The notes under the pieces: model-generated
Seen by the model: only the letters and a program-made list of their open reading frames with translations
What the model was told of the DNA's origin: nothing
The model's database searches: none
Position numbers and translations under genes: made by a program
Origin: a virus
IMG/VR virus record: IMGVR_UViG_3300030518_000006
Location: 1-64,000 of that record
Strand: one strand, 5' to 3'
Length of the DNA: 64,000 nt
Shown here: one piece after another, positions 1 through 64,000 of the stretch
Layout: the number at the start of each line of letters is the position of its first letter
Numbering within the stretch: the stretch's first letter is position 1

Positions 1-295
1 ACGTCAGCACTAGACAGTGCCGTGGATATTCCGGCATCCTCTCCCCGCACGCGATCCATCCCCCTGCCGTCGCCGCTGGCCCAGGTGGGGCGGGGGCGCT
101 GGGCTCCAACTGAGCGATGCGATCCTCCAGCGCTTCATAGTCGTCGTACAGCACATAATTCGGCAGCATGGATTCCGGGCACGGGAAGTCCTCTATGGGC
201 CGCATGCCGTTGCCATCGGGATAGTATTTCTGCGGTGGATCTAGCGCCCCCTTCCCGGCATCGGGTTGGGGCGGCGGGGAGGGGAGGGAGGTCAC
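1..295 (-). CDS. DUF551-like phage protein, C-terminus outside window
   Basis: The frame opens with GTG at 295, in a GTGA overlap with the stop of the gene before it, and stays open to base 1, so 98 residues are visible. The first 75 are proline-rich with a short acidic helix. From W80 the pattern W-I-A-C-G-E-R-M-P-E followed by L-V-L is that of the short DUF551 family common in phages of Proteobacteria, whose function is unknown. It is the last visible gene of the leftward accessory operon. The start choice rests on the overlap only. Confidence 0.65.
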   Translation of the reverse strand, partial: MTSLPSPPPQPDAGKGALDPPQKYYPDGNGMRPIEDFPCPESMLPNYVLYDDYEALEDRIAQLEPSAPAPPGPAATAGGWIACGERMPEYPRHCLVLT

Positions 296-597
296 TTCTG
301 GCACGGGTTGTCTCCTGGTTCTTTATTGTGCTCTGGAATGCCCATATCTCTGGCGCGTTCATTCTGCCGCTCGCACCTTCCCAGCTCGCAGTGGCGAACC
401 AGGCACCGCTTACACATGGCGGAATCGCAATCATAACATCGGAACATCATAGTCATCGGCAGTATTTCATGGCAGCACGAGGACCACTCTACGGGCATCG
501 GCCAGCCGCACCTAAATTGCGGCATCGAGCTTTCATCGAAAGGATTTTTCTTCCAGCTATCGATTTTTGCCGGCGTAGGCCAGTCACGCGCGCTCAT
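292..597 (-). CDS. cysteine-rich small phage protein
   Basis: A 101-residue protein joined to its neighbours by ATGA (595-597) and GTGA (292-295) overlaps, which fixes both ends. Cysteines at 30, 41, 42, 54, 57, 62, 65, 70 and 75, with two CxxC pairs (54/57 and 62/65), suggest a small zinc-binding fold. The tail is charged. No family is recognised. Its place in the leftward early operon points to an accessory role, which is inference. Confidence 0.7.
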   Translation of the reverse strand: MSARDWPTPAKIDSWKKNPFDESSMPQFRCGWPMPVEWSSCCHEILPMTMMFRCYDCDSAMCKRCLVRHCELGRCERQNERARDMGIPEHNKEPGDNPCQK

Positions 598-1214
598 GTC
601 GCCTCCCTCTCCGTCCCATCGGAAATGATGATGCAGTTCCTTGCAATGGAGAGCAAGGCGTCACGGAAGGCTGGCGGGGTCCTACTCGCGGCCTTGCCGC
701 TGATCGTTGGCTTATTCGCAGCCTTGCCGCGCTGGTCGTGAAAGCCGATTTGATGGGTGCCGGTTGGGCGATCCCAGTTGAGGTCGGCAGGCGGATTATT
801 CCCACAGTAGTATAGCCACGTCCGCTTGCGTGCCTGATGGCCATATGCGGATTGCCAAACCTCACAGACGAACCCACCATGGCAGCATTGCTCCCATCCG
901 TGGTCGGCTGGGCTTTGTAGTCCATGCGCTGCCCATGCACGGGAGAACGCCGGATGCTCGAGTATTCCGCCGTAAGTCCTTACAGCAGCTAATGCGGACT
1001 TGAAGCATCCGCCATCGTTCCCTGGCCTATTATGCTCGCCACCCCACCTGGCGAAGTTCACAGCGGCGAATGCTCCCCATAACTGACATGGCGGATGCGC
1101 CACCACCGGATGCGGCCCGGCATATGTCCTGGCGTCCCGCGTAATGTCCCAGGGGTCAACGCCGGGGAGGTTGAAGTAGCAGCCGTTGGTTTCGACGTAG
1201 AGGGCGGCGATCAT
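594..1214 (-). CDS. DNA-methylase-like protein with a PPCQ motif
   Basis: A 206-residue protein. The start at 1214 is preceded by a strong GGAGGGGGG site about 8 bases upstream. Residues 1-45 read V-E-T-N-G-C-Y...V-D-P-W-D...V-V-A-H-P-P-C-Q, and later segments carry D-G-G-C, G-G-I-L-E-H-P and Y-G-H...R-K-T-W-L-Y. This matches a phage family often described as DNA-methylase-like: PPCQ occupies the place of the PCQ loop of C5 methylases or the PPY loop of amino-methylases. A SAM-binding FxGxG motif is not obvious, so activity is unproven. It ends in S-D-G-T-E-R-E, echoed in the small gene just upstream. Confidence 0.7.
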   Translation of the reverse strand: MIAALYVETNGCYFNLPGVDPWDITRDARTYAGPHPVVAHPPCQLWGAFAAVNFARWGGEHNRPGNDGGCFKSALAAVRTYGGILEHPAFSRAWAAHGLQSPADHGWEQCCHGGFVCEVWQSAYGHQARKRTWLYYCGNNPPADLNWDRPTGTHQIGFHDQRGKAANKPTISGKAASRTPPAFRDALLSIARNCIIISDGTEREAT

Positions 1215-1318
1215 ACCGTCGTCCCCCCCTCCGTCCCATCGGACATGATGACTGTGTGCCCCGGTTCGCCGGGTGAACGCCAGGTGAGGATGGGGAAGAG
1301 GGTGCCGGGGTGGGTCAC
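1211..1318 (-). CDS. 35-residue coupled small protein
   Basis: GTG at 1316-1318 overlaps the stop of the preceding gene (GTGA) and the stop at 1211-1213 overlaps the next ATG (ATGA), so this short frame fills the gap exactly. The product has a hydrophobic-aromatic first half (L-F-P-I-L-T-W) and ends T-V-I-M-S-D-G-T-E-G-G. That tail is nearly the same as the end of the next gene, and the encoding DNA also supplies the GGAG site of the next gene. It could simply be a coupling leader. Confidence 0.45.
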   Translation of the reverse strand: MTHPGTLFPILTWRSPGEPGHTVIMSDGTEGGTTV

Positions 1319-1587
1319 TTGGTCGCCTTGAGCGTCGCCTGGGCCCCATCCACCTGCCGCTGGAGTGCCGCCAGGTTCGCAGTCACGCAGTACGGGGAGT
1401 TGAGGATGATCTGCAGCGTCCGGGTGGTGTTCTCCAAGGCATGGCGGAGTTTGTCGATGTCGACCAGCATGGCGTCGAGCTCGTGCGTCGGGGCGTCGAC
1501 GAAGCAGCGCTCGTTGTACCCCGGGGCCTTCTTGCTGGCCTCGATCCGGTTGCGGAGGTTGGTGGTGGTGGTGGTGGCGGTGGTCAT
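1315..1587 (-). CDS. small helical phage protein
   Basis: A 90-residue protein starting in an ATGA overlap at 1587. A poly-threonine N-terminus (from a GTG/GGT repeat near 1560-1585) is followed by two predicted amphipathic helices: L-D-A-M-L-V-D-I-D-K-L-R-H-A-L near residue 40 and L-A-A-L-Q-R-Q-V near 72. A short coiled coil is likely. No family is recognised. Confidence 0.6.
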   Translation of the reverse strand: MTTATTTTTNLRNRIEASKKAPGYNERCFVDAPTHELDAMLVDIDKLRHALENTTRTLQIILNSPYCVTANLAALQRQVDGAQATLKATK

Positions 1588-1865
1588 TGCTTCTTCCCCG
1601 CGTTGAACGCCTCGATCTCCCGCAGCCTGCCGAGCGTCTCCTCACTCACGATACCCGTCGCCGGCAGGGGCTTGCTATCGATCGAGACCTTGACCGGCTT
1701 CTCGAACGTCACGAAGTAGAGGTCGTGCACCGGCAGCTTGGTTGCCGCGGCGAGTTCACCGAGGATGCGCAGGGCGTCAGCATCGGTGGGGAGCTTGTCG
1801 AGGGTGGCGATGACACGGCCCTTCGATGCCGAACTGACGCCGCAGGTGTGGAGGACGGTGGTCAC
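1584..1865 (-). CDS. hypothetical protein, GTG start
   Basis: About 93 residues if it begins at GTG 1863-1865, which overlaps the stop of the cupin-like gene (GTGA) and fits the spacing style of this operon. A longer frame reaches 1958 but would run deep into that gene. The sequence contains a L-P-T-D-A-D-A-L-R-I-L-G-E-L helix and ends with a helical R-L-R-E-I-E-A-F-N segment. Function unknown. Confidence 0.6.
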   Translation of the reverse strand: MTTVLHTCGVSSASKGRVIATLDKLPTDADALRILGELAAATKLPVHDLYFVTFEKPVKVSIDSKPLPATGIVSEETLGRLREIEAFNAGKKQ

Positions 1866-2464
1866 GCCGGCTTCCCTCCCACCACCGTCGTATGCTGCAC
1901 GAACTGCCGCCACGGCACGAACGGCTTGCCCGGCGGGAAGAACCCCCAGTCGTTGCACCGGACGCCGGTCTGCACCAGGGTCCAGGTGTCGGGGAGGGGG
2001 TTGGTGGCCATGTGGATCTCGGAGTAGCGCTTGGAGATCCGGTCACCCGCGCGTCGGGCGATCGTCGTCCAGAGCGCCTCCGCGGGTCCGATAGCGTGCT
2101 GCTCCCGGGCATGCCCATCGACGTCCCGGTAGAACCCGCTGCTCGCTGGCGGCCCGACCACCTCATCATACCCACCATTGAGGATCGTGGTCACGAAGTC
2201 ATACGGATGATTATGCAGCGCACCATCGTCGTCCCCACGGATGAACTGGTGCAGGACGATGCTCGAAGCCGAGCTGTAGCCATCCTCGTCCTTCTTGGGC
2301 GGGGTCAGCCAGTACCGGGCCAGGTAGGCGTCGGTGTCCTGGCGGCCGGGGATGACGATGTAGTGGCCCGCGGCAACGGCCTCGATCGCGGCGCGCTTGT
2401 ACCACGGTTGCCGGTGCGCGGGGAGATTGACCAGGTCGGAGAGGACTTCGGCGGGGGTAGGCAT
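1862..2464 (-). CDS. cupin-like phage protein
   Basis: A 200-residue protein. The centre reads L-H-Q-F-I-R-G-D-D-D-G-A-L-H-N-H-P-Y-D-F-V-T-T-I-L-N-G-G-Y-D-E, with histidines and acids spaced as in the first metal-binding motif of cupins. The C-terminal W-G-F-F-P-P-G-K-P-F-V-P-W segment is typical of a phage and bacterial cupin-like group. The fold is a six- to eight-stranded barrel that often binds a metal; the substrate cannot be told. It is followed by a GTGA-coupled gene. Confidence 0.65.
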   Translation of the reverse strand: MPTPAEVLSDLVNLPAHRQPWYKRAAIEAVAAGHYIVIPGRQDTDAYLARYWLTPPKKDEDGYSSASSIVLHQFIRGDDDGALHNHPYDFVTTILNGGYDEVVGPPASSGFYRDVDGHAREQHAIGPAEALWTTIARRAGDRISKRYSEIHMATNPLPDTWTLVQTGVRCNDWGFFPPGKPFVPWRQFVQHTTVVGGKPA

Positions 2465-2469
2465 GACGA

Positions 2470-2643
2470 TTATCCTCCACGTACGAACAGGTAGACGGCG
2501 CGGCCTATCCAGGTGAGTAAAATCAGCGTCGCCATCAGCGCGGCGAACCCCTCCCCCGGGTGATGCTTTGGGTTCTGTGATTCTGGAGGAGGCGTTCCTG
2601 AGGAGCGACGCGGCCCCTTGGTGTCGGCGTGGAAGACGGGCAT
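2470..2643 (-). CDS. small single-pass membrane protein
   Basis: 57 residues if started at ATG 2643, which has GGAG six bases upstream and a good sigma70-like promoter just beyond. The N-terminal 30 residues are polar with H-P-G-E-G. Residues about 35-55 (A-A-L-M-A-T-L-I-L-L-T-W-I-G-R-A-V-Y-L-F-V) form one membrane helix, followed by R-G-G. Function unknown. Confidence 0.6.
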   Translation of the reverse strand: MPVFHADTKGPRRSSGTPPPESQNPKHHPGEGFAALMATLILLTWIGRAVYLFVRGG

Positions 2644-2662
2644 GAGCAACTCCAATGCGCGG

Positions 2663-2691
2663 AGACTATGGAGTGACTATGGAGAAGTCAA
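2663..2691 (-). promoter_or_regulatory. sigma70-like promoter with tandem CTCCATAG repeats
   Basis: On the minus strand TTGACT (2691-2686) is separated by 17 bases from TAGTCT (2668-2663), placing the start of RNA about 13 bases before the ATG at 2643. The spacer and -10 element contain two 11-bp direct repeats beginning CTCCATAGTC. The same octamer recurs at 4778 and twice at 10840, so it may be a regulator site. Confidence 0.55.
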
Positions 2692-2770
2692 TGAACACTA
2701 CTCGCCGGGGCCTCCGGAGGTGTTGATCAGGTCGGGCGGGGTCGGGCCCTCGGGCAGCGGCGGGAAGAGG

Positions 2771-2893
2771 TTATGCGGCTATTCGTGATACCCGGGCAGT
2801 CTGCTGTGGTCGACTGATCTGGATGGCGCTCTCGCGAAGCGCTGCCAACTGCTCGGGGGTGAGCTCGGGCATTCCGTCCGCCGCGCGTTCCAT
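2771..2893 (-). CDS. short acidic-helical protein, start uncertain
   Basis: A 40-residue frame from ATG 2893; an inner ATG lies at 2872. The sequence M-P-E-L-T-P-E-Q-L-A-A-L-R-E-S-A looks like a genuine amphipathic helix. No good ribosome site precedes either start; a CGGAGG lies about 15 bases before 2893. Bases 2692-2770 carry no supported gene. Confidence 0.35.
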   Translation of the reverse strand: MERAADGMPELTPEQLAALRESAIQISRPQQTARVSRIAA

Positions 2894-2921
2894 GGGGGAG
2901 TAACCGCGCCTCCGGACATAG

Positions 2922-3566
2922 CTAGACTGATGGGGGGTAGCCCGCGGAGCCATCGACGCACTGCCCGAGCCCATCCGGGCCGCCCCCGAGCATGTGCGGT
3001 CGCCCCTCACTCATCAACGAGTCCAGCCCAAGGTCCTTCTCCCACTTCGCACACACGCTGGTGATCAGCTCGAGCGCTCCGGCCATGTCCGCATGATCGA
3101 GGATGCTGCCGGAGAAATTCGAGGAAATGCCATTACCGTCCCGCACCGAGATCGCCCAGCGGCCGATCTTGCGCAGATCAGCGGTGTCTGCCGTGGCGAC
3201 GGGGAAGAAGGAGTGGGCGACCAAGATCACCGTGCGATGGGTCGCCGGGACCACCCCGACCAGGCGCGTGGTGACGGCCGGGGGCGCCTTCTTAGGGCGG
3301 CTCACCAGGCCCAGCAGCACGGCGATCAGCTTGTCTGGCGAGGGCATCCCGTCCCATTCGGACTTGGACTTGATCTCGGCGATCATGTCCGGATCCAGGG
3401 CTAGGCCGAGCGGGCCGCCGGACATCATCGGCTGCTCGACATCGGTCAGGGCGAGCAGGCCGTGCCGGGTGAAGATGTCGGTGATGATGGATTCGACCGA
3501 GGTGAGGTGATGCGGGCTGTGGCCTGGCATGAGGTGGGAATAGGGAGAGAGGGCGGGGGAGGGCAT
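2922..3566 (-). CDS. hypothetical phage protein, 214 residues
   Basis: Starts at ATG 3566, 27 bases after the ribbon-helix-helix gene. The N-terminal 20 residues are low complexity. Residues 25-110 are helical, ending in P-D-K-L-I-A-V-L-L-G-L. A beta-type region follows (T-T-R-L-V-G-V-V-P-A-T-H-R-T-V-I-L-V-A-H-S-F-F-P), then a helical C-terminus. No domain family is recognised. It is second in the leftward operon, so it is probably expressed early. Confidence 0.65.
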   Translation of the reverse strand: MPSPALSPYSHLMPGHSPHHLTSVESIITDIFTRHGLLALTDVEQPMMSGGPLGLALDPDMIAEIKSKSEWDGMPSPDKLIAVLLGLVSRPKKAPPAVTTRLVGVVPATHRTVILVAHSFFPVATADTADLRKIGRWAISVRDGNGISSNFSGSILDHADMAGALELITSVCAKWEKDLGLDSLMSEGRPHMLGGGPDGLGQCVDGSAGYPPSV

Positions 3567-3592
3567 GGGTGGGGCGTCCGGAGGTGGGTGGG

Positions 3593-3949
3593 CTAGAAGG
3601 GCGGCGGCTCATCGACGGCCTGAGGCGGCGGCTGCCGCGGCGGCAGGTCGGCGGGCTTCTGGTAGGACCAGGAGGGGCCGGCGGGCGGGCGGGGCTCCGG
3701 TGGGGGAGGCGGCGAGGGCTGCATCGCGAGGGTCTGCTCGACCAGGGCGGCGTGGATGGCGGGCCAGTGGGTGGGGGAGCGCAGCGTGGTGACCAGGGTC
3801 TGGGCGAAGGTATCGGGGTGGCCGTCGAGGTAGACGGTCAGGGCCCGGCGCATGACATCCGGGACCGAGGTGCGATGTGCCTGGATATGAGCGTCGAGCT
3901 TTTCACGAAGGGTCGGCGGGAGTTGGACGGAGACCTGGCGCGCGGACAT
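3593..3949 (-). CDS. ribbon-helix-helix DNA-binding protein with proline-rich tail
   Basis: A 118-residue protein. Residues 5-50 read V-S-V-Q-L-P-P-T-L-R-E-K-L-D-A-H-I-Q-A-H-R-T-S-V-P-D-V-M-R-R-A-L-T-V-Y-L: a beta strand and two helices as in CopG/Arc-type repressors, with the strand expected to enter the major groove. The second half is proline-rich (P-S-P-P-P-P-P-E-P). It is the first gene of the leftward operon and lies 39 bp from a 20-bp palindrome that covers its likely promoter, so autoregulation is expected. A partition or plasmid-control role is an alternative. Confidence 0.75.
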   Translation of the reverse strand: MSARQVSVQLPPTLREKLDAHIQAHRTSVPDVMRRALTVYLDGHPDTFAQTLVTTLRSPTHWPAIHAALVEQTLAMQPSPPPPPEPRPPAGPSWSYQKPADLPPRQPPPQAVDEPPPF

Positions 3950-3954
3950 GGCGG

Positions 3955-4030
3955 CACGGTATTGTGGTACGGTATTTTGTACAGTGCTTTTTACTGTACA
4001 GTAAAAATACGGTAAAAGTACGGTAAAAGG
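3955..4030. promoter_or_regulatory. palindrome and TACGGTA repeat array (operator or iterons)
   Basis: TTTTTACTGTACAGTAAAAA at 3988-4007 is a perfect 20-bp palindrome. Around it are CACGGTATT (3955), TACGGTATT (3969), TACGGTAAAAG (4008-4018), TACGGTAAAAG (4019-4029) and GACGGTG (4030), the last ones 11 bp apart. On the minus strand TTTACT (4005-4000) and TACAAA (3981-3976), 18 bases apart, form a likely promoter for the ribbon-helix-helix gene. The palindrome sits on its -35 and spacer. Confidence 0.6.
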
Positions 4031-4073
4031 ACGGTGTTTGGGCGGTTCATAAACGAATTGGAATATCGCGATG

Positions 4074-4106
4074 ATCTCCTCAGCATCTCCTCAGCATCTC
4101 CTCAGG
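4074..4106 (+). repeat. three 11-bp tandem repeats ATCTCCTCAGC
   Basis: ATCTCCTCAGC occurs at 4074-4084 and 4085-4095, and with one last-base change at 4096-4106. The core ATCTCCTC returns inverted as GAGGAGAT at about 4159, 4369 and 4399. Confidence 0.8.
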
Positions 4107-4368
4107 CACCTATTTTTCACCTAACCTGTAGCCCGTCAGTAGGTTGTCGGCGAGGAAGTGAGGAGATAGTGAAACAGGGTTCCCTGAGTCTGGCCTGTTC
4201 CATTCACACAGCCCTCAAGTGAATCAATTGCACCAGTGCCAAATAGGAATGATGCAATCGTAGTAATATTTTTACACCTTGAAAAAGGTATGGGTAGGGT
4301 AGGGAAAACAGGTAGGAGATAGTCTGATTACAGTGTATTCCCTTATCGGAACAAGGTGAGCATCGATT

Positions 4369-4403
4369 GAGGAGATGGGGTGGAGATGGGGTGGAGATGA
4401 GGA
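4369..4403 (+). repeat. 11-bp tandem repeats GGAGATGGGGT
   Basis: GGAGATGGGGT is at 4371-4381 and 4382-4392, followed by GGAGATGAGGA at 4393-4403. Each unit holds the inverse of the ATCTCC core of the 4074 repeats, so the two arrays face each other across the AT-rich stretch. Confidence 0.75.
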
Positions 4404-4525
4404 GATCGCATATTGGAGTATGACAGTAAGAACCAGGAGTGGTAAGCATCATTGATGTGCATTCCACGAAGGTCTTGCCACCTCACCCCGGCCCGCCATA
4501 CTGACCCCTCCAGGAGACCCTGCCT

Positions 4526-4630
4526 ATGCCCTGGCCCCTCATCCTCCTCACCCCCGACGACTTCGCCGCCCGCCTCGACCTGACCAGCTCTGAGCGCCTG
4601 CAACTGGCAACGGGATGGCGCCCGGGGTAA
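4526..4630 (+). CDS. 34-residue small protein ahead of a hairpin
   Basis: ATG 4526 follows CAGGAGA with good spacing. The frame reads M-P-W-P-L-I-L-L-T-P-D-D-F-A-A-R-L-D-L-T-S-S-E-R-L-Q-L and ends at TAA 4628-4630. The stop lies inside the loop of a strong hairpin, which suggests a short leader gene or attenuator. D-D-F-A-A-R-L-D-L-T-S-S-E-R-L also resembles the first helices of a helix-turn-helix domain. Confidence 0.45.
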   Translation: MPWPLILLTPDDFAARLDLTSSERLQLATGWRPG

Positions 4631-4641
4631 CTCCCCGGGCG
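4619..4641 (+). terminator. GC hairpin after the 34-residue frame
   Basis: CGCCCGGGG (4619-4627), loop TAACT, CCCCGGGCG (4633-4641): a perfect 9-bp stem. Only TTG follows, so there is no run of T; it could be an attenuator or a Rho-type stop. Confidence 0.5.
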
Positions 4642-4777
4642 TTGCATGTCCAAAGGGTAGAGCGACCCTGCGTCCACCAGGCTGACGAGTCATGGCCCGG
4701 CCAGAAAGCTCTCGTACACGGCGGCAAGACGTCGATGGAACCCTGGGCCACACCCTGGGGTTTTCCATTTGCATGTA

Positions 4778-4794
4778 CTCCATAGTCTCTATGG
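4778..4794 (+). promoter_or_regulatory. CCATAG inverted repeat before the glycine-rich gene
   Basis: CTCCATAGTCT at 4778-4788 continues into CTATGG, giving CCATAG-TCT-CTATGG at 4780-4794. The octamer CTCCATAG is shared with the promoter at 2663 and the repeats at 10840. The next ATG is at 4819. Confidence 0.4.
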
Positions 4795-4818
4795 TGCCTC
4801 GTCACCAGGAGACATCCC

Positions 4819-5067
4819 ATGAGTGGAGGCGGTGGTGGTGGAGCAGGTGGCGTCGGCGGGGCCGGTGCTGGCATGGGGATCGGCGGCGGGGTGCATGGCG
4901 CACTGAGCGCGGCCCATGGTACCCACATCCGTGGGGAGCACGCACGGGCGAAGCTGGAAGGCCCGGAGGCGATCCCGATGGCCATCTTCCTGCTGGATGA
5001 GATCAACAAGGAGACCCAGGCCGCGATCAGCATGTCGCAGCCGTCGTCGGTCAATCTGCAGGTATGA
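4819..5067 (+). CDS. glycine-rich small protein
   Basis: 82 residues, with CAGGAGA eight bases before the ATG. Residues 3-30 are almost all glycine and alanine (two G runs, then A-G-M-G-I-G-G-G). The rest is a helical segment (H-A-R-A-K-L-E-G...P-M-A-I-F-L-L-D-E-I-N-K-E-T-Q). It is coupled by ATGA to the next gene, so the two products may act together. No family is recognised. Confidence 0.7.
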   Translation: MSGGGGGGAGGVGGAGAGMGIGGGVHGALSAAHGTHIRGEHARAKLEGPEAIPMAIFLLDEINKETQAAISMSQPSSVNLQV

Positions 5068-5261
5068 ACCCCCTGGTGGAATACGTCCAGATGTCGATTG
5101 CCCGCGGGGATCTCGACAACCGGATGCGCGAACTGCAGCAGCAGATCCTGGCCGGATTCGCGAATGGAGAGATCCGGCGCTACGTGATCGACGATGTCCT
5201 GGTCGAGGTCGACACGGGCGCCAGAACCATCCGTCTGCTGCCGGTCAAACGCCTCAGCTGA
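5064..5261 (+). CDS. small helical protein coupled to the glycine-rich gene
   Basis: 65 residues, starting in an ATGA overlap at 5064. Residues 5-35 make one long helix (R-M-R-E-L-Q-Q-Q-I-L-A-G-F). Then comes a small beta hairpin, Y-V-I-D-D-V-L-V-E-V-D...R-T-I-R-L-L-P-V. The product looks like a compact oligomer-forming protein; the role is unknown. Confidence 0.7.
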   Translation: MNPLVEYVQMSIARGDLDNRMRELQQQILAGFANGEIRRYVIDDVLVEVDTGARTIRLLPVKRLS

Positions 5262-5612
5262 CCACCCGTCTCTGGCGGTCCTAAGTCAACCGATTTTTGT
5301 CGGCACGCCAAACATACGGTTTTAACCGACCTCCGGTCTACACCCCACTTTTCTGCTTGCAGCGACCTGGAACGCTGACTAGGTTTTGCGCTCTGCCAAT
5401 CGTCAGGCGGAATGCAGTGAGCTGAGCCCAGCCCCTCCTGCAATCTGCATGATGCCGGCGCCAGTCCGCTTCGCCAGCGGATCTCGTTTCAGCAGCCCAT
5501 GTGCTGCGTTCCCCGCCCCGTCTTCCCCGGGGTTTGGTTTCGGCTGGCCCCGAACCCTGGGTGAGCGCGGTACGTCGACTGCTGCAACGGGCTTTCTTCA
5601 GGGAAGGTCAGC
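5262..5612 (+). promoter_or_regulatory. 351-bp leader before the replisome gene
   Basis: I see no gene here. Small hairpins are possible at 5261-5282 (GACC.CC / GG.GGTC), at 5290-5305 (CCGA / TCGG around a T run) and at about 5315-5330 (CGGTT / AACCG), so the first part may end transcription of the preceding pair. The last part holds GGAAGG seven bases before the ATG at 5613. A promoter is expected, but none matches the consensus well. Confidence 0.4.
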
Positions 5613-8600
5613 ATGCCCGTCGACCCGCTCCAACAGGATCTGCCCGGTGGCCGCGTCGCCATCTTTCATCCCGGGGGCAAGGATTTCCCTGATCGAGTGC
5701 GGCTGGAGGTGCGGGATCAAGCGGGGCCGGTGCGCGTTCTCTCGAAGTTCAATCCAAGCTCGAAGACCGCATCACGCGACCTCGAAAACGAGTTCCTGAT
5801 CAACGAGACCCTGGCGCGCGAGATCCTCGCCACCTATTGGACCTGGGCCCACGATGTCCGCGAGCAGGTCGCGAAAGAGGAAGCGGAAGTCCCCACCAAG
5901 GTCCCGCTCCCTGATTTTCCCACCCCCTACTACGGCCTACGCCAGCGCACCAAGCACCAGCGCAAGGACGAGGCCAACTCCTACGACGCGGTCAACTCCG
6001 CGACCGGATTCCTGGCGGTCCTCAAGCGCACCGGGCTGCCCGACGACACGCTGCTCGAATGGGACAAGGACAAGATCGAGTTCTGCTGTGTGCTCGACCT
6101 CGATTTCCATGACCCCGAGGCACCGGCCAAGCCCACCCCCGATGAGCTCGACGAGCTGGGCCGCGAGTTGTCCCCGGCCCCCGAGGCGTGGTGGCTGAGC
6201 CAGGGCGGCGGCCTGAAGGCCCTTTACACCTCGACCCCCAACCGCCTCTTCACCGCCCAGGAATTCGCGACCGGGGCCGCAGCCAAGCTGCTGACGACAT
6301 TCATCGTGATGAAGTGCCACGGCACGATCGAGATCGACACCAAGACCAGGCACCCCGGCGCCAAGCAGAACGGCAAGCAGTGCGGCCGGGTGAATCTGAC
6401 CATTCCCGACGAGAAGTTCGACGCCCTGGCCCGATTCAGCGCCGCCGAGGCCACGGAGGTCGAGGTCACTGATTTCCTTGAGGACCAGGGGCTGACCATC
6501 GGGGAGATGCTCGGCCACGATATGTGCCTGATTGACCCGAAGCACCCGAGCAAGAGCAACCCGGTCTACGTCGGTAAGGACGGCCTCTTTTGCCACAGCT
6601 GTGCTGGGCGCTTTGGTCGCGGGTTCATGTCGTGGGGTTACGTTCGACGCTACTTCGGGCTCGGCAATGCCGGCGACCGCTCCCTCTCCCCGATCGGCGA
6701 GGCGGTCAAGTTCTTCACCCACGTGTCGCATGTTGACTACCTGTTCAAGCAGCTGCTCCCGGTACTCCCGGAGGCCCTTCGCCGCACGCTCTACCGCACT
6801 CTGCTCAAGAGCACCCATCAGCGCGACCCGCGCATCAGCGTGGCGATGGGGGATTTCTTTTTCGTCCGGGGCCTGGGCACCTGGCTCCACGCTGACACTT
6901 TGCTGCCGGTGGGGCGCCCACTCAACAGCACTGACGTCAGCATCTTGCCGTCCTGCCTACGCTTCAACCCGTACGATGCCGAGAAGCCGCTATCGGTCAG
7001 CTCCGCGGCGGTGGCGTCGCACACGAACAATGGACGCATCCACGGCTGGGTACCGATCCAGCCGTACATCTTCGAGCCGATCTTCTTCAAGCACAACGAG
7101 GCCGCGGCAGTGCAGGACGTGGTGCGCTGCTACCCGCGCGTGCGTACCACCAGGGATCGGGTGACCTATACCAACCCGAAGGAGCGGCTTTCCCTCGAGG
7201 AATGCGAGCGCCGGATCGAGGAGTACTTCCCCGGCGTCAACCTGACCTACATCAAGGCGCTGATCATCGCCGCCGGCTGCGCGGAGAGCGGCAAAGGCGC
7301 AATCCCGATGCTGTGGGCGACTGGCGAGACCGGGTCGGCCAAGACCACTACGATCACGATCGTCCAGGAGATGTACGGGGAATCCTACGCCAACCTGTCC
7401 GAGGTCGAGGACGACGACCGGCTGGTGCAGCTCTTCGGCGAGTCCCTCGAATCCACGCGCCTGATCACCTTCGACGACTTCGCCAAGGAGGCCTCGAGCC
7501 ACAAGCGGTTCCACACCTTTCTGATCCGCCTCAACCGGCACGGGCACAGCTACCACAAGCTCTTCGTCGGCAAGCAGACTCCGCCGGTCAACAGCGCGGT
7601 GATCCTCACCGACTGGAGCATTCCACGCTTCTTCGCTGTCGACCCGCAGTTCGGTCGCCGCGTGCACCTGATCACCCTGGAGAGCCGCATCAAGGTGAGC
7701 TGGGAGAAGATCGGGCACTTCGTCGAGGGATGGTGGAAGAAGACCCCCGAGTTGACCGCGGCGGCAAACGGCCTGCACAGCTGGGTCGTCGATGAGTTTT
7801 TCCCGGCCGAGGACGAGGAAACCTTCTCGAACAAGATGGAGCGCCTGGATATCTTCCCCCTGGAGGATGAGGTCGCGGTGGGCGAGGGCCAGGTGGCGAT
7901 GCAGGAACTCATCGTTCAGCTGGTGAATGCCATCGCGACGACACCGCCCTACGACGAAGTGGCGAGCATGCAGCGACGCATCGGGAAGGGAATCCGGCAC
8001 ATCAACTGGCGCAAGGGGTCCGTCGGCACGCTATGCACCACGCTGGTCGATTCCCTTGGCAAGGTCGACCGGGACGAGGAGAAGATCTACAACGTCGAGA
8101 ACCTCAAGCACGTGCTCGACCCGTTCCAGCTGAAGCTGGCAGCCCTGTTCGACGTCCGCTCCGACGTCAGCAGCATCGCCTTCGACCTGAAGGTCTGGGG
8201 TAGCGCAGCCTTCATCCGCTTGGTCGAGGCCGGGAAGAGCTTCCGGGCGAAGGACCGCCGCATCAACGAGGAACTATTCCGCGACTGGCCGCCGAAGCCG
8301 ACCATCGACGTCCCGGCGGTCGTCACCACCGAACCGATGGCCACGCTTCCCGGCCTACCGGCGGCTCCGCCTATCCCGACCGTGGAGGGGGAGGTCGTGT
8401 CGGACGATGTCGTCATCCTCGACCCGTTCGTCGTCTATCTTGACTTCGAGACCCAGAGCGAGTGCAACATCAAGCAATTCGGCAGCACGGTCTATGCTCA
8501 GCACCCGTCGACCAAGGTGATGTGCGCGGCGCTCTCTGTAGCCGGAACCAGGATATTCTGGACGGAGATACCCTATGACCTCAAGCTCCCGGACGGGGTG

Positions 8601-10490
8601 ATCTACGAGCACGGCCTCGAGTTCCTGCGGAGCATGGTGACCGATCCCTCGGGCTGTATCATTGTCGCGCACAACATGGAGTTCGAGCGGGCAATCTGGA
8701 ACTACACGCTCAAGCTCCCCGAGCCGCAGCAGTGGTACGACACCATGGACGTGACCCTCTCGCGCGGCCTGCCAGCGGGGTGCGACGAGGCAGGGAAATA
8801 CCTCCTGAAGATGGAGAAGGACCATGAGGGAAAGCGGTACATCGCGACGATCTGGGGCCCGAACAAGAAGACCGGAATCGTGCCGGCGTTGACGAGCTAT
8901 CACATCCAGCGGATCATCAACTACAACTTCCGCGATGTTGAAATCAGCCAAGGCATCGCCAGCCAGGAAGGCTATGTGATGACGCCGGACTGGGAGCAGC
9001 GCGTCTGCGACCTGCACCACAAGATCAACTTCTGGGGCATTCGGATCGACAAAGAATTCGCCAAGACCCTACGCTCGTTCGACGATGAGTTCAAAGCAGC
9101 GGCCGGCGAGCACGTGGAAGAGCTGACCGGCGGATCAATTACCCGGAGCGATCTGACCCGGAGCGAGTTCATCATGGAGCAACTGAACGCGAATCTACCG
9201 GCTGATCTTCACCTCGATAATATGCAGGAGAAGACCCTCGAGGAGCTGGTCGAGGAATGCGAGGGGCGAGATGATGTCCCGTGGCAGCTGCAGGAGGTGA
9301 TCAAGTGCCGCATGATCGCGACCCGAGCAGCCCTGGCCAAGGTCGACAAGGCATTGGATTGCATCAGTGCCGACGGCCGGGCCAAGGCCCAGCTGCGGTA
9401 CTGGGGAGCGTCGACCGGCCGCTGGTCCGGCTATCAGGTGCAGCCGCAGAACATGAAGAAGCCCAACGAGGACTTCGACCTGCCGGCTGCGATTGCTGCG
9501 ATCGAACGCCAGGACCGGGACGCGGTCGTCGCTCTCTGCAAGGATAAGAACGGGAAGACACTACCGCCTTACGAGCTGCTCGGCAGTCTGGTCCGCGGCA
9601 TCTTGGTGCCGGAGCCTGGGAGCGTCTTCGTTGTCGGCGACTTCGCTTCGATCGAAGCCCGCGCCCTGCTCTGGCTCGCCGGTGATGAGGAGAATCTCAA
9701 CGAGTACCGGGCGAAGGACCGCGCGGATGAAGCTCACCCTGACGGCAAGGATCCGACGGTCCCTGACACCTACCAATCGCTGGCCGGGTCGATGTTCAAG
9801 GTCAATCCTGTGGAGGTCTCCAAGAAGCAGCGCGGCGGAGGTAAAATCGGCATCTTGGCCTGCGGATTCCAGGGGGGAGCGAATGCCGTGGAGCGCATGG
9901 CGCGTAGCTCCAATGTCGATCTCGAAGGCGCCGGCCTGACCCCGCAGGATGTCGTTGACGGGTATAGGGACAAACACCCGAAGGTGAGGGCCTTCTGGAC
10001 CGACTGTGAGAGTAAGTTCAAATATGTGCTCACCACGTCGAGAACGACGGTCGGCACGGTCGGACGCCTGAAGTTTGAGCGGCTCCCCGACAGGGTACTC
10101 ATCACCCTCCCCTCTGGCAGATCTCTTACCTATATGAACGCTCGTATGGAGGACCGTCGGTACAATTCGTCCTTCGGCGGTCAGGAGATCGCATATGACA
10201 ACGCCGTGCACGGGCATACGCGGCGGCGCACGACCTATGGCGGCAAGATCGTCGAGAATGTGGTGCAGGCTTTCTGCCGCGACCTGCTCGCCGATGTCAT
10301 GCTGCGGCTCGACGCGGCTGGTTGGCCGATCGCCTTTCACGTGCACGACGAAGTTGTCGGCGAGATCGTGATCCCCCGTGCCGATGAATACCTGGAGGCC
10401 ATGCAGCAGATCATGCGCACCCCTCCGGCATGGGCCGAAGGTATGCCGGTATTCTCTATTCCATGCACCATGGCCAGATACGGGAAATAA
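5613..10490 (+). CDS. primase-helicase-exonuclease-DNA polymerase A fusion (single-chain replisome)
   Basis: A 1625-residue protein with four replication modules in order. (1) Residues about 130-290: AEP-type primase with D162-x-D164 (L-D-L-D-F-H-D), S-Q-G-G-G-L-K and a later E-I-D; a Cys/His cluster follows near 307-330. (2) About 540-720: SF3/D5-type helicase with Walker A G571-E-T-G-S-A-K577-T, Walker B T-F-D621-D622 and the motif N-S-A-V-I-L-T-D-W...F-G-R-R. (3) About 935-1100: 3'-5' exonuclease with D944-F-E946-T and H1020-N-M-E-F-E. (4) About 1240-1625: family A polymerase with S-T-G-R-W-S-G, motif A D1343-F-A-S-I-E-A-R, motif B R1407...K1411...C-G-F, and motif C H1578-D1579-E1580. All catalytic residues are present. 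Helicase and polymerase are usually separate genes in phages. Start by GGAAGG site. Confidence 0.92.
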   Translation: MPVDPLQQDLPGGRVAIFHPGGKDFPDRVRLEVRDQAGPVRVLSKFNPSSKTASRDLENEFLINETLAREILATYWTWAHDVREQVAKEEAEVPTKVPLPDFPTPYYGLRQRTKHQRKDEANSYDAVNSATGFLAVLKRTGLPDDTLLEWDKDKIEFCCVLDLDFHDPEAPAKPTPDELDELGRELSPAPEAWWLSQGGGLKALYTSTPNRLFTAQEFATGAAAKLLTTFIVMKCHGTIEIDTKTRHPGAKQNGKQCGRVNLTIPDEKFDALARFSAAEATEVEVTDFLEDQGLTIGEMLGHDMCLIDPKHPSKSNPVYVGKDGLFCHSCAGRFGRGFMSWGYVRRYFGLGNAGDRSLSPIGEAVKFFTHVSHVDYLFKQLLPVLPEALRRTLYRTLLKSTHQRDPRISVAMGDFFFVRGLGTWLHADTLLPVGRPLNSTDVSILPSCLRFNPYDAEKPLSVSSAAVASHTNNGRIHGWVPIQPYIFEPIFFKHNEAAAVQDVVRCYPRVRTTRDRVTYTNPKERLSLEECERRIEEYFPGVNLTYIKALIIAAGCAESGKGAIPMLWATGETGSAKTTTITIVQEMYGESYANLSEVEDDDRLVQLFGESLESTRLITFDDFAKEASSHKRFHTFLIRLNRHGHSYHKLFVGKQTPPVNSAVILTDWSIPRFFAVDPQFGRRVHLITLESRIKVSWEKIGHFVEGWWKKTPELTAAANGLHSWVVDEFFPAEDEETFSNKMERLDIFPLEDEVAVGEGQVAMQELIVQLVNAIATTPPYDEVASMQRRIGKGIRHINWRKGSVGTLCTTLVDSLGKVDRDEEKIYNVENLKHVLDPFQLKLAALFDVRSDVSSIAFDLKVWGSAAFIRLVEAGKSFRAKDRRINEELFRDWPPKPTIDVPAVVTTEPMATLPGLPAAPPIPTVEGEVVSDDVVILDPFVVYLDFETQSECNIKQFGSTVYAQHPSTKVMCAALSVAGTRIFWTEIPYDLKLPDGVIYEHGLEFLRSMVTDPSGCIIVAHNMEFERAIWNYTLKLPEPQQWYDTMDVTLSRGLPAGCDEAGKYLLKMEKDHEGKRYIATIWGPNKKTGIVPALTSYHIQRIINYNFRDVEISQGIASQEGYVMTPDWEQRVCDLHHKINFWGIRIDKEFAKTLRSFDDEFKAAAGEHVEELTGGSITRSDLTRSEFIMEQLNANLPADLHLDNMQEKTLEELVEECEGRDDVPWQLQEVIKCRMIATRAALAKVDKALDCISADGRAKAQLRYWGASTGRWSGYQVQPQNMKKPNEDFDLPAAIAAIERQDRDAVVALCKDKNGKTLPPYELLGSLVRGILVPEPGSVFVVGDFASIEARALLWLAGDEENLNEYRAKDRADEAHPDGKDPTVPDTYQSLAGSMFKVNPVEVSKKQRGGGKIGILACGFQGGANAVERMARSSNVDLEGAGLTPQDVVDGYRDKHPKVRAFWTDCESKFKYVLTTSRTTVGTVGRLKFERLPDRVLITLPSGRSLTYMNARMEDRRYNSSFGGQEIAYDNAVHGHTRRRTTYGGKIVENVVQAFCRDLLADVMLRLDAAGWPIAFHVHDEVVGEIVIPRADEYLEAMQQIMRTPPAWAEGMPVFSIPCTMARYGK

Positions 10491-10493
10491 TTT

Positions 10494-10847
10494 ATGACCT
10501 CCCCCACCCACCTCATCTTCACCCCACCCCAACTCGTCCTCCTCGGCCTGGAGCACGACCCCAACGCCCAGAACGAGACGACCCCCTACCCATACGTCTT
10601 CGACCGGGCGAACGGCGTCGGCCTGTTCTTCGATCCGCTGCACGACATGGCGTCCTTCAGGATGTTGGAGCGGGCGCTGACCCGGAAGGGTTGGCAGGTC
10701 ACGATATTCTCGCACCCAGATGCAGCGGTACCCTTTGTCGCCGTCAGCTTCAGTGAATCGAGCTATGGCCCGGGAACCACGCCGATCAGGTCCCCCGACC
10801 TCATCACCGCCTACGTTGCCGCCGCCTTCGCCCTTGTCTCTCCATAG
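10494..10847 (+). CDS. hypothetical phage protein
   Basis: 117 residues, beginning three bases after the replisome gene. The centre (F-R-M-L-E-R-A-L-T-R-K-G-W-Q-V-T-I-F-S) is a helix-strand typical of small phage proteins, and it ends in an alanine-rich helix. Its stop codon lies inside the first copy of an 11-bp repeat. No function is recognised. Confidence 0.6.
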   Translation: MTSPTHLIFTPPQLVLLGLEHDPNAQNETTPYPYVFDRANGVGLFFDPLHDMASFRMLERALTRKGWQVTIFSHPDAAVPFVAVSFSESSYGPGTTPIRSPDLITAYVAAAFALVSP

Positions 10848-10861
10848 CACCTCCATAGCAT
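10840..10861 (+). repeat. two 11-bp tandem repeats CTCCATAGCAY
   Basis: CTCCATAGCAC (10840-10850) and CTCCATAGCAT (10851-10861) lie end to end, 20 bases before the next ATG. The period and core match the tandem pair in the promoter at 2663-2691. Confidence 0.6.
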
Positions 10862-10881
10862 CGCGACCACGGGAGCGAATC

Positions 10882-11079
10882 ATGGCTGTTGAAGATTTCC
10901 AGGAGGTCAGAGCTGAATCGACGCACTGGTACCGGTGCAAGAACCCGGCCTGCCGGCGTTGGCTCAACATTCTCCTGATGCTCGGCGAGGAAGGCCCCCT
11001 CAACAGGGAGTCCCACGCATCCCAGATGAATCTGCACCTGATGTTCTGCCCGATGTGCGGGTACAAGCACGGAGAATGA
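10882..11079 (+). CDS. small zinc-ribbon protein
   Basis: 65 residues, with GGGAGCG before ATG 10882. C-K-N-P-A-C-R-R-W near residue 20 and F-C-P-M-C-G-Y near 55 form a two-CxnC zinc ribbon. The stop is one base before the next ATG. Such ribbons often bind nucleic acid or partner proteins; the role here is unknown. Confidence 0.7.
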   Translation: MAVEDFQEVRAESTHWYRCKNPACRRWLNILLMLGEEGPLNRESHASQMNLHLMFCPMCGYKHGE

Positions 11080-11080
11080 C

Positions 11081-11356
11081 ATGCCCCTCTTCCGCAAAAA
11101 GCCCGTCACCATCGAAGCCCGTCAGCTGGTTGCAGGCATCGACCTCCCCGGCATGGACGCCTTGGTTGGGTGGATCAATGCAGATGGCCAGCCGGGCCAG
11201 TCCCGCGCCTACCACGCAGGCGCCACCCCGATCTACATCCGCACCCTTGAAGGGATGATGCGCGCGGAGAGCGGCGACTGGATCATCAAAGGGATCAAAG
11301 GCGAATTTTACCCATGCAAAAATGACATTTTCCTCGCGACCTACGAGGCAGTCTGA
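11081..11356 (+). CDS. conserved phage protein of the PGDWIIKG..GEFYPCK family
   Basis: 91 residues. The N-terminal F-R-K-K-P-V-T-I-E-A-R-Q-L and the C-terminal A-E-S-G-D-W-I-I-K-G-I-K-G-E-F-Y-P-C-K-N-D-I-F are hallmarks of a widespread small phage and prophage family. No reaction is known for it. It is within the run of small genes after the replisome. Confidence 0.75.
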   Translation: MPLFRKKPVTIEARQLVAGIDLPGMDALVGWINADGQPGQSRAYHAGATPIYIRTLEGMMRAESGDWIIKGIKGEFYPCKNDIFLATYEAV

Positions 11357-11358
11357 CC

Positions 11359-11733
11359 ATGGCTACACCCGCCATCCTCGACCTCCGTGCCGCAGGCGCC
11401 CCTATCACCCCGCCCCTCGGCTGCCTCACCTGGCTCGGCATGAACGGCCACCAGCACTGGAAGCCTGGTACTCCCGAGTGGCGCGCAGCCTTCGGTGCCG
11501 ACAATCGCTTCCAACCCAAGGACCGGGTCAAGGCGATCCGGATCGCCTTGACCCGCGTCTATGAAGGTCAGGAGTTCATCGTCACGGGGTACCATATCAT
11601 CAACTATGACCACCCATCCTCAGGTCGCATGGTCGAATGCTACCCGGCAGACGATAAGCACCAATCCTATCGCCTTATCATGGAAGCCGATCTCGAACTG
11701 GTTCCCATGCCGCAGGAGCGTCCTCGTGCCTGA
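11359..11733 (+). CDS. hypothetical phage protein
   Basis: 124 residues, ATG two bases after the previous stop. It has a mixed alpha/beta composition with G-C-L-T-W-L-G-M-N-G-H-Q-H-W near residue 25 and G-Y-H-I-I-N-Y-D-H-P at 78. No family is recognised. It overlaps the next gene by 8 bases, which suggests coupled translation. Confidence 0.6.
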   Translation: MATPAILDLRAAGAPITPPLGCLTWLGMNGHQHWKPGTPEWRAAFGADNRFQPKDRVKAIRIALTRVYEGQEFIVTGYHIINYDHPSSGRMVECYPADDKHQSYRLIMEADLELVPMPQERPRA

Positions 11734-12148
11734 CCCCCTCCCCGCCTCCCTGCTGCGCGTCCGCGATACCGAGGAGAACCGCGCCAGCACGTTCTGGCGC
11801 CTCTACATCGGCTTCTCGGCCCGCTTGATCCAGATCGAGGGTGACGGCCTGTGGTCGATCGCAATCGAGGAGCCGGCTGGCTCTGGCTGGGTGAGCTCCC
11901 TGACCGGTATGGTGGTGCTGGCCCCAGAGGCCCCTCCGGCCCGTGCTGCGGTCGGCACGGAGCCCGCCGAGATCTGGACCGCCAAGGCGCTGCCGGCACG
12001 CTACAACCCGGTGACCGCGGTGAATCCCGCCCGCGTTGAGGTGCTTGCGGGGCCACCTGCGCTGCCCGACCTGCGCGAGGAGCTGGCCACCCCCCTGACC
12101 TTCTGGCAGCGCCTGTGCTGGTTGTTCGCCGGATCGCGAGGAGGATGA
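11726..12148 (+). CDS. hypothetical phage protein, GTG start
   Basis: About 140 residues from GTG 11726, which has GCAGGAGCG upstream; earlier starts in this frame would bury it in the preceding gene. Residues 15-65 are beta-rich (F-W-R-L-Y-I-G-F-S-A-R-L-I-Q-I-E-G-D-G-L-W-S-I-A-I-E). The C-terminus L-T-F-W-Q-R-L-C-W-L-F-A is amphipathic and may touch a membrane. Unknown role. Confidence 0.6.
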   Translation: MPDPLPASLLRVRDTEENRASTFWRLYIGFSARLIQIEGDGLWSIAIEEPAGSGWVSSLTGMVVLAPEAPPARAAVGTEPAEIWTAKALPARYNPVTAVNPARVEVLAGPPALPDLREELATPLTFWQRLCWLFAGSRGG

Positions 12149-12149
12149 T

Positions 12150-12377
12150 ATGCCGCAGCTTGTTCGCACCCAGATCGTGACCGGCCGGACGGGGGATGCA
12201 GAAATCATCATCCTGATTGCGTTCGACCCCGCGCGCGTGGCAGTCGTTGAGGCGGTGCCGAATTCTAATCGGTGCCACCTCAGCCTGGACACCGGGGAGG
12301 AGTGCGTCGAGTGCGAGTCGGTCGAATCCTTCGACGTCATCGTCACCAAGATCAATGCCGCCCGCAAGGACACCTGA
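12150..12377 (+). CDS. small hypothetical protein
   Basis: 75 residues, ATG two bases after the previous stop with GGAGGA upstream. It is largely beta in character (A-E-I-I-I-L-I-A-F-D, V-A-V-V-E-A-V), then C-V-E-C-E-S near residue 50. No family is recognised. Confidence 0.55.
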   Translation: MPQLVRTQIVTGRTGDAEIIILIAFDPARVAVVEAVPNSNRCHLSLDTGEECVECESVESFDVIVTKINAARKDT

Positions 12378-12437
12378 CTCAGGTTCGACGCCCTTCGTGC
12401 CCGCCTCTTCCCCTCGTCCGACAAGGATTCTACCGCC

Positions 12438-13166
12438 ATGCCCGCTAAATTCGTCTACCTCTCCGACGAGCACTATGGTGACACGGACGCGCTGACCATC
12501 CTCTCCCCGAAGCAGTTCGACCTCGTGCTTGCCGAGGGGTGGGAGATCATCAAGCGGGGCAAGAAGACCGTCACCGGGCCGACCGGCAAGAAGGTCACCG
12601 TCGACTACCTGGAGCTCGCCAAGAAGAGCGAGGAGCGCGCTGTCGCCCGGGTCCGCCGCGACGACGATGATGTGGAAGATCTCGAGCACAACGAACCCCG
12701 CGGCCTCAGCCGGGTCGACAGCGACCGCTCCCTGACCGCCCCCGACGACTCGTACCTCGGCCCCGGTGGCAGTCGCGGCCTGTCGCACCTGGCGTCGCTC
12801 GACCCGAACATCCGTGTCGCCCCGTCCCTCTCCGGGGACTTCGCCTTCGGTCAGGGCGTGGACGCCGCGAAGCTCGGGCAGCCGATCACGGCCTGCAAGT
12901 TCAAGCGCGGCACCAAGCCCTACGAGGAGTGGATGAAGGGGTACAACAAGGCGATGATCGAAGATGGCAAGGGCGCGGACGAAGCCGCGTTGAAGGACGC
13001 CTACCGCCTGGGCAAGAAGGCCGCCCAGAACCCCGACAAGGACGCCGAGGTGACCTGCTCGTTTCCTCCGGGCACCATGCTCTACAACGAGTGGCTCAAG
13101 GGCTTCACTGAGAACGGCGGGGATCACATCGAGGAAGAGGCGAATCCGGATGGGGGTGCGGTATGA
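12438..13166 (+). CDS. protein with two RMF-like segments
   Basis: 242 residues. Residues 1-70 form a small alpha/beta region and 70-120 are charged linker. Two related segments follow: C153-K-F-K-R-G-T-K-P-Y-E-E-W-M-K-G-Y and C207-S-F-P-P-G-T-M-L-Y-N-E-W-L-K-G-F. The pattern of a turn followed by (Y)xxW(x)xG(Y/F) is that of ribosome modulation factor-like motifs in many phage proteins. Between them lies an A-Y-R-L-G-K-K-A-A helix. A ribosome or nucleic-acid contact is possible but not shown. Confidence 0.6.
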   Translation: MPAKFVYLSDEHYGDTDALTILSPKQFDLVLAEGWEIIKRGKKTVTGPTGKKVTVDYLELAKKSEERAVARVRRDDDDVEDLEHNEPRGLSRVDSDRSLTAPDDSYLGPGGSRGLSHLASLDPNIRVAPSLSGDFAFGQGVDAAKLGQPITACKFKRGTKPYEEWMKGYNKAMIEDGKGADEAALKDAYRLGKKAAQNPDKDAEVTCSFPPGTMLYNEWLKGFTENGGDHIEEEANPDGGAV

Positions 13167-13513
13167 CGATGATCGAGTTGCCGCGGATTTGCGTCCGCGT
13201 AGGAAAAGATCGCATCCTGGAGCGTGCGTCAGGAGTTCCTGACCGTATTACGGTTGCAGTCACTGCGATCCAAGGGGTGCAGCGAAAGATGGTGCACCGC
13301 ATCGGAGTGGAACTGACGGGTGACTCTACGCGGGCCCGGGATTTCAATAATGACCACCCGAGCCTGGAAGCCCGCTCCCAGATCCTGCTCGCCGACGGCA
13401 AGTGGTACGGCATCGACCTCGACTACCACATGCTGATCGTCCTGATCGCGAGCCATACCAAGGTTGATCCCAGCGCGATGGGGGCCGTGTTTCAGCAGGT
13501 TCGGTCGCCATGA
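13163..13513 (+). CDS. hypothetical phage protein
   Basis: 116 residues, coupled by ATGA at both ends. Beta-rich N-terminus (R-I-T-V-A-V-T-A-I-Q-G-V), then S-Q-I-L-L-A-D-G-K-W-Y-G-I-D-L-D-Y-H-M-L-I-V-L-I-A near the end. No family is recognised. Confidence 0.6.
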   Translation: MTMIELPRICVRVGKDRILERASGVPDRITVAVTAIQGVQRKMVHRIGVELTGDSTRARDFNNDHPSLEARSQILLADGKWYGIDLDYHMLIVLIASHTKVDPSAMGAVFQQVRSP

Positions 13514-13797
13514 CCCTCCTCATCACCCAGAACCAGGTCCGGGCCAAGTACCGCCACGTCCCGTGTCCGTGCACGCGGCGGCACCATCTGCTGTATTCGG
13601 CATACAAGCGAGTGGTCGCGTATCGCGGCCGCGACCTGCGGCGGGTCAACCTGCGACACTATGCCCCGGATCGGCCGCCGCTGCACGAGGGCACCACCCT
13701 TAATTTCTGGCCGCTGTGTCCGACCAGGAGCGGGCAGTACCACAAGATTCTGACGGACTGGGCCGAGCCAACGATTACCCGTGGAGTGTCCGCATGA
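13510..13797 (+). CDS. hypothetical basic phage protein
   Basis: 95 residues, ATGA-coupled at both ends. H-V-P-C-P-C-T-R-R-H-H near residue 16 and a later C-P-T-R could bind a metal. It is basic overall. No family is recognised. Confidence 0.55.
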   Translation: MTLLITQNQVRAKYRHVPCPCTRRHHLLYSAYKRVVAYRGRDLRRVNLRHYAPDRPPLHEGTTLNFWPLCPTRSGQYHKILTDWAEPTITRGVSA

Positions 13798-14459
13798 CCA
13801 CCACGCTTCCCGCGCTTCCCACCAAGCCCGCCGAGCTGATCACCACGGTCGAGAACCAGCTCTCGGTGCATCTGCCCTATGAGCGCCAAGCCAAGATCGT
13901 CCTGGACCCAGCGGTCGAGCGGATCGTGGCCTACGCCGAGCAGCGGATGGGCGACTTGCCCCCGATCACCAACCAGCCGACCGCTGACGGCGTACGCGCC
14001 ATGGCCGCGGAGGCGAAGAAGGACTACAACGCGATCGAGGCCGCGCGGGAGTTCATCAAGGCCCCCTTCCTCGATATCTGCCGCCAGATCGACAAGGCGG
14101 CGGCTGCCCCCAAGGAGCGCCTGCAGGCGATCATCGACGAGTGCAAGAACCAGACCCGGGATTGGATTGCCGCAGAGGAGGCCCGGCGGGTCAGGGAGGA
14201 GCAACAGCGCCGTGCTGCCGAGGTGGTCGCCACGAAAGCCAGCTCCCGGCCGACTCCGGCGATCATCGCACCGGTTCTGCACGAAACGATCGATGCCGCG
14301 CTGACCACGCGCAGCGACGTGGAGATCACGAATTACGAAGACATCCCGGCCGAGTACTGGATCGTCGACATGACCAGGCTGCGATATGACATGCTCACCC
14401 TCAAGAAGCCGGTGCCCGGCGCGCGGGTGGTGACAGGGCAGGATGTGGTGGCGCGATGA
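13794..14459 (+). CDS. coiled-coil phage protein
   Basis: 221 residues from ATG 13794 (GTGGAG upstream and ATGA overlap; an ATG at 13716 is rejected because it would run through the preceding gene). Residues 65-150 are long charged helices rich in A, E, K and R (A-A-E-A-K-K-D-Y-N-A-I-E-A-A-R-E-F). The C-terminal 60 residues are beta-rich, with D-I-P-A-E-Y-W-I-V-D. The layout resembles phage proteins of the DUF1351 type that sit near recombination genes; assignment is tentative. Confidence 0.6.
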   Translation: MTTTLPALPTKPAELITTVENQLSVHLPYERQAKIVLDPAVERIVAYAEQRMGDLPPITNQPTADGVRAMAAEAKKDYNAIEAAREFIKAPFLDICRQIDKAAAAPKERLQAIIDECKNQTRDWIAAEEARRVREEQQRRAAEVVATKASSRPTPAIIAPVLHETIDAALTTRSDVEITNYEDIPAEYWIVDMTRLRYDMLTLKKPVPGARVVTGQDVVAR

Positions 14460-14750
14460 GCTGGCCCGTTGGAACGCTCGTGGTGTGCATCAATGACGCT
14501 CACGATCCATCCCGTATCATAACAGGAGTCCTCTCCCGGGGGGAGTTACTATGTCATACGCAGATATATTGGCGCAGTTATGACTTTTTCGGGCACTCGG
14601 GCGGATGGTGTTCTTCTCCAAGAGATTCGCTCCAAGCCGTCTCCCCTCGGCGGCGAATGGTGCTTCGCAGCGAAGGCATTCCGCATCGCCGAGACGTCTA
14701 TTCGCGAGGTGGTCACAGAATCCATGAAGAAACCGGTGCACCATGACTGA
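14456..14750 (+). pseudogene. conserved small phage protein broken by a +1 shift at a G6 run
   Basis: The frame from ATG 14456 starts like a known small phage family (M-S-W-P-V-G-T-L-V-V-C-I-N-D). After GGGGGG at 14538-14543 it turns into arginine-rich nonsense. The +1 frame from there reads S-Y-Y-V-I-R-R-Y-I-G-A...E-I-R-S-K-P, then E-W-C-F-A-A-K-A-F-R-I-A-E-T, the expected C-terminal half of the same family, to TGA 14750. Removing one G restores one reading frame of about 97 residues. It is a sequencing error, a real mutation or a slippery site. Confidence 0.7.
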
Positions 14751-15045
14751 ACCCACCGAAGATGCCATCGCCCGTGTCCTGGCAGCCCGCCGGCGGTTCG
14801 ATACCGCACAGCAGCGCGCGGTCGAGCGCTCGGCGGCGGTCCGTGTGCTGAGCGAGCGCATCCCCGTGCTGAGCCCCGAGCTCGGGGAACTCGACCTGCT
14901 CCGGCACAAGTCATCGCTCGCCAAGCAGCGTGAGCTGGCCGAGGATTTCATGGAGGCGGCAGCCGCGTTGCGGCAGCTGTCCGACCTGAGCGAGCCGATT
15001 GTGGACGACCTGCTGGTAGAGGCGCGGAAGATTGGGCGGCCATGA
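14743..15045 (+). CDS. helical hypothetical protein
   Basis: 100 residues, almost entirely alpha-helical with heptad-like spacing (A-R-R-R-F-D-T-A-Q-Q-R-A-V-E-R-S-A-A-V-R-V-L). It is ATGA-coupled to the next gene and overlaps the broken gene before it. No family is recognised. Confidence 0.6.
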   Translation: MTEPTEDAIARVLAARRRFDTAQQRAVERSAAVRVLSERIPVLSPELGELDLLRHKSSLAKQRELAEDFMEAAAALRQLSDLSEPIVDDLLVEARKIGRP

Positions 15046-15305
15046 AGAAGACCGTCAAGAAACCCCCACACGACCCAGCCTGGTGCGCCCATCCCGGCAT
15101 GCCCTGCACGCACCGGCGCGAGGAGATGATGGGGGATGGCACACTATGCATGGCTCACGCCGCGGAGCGGCAGATCGCGGTCATCGAGCATGGCGTGCTC
15201 ATCGACCCGCACGACTCCGTCCGGGCCCTCCTGTGGAAGATCAAGGAGCTGGAGAACCAGCTCGATGATGTCCGCGGGGAACTGCGCGATCGGGATGACC
15301 GATGA
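15042..15305 (+). CDS. small Cys/His protein with C-terminal coiled coil
   Basis: 87 residues, ATGA-coupled at both ends. H-D-P-A-W-C-A-H-P-G-M-P-C-T-H near residue 10 and a later L-C-M-A-H suggest one zinc site. The last 25 residues (L-W-K-I-K-E-L-E-N-Q-L-D-D-V-R-G-E-L) are a coiled coil. Unknown function. Confidence 0.6.
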   Translation: MKKTVKKPPHDPAWCAHPGMPCTHRREEMMGDGTLCMAHAAERQIAVIEHGVLIDPHDSVRALLWKIKELENQLDDVRGELRDRDDR

Positions 15306-15589
15306 GCACCAGCTGCCAGGCGTGTGGGGCCGTTAAAGACAGGAGCTGCAAAGAGGTTTATCCCTTTCCTGTGGACCACCTTATCGACACGCCCATTGAC
15401 CCGCTATGTGAGCTGGATTGTCAAGGAGGCCCGCTCAACGATGGGTCTGGGTACTGTGATTTCCGCCGGGTCACAGTCTGTCATGCATGCTTCCACAAGC
15501 TCAGCCCCGACATGTGGATTAGCCAAAGCTGCTGGGAGTCGCTGTCACCGGTAGTCCCGTTCAAAGACTTACCTGAGCTGCCACCATGA
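15302..15589 (+). CDS. conserved cysteine-rich phage protein
   Basis: 95 residues. CxxC at residues 5-8, C-E-L-D-C near 37, then V-C-H-A-C-F-H-K-L-S-P-D-M-W-I-S and a closing W-E-S-L-S-P-V-V-P-F. This is a recurring small phage pattern that looks zinc-binding; its function is unknown. ATGA overlaps on both sides fix the ends. Confidence 0.65.
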   Translation: MSTSCQACGAVKDRSCKEVYPFPVDHLIDTPIDPLCELDCQGGPLNDGSGYCDFRRVTVCHACFHKLSPDMWISQSCWESLSPVVPFKDLPELPP

Positions 15590-15933
15590 GCATCATCGTC
15601 CTGGCCAAGCGCCCCGACCCCGGCACCTCGCGCCAGCGGTGGCTCTACCTTGTCCGCTCGGACCAGGGCGACACCTCCTGGCACCTGCGCTCGGTGGACT
15701 TCCTCGGGCCGCCCGGGACGCTCTCGATGGACGCCGCTATGGCGTCGTCGACCCTCATCCGCGCCGGCACCATTCCCACCCTCCTGCACGGCCTCGTGGA
15801 TGAGATGGCCGACTGGGGCGCGTCCGATGATGAGATCATCCCGCTGGCGGATGTCATCCCGCAGCTCCACGACTGGATGGAGGAGGTCAGGCAGGCCCTG
15901 GTGGAGATCGTCCAGGACCGCGAGGTCATCTGA
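15586..15933 (+). CDS. hypothetical acidic protein
   Basis: 115 residues, ATGA start. A beta-type N-terminus (R-W-L-Y-L-V-R-S-D...W-H-L-R-S-V-D-F) is followed by an acidic helical second half (D-E-I-I-P-L-A-D-V-I-P-Q-L-H-D-W-M-E-E-V). The next ATG shares the last base of its stop. No family is recognised. Confidence 0.6.
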   Translation: MSIIVLAKRPDPGTSRQRWLYLVRSDQGDTSWHLRSVDFLGPPGTLSMDAAMASSTLIRAGTIPTLLHGLVDEMADWGASDDEIIPLADVIPQLHDWMEEVRQALVEIVQDREVI

Positions 15934-16130
15934 TGCCGCCCTTCTCCAAGCGCTCCCTCTCGGTGCTCGCTTACGCCCACGCACACTCACCCTTTACCAC
16001 CGCCGAGCTGCGCGCGGTGATGCCGGCCTTGAGTGCTCACCAGGCGAGCCGACTGCTGGCAAACCTAGTGCTGGCCGGTAGAATCGTCAAGACGGGCCCG
16101 GCAACCTGGCGCCTCACGGGGGAGGTCTGA
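15933..16130 (+). CDS. small winged-helix-like protein
   Basis: 65 residues. S-V-L-A-Y-A-H-A-H-S-P-F-T-T-A-E-L-R-A-V...A-H-Q-A-S-R-L-L-A-N-L-V-L-A-G-R-I-V-K...A-T-W-R-L has the helix, helix-turn-helix, beta-wing order of a minimal winged helix as in MarR or BlaI-type ends. A DNA-binding regulatory role is plausible. It abuts genes on both sides by one base. Confidence 0.6.
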   Translation: MPPFSKRSLSVLAYAHAHSPFTTAELRAVMPALSAHQASRLLANLVLAGRIVKTGPATWRLTGEV

Positions 16131-16753
16131 TGATCGCTCGCTGCCTGGCCTGGTACCTGTGCCTGGTCGCCATGCTCGCCGGCACCGTGGCTGATGCCGA
16201 CCCCTCGGTCGGGTTCCAGGTGATCCCCCCGGAGCCATGGCCGGCGCCTCTCGAGAGTGGGTCTCAGGACGATGTATACCTACCTGACACCGGCATACCT
16301 CCGGCACCCATAAGGCCAGAATGGGTGACAGTAATGGCGCTGATCACCGCCTATCAACCAGATCACGATTGTGCAGTAAATGAGATGGGAACCCCAAGTC
16401 ATCTCACCGCGACCCGCTGCTCGACCGACACCCATCCCTACGGCATAGCAGCCGATCCAAGTCTTTTGCCATACGGTACTAGCATCATAGTTCCCGACTA
16501 CCTCGACCACCGCTACCCTGACCGGGCCTGGCAGGTGGACGACACCGGCGGCGCGCTCAGACAGAGCACAAAAGGACATGGAATTGTCCATCTCGATCTC
16601 CGCTATCGCACCCTCTGGAGTGCGCTCAAGCACGGAAAATGCTGGTCCGAAATCTGGGTCGATATCACCGGCTGGCCCGCGGAGCGCGTAGCCCGCTTGC
16701 GCAGGGCCGCCCAGGCCGGCGAGCGTCTTAGGCGCCGCGGGGTGATGCCGTGA
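16130..16753 (+). CDS. secreted 3D-domain cell-wall enzyme (MltA/Rpf-like)
   Basis: 207 residues with a signal peptide: M-I-A-R-C then a hydrophobic stretch to A-D-A at about residue 23. Residues 70-175 are a 3D domain: I-T-A-Y-Q-P, A-A-D109-P-S-L-L-P-Y-G-T, W-Q-V-D137-D138-T-G-G-A and V-H-L-D156-L-R-Y, the three aspartates that name it. In lytic transglycosylases this fold cuts glycan strands without water. Here it would act outside the inner membrane, as a lysis or entry enzyme. No cell-wall-binding repeat is present. Confidence 0.8.
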   Translation: MIARCLAWYLCLVAMLAGTVADADPSVGFQVIPPEPWPAPLESGSQDDVYLPDTGIPPAPIRPEWVTVMALITAYQPDHDCAVNEMGTPSHLTATRCSTDTHPYGIAADPSLLPYGTSIIVPDYLDHRYPDRAWQVDDTGGALRQSTKGHGIVHLDLRYRTLWSALKHGKCWSEIWVDITGWPAERVARLRRAAQAGERLRRRGVMP

Positions 16754-17118
16754 CTGAACCAACCATTACCGATTATCGGAAGGCATGCGCCAGCTTACTT
16801 GGGACTCTATTTGGGCACACCTTGGGGGTTCACCGCGCGTCCCCGAATGTGAAGGATTTGGTCCGGGCGCATATGACCCTCATAGTCAATACACTGGCTG
16901 CCGGCGCTCAGTTTCATCCGGGGGTCACCGAGGAGCTACTCACGATCATGGACACCCTGCTCGGCGGTATCGACATCCACCTGGAGGAAATAAATCGTAC
17001 GCTTGATAGAGTAAAGACCGAGACCGATCTGCGGGAAGTCGCTAACCTGGGTATACAGGCCGGGAAGCGATCGGTAAAGCGCTTGCGCGATCGGCGTGAG
17101 AAGGAAAGTGGATCGTGA
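16750..17118 (+). CDS. helical hypothetical protein
   Basis: 122 residues, ATGA-coupled at both ends. Four helices are likely, with no long hydrophobic run. H-M-T-L-I-V-N-T-L-A-A-G-A-Q-F-H-P-G near residue 45 is the most ordered part, and the end is strongly basic (K-R-S-V-K-R-L-R-D-R-R). No family is recognised. Confidence 0.6.
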   Translation: MTEPTITDYRKACASLLGTLFGHTLGVHRASPNVKDLVRAHMTLIVNTLAAGAQFHPGVTEELLTIMDTLLGGIDIHLEEINRTLDRVKTETDLREVANLGIQAGKRSVKRLRDRREKESGS

Positions 17119-17762
17119 CTACCCCCTGGGACGCCATCTTCGCCAGCATGCAGTGGGGCCGCTACCCCAGCGAGATGGTGGTGCGGGAGGTGATGGGCTT
17201 CCTCCCACGGCTGCGCATCGATCAGCTGGAGGCCTTGGATCTCGGCTGTGGCGCGGGGGCGCATGCGGCCCTGCTGGCTGAGAACGGGTTCCAGGTCGTC
17301 GCGGTCGACAGCTCGGCAGAGGCGTTGAAGCAGGCCGATGCCACCTGCTTCACTCGCAGCGTGCAGGTGATGGTGCAGCTGGTCCGGGCTGACTATATCG
17401 CCGCATGGCAGCATCTCCACGGCAAGCGGTACAACGTCGTCCTCGACTGGCTCTCCTTGACGCACGCTCCCCCGTCGAAGGTTGTCGAGGTGGCCAAGCG
17501 CACGGTCGAGGATCATCTGGCAGCTCCCGGACGGTATATCCTGGGGGTGTTCGGTACCCAGACCGATCCGGCAGCCCTGGAGGGGCGCCCACCGGTCGTT
17601 CGCTGGTCAGACCTGGACCTGGCAGATCTCGGTCAGTCCCTGTCGATTGCAGCGCTCGGGCGTGGCGGCAGCACCACGACCCGCTATCATCTCGAGGAGC
17701 AGATCTACACTAGGACGGGCAGACGTGTGCAGATCTGGTGCCTCGTGATCGAGAACGACTGA
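17115..17762 (+). CDS. class I SAM-dependent methyltransferase
   Basis: 215 residues. Motif I is L-D-L-G44-C-G46-A-G-A-H, followed by L-L-A-E-N-G-F-Q-V-V-A-V-D-S-S-A-E-A-L with the acidic loop that holds the SAM ribose. The later order of strands and helices fits the seven-strand fold. No DPPY or PCQ motif is present, so DNA is not the obvious target; a small molecule, RNA or protein is more likely. It lies directly before the SNF2-type helicase and is ATGA-coupled upstream. Confidence 0.75.
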   Translation: MTTPWDAIFASMQWGRYPSEMVVREVMGFLPRLRIDQLEALDLGCGAGAHAALLAENGFQVVAVDSSAEALKQADATCFTRSVQVMVQLVRADYIAAWQHLHGKRYNVVLDWLSLTHAPPSKVVEVAKRTVEDHLAAPGRYILGVFGTQTDPAALEGRPPVVRWSDLDLADLGQSLSIAALGRGGSTTTRYHLEEQIYTRTGRRVQIWCLVIEND

Positions 17763-17765
17763 CGC

Positions 17766-19559
17766 ATGGTCCTCATCGCCTATAAGCACGAAACCCGCAA
17801 CAAAGCCCTGCATCTGCGGGTGGAACAATCGCTGTTCTCGACCGCGATGAAGGACCGCCTGCAGCGTGTCGGGACACCCGCGCGATGGGTGGCTGAAAAA
17901 TCGGCATGGGACTGGCCCATCAGCCCGACGGTCGTCATCAATCTCCACACCATCGCCCAGGAGACCGGGGAGACCGTCGAGTGGCGCGATGGGCTGCTGG
18001 AGTTCGCCGAGGCACACATCAAGCAGAATGATGCGGAGCATCAGGTTCGGCTCGCAATCGAGCGGATCATCCAGGAGAAGCCGCCGCTCGACGCCTATGT
18101 CACCCGCCAGCAGAAGGACGATGGAACGCCGCTGCTCCCGCTCTATCACCAGCAGGTCGCCTTCCATTGGTCCCAGCGGGTGGGCGGCCTTCTGCTGGCC
18201 TGGGACCCTGGAACGGGGAAGGGCAGAGCTGCCACTGATGCTTCCGGCGGCTGGTACCGGCATAATCAGATCCGGCCCATGGAGAGTGTCGTCAAGGACG
18301 GCAAGCCGGCGGTCCAGGGCGGGGTCCTGGTGGTTGCTCCGCCTGACATGCTCAAGACCTGGGAGACCGAGACCAAACTCTGGCAGAGCGCCACCGGGAT
18401 CATCATCCGCGGCGACACGGTGCGCAAGACCCGGTTGGCCGGGACGCCGGCGCATTATCACATCGTGAATTACCAGAATTTGAAGTATGTGCAGCATAAC
18501 GACTATGACGGCCTGATCGTCGATGAAATCGATGCCTGCGCCAATGCGAGTATCCAGACAGGCCACGTTCGGGTACTCGCCCAGCGGGCCCGGAAGCGGC
18601 TCGGTCTCTCGGCCACCCCGATCGCCAATAAGCTCGAATCCATCTTCTACCCGATGCTGATCATCGACGGGGGTAAGAGCCTGGGCGCATCCAAGACCAC
18701 GTTCCTCGAAAAATTCTTCAACGCGGAATCCGTCTTCGGATCGCCCGCACCCAAGTACGAGGCCAAGGAGGGGGCCGAGCAGCTGATCGCCGCGGCCATG
18801 GCGGAGTCGACCTACTTCGTCACCAAGAAGGAAGTGCTGCCCTACCTGCCGGAGAAGACCCACACCCCGCGCCACCTGGAGATGACCCCTGACCAGGCCC
18901 GGTATTACAAGCAGGTGAAGACCGAGGCCGAGATCTTCATCCAGGATGCCACGGTCACCATCGAACAGGCCAGTGCGCGGATGATGAAGCTCCTACAGAT
19001 CTGCCAAGGTTTCGTGCTTGCCGATGGCGCGGCCGGCGGTCGGCATTTCAACGACGTGAAGACCGACGTGCTGATGCGTTTGCTGACCGGTTCCATGTCC
19101 GATCGCAAGGTGATCGTCTGGGCATACTTCACTTACGAGATCGACCGGATCGTCGCCCAGCTCCAGGCGTACGGCATTCCGCACATCCGCATGGATGGTC
19201 AGGTCTCCCAGAAGCAGCGGGACCAGGACAAGGATCGGTGGAATAAGGACAGTGACTTGCGTGTCGCGGTACGCCAGATAGGGATGAGCGCTGGGGTGAC
19301 CATGCATGCGGCAGAGGCCGAGATCACCTGTTACGACATGATCTATATGGGCTTGAGTTACAAGTACCGCGACTGGGTCCAGAGCCAGGACCGCATTCAC
19401 CGCATTGGCCAGACGAATCACTGCTCCTATACCTATCTCCTGACCGAGAACGGTCTTGATCGCCACGTCTACGACGTGTGCCTCGACAAGTACACCACCG
19501 TTGAACGGGTGCATAGCATGGGCAAGAACTTCTTCCTCAATCTCTTGCGTTCCGCCTGA
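17766..19559 (+). CDS. SNF2/DEAD-like superfamily 2 helicase
   Basis: 597 residues. Lobe 1: L-Y-H-Q-Q-V-A-F-H-W (Q-like motif), Walker A D-P-G149-T-G-K152-G, V-V-A-P-P-D-M-L-K-T-W (Ia), D253-E254-I-D (II) and L-G-L-S-A-T-P-I (III). Lobe 2: K-V-I-V-W-A-Y-F near residue 455, then Q-S-Q-D-R-I-H-R-I-G-Q (VI). These are SNF2-family motifs. Phage members of this compact type translocate on DNA and may remodel or repair it. No nuclease domain is fused. Translation starts four bases after the methyltransferase stop. Confidence 0.88.
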   Translation: MVLIAYKHETRNKALHLRVEQSLFSTAMKDRLQRVGTPARWVAEKSAWDWPISPTVVINLHTIAQETGETVEWRDGLLEFAEAHIKQNDAEHQVRLAIERIIQEKPPLDAYVTRQQKDDGTPLLPLYHQQVAFHWSQRVGGLLLAWDPGTGKGRAATDASGGWYRHNQIRPMESVVKDGKPAVQGGVLVVAPPDMLKTWETETKLWQSATGIIIRGDTVRKTRLAGTPAHYHIVNYQNLKYVQHNDYDGLIVDEIDACANASIQTGHVRVLAQRARKRLGLSATPIANKLESIFYPMLIIDGGKSLGASKTTFLEKFFNAESVFGSPAPKYEAKEGAEQLIAAAMAESTYFVTKKEVLPYLPEKTHTPRHLEMTPDQARYYKQVKTEAEIFIQDATVTIEQASARMMKLLQICQGFVLADGAAGGRHFNDVKTDVLMRLLTGSMSDRKVIVWAYFTYEIDRIVAQLQAYGIPHIRMDGQVSQKQRDQDKDRWNKDSDLRVAVRQIGMSAGVTMHAAEAEITCYDMIYMGLSYKYRDWVQSQDRIHRIGQTNHCSYTYLLTENGLDRHVYDVCLDKYTTVERVHSMGKNFFLNLLRSA

Positions 19560-19568
19560 CGACTAAGG

Positions 19569-19585
19569 CTTGCGTTACAGCCTGT
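19569..19585 (+). promoter_or_regulatory. shared 17-base motif CTTGCGTTACRGCCTGT
   Basis: CTTGCGTTACAGCCTGT at 19569-19585 recurs with a single change on the minus strand at 47301-47285. Here it lies 57 bases before ATG 19643, in an 83-bp gap that also holds an imperfect CTAGG-rich hairpin (about 19613-19633). A promoter or activator site is likely. Confidence 0.45.
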
Positions 19586-19642
19586 GGCCGACCCTTGCGC
19601 CCAGGGGTACGTATCCTAGGCTGACCAGCCCTAGGAGTTATC

Positions 19643-21547
19643 ATGGACGGCCTTCCCACTCTTCCCGCACTCCCAACGGCCCAGCCACCGCCCGCAGTCC
19701 TCCCGGCAGGCTTTGGCGCCCCTGCGGCCCAGCCCCAGCGCGCCGCGAATCCGGTGGGACGCCCCTCCAATGACCCGGTGCAGCAAGAGCAGCGTGCCGC
19801 CCGATCCCAGGAGCAACAGCGGCTCCAGAGCCTGACACCCCAGCGGGCGAAGGACTCGAAGCTCTACTGCTTCAAGGTGGTCCGTGGGCGTGCTGAGCGG
19901 GCACCGGTCGCCAAGCTCCTGGCGTCCGCGATCGAGGAGCGGCGCAAGACGATGCCGGGGGAGACCGAGGACGACCAGCTCGATGCCGCGGTGATCAATC
20001 TGCTGCCCCCAGAGCTCGATCACGTCATGCTGCGGTGCCAGTGGTACGACAAGGGCGGGCGCCCTATCGCCGACACCCAGTCCTGGGACATCACCATCGG
20101 GGATCCGCCGGATGAGAACGATGCCGGGCCCGAAGAACTCGGCCCTGATAACGTCGACCCGGCCCTGTATGAGCCGGAGCCGCCGACCGCGCAGGTCTTT
20201 CCGACCCAGCAGACCATGCCCCCACCCCCGCCGGCACTCGATCTGGGCACCATCGCCCGGTCCTTCCGGGAGGAGCGCAACGACGAACGCCAGAACAGCG
20301 CGGGGCAGTTCCAGGTGATCGTCGGGATGATGCAGCAATCGAGCCAGCTGCAGATCCAGATGGCGCAACAGGCCCGGCAGGATGCCGCGGCGGCCGAGGA
20401 GCGCGCGGAGAAGCGCCGGGCCGAATTCCGCACCATGCTGCTCGGCCTGGTACCGCTGGTGCTTCCCATGGTGCAGAACATGTTCGGCCCGAAGGGGATG
20501 AGCCCCGAGACCACCGCCCTGGTCGATGTGTTGAAGAACAACGCGTCGAACAAGGGCACCGATGCGGTGATGATCGACACGATGTTCAAGCTGCAGAGCA
20601 AGATGACCGAGAACGCCATGGAGCTCCAAACGAAGGCTGCCGGCAGCGCCGCGGCCATGCAGGCCCAGGTGAGCGACCTGATGTTCAAGAACCTGCTCAG
20701 CACGTTGAAGGAGACCATGGAATTGAAGTCCAAGCCGGCCGAAGAGAAGGAGCCCGGCATGATGGAGATGATCGGTCAGCTCGCCGGGCCCGTCATCAGT
20801 GCCATCACAGGCAATCAGCAGCCGGGTCAGCAGCCGGCCCTGGAGACCCAGCAGCAGCCGCCGCCTCCGCAGCAGCAGCGGCGCCAGCAGCGCCCGCCAC
20901 CCCCGCCCCCGGCTCCGCCGGCGCCCACGGGTCAGGTGGCGCCTCCGCCCCCGGCTCCACCCAAGCAGCGCCCGCCTCCTGAGAGCTACCCGGACAAGAA
21001 GCGCATCCAGATGGCTGTGCTGTGCATCCGCCGGATGGCCCTAGGGGAGTTCGCCCCCGAGAAGCACTGGGAGGCCATCGCGTTCGCCACCCGGTGGATG
21101 CCCAATGCCCTGCGCGCCGCGGTGAAGGCACAGGACGAGCAGCAGGTCATGTCCCTCAGCACCGAAGCGGCCCTGGGCGATTCGACCGTCATCCAGTGGG
21201 TCACTGACCAGGAGAACCTGGCCTTCCTGCGGCGCATGCTGGCCGACGTCCGGCTCTTCCTCCTGGCCGAGGGCAACCTGGCCAACCTCACCGATGAGCA
21301 GAAGCAGGCCGGCATCATCGAGCACCGCAAGACGGTCGAGCAGCGCCGTCGTAGCCAGCAGCTGTCGACAGCCGCTGCGAATGCGGCCCAGATGGCGCAC
21401 AACAGCCCGCCGCTGCCCGGGGAGGGTGTTGCCGCCCAGTCCAAGCCGGTCGAGGCCTCGGTGGTCACGGATCCGGCCGCGATGGTCGCCAACCCGTCAT
21501 CGGCCGCGATCCCGGAGGCGACTGTCGTACCGCCTGCAGGAGGCTGA
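19643..21547 (+). CDS. large helical protein with proline/glutamine-rich linkers, unknown
   Basis: 634 residues. Order: proline-rich head (1-60), an alpha/beta region (70-160), a proline-rich linker (170-200), long charged helices (210-270), a hydrophobic L-L-G-L-V-P-L-V-L-P-M-V at about 272, methionine-rich amphipathic helices (290-390), a P/Q-rich hinge (400-450) and a helical C-terminal domain (450-570). No catalytic motif is seen. The single hydrophobic stretch could be a membrane contact. It may be a scaffold; it opens a three-gene group with the next two genes. Confidence 0.6.
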   Translation: MDGLPTLPALPTAQPPPAVLPAGFGAPAAQPQRAANPVGRPSNDPVQQEQRAARSQEQQRLQSLTPQRAKDSKLYCFKVVRGRAERAPVAKLLASAIEERRKTMPGETEDDQLDAAVINLLPPELDHVMLRCQWYDKGGRPIADTQSWDITIGDPPDENDAGPEELGPDNVDPALYEPEPPTAQVFPTQQTMPPPPPALDLGTIARSFREERNDERQNSAGQFQVIVGMMQQSSQLQIQMAQQARQDAAAAEERAEKRRAEFRTMLLGLVPLVLPMVQNMFGPKGMSPETTALVDVLKNNASNKGTDAVMIDTMFKLQSKMTENAMELQTKAAGSAAAMQAQVSDLMFKNLLSTLKETMELKSKPAEEKEPGMMEMIGQLAGPVISAITGNQQPGQQPALETQQQPPPPQQQRRQQRPPPPPPAPPAPTGQVAPPPPAPPKQRPPPESYPDKKRIQMAVLCIRRMALGEFAPEKHWEAIAFATRWMPNALRAAVKAQDEQQVMSLSTEAALGDSTVIQWVTDQENLAFLRRMLADVRLFLLAEGNLANLTDEQKQAGIIEHRKTVEQRRRSQQLSTAAANAAQMAHNSPPLPGEGVAAQSKPVEASVVTDPAAMVANPSSAAIPEATVVPPAGG

Positions 21548-21548
21548 G

Positions 21549-22055
21549 GTGCCCCGCATCATTGCCTTGCAACCGACCGAGACGACCGTGGTCGACCTGG
21601 GGTACTTCGCCTGGCGCCTGGGGATCGACGCGACCACGATCCAGACCAGGGAGGGGCCCGTCCCGTGCTTCTCCCTGGTCTACCGGTATACCCCGCAGCA
21701 GCTGGTCGCGTTTCGTCCGCAGGACGGGGTGATGCTCCCTCTATCGGATGCCGCCATGGTTCCCCTGGTGCGCCGGGAAGCGGATTTCCAGCAGCATCTG
21801 CAGACCAGCGATCTCAAGCCGGTGACCCAGGTCGCGCTCACCCGCGGCAACCAGGCTGACGACATCGTCCGGATGACGGAGGCCTATCAGCTCTTCCGCA
21901 ATGGACGCCCGAATACCGATCGTCTCGAGGCCTGCATTGCCGACAGCAGCCTGATCATCGCGGCCTACTGGGATATCCGGGCATGGCTCAAGACGGGGAT
22001 GAAGGCGGAAACGCGCCTCACGGTACTCCAGACCGAGCTGGTGCTCCTGCCATGA
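21549..22055 (+). CDS. hypothetical protein, GTG start
   Basis: 168 residues from GTG 21549, just after the previous stop, with CAGGAGG upstream. The N-terminal half is beta-rich (E-T-T-V-V-D-L-G-Y-F-A-W-R-L). The C-terminal half is helical, with an I-A-A-Y-W-D-I-R-A-W-L segment. It is ATGA-coupled to the next gene. No family is recognised. Confidence 0.6.
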   Translation: MPRIIALQPTETTVVDLGYFAWRLGIDATTIQTREGPVPCFSLVYRYTPQQLVAFRPQDGVMLPLSDAAMVPLVRREADFQQHLQTSDLKPVTQVALTRGNQADDIVRMTEAYQLFRNGRPNTDRLEACIADSSLIIAAYWDIRAWLKTGMKAETRLTVLQTELVLLP

Positions 22056-23008
22056 GTGACCCGGAATTCATCGCGGCGATGGCGGAGAAGAAGGAGAAGG
22101 AGAAAGAGAAGAAGGCGAAGAAAACGCGTGTCCGTCGCACTATAAACGGCGTAGGAACATTTCGCCATCGCTGCTACTGGGGGCGTCCGACCAAGGTCGG
22201 ATGGCTCGTCCAGCTGACGTTCCGCTGTGATCTCTACGATATGCCCACCTCGTTCCACTGGAACGATCGCGATCTGGACGGGGTGCAGCGCTACATCGAT
22301 GCTCTGGTTGCCGGGCGCACGACCGAGGCGCGTATCATCGAGGATACGGGCCTTGTGCTCGACCTGAAATACCAGATGCACGATCCGAACACCAAGCCGA
22401 TCATGGTGCAGGTGAAGGACTTTGTCGATTTTCTGCTCCTGCGTGGTCATATCGAACTGCCGGCGCATCGGCGCATATTATTCGTTACGAGCGTGAAATA
22501 TCACGCGTTTGTACCGGCCGAGTTCATCGCTGCGGTAAGCCAGCTGCCTGGTCTTGAATTCCTGCAGCGTCATACGGATGGATGGGAGCCGGGGCGTCCG
22601 GCGGATTTCGATAAGCTCGGGCTGAAAGCGGAAGAGGTCACCACGAATCTGGGCATCACTCATCCCCAACATACGGCCCTCGCACTCGCCAGGCCTGACG
22701 AGATCGCCGGCGCGGCCCCCACCCTTGCCCCCTCCCCTCTCCCCGCCAGCGAGGCGCCTCCCAGCAGCGCGTCGATCGCGCTGGAGGTGCCTCCCGCCGA
22801 GTCCGAGATCACCCGCAAGGCCCGGGAGAAGCACTTCGAATTGATTACCGCGGTCAAGCCACGTGACGGCCGGACCTACTTCGTCCGTCGCCTCTCCACC
22901 TATGGTGGCCAGCTGCTGTGGGCGGGAACGTCCTTCCAGTTCGAGGGGCCGTGGATCGAGTATGCGCGGGAGAATGCGCTGCTGATCGGGCTAGGTATCG
23001 AGCCGTGA
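22052..23008 (+). CDS. hypothetical protein with lysine-rich head
   Basis: 318 residues from ATG 22052. A K/E-rich helix (residues 10-25) leads into a beta-rich region (H-R-C-Y-W-G-R-P-T-K-V-G-W-L-V-Q-L-T-F), then a helical part and a proline/alanine linker (225-260). The C-terminal 60 residues hold R-T-Y-F-V-R-R-L-S-T-Y-G-G-Q-L-L-W-A-G. No family is recognised. It is the last rightward gene before the convergent junction at 23009-23063. Confidence 0.6.
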   Translation: MSDPEFIAAMAEKKEKEKEKKAKKTRVRRTINGVGTFRHRCYWGRPTKVGWLVQLTFRCDLYDMPTSFHWNDRDLDGVQRYIDALVAGRTTEARIIEDTGLVLDLKYQMHDPNTKPIMVQVKDFVDFLLLRGHIELPAHRRILFVTSVKYHAFVPAEFIAAVSQLPGLEFLQRHTDGWEPGRPADFDKLGLKAEEVTTNLGITHPQHTALALARPDEIAGAAPTLAPSPLPASEAPPSSASIALEVPPAESEITRKAREKHFELITAVKPRDGRTYFVRRLSTYGGQLLWAGTSFQFEGPWIEYARENALLIGLGIEP

Positions 23009-23063
23009 AGGCGACGACCAGCGCGGAGCTGATCGCGGAGATGGCGCCGCATGTAGCTAGGCT

Positions 23064-23462
23064 TTATCGCCGAGTCAGCGCGAAAAACAGGCCGCCGAAT
23101 GCCAAGAATACGGCCAGCTTCATCCCCGGGCTCATCCCCTGGGCCGGCGGATCCTCGCCCATCCCCACCTGGGTGAATTCCTGGTCGTCGAGCTCGTCGT
23201 CGTCTTCCATGTCGTGAGCGTCGTTGCCGGAGCGCGCCTGCACATCCATCCGGCGCCCGGTGCCAACCAGGTCATCATCGACGCGGGTCAGCTCGGCATT
23301 GTCCCAGCGCCGTGCGCGGTTCACCGAGATCACGTCCATCGGCTCGCCGACGTCCAAGCTATCATCATCGTCGCGCTGGGTGGTATTCACCCCCATGCCG
23401 GCGCGCGGGTCGATGGAGGCGACGGACTCAAGCGGGTTGTTCTGGCGGGCGAGGCGGGGCAT
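23064..23462 (-). CDS. C-terminally membrane-anchored acidic protein
   Basis: 132 residues. The first 105 are acidic and probably unfolded, with D-D-D-D and M-E-D-D-D-E-L-D-D runs. The end, M-K-L-A-V-F-L-A-F-G-G-L-F-F-A-L-T-R-R, is one membrane helix closed by two arginines. It ends the leftward virion-like block. It is one of at least eight proteins here with this tail design. Confidence 0.65.
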   Translation of the reverse strand: MPRLARQNNPLESVASIDPRAGMGVNTTQRDDDDSLDVGEPMDVISVNRARRWDNAELTRVDDDLVGTGRRMDVQARSGNDAHDMEDDDELDDQEFTQVGMGEDPPAQGMSPGMKLAVFLAFGGLFFALTRR

Positions 23463-23483
23463 GGCAGGTCCGATCGGAGGGGG

Positions 23484-23861
23484 TTAGACGAAGCTGGCCA
23501 TGGGTGGCGAGGACTGGTCATCGGGCTGCCCGGTCGGGGTCACCGGGGTGAAGGAGGCGTCCTGGATGGGCCCGGACGGCAGAGTGGAGACGGGCTTCTT
23601 GGCCTGCTCGAAGCTGCCCAGCACGGCGTTGATGGTCAGGGCCGCCGCGACGATCGACACGGCCGGGGCGATGTCCTGGACGATGTTGCCGATGGTCGCC
23701 TGACCCTTCGCCTTCCGCTGGCGCCAATAGTGCCAGGTCAGCCCGGCGAGCGGGAGCGAGGCCCACCAGTACTTGATCACGCCGCGCGCGAGGGGCGTGT
23801 TGACCAGCTGGGACAGCCCGGCCAGGGCTTGTTCGCGCGTGATGGGTTCAGGCGTCGGCAT
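23484..23861 (-). CDS. two-helix membrane protein
   Basis: 125 residues. Hydrophobic segments lie at about 35-47 (W-W-A-S-L-P-L-A-G-L-T-W) and 65-88 (I-A-P-A-V-S-I-V-A-A-A-L-T-I-N-A-V-L), separated by the basic loop R-Q-R-K-A-K. The C-terminus is a proline-rich tail. It overlaps the gene before it by 14 bases. Unknown function. Confidence 0.6.
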   Translation of the reverse strand: MPTPEPITREQALAGLSQLVNTPLARGVIKYWWASLPLAGLTWHYWRQRKAKGQATIGNIVQDIAPAVSIVAAALTINAVLGSFEQAKKPVSTLPSGPIQDASFTPVTPTGQPDDQSSPPMASFV

Positions 23862-24108
23862 GGCGGGACTTCCGCGAGCGCTTGGTGGAATAGACGTAGA
23901 GGGCGACCAGGGCGACGACCACGACCACCAGGATCAGAGTCGATTTCTTGACCACTAGCTGCCCGATCCTGACCACTTCGACGGGTGCCTGGGCCGGCGC
24001 CTCGCCCGGGGCCTCGGTGAGCGCGGTGGTGGCACCGCCGGCGTCGAGATCGGCGCCGAACTGCTCCTGGGCGTCCTCCAGGTAGCCGTTCTCCATGTAG
24101 CTGGGCAT
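23848..24108 (-). CDS. C-terminally anchored small membrane protein
   Basis: 86 residues; ATG 24108 overlaps the preceding stop (TGATG). The head is acidic and alanine-rich. Residues 57-75 (L-I-L-V-V-V-V-V-A-L-V-A-L-Y-V-Y) span a membrane, and S-T-K-R-S-R-K-S-R-H closes it. A longer frame to 24258 lies inside the neighbouring gene and is rejected. Confidence 0.6.
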   Translation of the reverse strand: MPSYMENGYLEDAQEQFGADLDAGGATTALTEAPGEAPAQAPVEVVRIGQLVVKKSTLILVVVVVALVALYVYSTKRSRKSRHADA

Positions 24109-24470
24109 CAGAAGAGCCTGCGCGCGAGCCAGGCGGCGGCGATTGAGCCGAGCACCAGCATGCCCAGGCTCTTCATCGGCATGGCCGGGGCGACGACCAT
24201 GGCGGCAGCCGGGGTGGCCGGGGCCGGGGTGCCGGAGGCGTCGTCCGCCTCGAGCCACATGCCAGGGGCGCGCTGGGACTTCCTGGCGTTCTTGCGCATG
24301 CGGGAGCGGTTGGGGGTGCTGCCGTCGTCAGCGCCGACGTCGGAGAACAGGGCTTCCTCGTCCTGGCTGGAGCCATAGGGATCGGGCATGGTGTCAGCCA
24401 GGGCGGTCCCCTGGGTGACGATGGTGGTGTCCCGGTCGGTGAGCATCAAGTCGTCATGGGGGTCGCGCAT
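24108..24470 (-). CDS. C-terminally anchored protein
   Basis: 120 residues from ATG 24470, which has AGGA seven bases upstream; an ATG at 24518 lacks such a site. Acidic head, then R-S-R-M-R-K-N-A-R-K-S-Q-R, an alanine/proline stretch, and a final helix M-L-V-L-G-S-I-A-A-A-W-L-A-R-R-L-F. Same tail design as its two downstream neighbours. Confidence 0.6.
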   Translation of the reverse strand: MRDPHDDLMLTDRDTTIVTQGTALADTMPDPYGSSQDEEALFSDVGADDGSTPNRSRMRKNARKSQRAPGMWLEADDASGTPAPATPAAAMVVAPAMPMKSLGMLVLGSIAAAWLARRLF

Positions 24471-24525
24471 GGGAAGTCCTCGCATAGGGCAGGCTACGTA
24501 GGGGGGTTGGCGGTGCAAGCGGCGG

Positions 24526-24651
24526 TCAGGAGAGGCGCTTCGGGAGGGTGCGCCGGCGGGGGATGAAGGCCCGGGTGGCTTTGCAGCTCGGGCCGTGGCG
24601 TGGGGGCCAGGCGGGGCCGCGGCGGGCGGTGAAGACGGGGCGGCGGGTCAT
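24526..24651 (-). CDS. 41-residue arginine-rich protein
   Basis: ATG 24651 overlaps the kinase-like gene stop (ATGA) and is preceded by GGAGGT. The product M-T-R-R-P-V-F-T-A-R-R-G-P-A-W-P-P-R carries 12 arginines or lysines and ends R-R-R-T-L-P-K-R-L-S. It could bind DNA or be a coupled by-product; coding is supported by the overlap and site only. Bases 24471-24525 hold nothing else. Confidence 0.4.
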   Translation of the reverse strand: MTRRPVFTARRGPAWPPRHGPSCKATRAFIPRRRTLPKRLS

Positions 24652-25697
24652 ACCTCCTCCACGGTGATGCCTTTGTAGCGGTCGTCCAAGGTGATGGCGT
24701 GACCGGGGTCGGTGATGATGGGGGTGTGACCGATCTCGCCGAGCAGGGCCGGAGTGCCAGGCATACCGATGTTGCTGGTATGGACATCGGCGAGCAGCAG
24801 GCCGTGGTCGTTGAGGCAGTCGCCGAGGGCGCTGCCGATCTCGGCACCCATCGGTTCACCTTGTAAATCGTCCGCATTCTGGTTGAACCGCTGGAGCTGG
24901 AAGGCGAGTTGCAGGATCTTGTCGCGACCGTAGGCAGCACGCTCTCCCATTTCCCACGCGTCGTCGCGGCGGTTCATCGCCTTCTGGAGGATCTCGTGCG
25001 CATTGGGCTTCTTGAGAATGTACTTGCGGATTGCACGACCGGCATCGAGGCAGTTGCCGAGACCCGCAGTGAGTTTTCGCAGGGACCTCAGATAGTAATC
25101 CTTCTCGCTGCTGAGTGCACCGGTGCGGATCCAGGTACCGATGGCATCAGAACCGACGTGGTTCGCTTCATCGCGGAGAAGAACGAACACCGGGCGTTTC
25201 AGGTGCGACTCACTCTTGATCGCCAGGAGCTTGTGGTATCGGACGACGCCGTCGGGTCGCTCGTGCTTGGGCCAAGAGAGATAGGCTGCGATGAATGCGG
25301 CCTCGGTCGCATCGGTAGTGACCTTGAAGACGAGGCCAGGCGTGCCGGTCGGCATGACGCAGCCGTAGTGGCCACAGCCGAATTCTTGGTAGCCTTTGAC
25401 TTTCTTCTTGGCCTGCTTCCGCAGTTTCGCGAGCACCCCTTCCGCTTCCTGTATGCTCCGCCGAAAATGGGCAGCCGCAGGAGCGTTCCCGGCAGCCTCA
25501 TCTTCACGCAGGTTCTTCTTGTGACCCTCGATGATTCTTTCCAGATCCGTGATGCCCTCGGTGATATCCTTCGGATGCTCCGTTCGAGCAATCGGCATGA
25601 AGGCCGCGCCAAATCGCTTCTCGATCGCAGCCCACTGCTTCCCTAGGATCTTGTCGGCCCACGGCGGATTCGAGCGGAAGTGTTTCATACGGGTCAT
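24648..25697 (-). CDS. protein-kinase-fold protein
   Basis: 349 residues. An R-S-N-P-P head and a helical region (1-100) come first. Then a kinase-like domain: glycine loop G107-C-G-H-Y-G112-C-V, V-F-K125-V-T for the ATP lysine, a catalytic loop L-L-A-D304-V-H-T-S-N309-I-G, and D330-P-G in place of DFG. The catalytic loop order (D..H..N) is closer to small-molecule or lipopolysaccharide kinases than to classical Ser/Thr kinases. It sits in the virion-like block beside a metallopeptidase, so it might modify virion or host proteins on entry. Activity is inferred. Confidence 0.65.
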   Translation of the reverse strand: MTRMKHFRSNPPWADKILGKQWAAIEKRFGAAFMPIARTEHPKDITEGITDLERIIEGHKKNLREDEAAGNAPAAAHFRRSIQEAEGVLAKLRKQAKKKVKGYQEFGCGHYGCVMPTGTPGLVFKVTTDATEAAFIAAYLSWPKHERPDGVVRYHKLLAIKSESHLKRPVFVLLRDEANHVGSDAIGTWIRTGALSSEKDYYLRSLRKLTAGLGNCLDAGRAIRKYILKKPNAHEILQKAMNRRDDAWEMGERAAYGRDKILQLAFQLQRFNQNADDLQGEPMGAEIGSALGDCLNDHGLLLADVHTSNIGMPGTPALLGEIGHTPIITDPGHAITLDDRYKGITVEEV

Positions 25698-25819
25698 GCG
25701 ACCCAGCCACGGCCGGTGATTACCCGACGAGGCGGGTTGCGCTTGACCGGCTTTCCTCGGGGACGCTTGGTCTGGTCGACCGCGGTGGCGTCGGGGGATG
25801 AGAGGGATTTGAGTTTCAT
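25694..25819 (-). CDS. 41-residue basic protein with a KRNP motif
   Basis: ATG 25819 lies seven bases after the peptidase stop with AAGG upstream, and the stop overlaps the kinase-like ATG (ATGA). The product contains K-R-P-R-G-K-P-V-K-R-N-P-P-R-R-V. The K/R-R-N-P signature is shared with the proteins at 56743-60470. It is too short to show a fold. Confidence 0.5.
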   Translation of the reverse strand: MKLKSLSSPDATAVDQTKRPRGKPVKRNPPRRVITGRGWVA

Positions 25820-25826
25820 GGCGACC

Positions 25827-27230
25827 TTATGAGCTTTGGTAGGCGCTTTGAGCTTTCACGTGATAGCCTATGTTGTTTTCTAGGATCATCAAAGCGAATT
25901 GTTCGAGGGTGTCGGGTCTGCTCCATCCACGGTAGTAGTCATCGAATTCTTTTGAATACGTGACGCGAACGCGACCCCACTGATCACCGAGTCTGTTGAT
26001 GAAATGATTGAAACCAGGATTCGTCAAAGTCATTTTTCCATCAGTAGCATTCCAATCGCCTTTGGTCAGAGGCAACCACCAGAGCACGACACCTCTTTTC
26101 ATACGGTCGACGTAGAGTCGGCCTTTGGCTACGTCCATCTGCACAGGTTTCTTCGCGGCTAGACGCGCTGCTTTTTTCGCAGCGACTTCGGCGACGAGTG
26201 ATGGATCGGCATACTCGGTGAAGAGCAGACCGGAGATAGCATTATCTTTTATTTTGGAGTCGACACGCCCAAGCTCACGAACGAAGGTAGCATCATGTGT
26301 GCTGAGCACATTGTGCCACCATATACCAGAGCGACGAGATGTCGTCATATCTGCTTTGATCGCTTGAAGCAGAGCCGCTTGTTCCTGTGGCTCGACTTCG
26401 TTTCTGGCGAAGACTTCATCGCGATAGTGGTGGCATATTTCGTGCACGACGACACGCCAGATACTGTGAGCATCGTAGAGTTCAAACAGCTTTTTATTCA
26501 GTGAGATCGTGCGCTTGTTTGTGGTTTTTCCAGTACCAGGGGCATAAGCAAGGCCAAGCGCTGCTTTGCCGCTGTGCAGCATGATTTCAAGGAAAGAAGG
26601 TTTCCATACGGGGTTTCCGGCGCTTCTCCACGTCCAGACAGCAGACCCATCGGCAACACCTTTTGAGCAGATCTGATGGATCTGCTCCATGGTGTAGTGC
26701 CCGACTTTCTTGCCGTACCCTGAATAGGTGATCGGGCCGAAAGGCCCTGCAAGTTTGATGACTGCGTTTTCTGGCGCGGGGGTGTCGTACGCGACGAGTA
26801 ATTGCAGGGCGTTCGGGTCGGACGCAGGGAGCTTTGCTCGCCTGGAAATATCTTTTTTCGCCCACTCAAGGGGAGCGCGATATTCTGAGGTAAGCGATGA
26901 GAGCGAGCGGATTGCAGTATACTTTGAGTCACGAGGAAGGTAATTCCCCGAGAATTTAATACCGTACGAACGCTTTCCTTCATGCACTCCTATTGATATC
27001 GTTTCTGGAGCTATCATGGATCTGACAGCGTATGACCAAACTTTTCCGTTGCTGGTCACGCTGAGGATGCATTTGCTCTTATAGGGCTGGATGTACGACA
27101 CTCGCCCTTCGAACTCATCAAGACTCGCCAGCGACTGCTTGATTAGAGGAGCGTCAGGAGTGGGAATATACCCGAGGAATCCGTGGACGATGCCATCGGT
27201 CCATATATAGGTGCTGCTGCGGCGTTTCAT
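25827..27230 (-). CDS. HExxH zinc metallopeptidase-like protein
   Basis: 467 residues from ATG 27230 (ATGA overlap; a frame reaching 27392 is inside the preceding gene). Zinc motif H263-E264-I-C-H267-H within W-R-V-V-V-H-E-I-C-H-H-Y-R-D-E. The N-terminal 230 residues are beta-rich. After the motif come helices, and K-K-A-A-R-L-A-A-K-K near 375. A third ligand is not obvious. Base composition is less GC-rich than its neighbours (for example 26100-26500), which suggests separate acquisition. In a virion block it may trim structural proteins or act on the cell envelope. Confidence 0.7.
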   Translation of the reverse strand: MKRRSSTYIWTDGIVHGFLGYIPTPDAPLIKQSLASLDEFEGRVSYIQPYKSKCILSVTSNGKVWSYAVRSMIAPETISIGVHEGKRSYGIKFSGNYLPRDSKYTAIRSLSSLTSEYRAPLEWAKKDISRRAKLPASDPNALQLLVAYDTPAPENAVIKLAGPFGPITYSGYGKKVGHYTMEQIHQICSKGVADGSAVWTWRSAGNPVWKPSFLEIMLHSGKAALGLAYAPGTGKTTNKRTISLNKKLFELYDAHSIWRVVVHEICHHYRDEVFARNEVEPQEQAALLQAIKADMTTSRRSGIWWHNVLSTHDATFVRELGRVDSKIKDNAISGLLFTEYADPSLVAEVAAKKAARLAAKKPVQMDVAKGRLYVDRMKRGVVLWWLPLTKGDWNATDGKMTLTNPGFNHFINRLGDQWGRVRVTYSKEFDDYYRGWSRPDTLEQFALMILENNIGYHVKAQSAYQSS

Positions 27231-27622
27231 AGGGCACTCAAGAACGCCTTGTCCGTCCACACCCCCGGCTTCAGCAGCGCCTGCAGCCCGGCGGTCTTGA
27301 GCGTGGTGTACATGAGCGGGCCATAGACCGGGTTCAGGCTGTGCACGATGAAATGGGTGCGCTGGAAATGGGCCTTGTTCGTCACGATCCAATCCACCAC
27401 GTCCATCCCGTTGCCGGTGACCGCGGCGTTCAAGGACTGCTGCAGGTCCAGGTCATAGTCGAGGAACACGATCGCATACGTGTAGAGCTTGAGCATGCTG
27501 ATCGCATCGGACGCGGTCGACACGAGGGTCAGGTCGTTGCCGAGGCCGTTGGTCAGGGCCCGCCGGAAGGCGACAAGGCGGTCCTGGTCATCGTCTAGCA
27601 CAAGCAGATTGTACCCGCTCAT
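27227..27622 (-). CDS. receiver-like domain protein (cREC type)
   Basis: 131 residues. L-V-L-D10-D11-D12-Q-D at the end of strand 1 and V-F-L-D55-Y-D57-L-D at the end of strand 3 give the acidic pocket of receiver domains. I-V-H-S-L-N-P-V-Y-G-P-L-M resembles the H-S-x-N-P-V motif of the cyclic-phosphate-processing receiver group described from comparative genomics. No output domain is attached. ATGA-coupled on both sides, between the peptidase and a second zincin-like gene. Confidence 0.65.
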   Translation of the reverse strand: MSGYNLLVLDDDQDRLVAFRRALTNGLGNDLTLVSTASDAISMLKLYTYAIVFLDYDLDLQQSLNAAVTGNGMDVVDWIVTNKAHFQRTHFIVHSLNPVYGPLMYTTLKTAGLQALLKPGVWTDKAFLSAL

Positions 27623-28032
27623 CGGTAGCTCCGGTAGGCCTTGGCTAGGAGCGCCCCAGTTGCGGTGGCAGTGGCTGCGCTCGCCCTCGGGAAATACCGC
27701 TTCACATAGGCCAAGAAGATCGCATCCGGACAGCCGCTCTTACGCAGCTTCTTTTCGATCTTATTCGCCGCATTATGGGCTCGGTCATACTTCCATTTGT
27801 GGACTTTCATTAGTAGGATCTCAGTCATCTCATGGGCCAGGAGATACCGCTCCTCGATTGCACCAGCAGCCATCTTCTCTACCCATACTTCTTTACCTGG
27901 GATGAATGAGTAGACGGCCTTATGACCACCGCCAATGAAATCAGTGTGCTTCTTGCGAATCTTGTTTCCATCGACCCGATAGACGTTGCCGAGGACTGAG
28001 CGGATGCGCAGAGATTTAGAGATACCCCTCAC
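27619..28032 (-). CDS. possible zincin-like protein (HExxE)
   Basis: 137 residues. L-L-A-H67-E68-M-T-E71-I-L-L-M followed by K-Y-D-R-A-H86-N-A-A-N-K-I-E looks like a shortened metal-binding helix, as in small phage and archaeal zincin-like proteins. The C-terminus has an alanine/threonine helix. It is the second putative peptidase in three genes. Metal binding is unproven. Confidence 0.5.
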   Translation of the reverse strand: MRGISKSLRIRSVLGNVYRVDGNKIRKKHTDFIGGGHKAVYSFIPGKEVWVEKMAAGAIEERYLLAHEMTEILLMKVHKWKYDRAHNAANKIEKKLRKSGCPDAIFLAYVKRYFPRASAATATATGALLAKAYRSYR

Positions 28033-28541
28033 AGCACCACCGCCTTGATCACCGGATTCGCATCCAGCTCCTGTTCGATCCCCGGCAGCTGGTAGAGCTC
28101 CTGGTAGGTCTCGTCGGCCCAGTTCGGATCGCTTGCCGTGAGCGCGGCGCGCTTCTCGTCGAGCTCAGCGACGACTCCGGTCTGTCCCGTTGCTGCGGCA
28201 GCACCAGGCTTGCTTACCCACGCCACGCCCGCGCTGACCAAGAACGACACGGTGTAGAGCACCATCGCTTCCTTGGCGCTCTTGCGGCGACGGTAGAGCG
28301 CGGCACCAGAAACGGCCATGCCGACCAGACCACCGACGAACAGTGCAGGCTTGATCGTGGTCCAGATCTCGTAGTACCCGAGGCCTTCCTTGATCAGGAC
28401 GGCGGCGCGCTCTCGGTTTGACACGTATGCCGGCTGGCTGCGCAGGTAGCTTCGCAGAGCGGGAGCAGCGATCGGCGCATTCCCGACAGATCCGCTACCC
28501 GAAGGGAGGAGCGTTGACAGGCTGTTGAGCAGGCTCGGCAT
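28029..28541 (-). CDS. two-helix membrane protein
   Basis: About 170 residues from ATG 28541, which has GGAG eight bases upstream; it overlaps the preceding gene by 47 bases. Membrane helices are likely at about 84-101 (P-A-L-F-V-G-G-L-V-G-M-A-V-S-G-A-A-L) and 113-130 (M-V-L-Y-T-V-S-F-L-V-S-A-G-V-A-W-V), separated by the basic loop Y-R-R-R-K-S-A-K. A downstream start is possible. Unknown role. Confidence 0.55.
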   Translation of the reverse strand: MPSLLNSLSTLLPSGSGSVGNAPIAAPALRSYLRSQPAYVSNRERAAVLIKEGLGYYEIWTTIKPALFVGGLVGMAVSGAALYRRRKSAKEAMVLYTVSFLVSAGVAWVSKPGAAAATGQTGVVAELDEKRAALTASDPNWADETYQELYQLPGIEQELDANPVIKAVVL

Positions 28542-29121
28542 CGACAGGCTCCGCAACGGGCACTGTACTCGGCTGCGGCCCAAATACCAGTGGCGTCTCA
28601 TCGCGCGCGAAAGTAACCAGACAGCGCATATACGTATCGCTCAGGCGCTTCGCACCGCCGGGCATGGCGCGCTGGCGCTTCGGCACCCCGCCCGGCGTGG
28701 CCAGGATGCCGTAGATCACCCCAGGAACGTGCTCGCGCCACGGCTTGATCCCGAGCGGGAAGAGGGTGCGCATATTCCGCATGAAGACCGGCACGCCCAG
28801 CTCGTCATAGGTCGAGGCGCAGAAGACCCCGTCCTTCGCGAGCGCGGCCAGGAAGGGATCACCAGGTTCGTTCGGCGAGCTCAGGACCGCAGCGCATGAT
28901 CCGGACTTGGGCAACCCGACAACAACGCGTTTGTCGCGTAGGAATCGGGGCGGCAGGAGCATGTGCACGGTGCCGGTGTCGCGCCAGCGCAGGACTTCGG
29001 CCGCGAGCTTCTCGGCCTGGGAACCAAGGCAGAGGATGGTATTCTTGGTCTCGGTCTTCAGCGGCACGCACAGCATGGGCAGGAGCCCGCAGGCCTCGGC
29101 GAACCGGTAGTCGATGACCAT
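28495..29121 (-). CDS. hypothetical alpha/beta protein
   Basis: 208 residues. K-N-T-I-L-C-L-G-S-Q-A-E-K-L-A-A-E-V-L-R-W near residue 26 looks like a Rossmann-type first strand and helix, but no full nucleotide or SAM motif follows. The C-terminal 30 residues are a proline-rich tail. No family is recognised. Confidence 0.55.
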   Translation of the reverse strand: MVIDYRFAEACGLLPMLCVPLKTETKNTILCLGSQAEKLAAEVLRWRDTGTVHMLLPPRFLRDKRVVVGLPKSGSCAAVLSSPNEPGDPFLAALAKDGVFCASTYDELGVPVFMRNMRTLFPLGIKPWREHVPGVIYGILATPGGVPKRQRAMPGGAKRLSDTYMRCLVTFARDETPLVFGPQPSTVPVAEPVDAEPAQQPVNAPPFG

Positions 29122-29127
29122 GGGCGG

Positions 29128-30144
29128 TCACGCGCGAGCGCGGATGTGCCGGAACAACTTCACGCCGAGCCACCCGATGAGACCGATGCCGACTGCCGCG
29201 CCGACGTACTCGAGCACCTTGGTCGTGGTCGACCCACCCGACGCCTTCTCGATGGTGTTGAGCATGGTGTTGCTCTGGGCCTGGCGCTGTTCGAACTGGG
29301 TCTCGGTGATCTTGCCAGAGCGCAGATCCTGCTCGCTCTGCTGGTCGCGCCAGGCTACCAGGTTGGTCGCGAGGGTGGCAGCCTGGACCTGGGCAGCGGC
29401 CATCTGCCTGGCGTAGATCCAGACCGCCGCCGAGACGCTGGCGACGACTGTCAGGGCCACGGTGATCACGATCGGGAAGACACCCAGGCCAACATACTGC
29501 AGGGCCCCAGGGATGGCTCCCAGGGCGCTCTGGACCTGCCCCTTGAGGCCTTGGTAGGTCGCAGTCAGGGCGGTGATCTGCTGCTGCAGCGCGGCCGGGA
29601 TCTGGGCCCCGTACTGGTTCTGGATGGCGGTGATCACCCCCATCGAGAGCTGGGTGTTGGCCGCCGCCATCTTCAGGGTATCGAGAGCGTTCTGCAGGTC
29701 GCCCCAGATGTTCTGGACCGCGTCCTCGCCGGAGTAGTAGGCAACCGAGTTCCAGAAATCCACATTGCTCTGCAGCACTGCCGCCTGCTGGGCCAGCAGG
29801 GAGTTGTTCTGGGCAATGAAGGCGTTCTCGATTGGCTGGTATTGGGTGATGACCTGCTGCCAGGCTTGCAGGTTCGCCGGCAGCTGGAGCCAGCTCGGGA
29901 GCTGGGCCGCCGAGTACCCGTTGAAGTTGCGCAGGCGGGGGAAGGCGCCCGCGGCGAAGACCTGGGCGGCGATCGAGGCCAGGTTCTGGGGCACCCAGGA
30001 GAGCTGATTCTGGATGGTCTCGAACAGGGACGTCGTCGGAGTCATGTACGGGTTGAGATCCAACCCATCCGGCGGCGTATAGGGCGCAATGGCACTCTGG
30101 GACGCGGTGTCCAAGGCCATCAACGCGACGGGATCAGTCGCCAT
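29128..30144 (-). CDS. large membrane protein with two TM helices
   Basis: 338 residues. The first 215 are glutamine- and alanine-rich helices (A-N-L-Q-A-W-Q-Q-V-I-T-Q-Y). One membrane helix lies at about 217-245 (G-V-F-P-I-V-I-T-V-A-L-T-V-V-A-S-V) and a second at the C-terminus (V-G-I-G-L-I-G-W-L-G-V-K-L-F-R-H-I-R-A-R-A) with the basic tail seen in other proteins here. Likely an internal virion or membrane-remodelling protein; this is inference. Confidence 0.65.
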   Translation of the reverse strand: MATDPVALMALDTASQSAIAPYTPPDGLDLNPYMTPTTSLFETIQNQLSWVPQNLASIAAQVFAAGAFPRLRNFNGYSAAQLPSWLQLPANLQAWQQVITQYQPIENAFIAQNNSLLAQQAAVLQSNVDFWNSVAYYSGEDAVQNIWGDLQNALDTLKMAAANTQLSMGVITAIQNQYGAQIPAALQQQITALTATYQGLKGQVQSALGAIPGALQYVGLGVFPIVITVALTVVASVSAAVWIYARQMAAAQVQAATLATNLVAWRDQQSEQDLRSGKITETQFEQRQAQSNTMLNTIEKASGGSTTTKVLEYVGAAVGIGLIGWLGVKLFRHIRARA

Positions 30145-30155
30145 GGCTCAGCCCT

Positions 30156-30569
30156 TTACTGCGGAATCCAGTTGGCCGTGGCGCCCGCGGTGGTGTTGTA
30201 GATCGTGAGGCCGACGAAGATGGGGTTGCGCGCTGCCAGGGAGACGTTCTGCAGCCGGCGGTACTGGGTGCCGGCGACGAAGGGCGTGCCTCCGAGGGCA
30301 GTGATCGCTGCCGCAACCGCGGTGGCAAGCCCGGACAGGCTGGTGGACTCGGTCACCAGCAGCTGGAACGGGGTGGCCAGGCTCGCCCCGCCGCTCAGGT
30401 AGCTGATCAGGGCACTGTACTCCCGCCCGTTGAGCCGTGCGAGCGATAGGACGTCGAAGTCGACGCGCTGGACGGTCGGGTTGGTGAGCGCCGCCATGGC
30501 CGCATTGAACGCGGTGACGAATGCGGTGAGACCGCTCGCCTGGGCCGTGGTGAAGGAGGGAGTAGCCAT
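30156..30569 (-). CDS. beta/alanine-rich small protein, probably structural
   Basis: 137 residues. Alanine/threonine-rich helices (1-95), then beta strands (R-R-L-Q-N-V-S-L-A-A-R-N-P-I-F-V-G-L-T-I-Y-N-T-T-A). No membrane helix. Composition resembles small virion proteins, but no family is recognised. Good GGAG site seven bases upstream of ATG 30569. Confidence 0.55.
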   Translation of the reverse strand: MATPSFTTAQASGLTAFVTAFNAAMAALTNPTVQRVDFDVLSLARLNGREYSALISYLSGGASLATPFQLLVTESTSLSGLATAVAAAITALGGTPFVAGTQYRRLQNVSLAARNPIFVGLTIYNTTAGATANWIPQ

Positions 30570-30600
30570 GGAATCTCCAGGTACGGGACCGGATCAGCAT

Positions 30601-30628
30601 GCCGCTGGCGCGTCAGAACGCCAGCGGC
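30601..30628 (-). terminator. 10-bp hairpin between virion-block genes
   Basis: GCCGCTGGCG (30601-30610) and CGCCAGCGGC (30619-30628) pair perfectly around an 8-base loop, 11 bases beyond the stop of the upstream gene on the minus strand. There is no T run; it may reduce rather than end transcription. Confidence 0.5.
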
Positions 30629-30638
30629 AAGTGGACGC

Positions 30639-30992
30639 TCACTTGGCGGTGACAGCGGTCGGTGCGGCGGGTGCCGTGGCGATCGTGGTCGTGGCCACCG
30701 CGGTCTGGTTGGTGTGGAGGGTAGCAGCCTGTGCAGCCTGCGCCTTGGTGGCGACGCCCCACTTGTAGGTGTGGCAGACCATCCAGACCGAGAAGACGAA
30801 CGCGAAGGTGCGCAGGTCGGTCGGCTGGAGGAACTGCTTCACCGGGTTCCAGACCAGGAGGGCGAGGAACGCGATCAGGGCGAGGAACGCCAGATCCGTC
30901 CAGTTGGGGGTCTTGATGACGGTCGTGATGTCGGTCTCGACCTTGGTGAACAGGGCCTTGGCCCCGGCTTCGACGGCAGTGATAAAGCTCAT
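30639..30992 (-). CDS. two-helix membrane protein
   Basis: 117 residues from ATG 30992, with GGAGG just upstream. Two membrane helices are likely at about 32-47 (L-A-F-L-A-L-I-A-F-L-A-L-L-V-W) and 58-74 (R-T-F-A-F-V-F-S-V-W-M-V), then an A/T-rich tail. The frame is open upstream to 31577 and includes a lipoprotein-like start at 31460, treated separately as a finding. The ribosome site argues for the short form. Confidence 0.6.
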   Translation of the reverse strand: MSFITAVEAGAKALFTKVETDITTVIKTPNWTDLAFLALIAFLALLVWNPVKQFLQPTDLRTFAFVFSVWMVCHTYKWGVATKAQAAQAATLHTNQTAVATTTIATAPAAPTAVTAK

Positions 30993-31005
30993 GGAGCCTC
31001 CGTGG

Positions 31006-31608
31006 TTATTCATGCGTTGAGAAAGATAGGCCAAACAGAGCACCAGGATGGCCGCCCCGATAAGGGGCAACGTACCAACACCCGAGTCCGATGTGGGCCC
31101 AGGCATTTCCGGCGTATTCGGCAGGTGGGTAGCAGGAGATGCCGGCGCCAGCGGCTTGGGTGCCGGCGACGGCGTCGAGGGCGACGGCACCGTAAAGAAG
31201 TCGGCAAAACCCGTATCGAACACCGGACTCGAACCGACGGGTGTCGGCAGTGGAGTAGCCAGCGAAGGTTCCGATATCGAGGCTGGAATCCCAGAGGTAG
31301 ACGTCGCGTTCGTAGCTGGTGTGGTAGCTGCGCTTGGGGTCTGGTCCGTCGGCTCCGTCCGCTCCGGCTGGCTCGACGGACACCCGGTCATGACGAACAT
31401 GGAACACAGCAACATCACGGTCAGCATCATCGAGCACACGAAACGTTCCGTCCGCGGCATCCGGTGGCCGGATCCCGTGGTAGACGGTGGAGGTGTGATC
31501 GGGTTTGACGTCGCCGTGGACAGTGGGGGTGGGAGCATGTGCGTACCAGAGTGTGACGAGAATCGCGCCAATCGCAAGCGTTGCGCAGGCGGGTTCGGCG
31601 ATGCTCAT
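31006..31608 (-). CDS. N-terminally anchored or exported protein
   Basis: 200 residues, ATGA-coupled at 31608. Residues 7-24 (C-A-T-L-A-I-G-A-I-L-V-T-L-W-Y-A-H-A) are a signal anchor or signal peptide. The mature part carries R-Y-G-F-C-R-L-L-Y-G-A-V-A-L-D and I-G-L-G-C-W-Y-V-A-P-Y-R-G-G, a beta-rich pattern. Its place between membrane proteins would suit an inner-membrane lysis (spanin-like) or virion protein, but it lacks the usual coiled coil. Confidence 0.6.
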   Translation of the reverse strand: MSIAEPACATLAIGAILVTLWYAHAPTPTVHGDVKPDHTSTVYHGIRPPDAADGTFRVLDDADRDVAVFHVRHDRVSVEPAGADGADGPDPKRSYHTSYERDVYLWDSSLDIGTFAGYSTADTRRFESGVRYGFCRLLYGAVALDAVAGTQAAGAGISCYPPAEYAGNAWAHIGLGCWYVAPYRGGHPGALFGLSFSTHE

Positions 31609-32198
31609 GGGGTATGGATGGGAGGAGCTGCGGCAGGGGGTGCGGCAACAGGGACGGCGATCTGCTGGGCGGCGATCTTGGCTTCAGCCTGGAAGAAGGC
31701 ATTGATGGCCATGCCCCCCGCAGTGCCGAGGGCAGCCAGGATACCGCCGACGAGGATGGAGACGACGCGCTTCTGGATGAGTTGCCAGAGCCAGGACGAG
31801 CCGTCGCCACCCTTGGCATCTGCCTTGGCAGAGCCTTTGGCATCCTTGCGCAGGGCAGTCAATCGCTCTTCGTATTCAGCTTCCAGCTGCCGCCGCAGGG
31901 TCTCGCTGGTCCGCTCGACCAAGGCATCCCGTTCCTGCTCATTCAAGGCCCGGTGGAGGCCACTGATGCGGTCGCTGTGCTCATCGGTGCGCTTCTCGAC
32001 CCGGGTGAGGGTTGAGGTGATGACCGCCATGTCCCGCCCCCCTTCGTCGAGGCGCTGGGCGATGCTTTGGAGCGAGGCGTTGATATCGCCGAAGGACTTC
32101 TGCGCCGTTTCCATGAAGGCGTCGAGTTTGCCGGAGACGGCACCACTGAGCCATTCACCTGAGCGCTGCACATCACTGCGTTCCGGAATACCGGGCAT
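31605..32198 (-). CDS. coiled-coil protein with C-terminal membrane helix
   Basis: 197 residues from ATG 32198 (AAGGA upstream). Residues 30-130 are coiled coil (A-S-L-Q-S-I-A-Q-R-L-D-E-G-G-R-D-M-A-V). A lysine/aspartate linker is followed by one membrane helix at about 152-170 (V-S-I-L-V-G-G-I-L-A-A-L-G-T-A-G-G-M-A-I). The proline/alanine end is short. The layout resembles phage hemolysin-type holin partners or a tether; unassigned. Confidence 0.6.
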   Translation of the reverse strand: MPGIPERSDVQRSGEWLSGAVSGKLDAFMETAQKSFGDINASLQSIAQRLDEGGRDMAVITSTLTRVEKRTDEHSDRISGLHRALNEQERDALVERTSETLRRQLEAEYEERLTALRKDAKGSAKADAKGGDGSSWLWQLIQKRVVSILVGGILAALGTAGGMAINAFFQAEAKIAAQQIAVPVAAPPAAAPPIHTP

Positions 32199-32211
32199 GA
32201 CACGAGATCCT

Positions 32212-32613
32212 TCAGGAGTTGACGGGAGTTTCGGCGGGGGGTGGGGCGGCCTGCCCAACAGGCAGCTCGATCGTGATTGATTTCGGTTCGACCTTGACCT
32301 GCTGCGTGGCCGTCACGAGGCGGCGTGCACGCTCTTCGGCAGCGAGCCGATCGAACTCATTCGCCGCGTCGCGCAGCTGCCCTGCGATCATGGCGAGGGG
32401 CACACCACGATAAGTGTACCAGAAGCCCGCATCGATCCCAAAGCCCCCTGCGCGGTCAACGCCTATGGACGAGGATACGATCACCGCCGAATGGTACCGG
32501 CGGGTGAGCTCCTTGTGGATGTCTTGGATCGGGACCTGCGTCAGGTCGGCAGGGACGAGCTGGGCGAGTGTCGGGCTGAGTGGGATGGCAGGGGCTTCGG
32601 CGGTGTCGGGCAT
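32212..32613 (-). CDS. hypothetical small protein after the fibre genes
   Basis: 133 residues, starting one base after the third fibre gene stop. D-L-T-Q-V-P-I-Q-D-I-H-K-E-L-T-R-R-Y near residue 23 is helical. The middle is beta-like (F-G-I-D-A-G-F-W-Y-T-Y-R-G-V-P-L-A-M-I-A) and the tail is proline-rich. No family is recognised. Confidence 0.55.
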   Translation of the reverse strand: MPDTAEAPAIPLSPTLAQLVPADLTQVPIQDIHKELTRRYHSAVIVSSSIGVDRAGGFGIDAGFWYTYRGVPLAMIAGQLRDAANEFDRLAAEERARRLVTATQQVKVEPKSITIELPVGQAAPPPAETPVNS

Positions 32614-32614
32614 G

Positions 32615-33895
32615 TTAGGGTACCTGCAGGGCGGCTTGGATGGTCAGGGCCGCGTTGGTGTTGTTGAAGATGGCTGTAGTGGTCGACGACAGGTGGAGTA
32701 GCCCCACGTCCTGATTTGCCGAACCTACGCCGCCGATGGAAGCGGCTTGATATTGCGACGGGAAGTTCATGACGATGGTCACCAACGACACCGTGGGCGT
32801 ATTTGCGGCGGTGCTTGTCTCCAGGCCCCACGCAAAGTCGAGAGCGGTCTGAGCGGGGAGTGAAGCGACGGTGACACCGGCCAGGGCAGTCGTGATGGTC
32901 GACAGGCTGGTGCCGTTGGTCGCTATAGCGGAGAGCGTCGTAGTGGTCCATGCCGAGCCGTTCCGGTACTTCCACGTCGTACGCCCATCGAATGAGACCA
33001 GGCCGACCAGGGTCGTGCCAGATGGTGTGGTACTTGTAAAGGTGACCGAGGTAATGCTGGCCGGGCTGAAAGCCGCCAAGGAGAAGCTCGACCCAGTGGA
33101 GGTCGTGGCGTAGTACATTGTCCCGGTCGGGTAGGTATAGGTACCAGGCCCCAGGATCTGCACTTGATTCAGCTCTACGTGATACGCACTCCCTCCTACC
33201 GAATTGGTGAAGGCTATCTGGTAGTATCGATAGGGGGTCGAGTTAGAAAACGTGTAGCCGGATGCTGAGGCATTTGTTGGGTTCTGTCCAGTGCGAGAGT
33301 CGAGCGTCGTCCACGGCCCAGTCAGGCCGATGTTCGAGCCGCTCACCGTCCAGGCTGATGGAGCGTTATTAGCTTGCTGGTAAGCGCCCACGAGGTAACC
33401 CGTGGCCACTATTGCTGAGCCAATATCTATGGCCGCAGTACCGGTGTTATATGTCGCAAATTCCATTTGTGAGGTGGTATAGAGGTTGGTCGTGCACCAG
33501 GTCTGGTATGCATTGAATCCCGACTGGATGAATGTTCCAGCCGCCGCGTAGGGGCTCGGTGCGGAGTTGGACGTCATGGACACTGTGGGGTAATAAGTGC
33601 CGGCGCTGAGCGTAGCGAATAGGCTGAGCGCATTCAGATTCGGGGTGACGTTGATCTGCGTCCCCGAAGCAGAATTCTGCTGCACATAATTGCTGGCGCT
33701 GGAGAAGTTATCACTCGTGCTGGTATAGGTCGACGCGGTGACCTGCTTGCTCACTGCCAGGGCGTATTCGTTATTTGTGATCGCGGGATGCGTGACTACT
33801 ACCGAATCGCCAACGGTTCCATAAGCGGACAGTGTGACCGGATTGGTGCTGGTCTGAGTGATCGAGAGTGTTTGTGCAATGGGATTGAAGCTCAT
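32615..33895 (-). CDS. fibre/spike protein 3 with a discoidin-like domain
   Basis: 426 residues rich in Thr, Ser, Asn and Tyr. Residues about 195-250 (G-P-W-T-T-L-D-S-R-T-G, Y-R-Y-Y-Q-I-A-F-T-N-S-V-G-G-S-A-Y-H-V-E-L) match the F5/8-type (discoidin) sugar-binding fold. Residues 285-360 hold T-T-P-S-G-T-T-L-V-G-L-V-S-F-D-G-R-T-T-W-K-Y, usual in phage fibres. It lies one base after its paralogue (TGATATG), so translation may reinitiate. The middle 293 codons are identical to those of the copy upstream, while both ends differ. Role: host sugar binding, inferred. Confidence 0.78.
   Translation of the reverse strand: MSFNPIAQTLSITQTSTNPVTLSAYGTVGDSVVVTHPAITNNEYALAVSKQVTASTYTSTSDNFSSASNYVQQNSASGTQINVTPNLNALSLFATLSAGTYYPTVSMTSNSAPSPYAAAGTFIQSGFNAYQTWCTTNLYTTSQMEFATYNTGTAAIDIGSAIVATGYLVGAYQQANNAPSAWTVSGSNIGLTGPWTTLDSRTGQNPTNASASGYTFSNSTPYRYYQIAFTNSVGGSAYHVELNQVQILGPGTYTYPTGTMYYATTSTGSSFSLAAFSPASITSVTFTSTTPSGTTLVGLVSFDGRTTWKYRNGSAWTTTTLSAIATNGTSLSTITTALAGVTVASLPAQTALDFAWGLETSTAANTPTVSLVTIVMNFPSQYQAASIGGVGSANQDVGLLHLSSTTTAIFNNTNAALTIQAALQVP
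32815..33694 (-). repeat. 880-bp direct repeat, copy 1
   Basis: Bases 32815-33694 appear identical to 34097-34976 (offset 1282) by direct reading and by the identical translations. The match starts and stops sharply inside the two fibre genes, while the flanking parts of the same genes differ strongly. Confidence 0.85.
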
Positions 33896-33896
33896 A

Positions 33897-35177
33897 TCAA
33901 GGCACCTGGAGGGCGGCTTGAATCTGGAGCGCCGCCGGGGTATTGTTGACGAGGACCGTGGTGGTGCTGCTCGCTCGCAACATGCCGATATCCTGGGTCG
34001 CCACTCCCAGTTTGCCCACTGAGGCAGACTGGTACGCGGCAGGAAGTGCGATCACGATGGTGACCAGGAATACCGCTGGTGTAGCTGACGCACTGGTTGT
34101 CTCCAGGCCCCACGCAAAGTCGAGAGCGGTCTGAGCGGGGAGTGAAGCGACGGTGACACCGGCCAGGGCAGTCGTGATGGTCGACAGGCTGGTGCCGTTG
34201 GTCGCTATAGCGGAGAGCGTCGTAGTGGTCCATGCCGAGCCGTTCCGGTACTTCCACGTCGTACGCCCATCGAATGAGACCAGGCCGACCAGGGTCGTGC
34301 CAGATGGTGTGGTACTTGTAAAGGTGACCGAGGTAATGCTGGCCGGGCTGAAAGCCGCCAAGGAGAAGCTCGACCCAGTGGAGGTCGTGGCGTAGTACAT
34401 TGTCCCGGTCGGGTAGGTATAGGTACCAGGCCCCAGGATCTGCACTTGATTCAGCTCTACGTGATACGCACTCCCTCCTACCGAATTGGTGAAGGCTATC
34501 TGGTAGTATCGATAGGGGGTCGAGTTAGAAAACGTGTAGCCGGATGCTGAGGCATTTGTTGGGTTCTGTCCAGTGCGAGAGTCGAGCGTCGTCCACGGCC
34601 CAGTCAGGCCGATGTTCGAGCCGCTCACCGTCCAGGCTGATGGAGCGTTATTAGCTTGCTGGTAAGCGCCCACGAGGTAACCCGTGGCCACTATTGCTGA
34701 GCCAATATCTATGGCCGCAGTACCGGTGTTATATGTCGCAAATTCCATTTGTGAGGTGGTATAGAGGTTGGTCGTGCACCAGGTCTGGTATGCATTGAAT
34801 CCCGACTGGATGAATGTTCCAGCCGCCGCGTAGGGGCTCGGTGCGGAGTTGGACGTCATGGACACTGTGGGGTAATAAGTGCCGGCGCTGAGCGTAGCGA
34901 ATAGGCTGAGCGCATTCAGATTCGGGGTGACGTTGATCTGCGTCCCCGAAGCAGAATTCTGCTGCACATAATTGCTCGCGCTCGAGAAATTGATGCCAGT
35001 ATTGGTATACGACTGCCCTGAGACGTACTTCGATACCGTCAGCGCCAGTTCGTTGTTGGTCACGGCTGGATGAGTGATCGTGACTGAGCTTCCATTGCCG
35101 CCGCCGCCCGCGAGGGTAATCGGATTCGTGCTCGTCTGGGTGACCGACAGTGTTTGCGCAAGGGGGGAGTAGGACAT
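33897..35177 (-). CDS. fibre/spike protein 2 with a discoidin-like domain
   Basis: 426 residues, paralogue of the genes on both sides. Unique parts are residues 1-66 (with a G-G-G-G turn) and about 361-426. The centre, with the discoidin-like G-P-W-T-T-L-D and Y-R-Y-Y-Q motifs, is identical to the downstream gene. Start is ATG 35177, one base after the preceding stop (TAAGATG). The ends could attach to the virion while the centre binds the receptor, or the reverse. Confidence 0.78.
   Translation of the reverse strand: MSYSPLAQTLSVTQTSTNPITLAGGGGNGSSVTITHPAVTNNELALTVSKYVSGQSYTNTGINFSSASNYVQQNSASGTQINVTPNLNALSLFATLSAGTYYPTVSMTSNSAPSPYAAAGTFIQSGFNAYQTWCTTNLYTTSQMEFATYNTGTAAIDIGSAIVATGYLVGAYQQANNAPSAWTVSGSNIGLTGPWTTLDSRTGQNPTNASASGYTFSNSTPYRYYQIAFTNSVGGSAYHVELNQVQILGPGTYTYPTGTMYYATTSTGSSFSLAAFSPASITSVTFTSTTPSGTTLVGLVSFDGRTTWKYRNGSAWTTTTLSAIATNGTSLSTITTALAGVTVASLPAQTALDFAWGLETTSASATPAVFLVTIVIALPAAYQSASVGKLGVATQDIGMLRASSTTTVLVNNTPAALQIQAALQVP
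34097..34976 (-). repeat. 880-bp direct repeat, copy 2
   Basis: Partner of 32815-33694. One border lies in the N-Y-V-Q-Q-N-S-A-S-G-T-Q-I-N segment that all three fibre genes share, a natural crossover point. Confidence 0.85.
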
Positions 35178-35178
35178 C

Positions 35179-36456
35179 TTAGACCACCTGCAGAGCAGCT
35201 TGGATGGTCAGGGCGGCATTCGTATTATTGAAAAGCGCTGTCGTCGTGGCCGTGAGCCGCACCATGCCAATATCCTGGGTGCTCCCCAAACCACCGGTGA
35301 GCGCCGCTTGATACCCGGAAGGGATGCTGATGACAACAGTCACCAGCGAGACCGACGGGGTGTTCGCGGCTGTTGTTGTCTCCAAGCCCCACGCAAAGTC
35401 TAAGCCCGTCTGCGCCGGCAAGGAGTTGATGGTCGCTCCTGCGAGTGCTGAGCTGATGGTTGCCAGGCTGGTCCCCTGAGCAGCTATAGCGGAAAGCGTT
35501 GTGGTGGTCCATGCCGAGCCATTCCAGTATTTCCAGGTCGTCTGATTATCGAATGAGACCAGACCGACCAAGGTCGTGCCGGATGGGGTGGCGCTAGTGA
35601 ACGTAACAGAGGTGATGGTTCCGCCCGCATACCCGGCAAGGCCCACGTTCGACCCGGCTGAGGTCGTCGCATAATACATGGTGCCCGTCGGATAGGTCCA
35701 TGAGCCGGGGCCCAGGATCTGCACCTGATTCAGTGCTGCGACGTATGCTGAGCCGCCCACCGTATTAGTAAAAGCGAATTGATAGTAACGATAAGCAGTG
35801 GTGTTGGAGAAGGTATATGTGGACGCCGATGAACTTGTGGGATTTTGAGCGGTGCGGGTATCGAGAGTTGTCCAAGGCCCAGAAAGGCTCGTGTTAGAGC
35901 CACTAAGCGTCCAGGCAGCCGGGGCATTATTTCCCTGCTGGTAGGCGCCGACGAGATATCCAGTGGACAGGAATGCCACTCCCATATCGATGGCAACTGT
36001 TCCCGTATTATAAGTAGAAAATTCGCACTGCGATGAGGTATAGAGGTTCGTCGTCTGCCACGCGGAGTAGGGTAGAAAAGCGTTGTTAAGATTCGTGCCG
36101 GCTGCCACATAGGGTACCGGGGCTGTGTTTGTGGTCATCGATACGGTGGGGTAGTATGTGGTCCCTCCCGAGGTCGCAAACAGGGTTAGCGCGTTTAGAC
36201 TCGGGAGGGCGTTGATCTGCGTCCCCGAAGCAGAATTCTGCTGTACATAGTTGCTGGCACTTGAAAAATTATCTCCCGTATTCGTATAGGTTGCTCCGGA
36301 CACGCTCTCATAGACAGCCAGCAGGTACTCGTTATTCGCAATGCTCGGATGAGTGATGACCACCGAATCCCCAATAGTCCCCTGCGCCGCCAACGTGACC
36401 GGGTTGGTCGACGTCTGGGTGATCGACAGGGTCTGGGTGGTCGGATTATAGCTCAC
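35179..36456 (-). CDS. fibre/spike protein 1 with a discoidin-like domain, GTG start
   Basis: 425 residues if begun at GTG 36456, which overlaps the spike gene stop (GTGA) and lines up exactly with the starts of the two paralogues (x-S-Y-N-P versus M-S-F-N-P and M-S-Y-S-P). An ATG four codons earlier is less likely. It is diverged over its whole length, including G-P-W-T-T-L-D-T-R and Y-R-Y-Y-Q-F-A-F-T-N. First of three tandem fibre genes. Confidence 0.75.
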   Translation of the reverse strand: MSYNPTTQTLSITQTSTNPVTLAAQGTIGDSVVITHPSIANNEYLLAVYESVSGATYTNTGDNFSSASNYVQQNSASGTQINALPSLNALTLFATSGGTTYYPTVSMTTNTAPVPYVAAGTNLNNAFLPYSAWQTTNLYTSSQCEFSTYNTGTVAIDMGVAFLSTGYLVGAYQQGNNAPAAWTLSGSNTSLSGPWTTLDTRTAQNPTSSSASTYTFSNTTAYRYYQFAFTNTVGGSAYVAALNQVQILGPGSWTYPTGTMYYATTSAGSNVGLAGYAGGTITSVTFTSATPSGTTLVGLVSFDNQTTWKYWNGSAWTTTTLSAIAAQGTSLATISSALAGATINSLPAQTGLDFAWGLETTTAANTPSVSLVTVVISIPSGYQAALTGGLGSTQDIGMVRLTATTTALFNNTNAALTIQAALQVV

Positions 36457-39400
36457 AGGACACGCCACTCCGTGCCATCGTACTGCATGGTGTAGTTCAC
36501 ATTGACGGTCGAGACCACGATCGTGCTGCTGCCGTCGATCGTCCCCGCGCTCGGCGCGATGGTGAGATTATACGTCCCGCTGCCGATCATCTTCACATTC
36601 ACGATCAGGCCGGTCGGCGGGGAGGCCATGAGGGTGATCTGGAAGGCGCTCGAGCTGGTATCTCCCATGATCGTATAATCAGAGGCCAGCATCGTATAGT
36701 TGGAGGTCTTGGTGGAGATCGGGTACGCGACGGCACAGGCAAAAGTCGCATAGAGCGCTTGATTGATCGTGAAGAGCGTCGTGAGGGCATTCGGCGTCGA
36801 GCTGCTCGTGGTCGCCGACGCCACCCGGAAGATGATATTACCGCCGACTCCGGTCCCTGTGCCGATGCCGCCGGCGATCGTGAAGCTGGCGCCAGCGATG
36901 TTGGCTCCTGAGCCGCCTGTGGCGTTATAGATGATTGCCTGCGGGGCAGCATTGGTCTCGCCATTGCCGATGAAGACATTGCCGATGGCGGCGGAATTGC
37001 CGCCTGCGACGAAGCGGTTGCTCGCACCCACGGCGGTCGAGTCCCCAGAGCCATAGCCCAGAAATATGTTGTAGGTGCCGGTGGTGGTCTGGTTTCCCGA
37101 ATCATAACCGATAGCGGTATTGCCAATGCCAGTCATATTGTAGCCTGACCCCAATCCGATCAGGGTGTTATCCCCGCTCGTGGTCAGGGAGAACCCCGCT
37201 TGGAACCCAATACACACATTGCCGGCAGATGACGTCGCCGTGGGTGCGACTTGAGAACCAACGAAGACGTTATCCGCTCCGGACGATGCATGCCCCGAGT
37301 TATATCCGACAATGGTATTGTCACTCGTGCCGACGATACCTGCACCCGCCAGGTTACCCACCAAGGTGTTATGGTTGCCCGTTACGGAGGCGCTGCCCGC
37401 CCCGGAGCCGAAGAATTCATTGGTAGCCACACCGGAGATGTTCGAGTGCAGGCCGGTAGTCGCTGAGAAGGTGAATAGCGTACTGCCAGTGACGGTTGAG
37501 GTCCCGTTCCAATAGGTGACTTCACCTGATGTGCCAGAGCCAGTGACGCCGCCGCCCGCCCCGAAAGGACCAACCGTGGCGCCATTCACGCGCGCATACA
37601 TGCCTGCACTGGTGATCCAGACGTCGCCATTGACGGGCGTAGTCGGGGCCGACCCTTGCCCGATGTTCAAGCCGGCCAAGGTCGTGGTGGAGGCGGGGGT
37701 CAGGACTTCATAGCTGAAGGTGACTGACGGGACGGACGGGGTGGCGGTCATCCAGGTCGTATAGGTACCCGACACCGATGCCCAGAAGTGAAAACTACCA
37801 TCGTCGGCCCCGCCATTAGCAGGGGTACCGAAACCGAAGGTGTTGCCCGCCGTGTTCGACCACCGCTGGAAATTCTGGTTATAGACGTCGGAGGACTGCC
37901 ATGCCCATGCGTAGCCTGCCAGGGGGGAAATGACGGTGAAGAATGAGTCGAGCGCGCTGCCGTTTCCCCAGCTCAAGGCGAGGGGGAAGACGATCGTGTT
38001 CGCGATCGTGGCTGATGCGACCGCGAGAGGGGCGCCAGACGGGTAGCTGCCTGAGCAGCTGCCGCTGATGTTGCCGCCACCTCCGGAGAGTGACGCATAC
38101 GCGCCACCATTCACCGATGCGTAGAAACCCTGGAGCGTATCATCGTAATAAATGGTCCCGCTGTTGCTCGGCGACAGGGCAGGTGCGCTCGTTGTCGCGA
38201 TGCCGGTCCAGGTGGTCCCGCCATCGCCCCCCACCGTCCAACGCGTGGTCAAGGTATTGGGGGTGCTGCTCGACGTCCCGACCGGTGCGGTCTTGATGAT
38301 CACCGCACCGCCCGCTCCCGTGCCCGTGCCAATGCCGCCGGCGATGGTATAGCTGGCGCCGGCAACGTTGGCGCCCGAGCCACCCGTCGCATTGTAGACC
38401 ACCGCTTGCGGACTCGCGGCGGTCTCGCCATTGCCGATGAATACGGTTGATATGGGGGCGCTCAACGAACCGGCCACAAGGCGATTGCTCGCTCCTGCTG
38501 CGGTGCTGTCACCTGAGAGCGCGCCGAGGAAGATGTTGTAGGATCCGGTCGTGTTCGACTCGCCGGCATCGTACCCCATTCCAACCAGGTATTGGCCCGT
38601 GGTTGTGGCCGTCAGTGCGCCGGCGCCGAAAGCGGCATTGTAGGAACCCGAGGAGCCGCCACCGGTCGCTCCCTCCAGTGCACTCAGGCCTACGGCCACG
38701 TTCTGCGACCCGGCGTTGTAGTAGCCCGCCGAAGATCCGATGAAGGTGTTCGGGCCCCCGGCATAGGCACCCCCCGCATGGTAACCGACGAGCGTGCTGC
38801 CGCTCGTACCCGTGATGGCGGCACCCGCGCTCACGCCGATCATCACATTGCTTCCGCCCGAGGTCAGGGCCGCCCCAGGACCATTGCCCAGCAGCGTGTT
38901 GTTCGCCCCGGTCATGGTGGTGTTGCCGGCATTGGCGCCCCATGTCTCCGTGGCCGTGGTGTTGGGTTGGTTGCAGGTCACCCCTGCACCGGTCGTATAC
39001 CGGAGCGTGCTGCTGCCGGTAACGGTCTCAGTGCCATTCCAATAGACCAGCTCACCGGAAGTTCCCGATCCGGTGATGACACTGGATGGGAGATCAGCGG
39101 CCACCAGAGCTCGGAAGGTGGGCGCTGCAGCGGCTCCGGTCGTCGGGCCAGCCCATACGTAGTTGGCCGTCTGGGTCGCCAGGGTACCAGTCAAGGTACC
39201 GGACGCAGTGACGGGCGACCCGGTGACGGTGAATATGGCGGGGAGGGCAAGACCAACACTGGTCACCCCGCCCCCTCCCGTACCAAAAGGCCCGACCGTC
39301 CCGCCATTCACTTGGGCATACATGCCTGCGCTGGTGATCCAGATGTCACCGTTGTTGGGTGATGTCGGAGTCGACCCTTGCCCGATGTTCAAGCCGGCCG

Positions 39401-39668
39401 CGGTGGTCGTCGATGCCGGGGTGCCGACGGGCACTTGGGCCGTGATCACCGACGCCCCGACGCTGAGCACCTCCGTCCCATTGACCACCACGCCGATCTT
39501 GGATGACGTGGTCGCCTGGGTCGCATAGAAGCCGATGCGATTCGATGCGGTGGCAGCGGTGACATCCCCGTTCCCGTCCGCGATTGGGAAGGCGAAGGCC
39601 AGGGCCGCGGCACTGCCGAGGATCTGGAGACGAGCGCCGAGCTTCAGGAGGAGGGATTGGGCGGCCAT
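36453..39668 (-). CDS. 1071-residue trimeric-autotransporter-like spike protein
   Basis: Begins M-A-A-Q-S-L-L-L-K-L-G-A-R with a hydrophobic stretch (15-28) that may attach it. Two large related halves follow, each with L-N-I-G-Q-G-S-x-P-T, a G-D-x-W-I-T-S-A-G-M-Y-A-x-V-N-G unit and strings of YadA-head-like repeats (N-T-L-L-G-N-G, N-V-M-I-G-V-S-A-G, N-T-F-I-G-S-S-A-G). The phage-fibre signature S-V-G-L-A-L-P-A-I-F-T-V-T-G-S-P is near 137. The C-terminus (T-I-D-G-S-S, Y-D-G-T-E-W-R-V-L) is a typical fibre end. It would form a long trimeric stalk. Confidence 0.82.
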   Translation of the reverse strand: MAAQSLLLKLGARLQILGSAAALAFAFPIADGNGDVTAATASNRIGFYATQATTSSKIGVVVNGTEVLSVGASVITAQVPVGTPASTTTAAGLNIGQGSTPTSPNNGDIWITSAGMYAQVNGGTVGPFGTGGGGVTSVGLALPAIFTVTGSPVTASGTLTGTLATQTANYVWAGPTTGAAAAPTFRALVAADLPSSVITGSGTSGELVYWNGTETVTGSSTLRYTTGAGVTCNQPNTTATETWGANAGNTTMTGANNTLLGNGPGAALTSGGSNVMIGVSAGAAITGTSGSTLVGYHAGGAYAGGPNTFIGSSAGYYNAGSQNVAVGLSALEGATGGGSSGSYNAAFGAGALTATTTGQYLVGMGYDAGESNTTGSYNIFLGALSGDSTAAGASNRLVAGSLSAPISTVFIGNGETAASPQAVVYNATGGSGANVAGASYTIAGGIGTGTGAGGAVIIKTAPVGTSSSTPNTLTTRWTVGGDGGTTWTGIATTSAPALSPSNSGTIYYDDTLQGFYASVNGGAYASLSGGGGNISGSCSGSYPSGAPLAVASATIANTIVFPLALSWGNGSALDSFFTVISPLAGYAWAWQSSDVYNQNFQRWSNTAGNTFGFGTPANGGADDGSFHFWASVSGTYTTWMTATPSVPSVTFSYEVLTPASTTTLAGLNIGQGSAPTTPVNGDVWITSAGMYARVNGATVGPFGAGGGVTGSGTSGEVTYWNGTSTVTGSTLFTFSATTGLHSNISGVATNEFFGSGAGSASVTGNHNTLVGNLAGAGIVGTSDNTIVGYNSGHASSGADNVFVGSQVAPTATSSAGNVCIGFQAGFSLTTSGDNTLIGLGSGYNMTGIGNTAIGYDSGNQTTTGTYNIFLGYGSGDSTAVGASNRFVAGGNSAAIGNVFIGNGETNAAPQAIIYNATGGSGANIAGASFTIAGGIGTGTGVGGNIIFRVASATTSSSTPNALTTLFTINQALYATFACAVAYPISTKTSNYTMLASDYTIMGDTSSSAFQITLMASPPTGLIVNVKMIGSGTYNLTIAPSAGTIDGSSTIVVSTVNVNYTMQYDGTEWRVL

Positions 39669-39708
39669 GGGAAGTCCAGGGGTTGGAGGTGCTCAGGTCA
39701 GGACGCGG

Positions 39709-40185
39709 CTATTCCGCGTCGTCGTCCTCAGAGCCGAGGTCGAAGCCCTCGATCAGGCTGGAGGTGTGCTCGTCGTTGTTCGGCAGGAGGCCCCAGGCAA
39801 TGCGATTCTTGAAGGCGAGCTTGAGTCCCTTCTGAGCCAGGTCGCGCTGCTTGACGGTCAACTCGATGACGACTGTCCCGGTCTTCCAGGCGTTCCACGC
39901 TTCATCCCACGCGATCTTGCGCTTGGCTTCGTCGATGTCGCCCTGCTTGTACAGTTCCGCCTTCTCGAAATCGTAGGCGTCTGTGCGCGCCGGATTCTGC
40001 TGCTTGAGCAGCTTGCGGAGCTTGCATCCCTTCTGGGAGTCATGAGCGTCCGGGAAGACCTTCTCACTCTGGACCACCCCTTCGAGCAGGTAGGCGCCAC
40101 CACGCGTGAGCATGATGCGGAGCTTGGGCTTGGGGGAGGGATTGTCCGCGCTGGGCGCGGGCATGGCTGCGGCGGCGGTACTCAT
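39709..40185 (-). CDS. hypothetical acidic-tailed protein
   Basis: 158 residues. Low-complexity head, then K-L-R-I-M-L-T-R-G-G-A-Y-L-L-E-G-V (23-39). A helical centre carries K-L-R-K-L-L-K-Q-Q-N-P-A-R, and the end is S-E-D-D-D-A-E. Between two spike genes, so it may be a spike-base or chaperone protein. No family is recognised. Confidence 0.55.
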   Translation of the reverse strand: MSTAAAAMPAPSADNPSPKPKLRIMLTRGGAYLLEGVVQSEKVFPDAHDSQKGCKLRKLLKQQNPARTDAYDFEKAELYKQGDIDEAKRKIAWDEAWNAWKTGTVVIELTVKQRDLAQKGLKLAFKNRIAWGLLPNNDEHTSSLIEGFDLGSEDDDAE

Positions 40186-40235
40186 CGGATTCTATTCCTC
40201 GCGATGGGTGGGGATGATCGGGCGGAATGCGTCGA

Positions 40236-41060
40236 TCAGAAGACTCGGCTGCGGATCTTGGCCGACCAGCCGGTGGTAGCCGGGGTGCAGACCAGGTTGA
40301 TCGCGCCGCCGGCGATGGTGATAGTCAGAGGGCAGTCGAAGGTGCCGCCGGACGGGGGCCCGAGCACGATCCCGTATTCGCTCCAGACCGGAGTGGTTCC
40401 GTCGTTGACGTTAGCACGTAGGCTCGTGCTATAGCGGGTAGACCCCTTGATGAGCTCGATCTCCCAGAGCACATCGGTATAGGTCGCGGTGGCAGCGCTA
40501 TCGATGACGGTGGCTGCGGCCGGGATCGAGGCGACGGTGAGCGTGCCACTGGTGCGCGGGCCGACGAACGGATTGGGGTATGTTCCCGACAGATCGCCGC
40601 CGGCAGGCCCTGTGGGAGATCCGCCTCCGCCTCCGCCCGTCTCGCCGATCCAGTTCGCTTCACCATCGGACAAGACGATGTTGTAGAAGACGAGGAGGAC
40701 CCACGGCATGTTGCGTCGGGACAGGTCCCCGTACTGCTGCACCATGATCGGGGAAAAGAAATAGCTCGGGTTGGCTGAGAAGAAGACCTGGGCGTTAGCG
40801 ATGGCTTCAATGATGGTGCGGCCAGTGAAGGCCTCCGCCTTATATGGGTTGGCCATCGTGGTGGTCGACCCGGTCGTCAATGTCATGCCAGCGTTGAAGT
40901 TCAGGCCGGTGCGCGGGTTGTCATTCGCGCAGAAGACCGGGCCCTGCACGATGTCGCTCAGGTAGGGCGCCAGCGCCGCATTCAGCTGGGTGATCAGGCC
41001 GGATTGGACCGGGGTGTCCTGGATCGTATCCGCTTGCACTGAGAGGGAGATAGTACCCAC
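40236..41060 (-). CDS. spike protein with virion-anchor head
   Basis: 274 residues. Residues 1-140 are an alpha/beta head (virion-binding type). A glycine hinge follows (G-E-T-G-G-G-G-G-G-S), then G-P-A-G-G-D-L-S-G-T-Y-P-N-P, which is very common in phage fibres at the start of the receptor-binding half. The last 110 residues are beta-rich and end K-I-R-S-R-V-F. Likely a short spike. Confidence 0.75.
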   Translation of the reverse strand: MGTISLSVQADTIQDTPVQSGLITQLNAALAPYLSDIVQGPVFCANDNPRTGLNFNAGMTLTTGSTTTMANPYKAEAFTGRTIIEAIANAQVFFSANPSYFFSPIMVQQYGDLSRRNMPWVLLVFYNIVLSDGEANWIGETGGGGGGSPTGPAGGDLSGTYPNPFVGPRTSGTLTVASIPAAATVIDSAATATYTDVLWEIELIKGSTRYSTSLRANVNDGTTPVWSEYGIVLGPPSGGTFDCPLTITIAGGAINLVCTPATTGWSAKIRSRVF

Positions 41061-41091
41061 GGGGTGTATCCTGCAAAGAAAAGAGGGGCAA

Positions 41092-42876
41092 TCAAGGAGC
41101 GTTTGCGCTTACGTAGGGTGTTCGTTCGATCGCGTCACGCAGTTGGGCGCTGACCATCTCGTAGGAGAATTGCCGAAGCGCCGCGCGGCGGGTGCAGTTG
41201 AGCGGACTCGCGATCAAGGTGTCGCGGATCTTATCGGCGACACGGTTGATTGGGGCCAGATCGTTCGGTTTGCGCAGAGAGCCGAAGGGGAAGGCAAGGC
41301 TCCGCTCGGGGCAGATGTAGCGCTCGGTGGTATGCAGAGACGAGTTCGCCACCAGGAGGCAGCCGGAGATCGCCGCTTCTGCCATCACCAGGGAGCACGC
41401 CTCGCTCTGGGTGGGAAACACGAAGAGATTCGAGACCGAGAAGAGGTCCCTGATGGTGGCCTGGGTGACCCCGACGCCGGCGGACTCCGGGAAGATCTCG
41501 CTGGTGATCGCCAGGTGATCGCCAGGCATCCCCGCAGCGATGGCCCGGTCCCGGCAAGCGGTCAAGGCGGCGCGCTCGGCATCCCCATTGGCATGGGCCG
41601 TGGCGAGTACCAGGCGGCAGGATAGGCCGAGCTTGGTCAGATGCCCGAAGACATCGATGATCTTGTCGACGCCCTTGAATCCGAGACGGGTCGCGGAGAC
41701 AGGATAGATCTGGACCACGTCGGCGAGATGGAGGCCGTAGGCCCGGATAATGTGCGCGGCGCGCTCGTCGAAGGTGCCGAAGGTTGTCACGTCGCGAGCG
41801 TTGGGGCAGACCAGGACGTTGGAGGGATCGGTGTCGTAGTAGGCCGCCAGATAGGGCCGGTCGGCGTCGTTCAGGCAGAGCAGGCGATGCCCGTAGGGCA
41901 GCGTGGTGCGGTTACGTACCGCGTCTCCACCGGTCGGACGCACGGTCGCCGCGGCACTATGGCAGCAGTGCAGCCAGCCGAAGCCGGGGAGCTTGGAGAG
42001 CTGCCAGATGGCAGCGGTAAGCGTGGCATAGGAGGCCTGGAACAACAGGTCGTGGGTGATCACCGTGGCATTGCCGAGCTTGATCAGATTCTGCCGGATC
42101 ACGCTGACCAGTTGATCGACTACCACAGGATCGATGCGATCATCGCGCCAGATGACAGCGGGGATGATGGGAAGGATCTCGACATTCGGCGGAAATGCAG
42201 GGGCCTTGGCGATATTCGTGCCCAGGTGCACCCAGATCTGCACGAGCACAGCCGGATTGCTCGCGAGCATCCGCGCCTGGTCGGTGATGGCGGTGGAGAG
42301 GCTGTAGGAGGGATCGAAGTTGGCCAGGCTGGTCATCAAGACGATGCGCCGACGGTAGCTGAGCGTGGCGCCTTGCTTGATGAGGAGATTGGCTTTCTTC
42401 TCTTCGCATGTCGTGCAGGGTACATCCTCGGGCGTCCCGGCTGCCCCGGCCGTGGGAGCGGGAGTACTGGAGTCGACAGTGGTCGGTATAACAGGCTTGA
42501 AATCGCTCGCTTTGCGCAGCGCTACCGGAGCAGGCGCCGGAGCAGCCACGGGAGGGACACTGAGCAGCTTGGACAGTGCCGGGGCTCCATACATGTAGAG
42601 CCACAATACCGCCCGAACCGGAACATAAGCCGCGGCAGTGGTGAGGAACGCCGCGACGACGGGACCACCGACAAACAGATCGAGGCAGATGAGGAGGAGG
42701 CAGATCCACCAGATATTGCAGGTGTGGCAGAGCACCGGGTTGAGGAAGATCCGGCTCGTCGTCGTTTTTTGGAGGCGCGGCAGCAGCCAGGTGCGCAGCG
42801 GCGTGAAGATCGCCTCGAAATTCCAGATCCGGTGGACACCGGCACAGGCAAGGAAGAGGACGATGAGGTCATGCAT
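41092..42876 (-). CDS. membrane-anchored GT4-type glycosyltransferase
   Basis: 594 residues. The N-terminal 100 hold hydrophobic segments at 1-15, 50-70 and 75-97, with V-L-C-H-T-C-N-I-W-W. A proline/alanine linker and C-T-T-C follow. Residues 180-590 are a GT-B enzyme: N-V-L-V-C-P-N-A-R-D near 355, R-L-V-L-A-T-A-H-A-N-G, then the GT4 donor-site motif P-T-Q-S-E-A-C-S-L-V-M-A-E-A (E-x7-E). It probably moves a nucleotide sugar onto an acceptor at the membrane. The adjacent poly-threonine protein is the obvious candidate acceptor (inference). Confidence 0.8.
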   Translation of the reverse strand: MHDLIVLFLACAGVHRIWNFEAIFTPLRTWLLPRLQKTTTSRIFLNPVLCHTCNIWWICLLLICLDLFVGGPVVAAFLTTAAAYVPVRAVLWLYMYGAPALSKLLSVPPVAAPAPAPVALRKASDFKPVIPTTVDSSTPAPTAGAAGTPEDVPCTTCEEKKANLLIKQGATLSYRRRIVLMTSLANFDPSYSLSTAITDQARMLASNPAVLVQIWVHLGTNIAKAPAFPPNVEILPIIPAVIWRDDRIDPVVVDQLVSVIRQNLIKLGNATVITHDLLFQASYATLTAAIWQLSKLPGFGWLHCCHSAAATVRPTGGDAVRNRTTLPYGHRLLCLNDADRPYLAAYYDTDPSNVLVCPNARDVTTFGTFDERAAHIIRAYGLHLADVVQIYPVSATRLGFKGVDKIIDVFGHLTKLGLSCRLVLATAHANGDAERAALTACRDRAIAAGMPGDHLAITSEIFPESAGVGVTQATIRDLFSVSNLFVFPTQSEACSLVMAEAAISGCLLVANSSLHTTERYICPERSLAFPFGSLRKPNDLAPINRVADKIRDTLIASPLNCTRRAALRQFSYEMVSAQLRDAIERTPYVSANAP

Positions 42877-42879
42877 GGG

Positions 42880-43656
42880 TTAGCCGAAGGTGAGTATGAG
42901 GGTTTCAGCGCCACAAGGGGCTTCGCCGGGAACACTGACGGTGCCGGTGATCACGCCAGCGACGCATGACAGGGCGCCGGTGAGAACCGGGCCATAGGTC
43001 GGTGATCCGGTGTTGCCCCCGGCGATCACTTGGTAGTCAAGCCCATTGAAGGTGACCTGGACATAGGAGTTACCTGCGAGGTTGCCCCAGGTCCAGGTGC
43101 AGGTATCTCCGCCGTCGCTCTGATAGGCTCCACCGAGCCACGCAGTGCTTGGGATCAGACACCCACCGCCGGGACCTGCACCCGAGCCGCTGAGTGCTAC
43201 TGCAGGCTGGGCCACGCCGCAGGTGGTGCACGGGCCTGCTGCGGTCGTGGTGCTCGAGGTGCTCGAGGTGGTGAAGGTGATCGTGCTGGTCGTGGTCGTC
43301 GTAGTCGTGGTCGTGGTCGTGGTCGTGGTACTCGTCGTAGTCGTGGTGGTCGTGGTCGTCGTGGTCGCGCCGCAGGTGGCCGGACAGCAGGGAGTCGGCA
43401 GCGTGGGGAGCGTGAAGCAGACACACCCATTCTGCTGCTGCAGTGAATACTCGGTCGACGTGCAGGTCTCAAGGAAGGGGGCGCAGAGGGTGTTGTCGAC
43501 GCAGGCCGTGTTGGTCGCGTCGAGCACCCAGGTCGAGACGCCTCCCACCAGGCCGCAGGTATAGCGCACCTGCAGGCAGCAGTTGGAGCCGCCGGGCGGT
43601 GTGGGCTCCGGGCAGGGCGCGGTGGTCGAGGTGTTGGGGCAGTTAGGGCAGGGCAT
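42880..43656 (-). CDS. cysteine-rich protein with a 45-residue threonine linker
   Basis: About 258 residues from ATG 43656 (GGGGGA eight bases upstream; an ATG at 43665 is also possible). The first 100 hold many cysteines in pairs (C-P-N-C, N-C-C, P-C-C-P). Then comes a run of about 45 residues that are nearly all threonine with a few serines, followed by a beta-rich end with C-T-T-C-G and C-G-A-E-T-L-I-L-T-F. The threonine run is mucin-like and suits O-glycosylation. Probably a surface spike or decoration protein. Confidence 0.7.
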   Translation of the reverse strand: MPCPNCPNTSTTAPCPEPTPPGGSNCCLQVRYTCGLVGGVSTWVLDATNTACVDNTLCAPFLETCTSTEYSLQQQNGCVCFTLPTLPTPCCPATCGATTTTTTTTTTTSTTTTTTTTTTTTTTSTITFTTSSTSSTTTAAGPCTTCGVAQPAVALSGSGAGPGGGCLIPSTAWLGGAYQSDGGDTCTWTWGNLAGNSYVQVTFNGLDYQVIAGGNTGSPTYGPVLTGALSCVAGVITGTVSVPGEAPCGAETLILTFG

Positions 43657-44608
43657 CGGTACCATCCCCCAGGGCCCAGTCGTTCAGGGCGCCCATGTCA
43701 GTGGGGCGTGCGCCACCATCGCGGGTATCCATCAGCAGGGCCAGGTACCCTTTCAGACAGGCCTTTCCGCAGCCTCCGAGCGTGTCCGTCGGCCCCTTGG
43801 AGAAGGGGAAGATGCCGAGCACCTTCACATGCAGCGAGAAGACCTCATCGTGGTCGAAGCGCAGATAGGTCGGGGTCGGCCGGTAGTGGCCGCCGAAGAC
43901 ATACTGCTCGGCCGGATCGATCGAGGTGGTCGGGGCGCGCATGTCGGTCCAGCTCGCGTTGATCATCGGCGAGCCGTTCTTGTAGATCGTCACCTGGAAC
44001 TGGTCGAAGGGTACCAGGTCGGAGAATTCATAGCTGACCCCCTGGATGATCAGGCAGCGGTCGGCGGGCACCTTGTAGGAGATGAGCACATAGTCGGTGG
44101 CGTAGTGCGGGAGGCAGAGCTCCCCGCAACGGTTGAAGGTCTTGGACCAGAAGTTCGGGGCCACGAACAACGGGATATGCATCTCCACGGCGATCTGGCG
44201 ATCAGGATCACCCCCGAGCGGCTCCTGTTGATTCGCCCCGACCGCGGTGCCGCCGCTCGGGGTCCAGAGCTTCTTCGGGGTAAACCCGACATCCGGAGCC
44301 CCAGCCCACATCAGCTCATCAATCGGCTTGTCCTGCTCGGGGGTTGCCGAGGGCATCGTCTCGACGTGTGCGAGCTGATGCTTCCAGATCACCGGCAGGA
44401 CATAGGGAACAGTGCTGCCCGGCAGCCGCAGTTGGACGCCGGGCGGGAACCCACGTGGTGCGGTGACCGTGCTGCTGGTGACGATGACTGCCGGGCGATT
44501 GTCCGGCAGGCGAGCGAGCGTGAGCGACTTGATCCCGGGCATCGCGCCGAAATCCCGGCGGAGCATCTGCAGCGCAGCCAGTAGGATTTTTGGCGAGGGT
44601 TCAGACAT
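43643..44608 (-). CDS. beta-rich protein of the putative capsid group
   Basis: 321 residues from ATG 44608 (8-base overlap with the preceding gene). A helical head (1-30) is followed by beta-rich sequence. From about 180, V-P-A-D-R-C-L-I-I-Q-G-V-S-Y-E-F and F-Q-V-T-I-Y-K-N-G-S-P-M-I, then D-E-V-F-S-L-H-V-K-V-L-G, follow the strand order seen in its two upstream neighbours. It may be a capsid or spike-base subunit. Confidence 0.6.
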   Translation of the reverse strand: MSEPSPKILLAALQMLRRDFGAMPGIKSLTLARLPDNRPAVIVTSSTVTAPRGFPPGVQLRLPGSTVPYVLPVIWKHQLAHVETMPSATPEQDKPIDELMWAGAPDVGFTPKKLWTPSGGTAVGANQQEPLGGDPDRQIAVEMHIPLFVAPNFWSKTFNRCGELCLPHYATDYVLISYKVPADRCLIIQGVSYEFSDLVPFDQFQVTIYKNGSPMINASWTDMRAPTTSIDPAEQYVFGGHYRPTPTYLRFDHDEVFSLHVKVLGIFPFSKGPTDTLGGCGKACLKGYLALLMDTRDGGARPTDMGALNDWALGDGTDALP

Positions 44609-45128
44609 CGGTGATGAACTCGTACTTGTCCTTCTCGGCGACATTCGGGTTGAGATACTGCCAGCCGAAGAGCCCGGCCACCACCATCTGCTGGATGATG
44701 TTGGTGCTCTTCGCCTGGATGATCAGGTTGTCCTTCTGCTCGATCAAGAAGAAGGTTTCGGCCGGCACCACAGGCCAGATGTTCGGGCCGATCTTGTTGA
44801 CGTCCACGCCGGTCGGGATGGTCATGTAGGGTGCGATGGTGCCGTTGAGAATGAAACGCCATTGGATGCCGGCGAGCGTCGCATCACCGACCACCGTGGT
44901 CACATACTTCTCGATGCGCCAGGTCCATCCAGGGATGCCTTGGAGATTGAGGACATTGGTCCAGCCCTGGCTCGAGGACAGCGGTGCGATTGCCGTCTTG
45001 GTCAGGGTGTTGGACCACCATGTCGGATCCGTGTTCGACGGACGGCGGAATGGCAGCGACGACCGGATCAGGGCGTTCTTGAAGGTGGCGAGCGCGAGCT
45101 GTTCGTAGGGGAGCAGCGTCAAAGGCAT
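44601..45128 (-). CDS. beta-sandwich protein, putative capsid subunit A
   Basis: 175 residues. W-R-I-E-K-Y, I-Q-W-R-F-I-L-N-G-T-I, E-T-F-F-L-I-E-Q-K-D-N-L-I-I-Q-A and G-L-F-G-W-Q-Y-L align in order with segments of the next gene upstream, so the two are paralogues. Length and strand pattern suit a single jelly roll. Proteins of this kind occur as paired capsid subunits in sphaerolipovirus-like phages with internal membranes; that link is inference. Confidence 0.6.
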   Translation of the reverse strand: MPLTLLPYEQLALATFKNALIRSSLPFRRPSNTDPTWWSNTLTKTAIAPLSSSQGWTNVLNLQGIPGWTWRIEKYVTTVVGDATLAGIQWRFILNGTIAPYMTIPTGVDVNKIGPNIWPVVPAETFFLIEQKDNLIIQAKSTNIIQQMVVAGLFGWQYLNPNVAEKDKYEFITDV

Positions 45129-45136
45129 GACTGCTC

Positions 45137-45814
45137 CTAGTTCGCGGTGACGGAGGCCTTCGAGCCCTCATCACCGTACCGGAGCTTCCAATCCCATCCA
45201 CGGAACTTCATGGCGATCGTGCTGGCAGCGCCGGCAGTCGTCGCGCGCTGGACCTGGAAATTGACCGTCTGGCCAACCGGGATGATCAGGAACATATCGG
45301 ACGGTTGGGTCATGCTGCCGCGGTGCTCGCCGAACGGCCCGAGATCGAATGGGATTGCACCGTTGAACATGAAACGCCAGAGAATCGACCCATCGTAGGC
45401 GAAGGCGGCATTGGTGACGTCGAAACCGTACTGGGCGAGGCGCCCATACCGTCCTTCTGGGGCGGTATAGGTCAGGACGGTATTCCACGCCCCGGCAGCA
45501 GCGGGCAGTGAGAACGTCGCCGACAGATCGATGTTGTTCGACCACGGCATCGGGGTGCTGTGGGCCGGCAGCGAGGCCGTGATCTGCATGTTGCGCGCGA
45601 TGCGCGCGAGGGCGGTCACCAGGTGATTGGCCCGCGCCTGGTCCTCGGGAGACGGAGGCGGCGCGCCGACCATGCCGGGGCTGTTGTGCTCGATCTTGTC
45701 ACGGAAGTTCTGGACCCCTCCCGAATCCGGGAGGGCCAGGGGCGTGGTCAAATCGCTCTGCTGGCCGAACAGCCGGCCATTGTAGCCGAGACCGTGGTCG
45801 TCATTGCGCGGCAT
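45137..45814 (-). CDS. beta-sandwich protein, putative capsid subunit B
   Basis: 225 residues. A 95-residue head (acidic/proline part then a helix) precedes a domain with Y-G-R-L-A-Q-Y-G-F-D, I-L-W-R-F-M-F-N-G-A-I, M-F-L-I-I-P-V-G-Q-T-V-N-F-Q-V and F-R-G-W-D-W-K-L, which parallels the gene downstream. Paralogous tandem genes with one shared sandwich fit a capsid built from two related subunits. Confidence 0.6.
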   Translation of the reverse strand: MPRNDDHGLGYNGRLFGQQSDLTTPLALPDSGGVQNFRDKIEHNSPGMVGAPPPSPEDQARANHLVTALARIARNMQITASLPAHSTPMPWSNNIDLSATFSLPAAAGAWNTVLTYTAPEGRYGRLAQYGFDVTNAAFAYDGSILWRFMFNGAIPFDLGPFGEHRGSMTQPSDMFLIIPVGQTVNFQVQRATTAGAASTIAMKFRGWDWKLRYGDEGSKASVTAN

Positions 45815-45849
45815 GGGGCCTCCTAGGGGTTACGACCGAAGCCGGGACC

Positions 45850-46395
45850 TTATCCCAGCTTGCGGTTGTACACCTTGAAGCCGCCCATGGTGACCCACAC
45901 GTTGTTGTTCGACCCGGAGAGATCCGCCAGGGTGAACGACAGGGTGGTGTTGGCGGGCAGGAGCAACGGCTTGTGCAGCGGGCCCGGCCGCTCCGCGGTG
46001 CCGACCACGGTGTCGGCATTGACCGCGATGTTCTGCAGCTGACGGTCGCTCGCGTCCTGCTGCATGAAGATGGTGTAGGGACCATCGCTCACGCCCCGCA
46101 TCGAGCAGGCGATGAACGCGCTGTCGGCTGAGATGCGGATCTGGTTGAGCGCGGTGCCATTCGCACCGAGTATCCCGTTCGGCGTTCCAGCGGCGCCATT
46201 GCTGGCGGTATTCTGGAAGGCGTAGAAGTACGGGATGACGTTGTCCTGTGGGAAGGCACCGAACACGTCAAAGATGCTTTGACGGACGTTCAGGAGGGCC
46301 TTGACCATCTCCACGATGCCGGGAGGGGCCTTACCAATCTGCTCGAGATGCTCGAGCTTCTTGATATCCTTGGTGTCGATATCGAGCAAACCCAT
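45850..46395 (-). CDS. jelly-roll-like virion protein, first gene of the leftward block
   Basis: 181 residues; AAAGGA stands eight bases before ATG 46395. A helical head (1-45) precedes a beta domain: I-R-I-S-A-D-S-A-F-I-A-C, Y-T-I-F-M-Q-Q-D, L-L-L-P-A-N-T-T-L-S-F-T-L-A-D-L-S-G and V-W-V-T-M-G-G-F-K-V-Y. This is a recurring phage virion pattern with jelly-roll features. Being first after the divergent promoter, it should be the most strongly expressed of the block. Confidence 0.6.
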   Translation of the reverse strand: MGLLDIDTKDIKKLEHLEQIGKAPPGIVEMVKALLNVRQSIFDVFGAFPQDNVIPYFYAFQNTASNGAAGTPNGILGANGTALNQIRISADSAFIACSMRGVSDGPYTIFMQQDASDRQLQNIAVNADTVVGTAERPGPLHKPLLLPANTTLSFTLADLSGSNNNVWVTMGGFKVYNRKLG

Positions 46396-46440
46396 GAGGG
46401 TATCCTTTGCTGAGGAGGTGGCGCAGAAGCGCGAACACCG

Positions 46441-46515
46441 TGCACGCTATCAGGTATTCGCCTGAGTTGCAAGTTTTACTTGCGCTGTTTGTATCAGTCG
46501 TATCCTTCGCCCACC
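46441..46515. promoter_or_regulatory. divergent promoter region with a GCAAGT/ACTTGC operator
   Basis: GCAAGT-TTT-ACTTGC at 46469-46483 is a perfect inverted repeat. TTGCAA (46468-46473), the same on both strands, can serve as -35 to the left, with a weak TAGCGT 17 bases on; rightward elements are less clear. It lies between the virion block and the antitoxin-like gene, which probably binds it. Confidence 0.5.
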
Positions 46516-46770
46516 GTGCTCACCTACTCCATATCCGATCTGTTGCGTGGAGATATCGGGGAGATCTTCGGCATAGTCCAGCACCGGGGCGAAGAGATCA
46601 CGATCACCCGCTTCGGTAAGCCGATCGTGCGCATCGTGCCGATTACGTCGGTTACTCACGCCGATAAATCTCTGACGGACCCCAGTGCCAATCGCAGTTC
46701 CATGTCGCTCGACAAGCTGACCTCGATGCCCGTCCCGCCGGATGCGATCCCACCACGAAAGAGGAAATGA
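46516..46770 (+). CDS. Phd/YefM-like antitoxin-type DNA-binding protein
   Basis: 84 residues from GTG 46516 (a TTG at 46480 would add 12). T-Y-S-I-S-D-L-L-R-G-D-I-G-E-I-F-G-I-V-Q-H-R-G-E-E-I-T-I-T-R-F-G-K-P-I-V-R-I-V-P is a clear Phd/YefM fold. The tail is long and basic instead of the usual toxin-binding helix, and no toxin gene follows. No ribosome site precedes GTG, so a leaderless message is possible. Likely autoregulates from the inverted repeat 33-47 bases upstream. Confidence 0.7.
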   Translation: MLTYSISDLLRGDIGEIFGIVQHRGEEITITRFGKPIVRIVPITSVTHADKSLTDPSANRSSMSLDKLTSMPVPPDAIPPRKRK

Positions 46771-47234
46771 CCATGCCCAAGACGTCTGACAGAACTTATG
46801 CGCGCAAATTACTCAATGCTCTTATAACGGCCCACGAGGGGCTTGAAAACGTGACGCATGCCCGCGAAGCGCTTCTGCTGAAGCGCGCGAAGAAAACGAG
46901 GGAGATCCCTGTTCTGTCCGCAAACGAGGAACTCGACCACGAGCTACGTAGAACCGAAGCTGAGATCGCCGTTGAGGAGGCAGGGCGTGCGCCACGTGTG
47001 AGGATCGAACCGAATCCGATGATTGAGCAGAAACGCCTTCACGTTGAACTAGCGTTCCAGCCTAAACCGGATCGCATGGAGACCCTCAACGTTATCCTCC
47101 TGATCGTCGGCGTCCTGGCCCTGGTAGCACTCCTGGCCCGTGCGCATGGCTCCGAAAACCCTGCCGGAAATTCTGTGGAAATCCCGGTAAAATCCACTGT
47201 TCCCATGTCCAGCCCTGCTCCGACAACCCCCTAA
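46767..47234 (+). CDS. coiled-coil protein with one membrane helix
   Basis: 155 residues, ATGA-coupled to the antitoxin-like gene. Charged helices span 10-80. One membrane helix at about 106-124 (L-N-V-I-L-L-I-V-G-V-L-A-L-V-A-L-L-A) is followed by a 30-residue polar tail. It takes the place of a toxin but shows no toxin motif. Confidence 0.6.
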   Translation: MTMPKTSDRTYARKLLNALITAHEGLENVTHAREALLLKRAKKTREIPVLSANEELDHELRRTEAEIAVEEAGRAPRVRIEPNPMIEQKRLHVELAFQPKPDRMETLNVILLIVGVLALVALLARAHGSENPAGNSVEIPVKSTVPMSSPAPTTP

Positions 47235-47284
47235 AAACCACTTAGGTCCCTGCTACCATGGTAGTTATGCCTAAATATGGTCAT

Positions 47285-47317
47285 ACAGGCCGTAACGCAA
47301 GGCTGGTCTTGCGTTAC
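47285..47317. promoter_or_regulatory. inverted repeat carrying the CTTGCGTTAC motif twice
   Basis: GTAACGCAAG (47292-47301), a 6-base spacer and CTTGCGTTAC (47308-47317) pair perfectly. The left copy extends on the minus strand to CTTGCGTTACGGCCTGT (47301-47285), a 16-of-17 match to 19569-19585. CTACCATGGTAG at 47253-47264 is a second palindrome in the same 136-bp gap. Operator, promoter element or terminator. Confidence 0.5.
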
Positions 47318-47370
47318 AAGATAGCCTTGGAAACGCTGGGGGATTACTCCAAAATATCTCAGGAGATTGT

Positions 47371-47826
47371 ATGACCATATTCCGCCTGACTTCCAAGGGG
47401 GTCGTTCCCGGCCGCCTGATTTCTATCCTCTTCGAGGCCAAGTATACGGGGAACACGATTACGTTTCCCTATGATTGGACGGGTAAGAATGCAACATTGG
47501 CAATGAGCCTCCTTCGTCCCGGTGACCAGAATGTACGCCTGCGGTGGCCAATTCGAATGAGTATCTTCAGTCTCAAGAAGGTGAGCGTGCAGGTTGGGGA
47601 GATTCGTTACAAGCCAGGCGTCTACTCTCCGAATCATAAGGATGGCAGCCTCTACATCCCGTCTCATCAGACCGTCTGGATCACGGATATCGACAAGGGG
47701 GCGCTCATCAAAGGTGAGATGCTCTTGGAACCCCTCGTCGTCGAGCTGGATCGACGCAAAGGCGTCCTCGTCACGGAGGTACCGAATCAGATCAAACCGG
47801 CACCGTTGAAGTTCGTGGCCCGATGA
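47371..47826 (+). CDS. hypothetical beta-rich protein
   Basis: 151 residues with CAGGAGA before ATG 47371. Strands alternate with prolines (T-F-P-Y-D-W-T-G-K, Y-I-P-S-H-Q-T-V-W-I-T-D-I). A membrane helix is absent. First gene of the nuclease-methylase operon. No family is recognised. Confidence 0.6.
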   Translation: MTIFRLTSKGVVPGRLISILFEAKYTGNTITFPYDWTGKNATLAMSLLRPGDQNVRLRWPIRMSIFSLKKVSVQVGEIRYKPGVYSPNHKDGSLYIPSHQTVWITDIDKGALIKGEMLLEPLVVELDRRKGVLVTEVPNQIKPAPLKFVAR

Positions 47827-47912
47827 TCACCCTCTTCGACTACCTGCTCGCTTTCCCCGACAATACCGAAGCGCGCGAGATGATCGCCCGCATGCCCAAG
47901 GACGATTCATGA
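47823..47912 (+). CDS. 29-residue coupled small protein
   Basis: ATG 47823 overlaps the previous stop (ATGA) and its own stop overlaps the next ATG (ATGA), filling the gap exactly. M-I-T-L-F-D-Y-L-L-A-F-P-D-N-T-E-A-R-E-M-I-A-R-M is a plausible amphipathic helix. Confidence 0.5.
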   Translation: MITLFDYLLAFPDNTEAREMIARMPKDDS

Positions 47913-48454
47913 GCCTCATCCCTGACTGGGTCCGCGGCATCGACCGCATCCTCGGACGCACCCGCGCGGCCAACACGCTCAAGGTCGAGCCGGTGGCCCT
48001 GGCGACCATTGACGAGGTGCAGTGGGTCCTGTTGTTCGCGCCGAAGCAGCAGATGTTCTGCCTGATCCCCCAGGACGAAGCGCTGCGCGACGGCAACACG
48101 CTCGAGATCCCGTACGATCACATGGTTGAGCTGGCCGAAGCCGAGGGCACCTGCGTGAACCGCAAGAAAGCCCGAGCGCTCGCCAAAGGACTGATTGTCG
48201 ACGGCTGGGAGCCACGAACCTACGTGATGGTGGGCCCCAACACGGAAGGCTACCTGCACGGCCTCAAGATGACGGAGCTGGTCGCCTGGGGTAAGAAGCA
48301 GATAGAGCAACTCACGAAGCTAATGAAGGAGCAAGCCGATGCTCAGCAAGCCCAAGCCGCTGCCGAAGCGCCTGGTGCAGGGGGCGCGGTGGATGCTGGA
48401 CGAATTGCAGCACCAGCGTCTGACGGTGGTGCTGACCCCAGCCCGGGAGGGTGA
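47909..48454 (+). CDS. hypothetical protein with alanine/glycine-rich tail
   Basis: 181 residues, ATGA start. Beta-rich first half (V-Q-W-V-L-L-F-A-P-K-Q-Q-M-F-C-L-I-P-Q-D-E), helical centre, then a disordered A/G/P tail from about 143. The last 116 bases overlap the next gene in another frame. No family is recognised. Confidence 0.6.
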   Translation: MSLIPDWVRGIDRILGRTRAANTLKVEPVALATIDEVQWVLLFAPKQQMFCLIPQDEALRDGNTLEIPYDHMVELAEAEGTCVNRKKARALAKGLIVDGWEPRTYVMVGPNTEGYLHGLKMTELVAWGKKQIEQLTKLMKEQADAQQAQAAAEAPGAGGAVDAGRIAAPASDGGADPSPGG

Positions 48455-48752
48455 GGGCAGCGTTCGGACGGTCATGACCCCAAACCCCGACTGGTACCAG
48501 CGTTTCTGCGCGCGGTATAAATCTGGGCGCCATCGGAAGAACCGGGCCTTCGAGACGAGCGTCCGGCGCCAGAAGACAGAGCGGGCCTTGAAGCGGATCA
48601 TCAGCGGAGAGGTGCATACGATGGCGTACGCGAACCACGGCAAAAGCCCCTACGTCAGCCGGCTGATCCCTGAGATTCGGGACTATCTGCGGCGGGGAGA
48701 TCAAGAGCGGAAAGAGCAGCGAGCACAAAGACTCGCGAGCGTGCCGTTTTGA
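48339..48752 (+). CDS. basic hypothetical protein
   Basis: 137 residues with GAAGGAG seven bases before ATG 48339. Strongly basic, with W-Y-Q-R-F-C-A-R-Y-K-S-G-R-H-R-K-N-R near residue 51 and a K/R/E-rich end. A nucleic-acid-binding role alongside the nuclease gene is plausible. It overlaps the upstream gene by 116 bases, unusual here but supported by the ribosome site. Confidence 0.6.
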   Translation: MLSKPKPLPKRLVQGARWMLDELQHQRLTVVLTPAREGEGSVRTVMTPNPDWYQRFCARYKSGRHRKNRAFETSVRRQKTERALKRIISGEVHTMAYANHGKSPYVSRLIPEIRDYLRRGDQERKEQRAQRLASVPF

Positions 48753-49390
48753 GCGCCAAGCTCACCATCGCCGCTCCACGCCAACCCGTCGCCCAGCTCC
48801 CCATCTGGGACTGGGTTGGCGACGTGCAGTTCTATTCGATGGCCCAGACCCGCAACGCCACAGGAGAATTCTGTGAAGAAGCAACCCGGCATCTCCTCGG
48901 CGGCGAGCGGCTCTCCACCCAAGGAACGGTGGACATCTGCCCGGACATCCGATTGGACGAGCATCGTTATCTTGAGGTTAAATCGGTGGGGGATCGGCGA
49001 TGCGCCCTCCTCTACGAGCATATCCTCGACCGAACAATCCGGTTCGTCCGCCGTAACCGGGTCAAGGTCTTCTATGTCTTCTGGATCCACACCGTTCCCG
49101 CCGCCAAGTGTCCCAGTCTATTCGATTTGCGACGGGCGATGGCCGCATCTATTGATCGTGTCATCATCGTCCCCTTCACCCAGGTGCACGAGGCGATCAA
49201 GGGCATCACGCCCCGGAAGATGAACTACCGGGTCCGGGAGCACAGCGGGGAGCAGATCGCTATGCTCGGCTGGTCGATTCCGGTCAAGCAGCTGAAGGCC
49301 TGGAGCGTCGGACAGCCGCGAATGGCGTTTGACACCGAGGTCTTCGGGTATTCGATGGGTGGGTATCCGGTCTATGGAGACGTGCGATGA
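48749..49390 (+). CDS. PD-(D/E)xK nuclease
   Basis: 213 residues from TTG 48749 (TTGA overlap). G-E-F-C-E-E-A-T-R-H-L-L-G-G-E-R, then V-D62-I-C-P-D66-I-R-L-D-E-H-R-Y-L-E76-V-K78-S-V-G form the core. V-K-V-F-Y-V-F-W-I-H near 105 matches a following core strand. Such phage enzymes cut recombination intermediates or invading DNA. The final G-G-Y-P-V-Y-G-D-V-R is nearly repeated at the end of the methylase-deaminase. Confidence 0.75.
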   Translation: MSAKLTIAAPRQPVAQLPIWDWVGDVQFYSMAQTRNATGEFCEEATRHLLGGERLSTQGTVDICPDIRLDEHRYLEVKSVGDRRCALLYEHILDRTIRFVRRNRVKVFYVFWIHTVPAAKCPSLFDLRRAMAASIDRVIIVPFTQVHEAIKGITPRKMNYRVREHSGEQIAMLGWSIPVKQLKAWSVGQPRMAFDTEVFGYSMGGYPVYGDVR

Positions 49391-49527
49391 CCCTTCCCCC
49401 GCCCGTCATCTCGCTTGAGTCGCTGCTCTTCTGGAACCTGGCCGCCGCGGTCGGCATCACACTGCTCGTCCGGTTCTTGGTGCTCTGGCTCGCCCGTACC
49501 CTATTTGGAGAGGGCCATGACCACTGA
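49387..49527 (+). CDS. 46-residue membrane protein, copy 1
   Basis: ATGA-coupled to the nuclease. M-T-L-P-P-P-V-I-S-L-E-S leads into one long hydrophobic segment (L-L-F-W-N-L-A-A-A-V-G-I-T-L-L-V-R-F-L-V) ending G-E-G-H-D-H. The protein is identical to that at 52778-52918. Size and place would suit a holin subunit. Confidence 0.6.
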   Translation: MTLPPPVISLESLLFWNLAAAVGITLLVRFLVLWLARTLFGEGHDH

Positions 49528-49663
49528 GCAGCTATACTACGCGACCGGCATCGCTTCCAATGTTCTGACCATCCTGACCTGCGCCTACACCATCTGGACG
49601 CTCCGCAGCTGGGTGAGCAGCACGGTGAAGAAGGCGCTCGACGACGTGAAGAAAGTGATCTGA
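49517..49663 (+). CDS. 48-residue membrane protein, copy 1
   Basis: ATG 49517 lies inside the end of the previous small gene in another frame. M-T-T-E-Q-L-Y-Y-A-T-G-I-A-S-N-V-L-T-I-L is one short helix, followed by the basic amphipathic end V-K-K-A-L-D-D-V-K-K. It differs from the copy at 52908 at only two residues. May work with its neighbour as a two-part membrane complex. Confidence 0.6.
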   Translation: MTTEQLYYATGIASNVLTILTCAYTIWTLRSWVSSTVKKALDDVKKVI

Positions 49664-49664
49664 C

Positions 49665-50426
49665 ATGCCGAAATACCGCCAGGCGTCCGCGTATTCTCCG
49701 CCCGAGGACCCATTCCCAGTATTGAGGCCCACCATGCCCACCCCCATCCACCCGTGCGATGCACTTACCACACTCGAACCGAAGCAGCAGGGGGCCTTTC
49801 CTGATCCAGTGCGCTTCCCACCGCCGAAGGGCTCGGAGGGTTCCTGCGGCTGCCTCCTGACCGAGTGGCCGAACCCGCTCGATGGAAACCCGCCCTACCA
49901 GAAACTTGAAACGATCTGGCAGCCGCTCTGGGATACCGTCTCGGCCCCAGAAGGCATGAAGGTCATGAACTTCTTCTCCGGCGATCGAGAGGACGACATC
50001 CTCTACGGAGAACGCGACCGCATGGGGTACCAAAAGAAGATGCGCGCCGATAACGGGCGCAGCTTCCCACGTTCCATCGGCGCGATGTTCTGGCCGAAGA
50101 AGTTCACCATGTGGGAGCTCGAGCTGCAGTTCAGTGATCCCAACGGATACGGGGACAGCATCCCCTCGAAGCTCGGCCTGCTCGATACCATCGAAGGCGA
50201 CTTCGCTCGGATCCGGATGCAGATCGGGGAAAAGTGGCATCTCGACCTCCCCTTCGCGTCTTTTTTCAAGGCTAGAGAGGACAACTACCGCGCGGCACTC
50301 TGCACCCCGCTCTTCCTCCCCTCGATACAGAACTTCGGCATCAGCCTGACCTGGCCGCGAGAATCCCGGGCCCGGTGCACTATCCGCTGCGTTCTCAACG
50401 GCTATCTCCACCGCGAAATTCCCTGA
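49665..50426 (+). CDS. beta-rich protein, possibly structural
   Basis: 253 residues. The first 90 are proline-rich. From 95 on, F-T-M-W-E-L-E-L-Q-F-S-D, F-A-R-I-R-M-Q-I-G-E-K-W-H-L-D-L-P-F-A, Q-N-F-G-I-S-L-T-W-P and R-C-T-I-R-C-V-L-N-G-Y-L-H-R form a strand order seen in jelly-roll-like virion proteins from metagenomes. It could be a second type of capsid or vertex protein. Not proven. Confidence 0.5.
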   Translation: MPKYRQASAYSPPEDPFPVLRPTMPTPIHPCDALTTLEPKQQGAFPDPVRFPPPKGSEGSCGCLLTEWPNPLDGNPPYQKLETIWQPLWDTVSAPEGMKVMNFFSGDREDDILYGERDRMGYQKKMRADNGRSFPRSIGAMFWPKKFTMWELELQFSDPNGYGDSIPSKLGLLDTIEGDFARIRMQIGEKWHLDLPFASFFKAREDNYRAALCTPLFLPSIQNFGISLTWPRESRARCTIRCVLNGYLHREIP

Positions 50427-50434
50427 GCCTGACC

Positions 50435-50785
50435 ATGCCCCTCTACCACCTCCTCGCTCAGCCCCTGCCCAAGCTCACTCCCGACGGGAAGCGCGTCTGG
50501 GTCTGCATCTGCGGCCAGAAGGTCGCCCTGCCGAACGTCCAGCCGGCGAGCCAGGTGATCCAGACCTCGAACAACCGGGTGGAGGTCATGGAGTGCCCGG
50601 CCTGCTATGCTGGTACCGAGGAAAAGGGCGAAGAAGCCCCTCCGATGACCGAGCAGGGGGATATCAAACCGACCTTCGACCAAGATCTGGGAGATGCCAC
50701 GGACGACCAATCTGCGCCGGATGAGACGGGTGAAGATGGGGAGGTTCTGGAGGAGGAGAAGGTCGACTTCCCTGACGCGCGATGA
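50435..50785 (+). CDS. zinc-ribbon protein with acidic tail, copy 1
   Basis: 116 residues. V-W-V-C-I-C-G near 22 and V-M-E-C-P-A-C-Y near 52 give a zinc ribbon. The last 55 residues are strongly acidic (D-E-T-G-E-D-G-E-V-L-E-E-E-K). Paralogue of 53056-53406. ATGA-coupled to the methylase. Confidence 0.65.
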   Translation: MPLYHLLAQPLPKLTPDGKRVWVCICGQKVALPNVQPASQVIQTSNNRVEVMECPACYAGTEEKGEEAPPMTEQGDIKPTFDQDLGDATDDQSAPDETGEDGEVLEEEKVDFPDAR

Positions 50786-52617
50786 CCCGATATGGAAGCC
50801 TTTGTAGCGGTATTGAAGCAGCCACCGTTGCTTGGGATGGGATGGGATGGGAACCTGCATGGTTTAGCCAGTTCGATCCACAGCGTCCTGAAGGAGATTT
50901 CCCCTCTAGAATACTGGCCCACCACTACCCTGAAGTGCCTAACCTTGGGGATATTACATCTGAGAACTGGCTGACTCGGGCTTCAAGCTATGGCGATATC
51001 GACGTATTGGTTGGTGGAACCCCCTGCCAAGCGTTTTCCATTGCCGGGTTGCGCAAAGGCCTTGAAGATCGCCGGGGCCAATTATCCCTTCGTTTTGTGG
51101 AGATAGCCGATGCCGCAGACCCACCCGTCATCCTCTGGGAAAACGTCCCTGGAGTCCTTAGTGATCGAACCAATGGATTCGGTTGCCTCCTCGCTGGGCT
51201 TGCCGGTGAAGATGTGCCGCTCCAGCCAGCAGGGCGAACATGGTCGAACGCTGGTTGTGTGTTTGGCCCCAAAAGAACAGTCGCATGGCGGGTCCTCGAC
51301 GCCCAATATTTCGGACTGGCCCAACGACGCCGGCGTGTGTTTGTTGTCGCAAGTCCTGGAGCCAGCGGCATCGATCCATGCGAGATTCTATTTGAGTTCG
51401 AAGGCGTGCGCCGGGATTCTCCGCCGAGCCGCGAAGCGGGGGAAAGTACTTCCCATCCAATTGCACCGTGCCCTGATCGGAGTGGTACAGGGTTCAGTCG
51501 AACCGGAGATATCCGGGGACAGGATCCCGTTGTAGTCTGCATTACAGGTGATCGGACTCACGCGCTGAGCGCGGAAGGTGCAGATGCAGGTGAAGATGGA
51601 ACGGGACGGGGAACCCCAATTATCGCTGTCGGAGGAAATAATACTAGCGGCCCTATTACTGTTGCTGCTGCTTTGAATGCGAATAGGGGATGCCCTAACC
51701 CAGGAGACTTTGAGGCTGGAACCTTGCTTGTCGCCTTCGATACGACCCAGATCACTAGTAAGACGAATCGCTGCCAGCCGAAGCACGGAGATCCCTGTCA
51801 CCCTCTTGCTGCTGCTGCTCATCCTCCGGCGATAGCGATCCAGGAGCGAGCGATCTGTGAGAACCCCGATGCTGGACCTGATGGGATCGGGGTTCGCACT
51901 GATGACTGTGCTTATATCCTGGAAGCTCGAGGCGTTTCGCAGGCAGTATGCTTCCACCCGACACAAGACCCGATCCCGAATAGCGATAATATCTGCCATG
52001 CTCTTGGTTGCGGGAACGGTCAGGGGCACGCAGCAGCAGCAGCAGTGAATATCGGGGTTCGGGTCCGCCGTCTTACTCCTCGCGAGTGTGAACGCCTGCA
52101 GGGATTCCCAGATGACTATACTGATATCCCAAAGAAAGTCTTTCGAGGTACCCCGAAAGACTCAGGCCCATGTAAGAAACAAATTGTTGTCGCCACTGTT
52201 GTTTCATTGAACGGCACCCATTATGTTGGCACAAATCATACGATGAACCCTCAAACGACTTGCCCCCGGGCTGGAATGCCAACTGGCGTCGGATATGAAT
52301 TATGTCGCTCAATATGCCAGCAAACGGCACATGCAGAAGTAAACGCTCTTCAGCTTGCGGGCCGTAAAGCTCGCGGAGCAATACTTTATATAGAGGGGCA
52401 CACATACGCTTGTGAGCCTTGCCTTAAAGTAGCTAAAGCCGCCGAGATTAGTTCTATTGTTTTTGGGAAGCCTCCTGGCACCAGCGCCGATGGCCCCCGC
52501 TATAAAGCTCTTGGAAACAGCATGGCTGTCCCGGTAATGCGCTGGTTGGGATGGCGGATCGACAGTGCCTTGCGTACACGTTTGGGTGGGTATCCGGTTT
52601 ATGGGGAGATTCGGTGA
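50782..52617 (+). CDS. C5-cytosine methyltransferase with an inserted deaminase domain
   Basis: 611 residues. Methylase: G-S-L-C-S-G-I-E-A-A (motif I), G-G-T-P-C82-Q-A-F-S (IV), W-E-N-V-P-G (VI), Q-R-R-R-R-V-F-V-V-A (VIII), R-R-L-T-P-R-E-C-E-R-L-Q-G-F-P (IX) and, at the end, Y-K-A-L-G-N-S-M-A-V-P-V-M (X). Between IX and X, at about 470-565, sits a zinc deaminase domain: H517-A-E519-V-N-A-L and A-C544-E-P-C547, with strand and helix order of the dCMP/cytidine deaminase fold. Usual phage Dcm proteins go directly from IX to D-G-P-R-Y-K-A-L-G-N-S. Codon use is more AT-rich than the neighbours, suggesting transfer. Confidence 0.88.
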   Translation: MTRYGSLCSGIEAATVAWDGMGWEPAWFSQFDPQRPEGDFPSRILAHHYPEVPNLGDITSENWLTRASSYGDIDVLVGGTPCQAFSIAGLRKGLEDRRGQLSLRFVEIADAADPPVILWENVPGVLSDRTNGFGCLLAGLAGEDVPLQPAGRTWSNAGCVFGPKRTVAWRVLDAQYFGLAQRRRRVFVVASPGASGIDPCEILFEFEGVRRDSPPSREAGESTSHPIAPCPDRSGTGFSRTGDIRGQDPVVVCITGDRTHALSAEGADAGEDGTGRGTPIIAVGGNNTSGPITVAAALNANRGCPNPGDFEAGTLLVAFDTTQITSKTNRCQPKHGDPCHPLAAAAHPPAIAIQERAICENPDAGPDGIGVRTDDCAYILEARGVSQAVCFHPTQDPIPNSDNICHALGCGNGQGHAAAAAVNIGVRVRRLTPRECERLQGFPDDYTDIPKKVFRGTPKDSGPCKKQIVVATVVSLNGTHYVGTNHTMNPQTTCPRAGMPTGVGYELCRSICQQTAHAEVNALQLAGRKARGAILYIEGHTYACEPCLKVAKAAEISSIVFGKPPGTSADGPRYKALGNSMAVPVMRWLGWRIDSALRTRLGGYPVYGEIR

Positions 52618-52781
52618 TCCATATCGTTCTGTGTTCAGCCGTAGTTCTCCTTATCGTAGGGTTAATGCTTTATGTCACGGAGAGGCGGTTGCGAAGCTGG
52701 CCGGTATTTGTCCGCGTGTTATGGTATACAATGCTCGTTGTGGCAGCCTTCAATACTATGCACGGAGCATTTTTCGAATGA
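52614..52781 (+). CDS. two-helix small membrane protein
   Basis: 55 residues from GTG 52614 (GTGA overlap with the methylase stop). V-L-C-S-A-V-V-L-L-I-V-G-L-M-L-Y-V and V-L-W-Y-T-M-L-V-V-A-A-F are two membrane helices around E-R-R-L-R-S. The stop overlaps the next ATG. Base composition resembles the methylase, so the two may have arrived together. Confidence 0.55.
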   Translation: MIHIVLCSAVVLLIVGLMLYVTERRLRSWPVFVRVLWYTMLVVAAFNTMHGAFFE

Positions 52782-52918
52782 CTCTTCCCCCGCCCGTCAT
52801 CTCGCTTGAGTCGCTGCTCTTCTGGAACCTGGCCGCCGCGGTCGGCATCACGCTGCTCGTCCGGTTCTTGGTGCTCTGGCTCGCCCGTACCCTATTCGGA
52901 GAGGGTCATGACCACTGA
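52778..52918 (+). CDS. 46-residue membrane protein, copy 2
   Basis: Same product as 49387-49527, ATGA-coupled to the gene before it. The DNA differs from copy 1 at a few third positions. Confidence 0.6.
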   Translation: MTLPPPVISLESLLFWNLAAAVGITLLVRFLVLWLARTLFGEGHDH

Positions 52919-53054
52919 GCAGCTCTACTACGCGACTGGCATCGCCTCCAATGTTCTGACCATCCTGACCTGCGCCTACACCATCTGGACGCTCCGCAGC
53001 TGGGTGGGCAGCACGGTGAAGAAGGCGCTCGACGACGTGAAGAAAGCGATCTGA
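52908..53054 (+). CDS. 48-residue membrane protein, copy 2
   Basis: Paralogue of 49517-49663; differences are G for S in the R-S-W-V segment and A for V before the last residue. Starts inside the end of the previous small gene. Confidence 0.6.
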   Translation: MTTEQLYYATGIASNVLTILTCAYTIWTLRSWVGSTVKKALDDVKKAI

Positions 53055-53055
53055 C

Positions 53056-53406
53056 ATGCCCCTCTACCACCTCCTCGGCCAGCCTCTCAACATCGACCCC
53101 AACACTGGCAAGCGCATCTGGGTCTGCCTGTGCGGGCAGAAGGTGAGCCTGCCGAATGTCCAGCCGGCGAACCAGGCGATCTCGATCTCCAACAACCGGG
53201 TGGAGGTCATGGAGTGCCCGGCGTGCTACAACGCCACGGATGAGAAGGAGGAAGAGGCCGCGCCGGTCAGCGAGACCGACGGGGAGCTCAAGCCGACCTT
53301 CGATCAGGACATCGGCGAGGCCACTGATGACCAGGAGGCACCTGACGAGACCACCGGCGACGGTGAGGTGCTCAAGGAAGAAAAGGTCGATTTCCCGGAT
53401 ACCTGA
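53056..53406 (+). CDS. zinc-ribbon protein with acidic tail, copy 2
   Basis: 116 residues, paralogue of 50435-50785. W-V-C-L-C-G-Q-K-V-S-L-P-N-V-Q-P-A and M-E-C-P-A-C-Y give the ribbon. The acidic tail ends K-V-D-F-P-D as in copy 1. Here it follows the two tiny membrane genes directly, whereas copy 1 has a 253-residue gene in between. Confidence 0.65.
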   Translation: MPLYHLLGQPLNIDPNTGKRIWVCLCGQKVSLPNVQPANQAISISNNRVEVMECPACYNATDEKEEEAAPVSETDGELKPTFDQDIGEATDDQEAPDETTGDGEVLKEEKVDFPDT

Positions 53407-53424
53407 GATAGAGTCGCCCGCATC

Positions 53425-53787
53425 ATGGCGACTCTCCTCTATGAGAAACACTACGTCGGTACCGATGAGAACGTACCCACGGGTGAAGAGACCCTCTATT
53501 TCTGGTGCCCTGGCTGTAGAGGCGGTCATATGTACCGCATCAAGCGCAAGGACGGGGATACTCAGCAGCCCTTGTGGACCTGGAATGGCAGCAAGGAGAA
53601 GCCGACCTTCACCCCGTCGCTGCTGTATTACGAGACCGATCCGGTAACGGAGAAGCGCAAGTCGATCTGCCATATCTACGTCACGGGCGGAATGATCCAG
53701 TTCCTCGCGGATTGTCAGCATCACCTCGCTGGGAAAACGGTGCCCATGGTCGATCTGGATCTCCCTCTCAGTGAGCGGGAACGATAG
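53425..53787 (+). CDS. DUF6527-type phage protein
   Basis: 120 residues. F-W-C-P-G-C-R-G-G-H, W-T-W-N-G-S...P-T-F-T-P-S-L, S-I-C-H-I-Y-V-T-G-G-M-I-Q-F-L-A-D-C-Q-H-H-L-A-G-K-T-V is the full signature of this short zinc-binding phage family. The Cys and His residues are all kept. Function is unknown. Confidence 0.8.
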   Translation: MATLLYEKHYVGTDENVPTGEETLYFWCPGCRGGHMYRIKRKDGDTQQPLWTWNGSKEKPTFTPSLLYYETDPVTEKRKSICHIYVTGGMIQFLADCQHHLAGKTVPMVDLDLPLSERER

Positions 53788-53803
53788 GCAGTACCGCTAC
53801 GGC

Positions 53804-53830
53804 TTGACTTTCATTCCGCGCCATCCATAC
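53804..53830 (+). promoter_or_regulatory. sigma70-like promoter, possibly leaderless
   Basis: TTGACT (53804-53809) and CATACT (53825-53830), 15 bases apart, precede ATG 53839. RNA would start almost at the ATG, and no ribosome site is visible, so the message may be leaderless. It opens the second virion-like block. Confidence 0.5.
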
Positions 53831-53838
53831 TGCGGCTC

Positions 53839-54324
53839 ATGGGTTACACCCGCACCCCGGCGCACTACACCGCTAGCGCTGCCTATCACGGCGGCGATCC
53901 GGTGTGGATCCGCCCTGCCAATCTCGACCTGCGCCGTATCAACCCCCAAGGCGGGGCCGCGCTCGGCGACGACGGCATTGACCTGATCGCGATGATCCCC
54001 CAGCTGACCCAGACCCTGGCAACCGTGGGCACCACGGCAGTCCAGTTGCGGGAACAGCAGATCCAGAACCAACGCCAGGACGCGAACCAGGCCCAAGCCG
54101 TCGCCGCGACGAATGCGCAGACCGCCGCCCTGGAGCAAGCAACGGCGGCGAACCAAGCCGTCGCCGACCCAACCGCATCGCCTGCGGCGGTACCGACTCC
54201 AGGCGTGTCACTTCCCACCCCGCACGGCAAGAAGGGGGGCGGCATGACTGTCCCCCTGATCATCGGGGGTACCGTCATCGGGATTGCCGTGGTTCTGGCA
54301 TTGCTCAAGCTCCGCCGGGGCTGA
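53839..54324 (+). CDS. C-terminally membrane-anchored protein
   Basis: 161 residues. A beta-like head (1-45), then glutamine/alanine helices (50-115), a proline-rich hinge, G-K-K-G-G-G, and a last helix P-L-I-I-G-G-T-V-I-G-I-A-V-V-L-A-L-L-K closed by L-R-R-G. First of four neighbours with this tail design. Confidence 0.65.
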   Translation: MGYTRTPAHYTASAAYHGGDPVWIRPANLDLRRINPQGGAALGDDGIDLIAMIPQLTQTLATVGTTAVQLREQQIQNQRQDANQAQAVAATNAQTAALEQATAANQAVADPTASPAAVPTPGVSLPTPHGKKGGGMTVPLIIGGTVIGIAVVLALLKLRRG

Positions 54325-54325
54325 T

Positions 54326-55540
54326 ATGGCCCGGTCCTACCAGCCCAACCTCGGGGCGCTCGAGCAGGCCCGGTACCAACACATGCACCGGAGAGCACGC
54401 AACCAGCTGGCCGGGTTGGGAGACGCATCCGTTCCGTACGTCCCGTCGGTCGCGGTCCAGGCAGCGATGACCCCGAACCTGACGGGCAGTGGCCCGACCA
54501 TGACCCAGACCGCAGCGGTCACCGCCACCATGAAGTCGGCAATCATCGCCGCGGCGGTTGAGGTGTCCCTGGCCCAGACCATCGTCTCCACTGTCGGGGA
54601 TGCCGTTATCAGCGCGGCCACAGTCGCCGCTGCCACGGCAATCACCGGTACTGCGGTCGCCGCAGGAGCCGCCGCCACGTCTGCATGCTTGTCCGCCGGG
54701 TGCTGCTGGCCGATTGTCGGGTGGGCCTTCGACGCCTTGGTGATCATCGGGGAATTCATCTCCAGCCAATCCGCCAAGCGCCAGACGGCGTTCGTGATCC
54801 AAGAGACCAAGGATCATATCAGCGCCTATGGCCAGGCGGCCCAGGCCGAGATCGACGCCATGCAACTCCAGATCGGGCAGTCCGTCTACCCGACCGCACA
54901 GGCCCTGGCTGCGTCGACCCAGGCCCTCAACGGCTTCAACGGACTCGGGGGTCTGCCGCCGTGGGCTCGGGAAGTGATCTCCAAGGTCCAGGTCGATCTG
55001 ATCAAGCAGGTCGGCAATCTGATCCTGAGTACCGGTGAACTCGGGGCCAAGATCGTGGGGGACAAGCATGGGGAAGAACTGGCTGCTAAGAAAAAGAAGC
55101 AGTTCGACGACAACTCGGACCGGGTCCAGCAGATGTTCTCCGGCAAGCTCAAGAACCCCTACCGGATGTTCGCCGACGGGCTCGACGATATCGGGCGCAC
55201 CCTCGGGGGTGAGCAGGGCGTGCACGTGATCAACCAGAAGTGCTCTGAACTCCAGACGGCGGCCGAGGCAGACATCGATACCTGGAAGACCCAGACCGAG
55301 GCGGTGCTCCAGACCCCCGACTACACCCAAGCGGTCACCGTCAACATCGCCAAGGCCCTACGCGCGGACCCGAGTTTTACCGCCAATGTCACCACGATCG
55401 CGGCCAACAACCAGATGCTGGTGGCCTACTTCAACGGACTCAACGGGCTCTCCACCGACTCGTCCCGAGCGAACAGCGCCGGTGGCTTGGTGGCGACCCT
55501 CGGAGGCATCGCTGCCGCCCTCTATTTCTTTAAGCATTGA
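54326..55540 (+). CDS. membrane protein with LAGLGD and NGLGG motifs
   Basis: 404 residues from ATG 54326. A basic head ends in N-Q-L-A-G-L-G-D. An alanine-rich hydrophobic region (80-150) contains C-C-W-P-I-V-G-W-A-F. Long helices follow, with N-G-F-N-G-L-G-G-L-P-P near 210 and a K-K-K-K-Q patch near 255. The end, L-V-A-T-L-G-G-I-A-A-A-L-Y-F-F-K-H, is a membrane helix. The hydrophobic centre suggests membrane insertion or pore formation. No family is recognised. Confidence 0.65.
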   Translation: MARSYQPNLGALEQARYQHMHRRARNQLAGLGDASVPYVPSVAVQAAMTPNLTGSGPTMTQTAAVTATMKSAIIAAAVEVSLAQTIVSTVGDAVISAATVAAATAITGTAVAAGAAATSACLSAGCCWPIVGWAFDALVIIGEFISSQSAKRQTAFVIQETKDHISAYGQAAQAEIDAMQLQIGQSVYPTAQALAASTQALNGFNGLGGLPPWAREVISKVQVDLIKQVGNLILSTGELGAKIVGDKHGEELAAKKKKQFDDNSDRVQQMFSGKLKNPYRMFADGLDDIGRTLGGEQGVHVINQKCSELQTAAEADIDTWKTQTEAVLQTPDYTQAVTVNIAKALRADPSFTANVTTIAANNQMLVAYFNGLNGLSTDSSRANSAGGLVATLGGIAAALYFFKH

Positions 55541-55564
55541 AATACCAACCATACCCCCTATCCT
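55537..55564 (+). promoter_or_regulatory. possible sigma70-like promoter
   Basis: TTGAAA (55537-55542, overlapping the previous stop) and TATCCT (55559-55564), 16 bases apart, stand in an 81-bp gap before ATG 55622. CTAGGAACC gives the gene a ribosome site. Confidence 0.4.
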
Positions 55565-55621
55565 GGCATCATCCGCTCTCATGAGCCCCGCGCCAACTTC
55601 TCCTTTCTAGGAACCCTACCC

Positions 55622-56293
55622 ATGGCTGGCTACCCCTCGATCAATGCTCCCGGCGCCCGTTCGCTCGCGGTGCCCCCGCCCAAGAGCCTGAAGATCCCGC
55701 TCGGGCGCCGACTGGACGCCAAGATGGCGAAGAACCTCATGTCCGCCCGCCCCAAGCGCGTGCCGCGCGACAATGGCGGCGGCGGGTTCTTCCCCGGCAT
55801 GGGTGAAGAGATGGACGAGACCGAGGTCAAGGTCGGGTACTCCGATCTCGGCCGGTGGTACGGCCCGAACCAGCGCCGCCCGGCGACCAGCGGCATGGCG
55901 CGCACCAATCGCCTTGCCGGCCTGGGCGACACCCCGACCGCCGGCTCCGGCACCCCCGGTGCGGCCACCGCGGCTCCCGCCCCGATCATCAAGCGCGTGC
56001 CCAATACCCCGCGTCACCTGGTGACCCAAGGCACCCCGACATCGATCTCCTCGGTCTCCGGCCTCGGCGCGCTGCACGCGGCAGCCCACGCCGCCCACGC
56101 CAAGACCAAGCATGCGGCGATCGTCAAGCACGCGGCGATCAAGGTGCACAAGCTCGCCCCGGCACACGACGGGTTCATGCCCGGCTTCGGCGCCTTCGAC
56201 ATGGCGAGCCTGACCAGCCCCAAGATGCTCATCGGCGGGGCGCTCGCCTTCGGCGCCTGGTATTTCCTGCTCCGCAAGAAGCGCCGCGCCTGA
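55622..56293 (+). CDS. basic protein with HAK module, FMPGFGA motif and C-terminal membrane helix
   Basis: 223 residues. Basic head (R-P-K-R-V-P-R), R-L-A-G-L-G-D-T near 100, proline/alanine linker and V-S-G-L-G-A. Then A-H-A-A-H-A-K-T-K-H-A-A-I-V-K and D-G-F-M-P-G-F-G-A-F. The last helix is M-L-I-G-G-A-L-A-F-G-A-W-Y-F-L-L with R-K-K-R-R-A. The histidine/alanine module plus FMPGFGA is shared with the 1108-residue protein at 60474. Likely an internal virion membrane protein. Confidence 0.65.
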   Translation: MAGYPSINAPGARSLAVPPPKSLKIPLGRRLDAKMAKNLMSARPKRVPRDNGGGGFFPGMGEEMDETEVKVGYSDLGRWYGPNQRRPATSGMARTNRLAGLGDTPTAGSGTPGAATAAPAPIIKRVPNTPRHLVTQGTPTSISSVSGLGALHAAAHAAHAKTKHAAIVKHAAIKVHKLAPAHDGFMPGFGAFDMASLTSPKMLIGGALAFGAWYFLLRKKRRA

Positions 56294-56296
56294 GCC

Positions 56297-56746
56297 ATGG
56301 GCTGGCTGACCCCCGAGATCACCGCCCCCGTCACCCTGAAGCTCACCGCTGATGACGTGCGGCGCGAGGCCCTGGGGCGGATCCTGTCGCTCTCCGGGGC
56401 AAGTGTCGGCATCATCGGGGGCATCCTGATCCTGTCCGCGAATCCGGCGCTCAAGGGCGCGGTCACCGCCGGACAGGGCCAGACCATCACCCTGAGCGTC
56501 GCGGACGCCAAGAAGAGCGCCCTGGGCAAGTCCTTGGCCCTCATCGGTACTGGCATCGGTGTGGCAGGCTCCCTGCTGGTGATGAGCTCGAACCCGAAGT
56601 CCAAGGCCAAATTCGCGTCCGCCTATGACGCCCTGCCCGCCGGACTCAAGACCCACAAGAACGTGCTGATGGCCCTCGGTGGTGCCGCCGTGGTCGGCGG
56701 GATCGCCTACATGCTCAAACTCCAGAACTCGCAGTACGCCACATGA
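56297..56746 (+). CDS. three-helix membrane protein with internal duplication
   Basis: 149 residues. A-L-G-R-I-L-S-L-S-G-A-S-V-G-I-I-G-G-I-L with A-N-P-A, and A-L-G-K-S-L-A-L-I-G-T-G-I-G-V-A-G-S with S-N-P-K, are two versions of one unit (about residues 26-55 and 71-100). A third helix (V-L-M-A-L-G-G-A-A-V-V-G-G-I-A) follows. ATGA-coupled to the next gene. Confidence 0.65.
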   Translation: MGWLTPEITAPVTLKLTADDVRREALGRILSLSGASVGIIGGILILSANPALKGAVTAGQGQTITLSVADAKKSALGKSLALIGTGIGVAGSLLVMSSNPKSKAKFASAYDALPAGLKTHKNVLMALGGAAVVGGIAYMLKLQNSQYAT

Positions 56747-58536
56747 GCGACAACATCTTCACCCCGGTCGGCAACACGGACGAGGCGTCGGCCCTGATGG
56801 GAACCAGCGGCCGGGTCTGGTCCCCCTTCTCCCCGTTCTTCAACCAGCGCGCCGCGGTGAAGCGAGACTTCGCCGAAGAGCGCGGCCGGTTCAAGCGCAT
56901 CATGCGCCGCAATCCCCTCTCCGAGCAGGAGAAGCTCGCCCTGGTCAGCGGCACCGATCCCAAGGCTATCGTCCCGGTCACTGCCTCGCTCGCCGTCGGC
57001 GGCTTGATCGTGAACCGTGCTTGGGAGGATGCCGCTGACTACTGCGAGTATCTGGTCCGCCACTACCATTCCCGGATAGGTGGTGCGCGAGCGAAGGCGG
57101 ACGCTGCGCGAGCGAAGAAGGGGCAGGGCCCGAAGATCATATCCAGTTCAGCCATTACCTGGGCGGTGGCGTTCAGCGCCATCGGCCAATACTGCAGGGC
57201 CCTGGCCGAGGGCCGGGAGCCGACGCGCCCTGCGCGCACCATCGCCGACCGGAAGGTGGGGGCGGTGATCTCGATGTGGGATGACGTCCGCAAGTCCTGC
57301 CTGGCCGCGGAGGGCAACGTCAAGCTGCCGTTTGCCGCCTATTCCGAGATGCCGGTGGTGACCTGCCCCGGTGCCGGTGGGGTGACCAAGTTCTCCGGCC
57401 TGACGGGCAAGACCCTCGGCGTGGCAGTGCCAACCGGTCCCGATGTCCGCGGTTGCGCGTCCTTCTGCTACTCCCTGAAGGCCTTCGGCAAGCCCACCTG
57501 CGTCGCCCGCCAGCTGATCCTGACCCTCGGCGCGGCTGTGGATCCGGTGCGCCACGCCCAGGTAGTCACCGAGCAGATGACCAAGCTCGCCAAGAAGGGG
57601 ACCAAGATCCTGCGCCTGTTTGTCGATGGGGACTTCCGCAGCGAAGCCTCGATCATTGCCTGGATGGACCACTGCGTCCGCCCGCTGCATGCGCTCGGCG
57701 TCACCGTCTATGGGTACAGCAAGTCGTGGGAGCATCTCCATGCCGTGCACCGGCAGAAGGGCGCATCCTGGTGGCCGACCAACTATGTGATGAACATCTC
57801 GAGCGGCAGCCGCTTCGCATCGGATCCGACCTGGCAGGCGCGCATCCGTGAACTGCCGGTTGCCCGCGGCGGTTTCCTGGCGGTGGATCCAATCCAGCGT
57901 CTGCTGTGGAAGGCGATGACCAAGGTTCACGGTGAAGCGGTCTGGCAGAAGTACTGCAACGCGGCCAGCCGACACGTCGGTCACCCCGGTGCGGCCGAGA
58001 AGCTCCTGCATGCTGTGAAGTCCATGATTGGCAAGGCGAACCCGGCCCTCGTCACCGATTACAACAACTACGTCAACACCATCCACATCATCGAGAATAA
58101 GCCGAGTGTGCTCAAGCGCATCGCCTCGATCGCCGGCGAGAAGGCACTCAAGCCGGGCCCAGTTGTCCAGGCCAGCACCTGGGCCTTCTTGTCCGAGCTG
58201 GTCAAGGGGCAGGAGATGCCGTGCCCGATCGCATGCGGGTCGTGCCCAAAGACCGCGATCATCACCCACGACAAGGTTGTGCGCGCCGCCTTGCAGCCGG
58301 AGCTCGATGCCCTCGGGGCCGAAATGCAGAAGAAGCACGGGATCTCGGAGAAGGAGCGCCGAGACTGGGAGGAACACGTCCGGGGCACCGACGCGACGAC
58401 CGTGTCTGCTGGCGAGGCTGAGGCCCGCAAGAACTACCGCGCCCAGGTCGCCGCCCAGATCGAGAAGGGCTCACCGCTCATGCACTGGTGCGGGAACAAG
58501 AAGATGAAGCAAGACATCATCATCGGGTTGCATTGA
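56743..58536 (+). CDS. GP88-like cysteine protein with RRNP head
   Basis: 597 residues. The head has F-K-R-I-M-R-R-N-P-L. A hydrophobic segment at about 78-92 may touch a membrane. The centre V-T-C-P-G-A-G...G-C-A-S-F-C-Y-S-L...P-T-C-V-A-R...L-R-L-F-V-D-G-D-F-R-S...Y-G-Y-S-K-S-W matches the phage GP88/Gp68-type domain, whose cysteines may hold a metal or Fe-S centre. A second cysteine group, M-P-C-P-I-A-C-G-S-C-P, lies near 493. Family function unknown. Confidence 0.7.
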   Translation: MSDNIFTPVGNTDEASALMGTSGRVWSPFSPFFNQRAAVKRDFAEERGRFKRIMRRNPLSEQEKLALVSGTDPKAIVPVTASLAVGGLIVNRAWEDAADYCEYLVRHYHSRIGGARAKADAARAKKGQGPKIISSSAITWAVAFSAIGQYCRALAEGREPTRPARTIADRKVGAVISMWDDVRKSCLAAEGNVKLPFAAYSEMPVVTCPGAGGVTKFSGLTGKTLGVAVPTGPDVRGCASFCYSLKAFGKPTCVARQLILTLGAAVDPVRHAQVVTEQMTKLAKKGTKILRLFVDGDFRSEASIIAWMDHCVRPLHALGVTVYGYSKSWEHLHAVHRQKGASWWPTNYVMNISSGSRFASDPTWQARIRELPVARGGFLAVDPIQRLLWKAMTKVHGEAVWQKYCNAASRHVGHPGAAEKLLHAVKSMIGKANPALVTDYNNYVNTIHIIENKPSVLKRIASIAGEKALKPGPVVQASTWAFLSELVKGQEMPCPIACGSCPKTAIITHDKVVRAALQPELDALGAEMQKKHGISEKERRDWEEHVRGTDATTVSAGEAEARKNYRAQVAAQIEKGSPLMHWCGNKKMKQDIIIGLH

Positions 58537-58605
58537 CGTGCTAACTGGCCCCCGTTCACGAATTCCAGTAGAATCCGCCACAACCCTGGATACAGTAGGC
58601 CACCT

Positions 58606-59040
58606 ATGATCCGCCGACGCCGCAGCCATCGCCGCTTCCGCCGCAACGCGCGCCCTGGTGAGAACCAGATCCCGACCGTGCGCATCGTCCGCCGGCCGAG
58701 CAAGAACCCCCGCCGCTTCATCCGCCGCAATGTGCCGATCACCCCGGCGCAGGCTGCCGCGATGAAGGCTGTCCTCCGAGCTCACGGCTACCTCAAGACC
58801 AACCCACTCCGCCGTCGCCACAAGCGGCGCAATCCCCGAAAGCACCGCATGGCACGCCATCACCGCAAGGTCCGCCGGAACCCCGCACCCCCGAAGGGCA
58901 AGCGCGCTGGCAGCGTGTTCAAGCGCAAGGGCAAGTGGTTCCGCATCTCACTCAAGAAGGTCCGCAAGGGTCGCCGCGTCGTCCGCCGCCGCGTCACCGT
59001 CAAGACCACCGCCCGCGCCGCGAAGCGCAGCCGCCGCTAA
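58606..59040 (+). CDS. very basic RRNP-repeat protein
   Basis: 144 residues, roughly 40 percent Arg and Lys. N-P or R-R-N motifs recur: R-R-N-A, S-K-N-P-R-R, T-N-P-L-R-R-R-H, K-R-R-N-P-R-K and V-R-R-N-P-A. One short hydrophobic/polar unit follows (P-I-T-P-A-Q-A-A-A-M-K-A-V). It resembles histone-like DNA-packing proteins in composition but has no known fold. It may condense DNA in the virion. Bases 58537-58605 hold TTGACG at 58533 but no clear -10. Confidence 0.65.
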   Translation: MIRRRRSHRRFRRNARPGENQIPTVRIVRRPSKNPRRFIRRNVPITPAQAAAMKAVLRAHGYLKTNPLRRRHKRRNPRKHRMARHHRKVRRNPAPPKGKRAGSVFKRKGKWFRISLKKVRKGRRVVRRRVTVKTTARAAKRSRR

Positions 59041-59074
59041 GCCTGCTCACCCTCACCTGATTCTGGAGACTCCC

Positions 59075-59305
59075 ATGCCCCGTCGCCGCCACAGCCGCTA
59101 CCGCCGGAACCCCGGCAAGCTCCCCGTCAAGGTCACCTTCCGCAAGGGTGGCAAGCACGTGGTGATCTTCCGTCACCACAAGGCCACCGCCGCGACCAAG
59201 GCCAAGCGCCGGGCCGCGGGCAAGCGCCTTGCCAAGATGTGGACCGCCAAGGAGCGGATGGCGAACCTGCGCAAGGCGTGGGCTGCGAACCGCCGCCGTC
59301 GCTGA
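59075..59305 (+). CDS. small very basic RRNP protein
   Basis: 76 residues with TCTGGAGA before the ATG. R-R-R-H-S-R-Y-R-R-N-P-G-K-L-P-V-K at the start, then a beta hairpin (V-T-F-R-K-G-G-K-H-V-V-I-F) and a basic helix ending R-R-R-R. Same style as the previous gene; DNA binding is likely. Confidence 0.65.
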   Translation: MPRRRHSRYRRNPGKLPVKVTFRKGGKHVVIFRHHKATAATKAKRRAAGKRLAKMWTAKERMANLRKAWAANRRRR

Positions 59306-59378
59306 GTCGACCGTCAGCTGACCCGCAGCCCGGTCCTCCGCATCCTTGCGCGACCGGGCGGCACACCAGGACGAGCAC

Positions 59379-60470
59379 ATGCTCCCGCTCATCATCGGCA
59401 TCGGCGCCGCAGCCCTCCTCCTCGGCCGTAAGGTCGTACGACGGACACGTCGGAATCCGCGGACGTATCGGCGGGTGAGTCGGAGGAATCCGCTAGAGGC
59501 CTATCACTTCTACTTCAGCACCCACCCGTCACTGATCCACGGGAAGCGTATCGGGTGGACCCGTTACGGCATGAGCGCCGAGCAAGTGAAACGGCTTGGC
59601 ATCGCAGCAGCGAAACATGACTACCCGAAGGCCTGTGACTTCGCAGTGGCGAAGATCAAGAAAGGTTTACGGGCCAACCCCCTCCGCCGCGGCTCCTCCC
59701 GTGCCACCATCAGCGGCAACATCCGTAAGCTGATCCATGAAGGGCGCCCGCAGAAGCAGGCCATCGCCATCGCGCTGCGCACCGCTGGTGTCGCACGACG
59801 CAACCCGACCAACTGGGAGCAGCTGTTCGCCCAGGAGATGGCCCGCCAGCGCGCCGCTGGCACTGCAGCGCCCAAGCCGACCGGGTATGCAAGCGTCGCG
59901 ACGATGCCGAACCCCGGGAAAATAGGGAATCGAATCGTCGCGCGTCACATGATCATGACGCAGGGGCGTGATAAATCTCTGCGCGAAGCGATTGATAAGC
60001 AACTCATGTATTCCCCTGGATCCAGGGAGCGTAAGAACTGGGCAGAGATTGCCCGTATCCTCGCGGGCAAGACCAATCCACCCCGCCGCAAGGGCAAGCG
60101 CAAGGTCCGCCGCTCAAAGATCTCGGTGAGTCAGGCTGCGGCGCGGCTGATGCAGTGGCGGTGGCATCACAACCCGGGAGGCAGCGATCTGGTGCCCTGG
60201 ATTGTCGAGACCACCGAGATGCGCGGCTTCTCCCACGGCAAGCCCAACATCCGCACCGAGAAGAGCGCCTTCCGCGGTAAGAGCCACACCGCCAAGGCTC
60301 TCGCTGCTTGGGTGCTGCGCTACAACCAGTCCTTCACCTCGGGCGGGGTCAACAGTCACGCTTCCAAGGCCTTCGGCTACGAGCCCTACGCCTTCAAGGC
60401 CAAGCTGATCAACCAGCGCAATGGGCGAGTCGCCGCGACCTACAGCGCTCCGAAGTTCCAGGTGCTCTGA
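59379..60470 (+). CDS. N-terminally anchored multi-module RRNP protein
   Basis: 363 residues from ATG 59379. M-L-P-L-I-I-G-I-G-A-A-A-L-L-L-G is a membrane anchor, followed by R-R-N-P-R-T and R-R-N-P-L-E. Several small basic modules follow, each preceded by an N-P motif (A-N-P-L-R-R, R-R-N-P-T-N, T-N-P-P-R-R, H-N-P-G-G). One is the common phage unit R-A-T-I-S-G-N-I-R-K-L-I-H-E-G-R-P-Q-K-Q. The order looks like a chain of separable units, possibly cut at N-P sites. Confidence 0.65.
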   Translation: MLPLIIGIGAAALLLGRKVVRRTRRNPRTYRRVSRRNPLEAYHFYFSTHPSLIHGKRIGWTRYGMSAEQVKRLGIAAAKHDYPKACDFAVAKIKKGLRANPLRRGSSRATISGNIRKLIHEGRPQKQAIAIALRTAGVARRNPTNWEQLFAQEMARQRAAGTAAPKPTGYASVATMPNPGKIGNRIVARHMIMTQGRDKSLREAIDKQLMYSPGSRERKNWAEIARILAGKTNPPRRKGKRKVRRSKISVSQAAARLMQWRWHHNPGGSDLVPWIVETTEMRGFSHGKPNIRTEKSAFRGKSHTAKALAAWVLRYNQSFTSGGVNSHASKAFGYEPYAFKAKLINQRNGRVAATYSAPKFQVL

Positions 60471-60473
60471 CCC

Positions 60474-63400
60474 ATGCGCTCCGCCACCCCCTCCCTCGCC
60501 GACGGCGACATCAACGCCGACTACAGCGTCCTGCCGGAGAACGGCAACGACGCGGTCGACGCGACCGTCCAGAAGATGGTCGAGATGGCGGCCGGCAAGT
60601 GGGGCCGCGAGAGTCCCAAGATCCGCGCTGCGGCGATCAACATCGTGCGGGGTCTGGATCCGATCACTGGCGAACGATTCGCGCCTCAGGTCGCCAGCAA
60701 GGACTACTACGGGATGCTCGAGCAGATCCACAACTGGGTCCGCGACAACATCATGTATGTCAAGGACGTAGTGGGTCAGGAAACCCTGAGTTATCCCGAA
60801 GAAACGCTCTTCAACTCCCGTGCAGAGGACTGTGATGGGCAAGTGATTCTGGAGATGGCCCTCCTCGGCTCGATCGGCTTGCAGAGCTATCCCGTCATCG
60901 TCGGGATGTTCCCGGGCCACTACTCACACGTCTACATGTATGCCGAGGTGCCCCCGGGGCGCCATCGCAACGCCGACACCACCTGGGCCGCCGATCCCAT
61001 CATGAAGGACTGGCCGCTTGGCAGGGAGGCCCCGGCTGATAGGGTCAAGGCTAAGAAGGTCTACTCGAACCTCGCAGGATTTAACATGCCACTCAACGGA
61101 TATGCTTCTTCCGACGCGGCGTTCTCTCCCCAGGACGAGCTCGAGGCCACGCAAGTCGGCACCGTGCTCGCCACCCGCCTGACCGACTCCGGGGGTGCTG
61201 GGCAGATCGTCAATGCGAACCGCCTGACCCAGTGGGGCGATGAGCTGGACGACATGTTCAATGCCGAAGCGACCGTCAATCCGATGCAGGCCGCGCCTGC
61301 CAGCCTGCTCTACGCCCGCGGCCCGGTGGTCGCCCGTGCAGCACGCGAGCAGACCTCCTACCTCAGCGAAGCCCCGCTCGGCGGGGGACGCAACCGGCCC
61401 GGGATGCGCCGTGGCCCCCTGATCATCACGGTCAAGGACAAGGCAGTCGGCGATTCGGTCACCAAGCCCAAGGCTCCGACCGTCAACGGCCTGATGGGCC
61501 TGGCAGACTACCTCGGTGAGCTCGCCCCGATCGCCAAGGTGGTCGGCAAGCGCATGAGCGTGAACGGCAAGCGCGACGCGCTCCATGCCACAGCGGCGGC
61601 AGCCCACCTCGCCAAGAACCAGGCCAAGAAGGCGACCAACCGGGTGGTCAAGCTGCAGCGCGACGGGTTCATGCCCGGCTTCGGCGCCGACATGCAGCCG
61701 GACAAGACGCTCGATGTCGCCATGCAGATCGAGAAGCTGGCCCACCAGGTCTCGGCCCAGGCCGATCAGATCGCCCAGCTCGCCGCCGGCAGCAGCCCAC
61801 TCCGCCAGCAGGCCCTGAGTGTCGATCTCGGGGCGATGGACTACATGAACGAGCATGCCGCGGTGTCGGACCTGCTCGACAACATGCAGCTCCCCAACGT
61901 GCCGACCAAGGACATGGCCAAGCTCAAGTCCGTCGCCCTGGTCAACTGCATCCAGGATCCGGACGTCAAGCAGCTCGCCGTCGATCTCGCCCAGACCGAT
62001 CTGCCGACCGCACCTGGTGCACGCGTCAAGACCCGGCTGCCCGAGGGCGCCATCGTGCGTGACCAGATGGGCAAGGTCATCCAGAATGGCGGGGGTGATG
62101 ATAGCCTGGCCGGCCTGGGCGAACTCACCCGCAAGCGCCGCATCAAGCGCGCCCTGGCCGAGTTCAACGAGAGCACCGACACCAGCGCCATCGCCAACGC
62201 CCTGCGCGCCTCGGCGAATGGCCTGGCGGGCTACGCGAATGAACCGGGCCTCGGGCGTTCCCTGAGCCAGGCCATCAGCGGCGTGGCCAAGTCCGTGGTC
62301 GCCAGCATCACGGTCCCCGTCAAAGCTGCGGTCGCGACCGTGGTCGACCCGATCAAGCTCGCCCAGACCGTCGCCACCGGCGGCTCGGTGAAGGCGGCGC
62401 TCACGAGTGACGTCCAGAACGTCACCAACCCGATGAACCAGGCGCTCAAGCAGATCGTCACCAGCACCCAGAAGGCTCCCTCGACCCCGGCGACCCCGGC
62501 GACCCAGTATGAAGACGCCAACGGCAATATCATCAGCGCTGGGTTGTACAACAGCCTGATGTTGAACCCGTCGACCCCTGAGAGTTGCTTCGACGCGAAC
62601 GGCAGCGCCCTGAACACGACCGGCTGCGTCTACGCGCCGGGCACCCCGGGCGCGACCGTGACCCAGACCACCGGCGCGTCGACCCTGTCCCAGTTCCCCG
62701 GCGGGACCTGCTTCAGCGCATCCGGTGCCTCGACCGGTGCGACCGGATGCTTCAGCCCGTCGACCGGTGCGGCCTGCTGGACCTTCACCAGCGCCACGAC
62801 CGCCCCGACCGCGACCAACGCGGCCCCGGACTGCCCGATGGCTCCGGTGTCTGGATACAACCCCCAGGTCATGGGCCCCTATGCCAGCGGCCCGGGCGCT
62901 CAATGCTTCAACGTGACCACGGGTCAGCCGACCGGTGTGCCGGGATGCACGAGCCCCTCGACCGGTGTGGCGTGCTACGCCTGGCAGGGCCCGTCCGCCC
63001 CGCCGGTCGCGACCAATGCCGCGCCTGACTGCGCCGGGGCGACGTACAATCCGTACGCTGCCCAGCAGCCGTACTATCCGCCCGGCGGCGGTGCGTCACC
63101 GTACGACCAGTCCACGCCCGATGGCACCAACTACGACCCGAATACGGGTGAGAGCCTGACCTCGACCCCGGACTACTCCAACCAGGGTCCCCCGGACGAC
63201 AGCGGCTTCGGGCCCGACCAGATGGGCCCGGCGTCCTATGCGGACAACAGTCAGCAGGACGAGAACACCGTGGCGGTCTCGGCCAGCGGTGGCGGCGGGT
63301 TCGACCCCTCGGGCAACTCGGGCATCACCGCCGGCGGCCAGTCTGACAGCGGTGATGATGGCTCGGATGATGGCGGCTCGGATGATGGCGGCTCGGATGA

Positions 63401-63800
63401 TGGCGGCACTGATGATGGCTCGGGCGATGCGACCGATGTGTCCCAGTACAACGCCCCGTCCCAGGCCCCGAAGCACAAGAAGCACAAGTATTACAACATG
63501 GACACCGACTCGGGCGGTGACAACTCGGACACCAGCGACAGCGGCGAGGCCTCCGACGATGACAGTGACCTCGACACCGGGATCAACGGCGACGTGGCCA
63601 CGGGGGACATGTACCCCGAGGACGATCTCAACGAGGATGGGGGCGCCGGCTACGGCCGGGGCACCGCCCTGACCCCGTCGATCGAAGGCCTCGGGGCCTT
63701 CTCCGCCTCCAGCCTGGTCAAGCCGGCACTCGCGATCGGCCTGGGCATCATCCTGTGGAAGACCGTCGGTAAGAAGCTCTTCAAGCGGAAGCGTGCCTGA
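60474..63800 (+). CDS. transglutaminase-fold (papain-like) protein with long tail and membrane anchor
   Basis: 1108 residues. Residues 80-190: H-N-W-V-R-D-N-I-M-Y-V, A-E-D-C120-D-G-Q-V, Y-S-H152-V-Y-M-Y and A-A-D174-P-I give the Cys-His-Asp triad of the transglutaminase fold. The rest is virion-like: M-G-L-A-D-Y-L-G, an alanine/lysine module with D-G-F-M-P-G-F-G-A (about 395-407), S-L-A-G-L-G-E, three Cys-containing N-T-T-G-C-type repeats (about 700-860), and a D-D-G-G-S repeat (about 957-985). The C-terminal helix A-L-A-I-G-L-G-I-I-L-W-K ends K-L-F-K-R-K-R-A. It may be a virion-maturation protease or a cross-linking enzyme. Confidence 0.72.
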   Translation: MRSATPSLADGDINADYSVLPENGNDAVDATVQKMVEMAAGKWGRESPKIRAAAINIVRGLDPITGERFAPQVASKDYYGMLEQIHNWVRDNIMYVKDVVGQETLSYPEETLFNSRAEDCDGQVILEMALLGSIGLQSYPVIVGMFPGHYSHVYMYAEVPPGRHRNADTTWAADPIMKDWPLGREAPADRVKAKKVYSNLAGFNMPLNGYASSDAAFSPQDELEATQVGTVLATRLTDSGGAGQIVNANRLTQWGDELDDMFNAEATVNPMQAAPASLLYARGPVVARAAREQTSYLSEAPLGGGRNRPGMRRGPLIITVKDKAVGDSVTKPKAPTVNGLMGLADYLGELAPIAKVVGKRMSVNGKRDALHATAAAAHLAKNQAKKATNRVVKLQRDGFMPGFGADMQPDKTLDVAMQIEKLAHQVSAQADQIAQLAAGSSPLRQQALSVDLGAMDYMNEHAAVSDLLDNMQLPNVPTKDMAKLKSVALVNCIQDPDVKQLAVDLAQTDLPTAPGARVKTRLPEGAIVRDQMGKVIQNGGGDDSLAGLGELTRKRRIKRALAEFNESTDTSAIANALRASANGLAGYANEPGLGRSLSQAISGVAKSVVASITVPVKAAVATVVDPIKLAQTVATGGSVKAALTSDVQNVTNPMNQALKQIVTSTQKAPSTPATPATQYEDANGNIISAGLYNSLMLNPSTPESCFDANGSALNTTGCVYAPGTPGATVTQTTGASTLSQFPGGTCFSASGASTGATGCFSPSTGAACWTFTSATTAPTATNAAPDCPMAPVSGYNPQVMGPYASGPGAQCFNVTTGQPTGVPGCTSPSTGVACYAWQGPSAPPVATNAAPDCAGATYNPYAAQQPYYPPGGGASPYDQSTPDGTNYDPNTGESLTSTPDYSNQGPPDDSGFGPDQMGPASYADNSQQDENTVAVSASGGGGFDPSGNSGITAGGQSDSGDDGSDDGGSDDGGSDDGGTDDGSGDATDVSQYNAPSQAPKHKKHKYYNMDTDSGGDNSDTSDSGEASDDDSDLDTGINGDVATGDMYPEDDLNEDGGAGYGRGTALTPSIEGLGAFSASSLVKPALAIGLGIILWKTVGKKLFKRKRA
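63341..63430 (+). repeat. 15-base tandem repeats coding GSDDG
   Basis: GGCTCGGATGATGGC-type units repeat three to five times inside the 60474 gene, giving a flexible acidic linker. The copy number should vary easily. Confidence 0.75.
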
Positions 63801-63802
63801 TC

Positions 63803-64000
63803 ATGCCCCTCCCCCGCCCCTTCGTCGACAATTCCTATCGGACTGAGAGCGTCGATCTCCAGCCGTTCGGGAACACCGTGTCGATCGAGACGGGCTCGGA
63901 CAACCCGTTCGAAGACGACCAGGGCATCGAGGTCGTAACCCAGCAGAGCGGGGGGATGGCGGGGCCTGATCCACGGATGCGCTCGCGCAAGACCCTGGTC
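63803..64000 (+). CDS. hypothetical protein, cut by window end
   Basis: Sixty-six residues are visible from ATG 63803, two bases after the previous stop. P-L-P-R-P-F-V-D-N-S-Y-R-T-E-S-V-D-L-Q-P-F-G-N-T, then an acidic part. No motif allows a call. Confidence 0.5.
   Translation, partial: MPLPRPFVDNSYRTESVDLQPFGNTVSIETGSDNPFEDDQGIEVVTQQSGGMAGPDPRMRSRKTLV

What the first reader, a model, noticed from the sequence alone, without database searches (positions are those of the whole stretch)
5613..10490. A replication fork on one polypeptide: primase, helicase, exonuclease and polymerase A fused
The sequence directly shows complete catalytic motifs for an AEP-type primase (D162/D164), an SF3-type helicase (Walker A 571-578, Walker B D621-D622), a 3'-5' exonuclease (D944/E946, H1020) and a family A polymerase (D1343, K1411, H1578-D1579-E1580) in one frame without a stop. 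Established knowledge: phages usually keep these apart or fuse primase with helicase only. The Plasmodium apicoplast enzyme PREX joins the same four activities, but with a Twinkle-type primase-helicase, so this would be an independent version. An extra P-loop-like A-E-S-G-K-G-A just before Walker A is odd.
Basis: partly seen in the sequence, partly recalled or inferred. Interest (0 to 1): 0.88.

Follow-up and report, generated by a model that had tools for sequence, protein, structure and literature searches.

The report
One-protein viral replisome with PolA
A virus from bog metagenomes, probably of planctomycete bacteria, carries a single 1,625-residue gene that joins a primer-making domain, a DNA-unwinding domain and a proofreading DNA polymerase; a second, distant virus carries the same fusion, so it is real, although similar all-in-one replication proteins built from other parts are already known.

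Summary
The ORF is real: 5613-10490 (+), 1625 aa, no internal stop. An assembly in a Planctomycetota MAG has the same protein at 100%. A divergent IMG/VR virus (L215) encodes the same fusion end to end (1654 aa, 54% identical). Residues 941-1625 are a 3'-5' exonuclease/family A polymerase (phrog_17, E 7e-77). Residues 1-929 match no Pfam or PHROG model and no phage record. Four planctomycete relatives plus L215 show invariant D162, D164, E240, R246, P248 (AEP-like), a previously missed HxxC...CxxC zinc site, K577/T580/D621 and R682-R683. Profile comparison links the primase part to PF09250 Prim-Pol (prob 88%) and the ATPase to DUF5906/SF3-like helicases (prob 94%); no column shuffle came close. 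In one planctomycete genome the two modules are separate, overlapping genes in the same order, so the protein looks like a fusion of adjacent genes. The 'extra P-loop' is chance, H1020 is not catalytic, and AEP motif-II His is Lys202 here. Precedents: phage 1706 GP55 (AEP, helicase, PolB), pyrovirus 3173 polyprotein (DUF927, exo, PolA), PREX. Verdict: a new variant of a known kind. Activity, and whether it stays in one piece, are untested; structure prediction failed for lack of an alignment.

The parts
5613..10490 (+). Fused replicase ORF, 1625 aa, including the stop codon
5913..6512 (+). AEP-like primase core (residues 101-300): motif I D162/D164, motif II G198-G200 with Lys202 in place of His, third acid E240, R246-x-P248
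   Evidence: invariants; hhalign prob 87.7, E 3.4e-6 against the PF09250 set, 0 of 60 column shuffles reach it
6516..6602 (+). Zinc-binding site H302-x2-C305 ... C327-x2-C330
   Evidence: all four residues invariant in six relatives
7173..7772 (+). AAA+/SF3-like helicase core (residues 521-720): Walker A G571-T580, Walker B D621-D622, RR 682-683
   Evidence: hhalign prob 94.5, E 8e-8 against the DUF5906 set, 0 of 60 shuffles
8283..8432 (+). Pro/Ala-rich linker between helicase and exonuclease (residues 891-940), the least conserved stretch (28% identity to L215). Holds an in-frame GTG at 8397 behind a GGAGG-rich stretch
8433..9002 (+). 3'-5' exonuclease (residues 941-1130): D944/E946, N1021/E1025, Y1104/D1108
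9003..10487 (+). Family A DNA polymerase (residues 1131-1625): D1343, R1407/K1411, L1415 (E. coli 762 position), H1578-D1579-E1580
   Evidence: Pfam PF00476 E 6.7e-10; phrog_17 E 7e-77
17766..19559 (+). Separate SNF2-type helicase gene (phrog_62), the usual companion of this PolA group

Best explanation
The ORF encodes a multifunctional viral replicase made by fusion of two adjacent operon genes: an AEP-type primase with a zinc site and an SF3/D5-like AAA+ helicase, and a proofreading family A polymerase. It most likely works as a self-contained fork machine. The helicase part assembles into a ring and unwinds DNA, the zinc site and AEP domain lay primers on the exposed strand, and the tethered exo-PolA extends them. 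Shown: the intact fusion in two viruses, conserved catalytic residues, homology of the parts, and separate versions elsewhere. Inferred: each activity, ring formation, primer hand-over in cis, and that the chain stays uncut.
For: Open frame and coding signal across the junction. 100% identical protein in a MAG assembly. Same 1654-aa fusion, 54% identical, in a virus with no other detectably shared gene within 14.2 kb. All domains from the AEP on are conserved at 49-66% while the linker falls to 28%. PolA and exonuclease: phrog_17 E 7e-77, Pfam PF00476, invariant motifs. AEP: PF09250 profile prob 87.7, E 3e-6, and a weak direct Pfam hit to PF09250 in one relative, E 0.0024. SF3-like: DUF5906 profile prob 94.5, E 8e-8. 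Unfused arrangement: in genome G018 a primase-helicase ORF and a PolA ORF overlap in the same order, twice. The analogous phage 1706 GP55 has all four activities in vitro (PMC12205980).
Against: No structure: AlphaFold2 without an alignment gave pLDDT 33-34. The AEP profile match covers motifs I and II only. Motif-II His is Lys202 in this protein, so priming could be weak or lost, although L215 keeps His. The SF3 motif-C Asn is not evident (T666-D667-W668 instead). No biochemistry. Other helicases in the genome (SNF2 at 17766; UvrD at 82723 of the virus record) could do the unwinding.
Confidence: 0.75

Rival explanations
1. The gene is translated as one chain but works as separate proteins: it is cut in the Pro-rich linker (as proposed for pyrovirus and reported for PREX), or exo-PolA is also made alone from an internal GTG start in the linker.
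For: The linker is the least conserved part (28% identity, 11 gaps). An in-frame GTG follows a GGAGG-rich stretch at 8397 in the window, and a GTG behind AGGAG lies at about the same place in L215. G018 makes the two modules from separate overlapping genes. PREX is reported to be proteolytically matured (reference cited in PMC8113025; PMC7689252).
Against: Glu codons (GAG) give Shine-Dalgarno look-alikes by chance (12 GGAGG in the ORF). No protease site is known. Both viruses keep the frame open across the junction, which separate products would not require.
Confidence: 0.25
2. The AEP part has lost priming (Lys202 in place of the motif-II His), and the N-terminus serves as an origin-binding or loading module for the helicase while another primase, host DnaG for example, makes primers.
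For: Lys202 here, Lys in G018, Arg in G150. In known AEPs this His contacts the nucleotide (general knowledge of the family).
Against: D162, D164 and E240 are invariant in all six relatives, and His is kept in L215 and G179, which points to retained catalysis in the family.
Confidence: 0.2
3. The fusion is an assembly artefact or a single-virus accident.
For: Few relatives; IMG/VR contigs are metagenomic. The MAG may come from overlapping sequence data, so it is not fully independent.
Against: The MAG assembly agrees at 99.95%. L215, from another metagenome and 54% identical, has the same fusion. Codon-position signal is unbroken.
Confidence: 0.02

Closest known systems
GP55 of lactococcal phage 1706 (four-in-one replicase, PMC12205980)
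   Same: One phage polypeptide (1317 aa) with an AEP-type primase, a helicase with Walker A/B and arginine finger, a 3'-5' exonuclease and a DNA polymerase; shown in vitro to copy DNA de novo.
   Different: Polymerase of family B, not A; domain order helicase, primase, alpha-helical domain, polymerase. No sequence relation tested here.
Pyrovirus OS3173 (TOSV) 1606-aa PolA polyprotein, 3173 Pol (PMC7689252, PMC10423840)
   Same: Virus-encoded primase/helicase region fused to 3'-5' exonuclease and family A polymerase; fused in some members, a separate ORF in others, as seen here.
   Different: N-terminal region is DUF927/COG5519; none found here by Pfam in any relative, and the profile comparison was negative. 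Its PolA belongs to the Aquificae/apicoplast group; the window's is phrog_17-like.
Apicoplast PREX (Plasmodium, Toxoplasma)
   Same: Primase, helicase, exonuclease and PolA on one gene product.
   Different: Primase and helicase of the Twinkle/T7 gp4 type (established knowledge); here AEP-like and SF3-like. Eukaryotic, proteolytically processed.
PrimPol-PV1 / D5-type AEP-helicase proteins of mobile elements (PMC5862659) and NrS-1 PrimPol
   Same: AEP, Zn-binding or helical linker and D5/SF3-type helicase in one chain on mobile elements.
   Different: No fused exonuclease or PolA in the architectures I read; the window's N-terminus is too far to be placed in a named family.
phrog_17 family A polymerases of temperate siphophages (e.g. 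Streptococcus Javan phages)
   Same: Exo and polymerase domain, about 30% identity, Leu at the 762 position, SNF2 helicase companion.
   Different: Stand-alone genes, with primase as a separate gene downstream of polA; here the primase-helicase is upstream and fused.

Membership tests
phrog_17-type family A DNA polymerase with 3'-5' exonuclease | Profile match and intact exo (DxE, N..E, Y..D) and pol (motif A D, motif B R/K, motif C HDE) residues | tested here: met
   E 7e-77; all invariant
AEP / PF09250 Prim-Pol | Profile similarity | tested here: inconclusive
   No direct Pfam hit for the window protein; hhalign of the family prob 87.7, 0 of 60 shuffles, over motifs I and II only; one relative hits PF09250 at E 0.0024
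AEP / PF09250 Prim-Pol | Motif I DxD and third acidic residue | tested here: met
   D162, D164, E240 invariant in 6 of 6
AEP / PF09250 Prim-Pol | Motif II His (sxH) | tested here: not met
   Lys202 in the window; His in L215 and G179, Lys in G018, Arg in G150
AEP / PF09250 Prim-Pol | AEP fold | tested here: inconclusive
   AlphaFold2 without alignment pLDDT 33
SF3/D5-like helicase (PF19263 DUF5906 group) | Profile similarity across Walker A, Walker B and RR | tested here: met
   hhalign prob 94.5, 158 columns, 0 of 60 shuffles; no direct Pfam hit
SF3/D5-like helicase (PF19263 DUF5906 group) | Motif C (sensor 1) Asn | tested here: not met
   T666-D667-W668 in both fused proteins, variable in relatives
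Pyrovirus 3173 PolA polyprotein | DUF927 N-terminal domain | tested here: not met
   No Pfam DUF927 hit in six members; hhalign prob 0.1, 9 of 60 shuffles as good (the DUF927 reference set was small and partly fragmentary)
Pyrovirus 3173 PolA polyprotein | PolA of the Aquificae/apicoplast clade | not tested
   No 3173 sequence in the tree; closest matches are phrog_17 phages
GP55 four-in-one replicase | C-terminal family B polymerase | tested here: not met
   The polymerase is family A
PREX | Twinkle/T7 gp4-type primase-helicase | tested here: not met
   N-terminus matches AEP and SF3-like profiles and no Toprim or DnaB Pfam model

The most novel reading that the evidence does not exclude
An independently evolved complete replisome on one chain in viruses probably infecting planctomycetes: an SF3-like ring of six fused subunits would bring six primases and six proofreading family A polymerases to one fork and start DNA synthesis on bare single-stranded DNA without any other protein. 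It would be the first such enzyme built from AEP, SF3 and PolA.
Probability: 0.4. Interest if true: 0.8.

Novelty: new variant of a known kind. Interest (0 to 1): 0.62.

Why it matters
It would show that 'all four fork activities on one chain' arose more than once with unrelated parts (PolB in GP55, DUF927-PolA in pyroviruses, AEP-SF3-PolA here), and here both the fused and the separate-gene stages can be seen. It offers two divergent enzymes, 1625 and 1654 aa, as candidates for primer-free DNA amplification. It also gives a family of AEP-helicases with no Pfam or PHROG model, which needs one.

Tried and rejected
AlphaFold2 on residues 93-369 and 471-801 without an alignment gave pLDDT 33-34, so no fold search was run. 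Viral scans with exact Walker A, with HVHDEVVGE, with A2 and with A3 gave no relatives of the N-terminal part. Phage and plasmid tblastn with the N-terminal part of the window protein or its relatives: no match. The extra P-loop was rejected (Lys lost in L215). Origin by assembly error was rejected. The polymerase tree leaves the window's place unresolved because of a long branch; an AU test did not finish. DUF927 homology found no support.

Full report
Observation. ORF 5613-10490 (+) encodes 1625 aa without a stop. The window is bases 1-64000 of a 96,773-base IMG/VR virus record, 63% GC. Codon-position GC is unbroken from start to stop. A scan of genomes found the same protein, 100% identical, on a 29-kb contig of a Planctomycetota MAG from a bog (PLEW01000003.1); that contig is colinear with window 3660-32837 at 99.95%. 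The assemblies differ slightly but may share sequence data, so this alone is not full independence.

A second fused protein. A motif scan of IMG/VR found contig IMGVR_UViG_3300005719_000223 (L215). It encodes a 1654-aa ORF aligning over the whole length with 54% identity. By domain the identity is 50% (AEP), 56% (zinc), 57% (AAA), 58% (exonuclease) and 56-66% (polymerase), but 28% in the linker at residues 891-940 and 33% in the first 100 residues. No other gene within 14.2 kb of L215 matches the window virus by blastp at E 1e-3. The fusion is therefore conserved and not an artefact. Among the other IMG/VR polymerases examined none had a comparable N-terminal extension, and no phage record covers 80% of the query.

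The C-terminal half. Residues 939-1613 match phrog_17 (E 7e-77), and residues 1186-1603 match Pfam DNA_pol_A. Against five annotated phage and plasmid homologues, exonuclease residues D944, E946, N1021, E1025, Y1104, D1108 and polymerase residues D1343, R1407, K1411, H1578, D1579, E1580 are invariant. The position equivalent to E. coli 762 is Leu1415 (own alignment of motif B). Leu762 PolAs are reported mainly in temperate phages, and one group lies next to SNF2-like and UvrD-like helicases (PMC6302109). This virus has an SNF2-type gene at 17766-19559, a UvrD-type helicase at 82723-84297 and an integrase/invertase-like gene at 71943-72917 of the record, which fits.

The N-terminal half. Residues 1-929 have no match in phages or plasmids and no significant Pfam or PHROG hit. 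A search of 392 planctomycete genomes found four relatives in three genomes, at 20-23% identity in the alignment. With L215, six proteins share D162, D164, G200, E240, R246, P248; H302, C305, C327, C330; G571, K577, T580; D621; R682, R683. Profile-profile comparison, done locally against sets of planctomycete proteins carrying PF09250 or PF19263, gives prob 87.7 (E 3.4e-6) for the primase part and prob 94.5 (E 8e-8) for the ATPase part. None of 60 column-shuffled controls reached either score (an earlier run without L215 gave 0 of 100). DUF927 gave nothing beyond shuffles, with the caveat of a small, fragmentary reference set. One relative hits PF09250 in Pfam directly at E 0.0024. These are single-comparison statistics and the PF09250 alignment spans motifs I and II only, so the AEP fold is likely, not shown. 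Two AlphaFold2 runs without alignment failed.

Where it came from. In planctomycete genome G018, two loci hold an 801-aa primase-helicase ORF followed by an overlapping ORF in another frame that starts ...IDFETYY and is a phrog_17-like exo-PolA. Loss of that overlap and stop would give the window's arrangement directly. In Streptococcus and Corynebacterium phages with related polymerases the primase gene lies downstream of polA, so the G018 order is the one that matches the fusion. Relatives in G150 and G179 have no polymerase found nearby. The direction of change (fusion rather than fission) is inference; the polymerase tree does not resolve it. A planctomycete host is suggested by the MAG and the relatives, but only planctomycete genomes were sampled for relatives and the contig could be misbinned.

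Mechanism. Most likely the SF3-like part forms a ring that unwinds DNA, the zinc site and AEP domain prime, and the tethered exo-PolA extends; phage 1706 GP55, with analogous modules and PolB, does this in vitro (PMC12205980). Reservations: motif-II His is Lys202 here (His in L215); SF3 motif-C Asn is not seen; the linker may be cut or hold an internal start (GTG at 8397 behind GGAGG).

What is known. All-in-one replicases exist: GP55 (PolB), pyrovirus OS3173 1606-aa polyprotein (DUF927 and PolA, fused or split between relatives; PMC7689252), PREX. AEPs fused to D5-type helicases on mobile elements are common (PMC5862659). I found no report of AEP, SF3-like helicase, exonuclease and PolA on one chain, in a library limited to open-licence papers. 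The verdict is a new variant of a known kind, well supported as a sequence feature and untested as an enzyme.

Noticed in passing
window 50782-52617 (+): 611-aa ORF in which a cytidine/dCMP deaminase domain (461-562) sits between the body of a C5-cytosine DNA methyltransferase (5-190, about 405-456) and its C-terminal piece (568-596): an apparent methylase-deaminase fusion or insertion.
   Followed up: partly
window 49387-49680 and 52778-53071: 294-base direct repeat, 95% identical, flanking the methylase-deaminase gene; two further repeat pairs (80% and 71%) lie nearby. Looks like a local duplication around an inserted gene.
   Followed up: partly
window 32615-36456 (-): Three tandem ORFs of about 426 aa with near-identical starts (MSYNPTTQTLSITQT and similar), next to a 1071-aa tail-spike-like protein at 36453-39668.
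   Followed up: no
whole 96.8-kb record: No terminase or capsid was recognised among the larger genes scanned with PHROGs and Pfam, although an integrase-like gene and a GP88-domain gene (56743-58536) are present; the virus is very divergent.
   Followed up: partly
window 244-271 and the last 28 bases of the record: A 28-base sequence occurs near the start and exactly at the end of the record, possibly an assembly overlap of a circular or permuted genome.
   Followed up: no
L100 4593-8910 and L101 3195-7222: Genome G018 (Planctomycetota) holds at least two related elements with overlapping primase-helicase and PolA genes, plus a primase fragment at a contig end.
   Followed up: partly
window 1862-2464 (-): Cysteine-dioxygenase-like gene (phrog_4786, E 6e-26), an unusual metabolic gene in a virus.
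   Followed up: no
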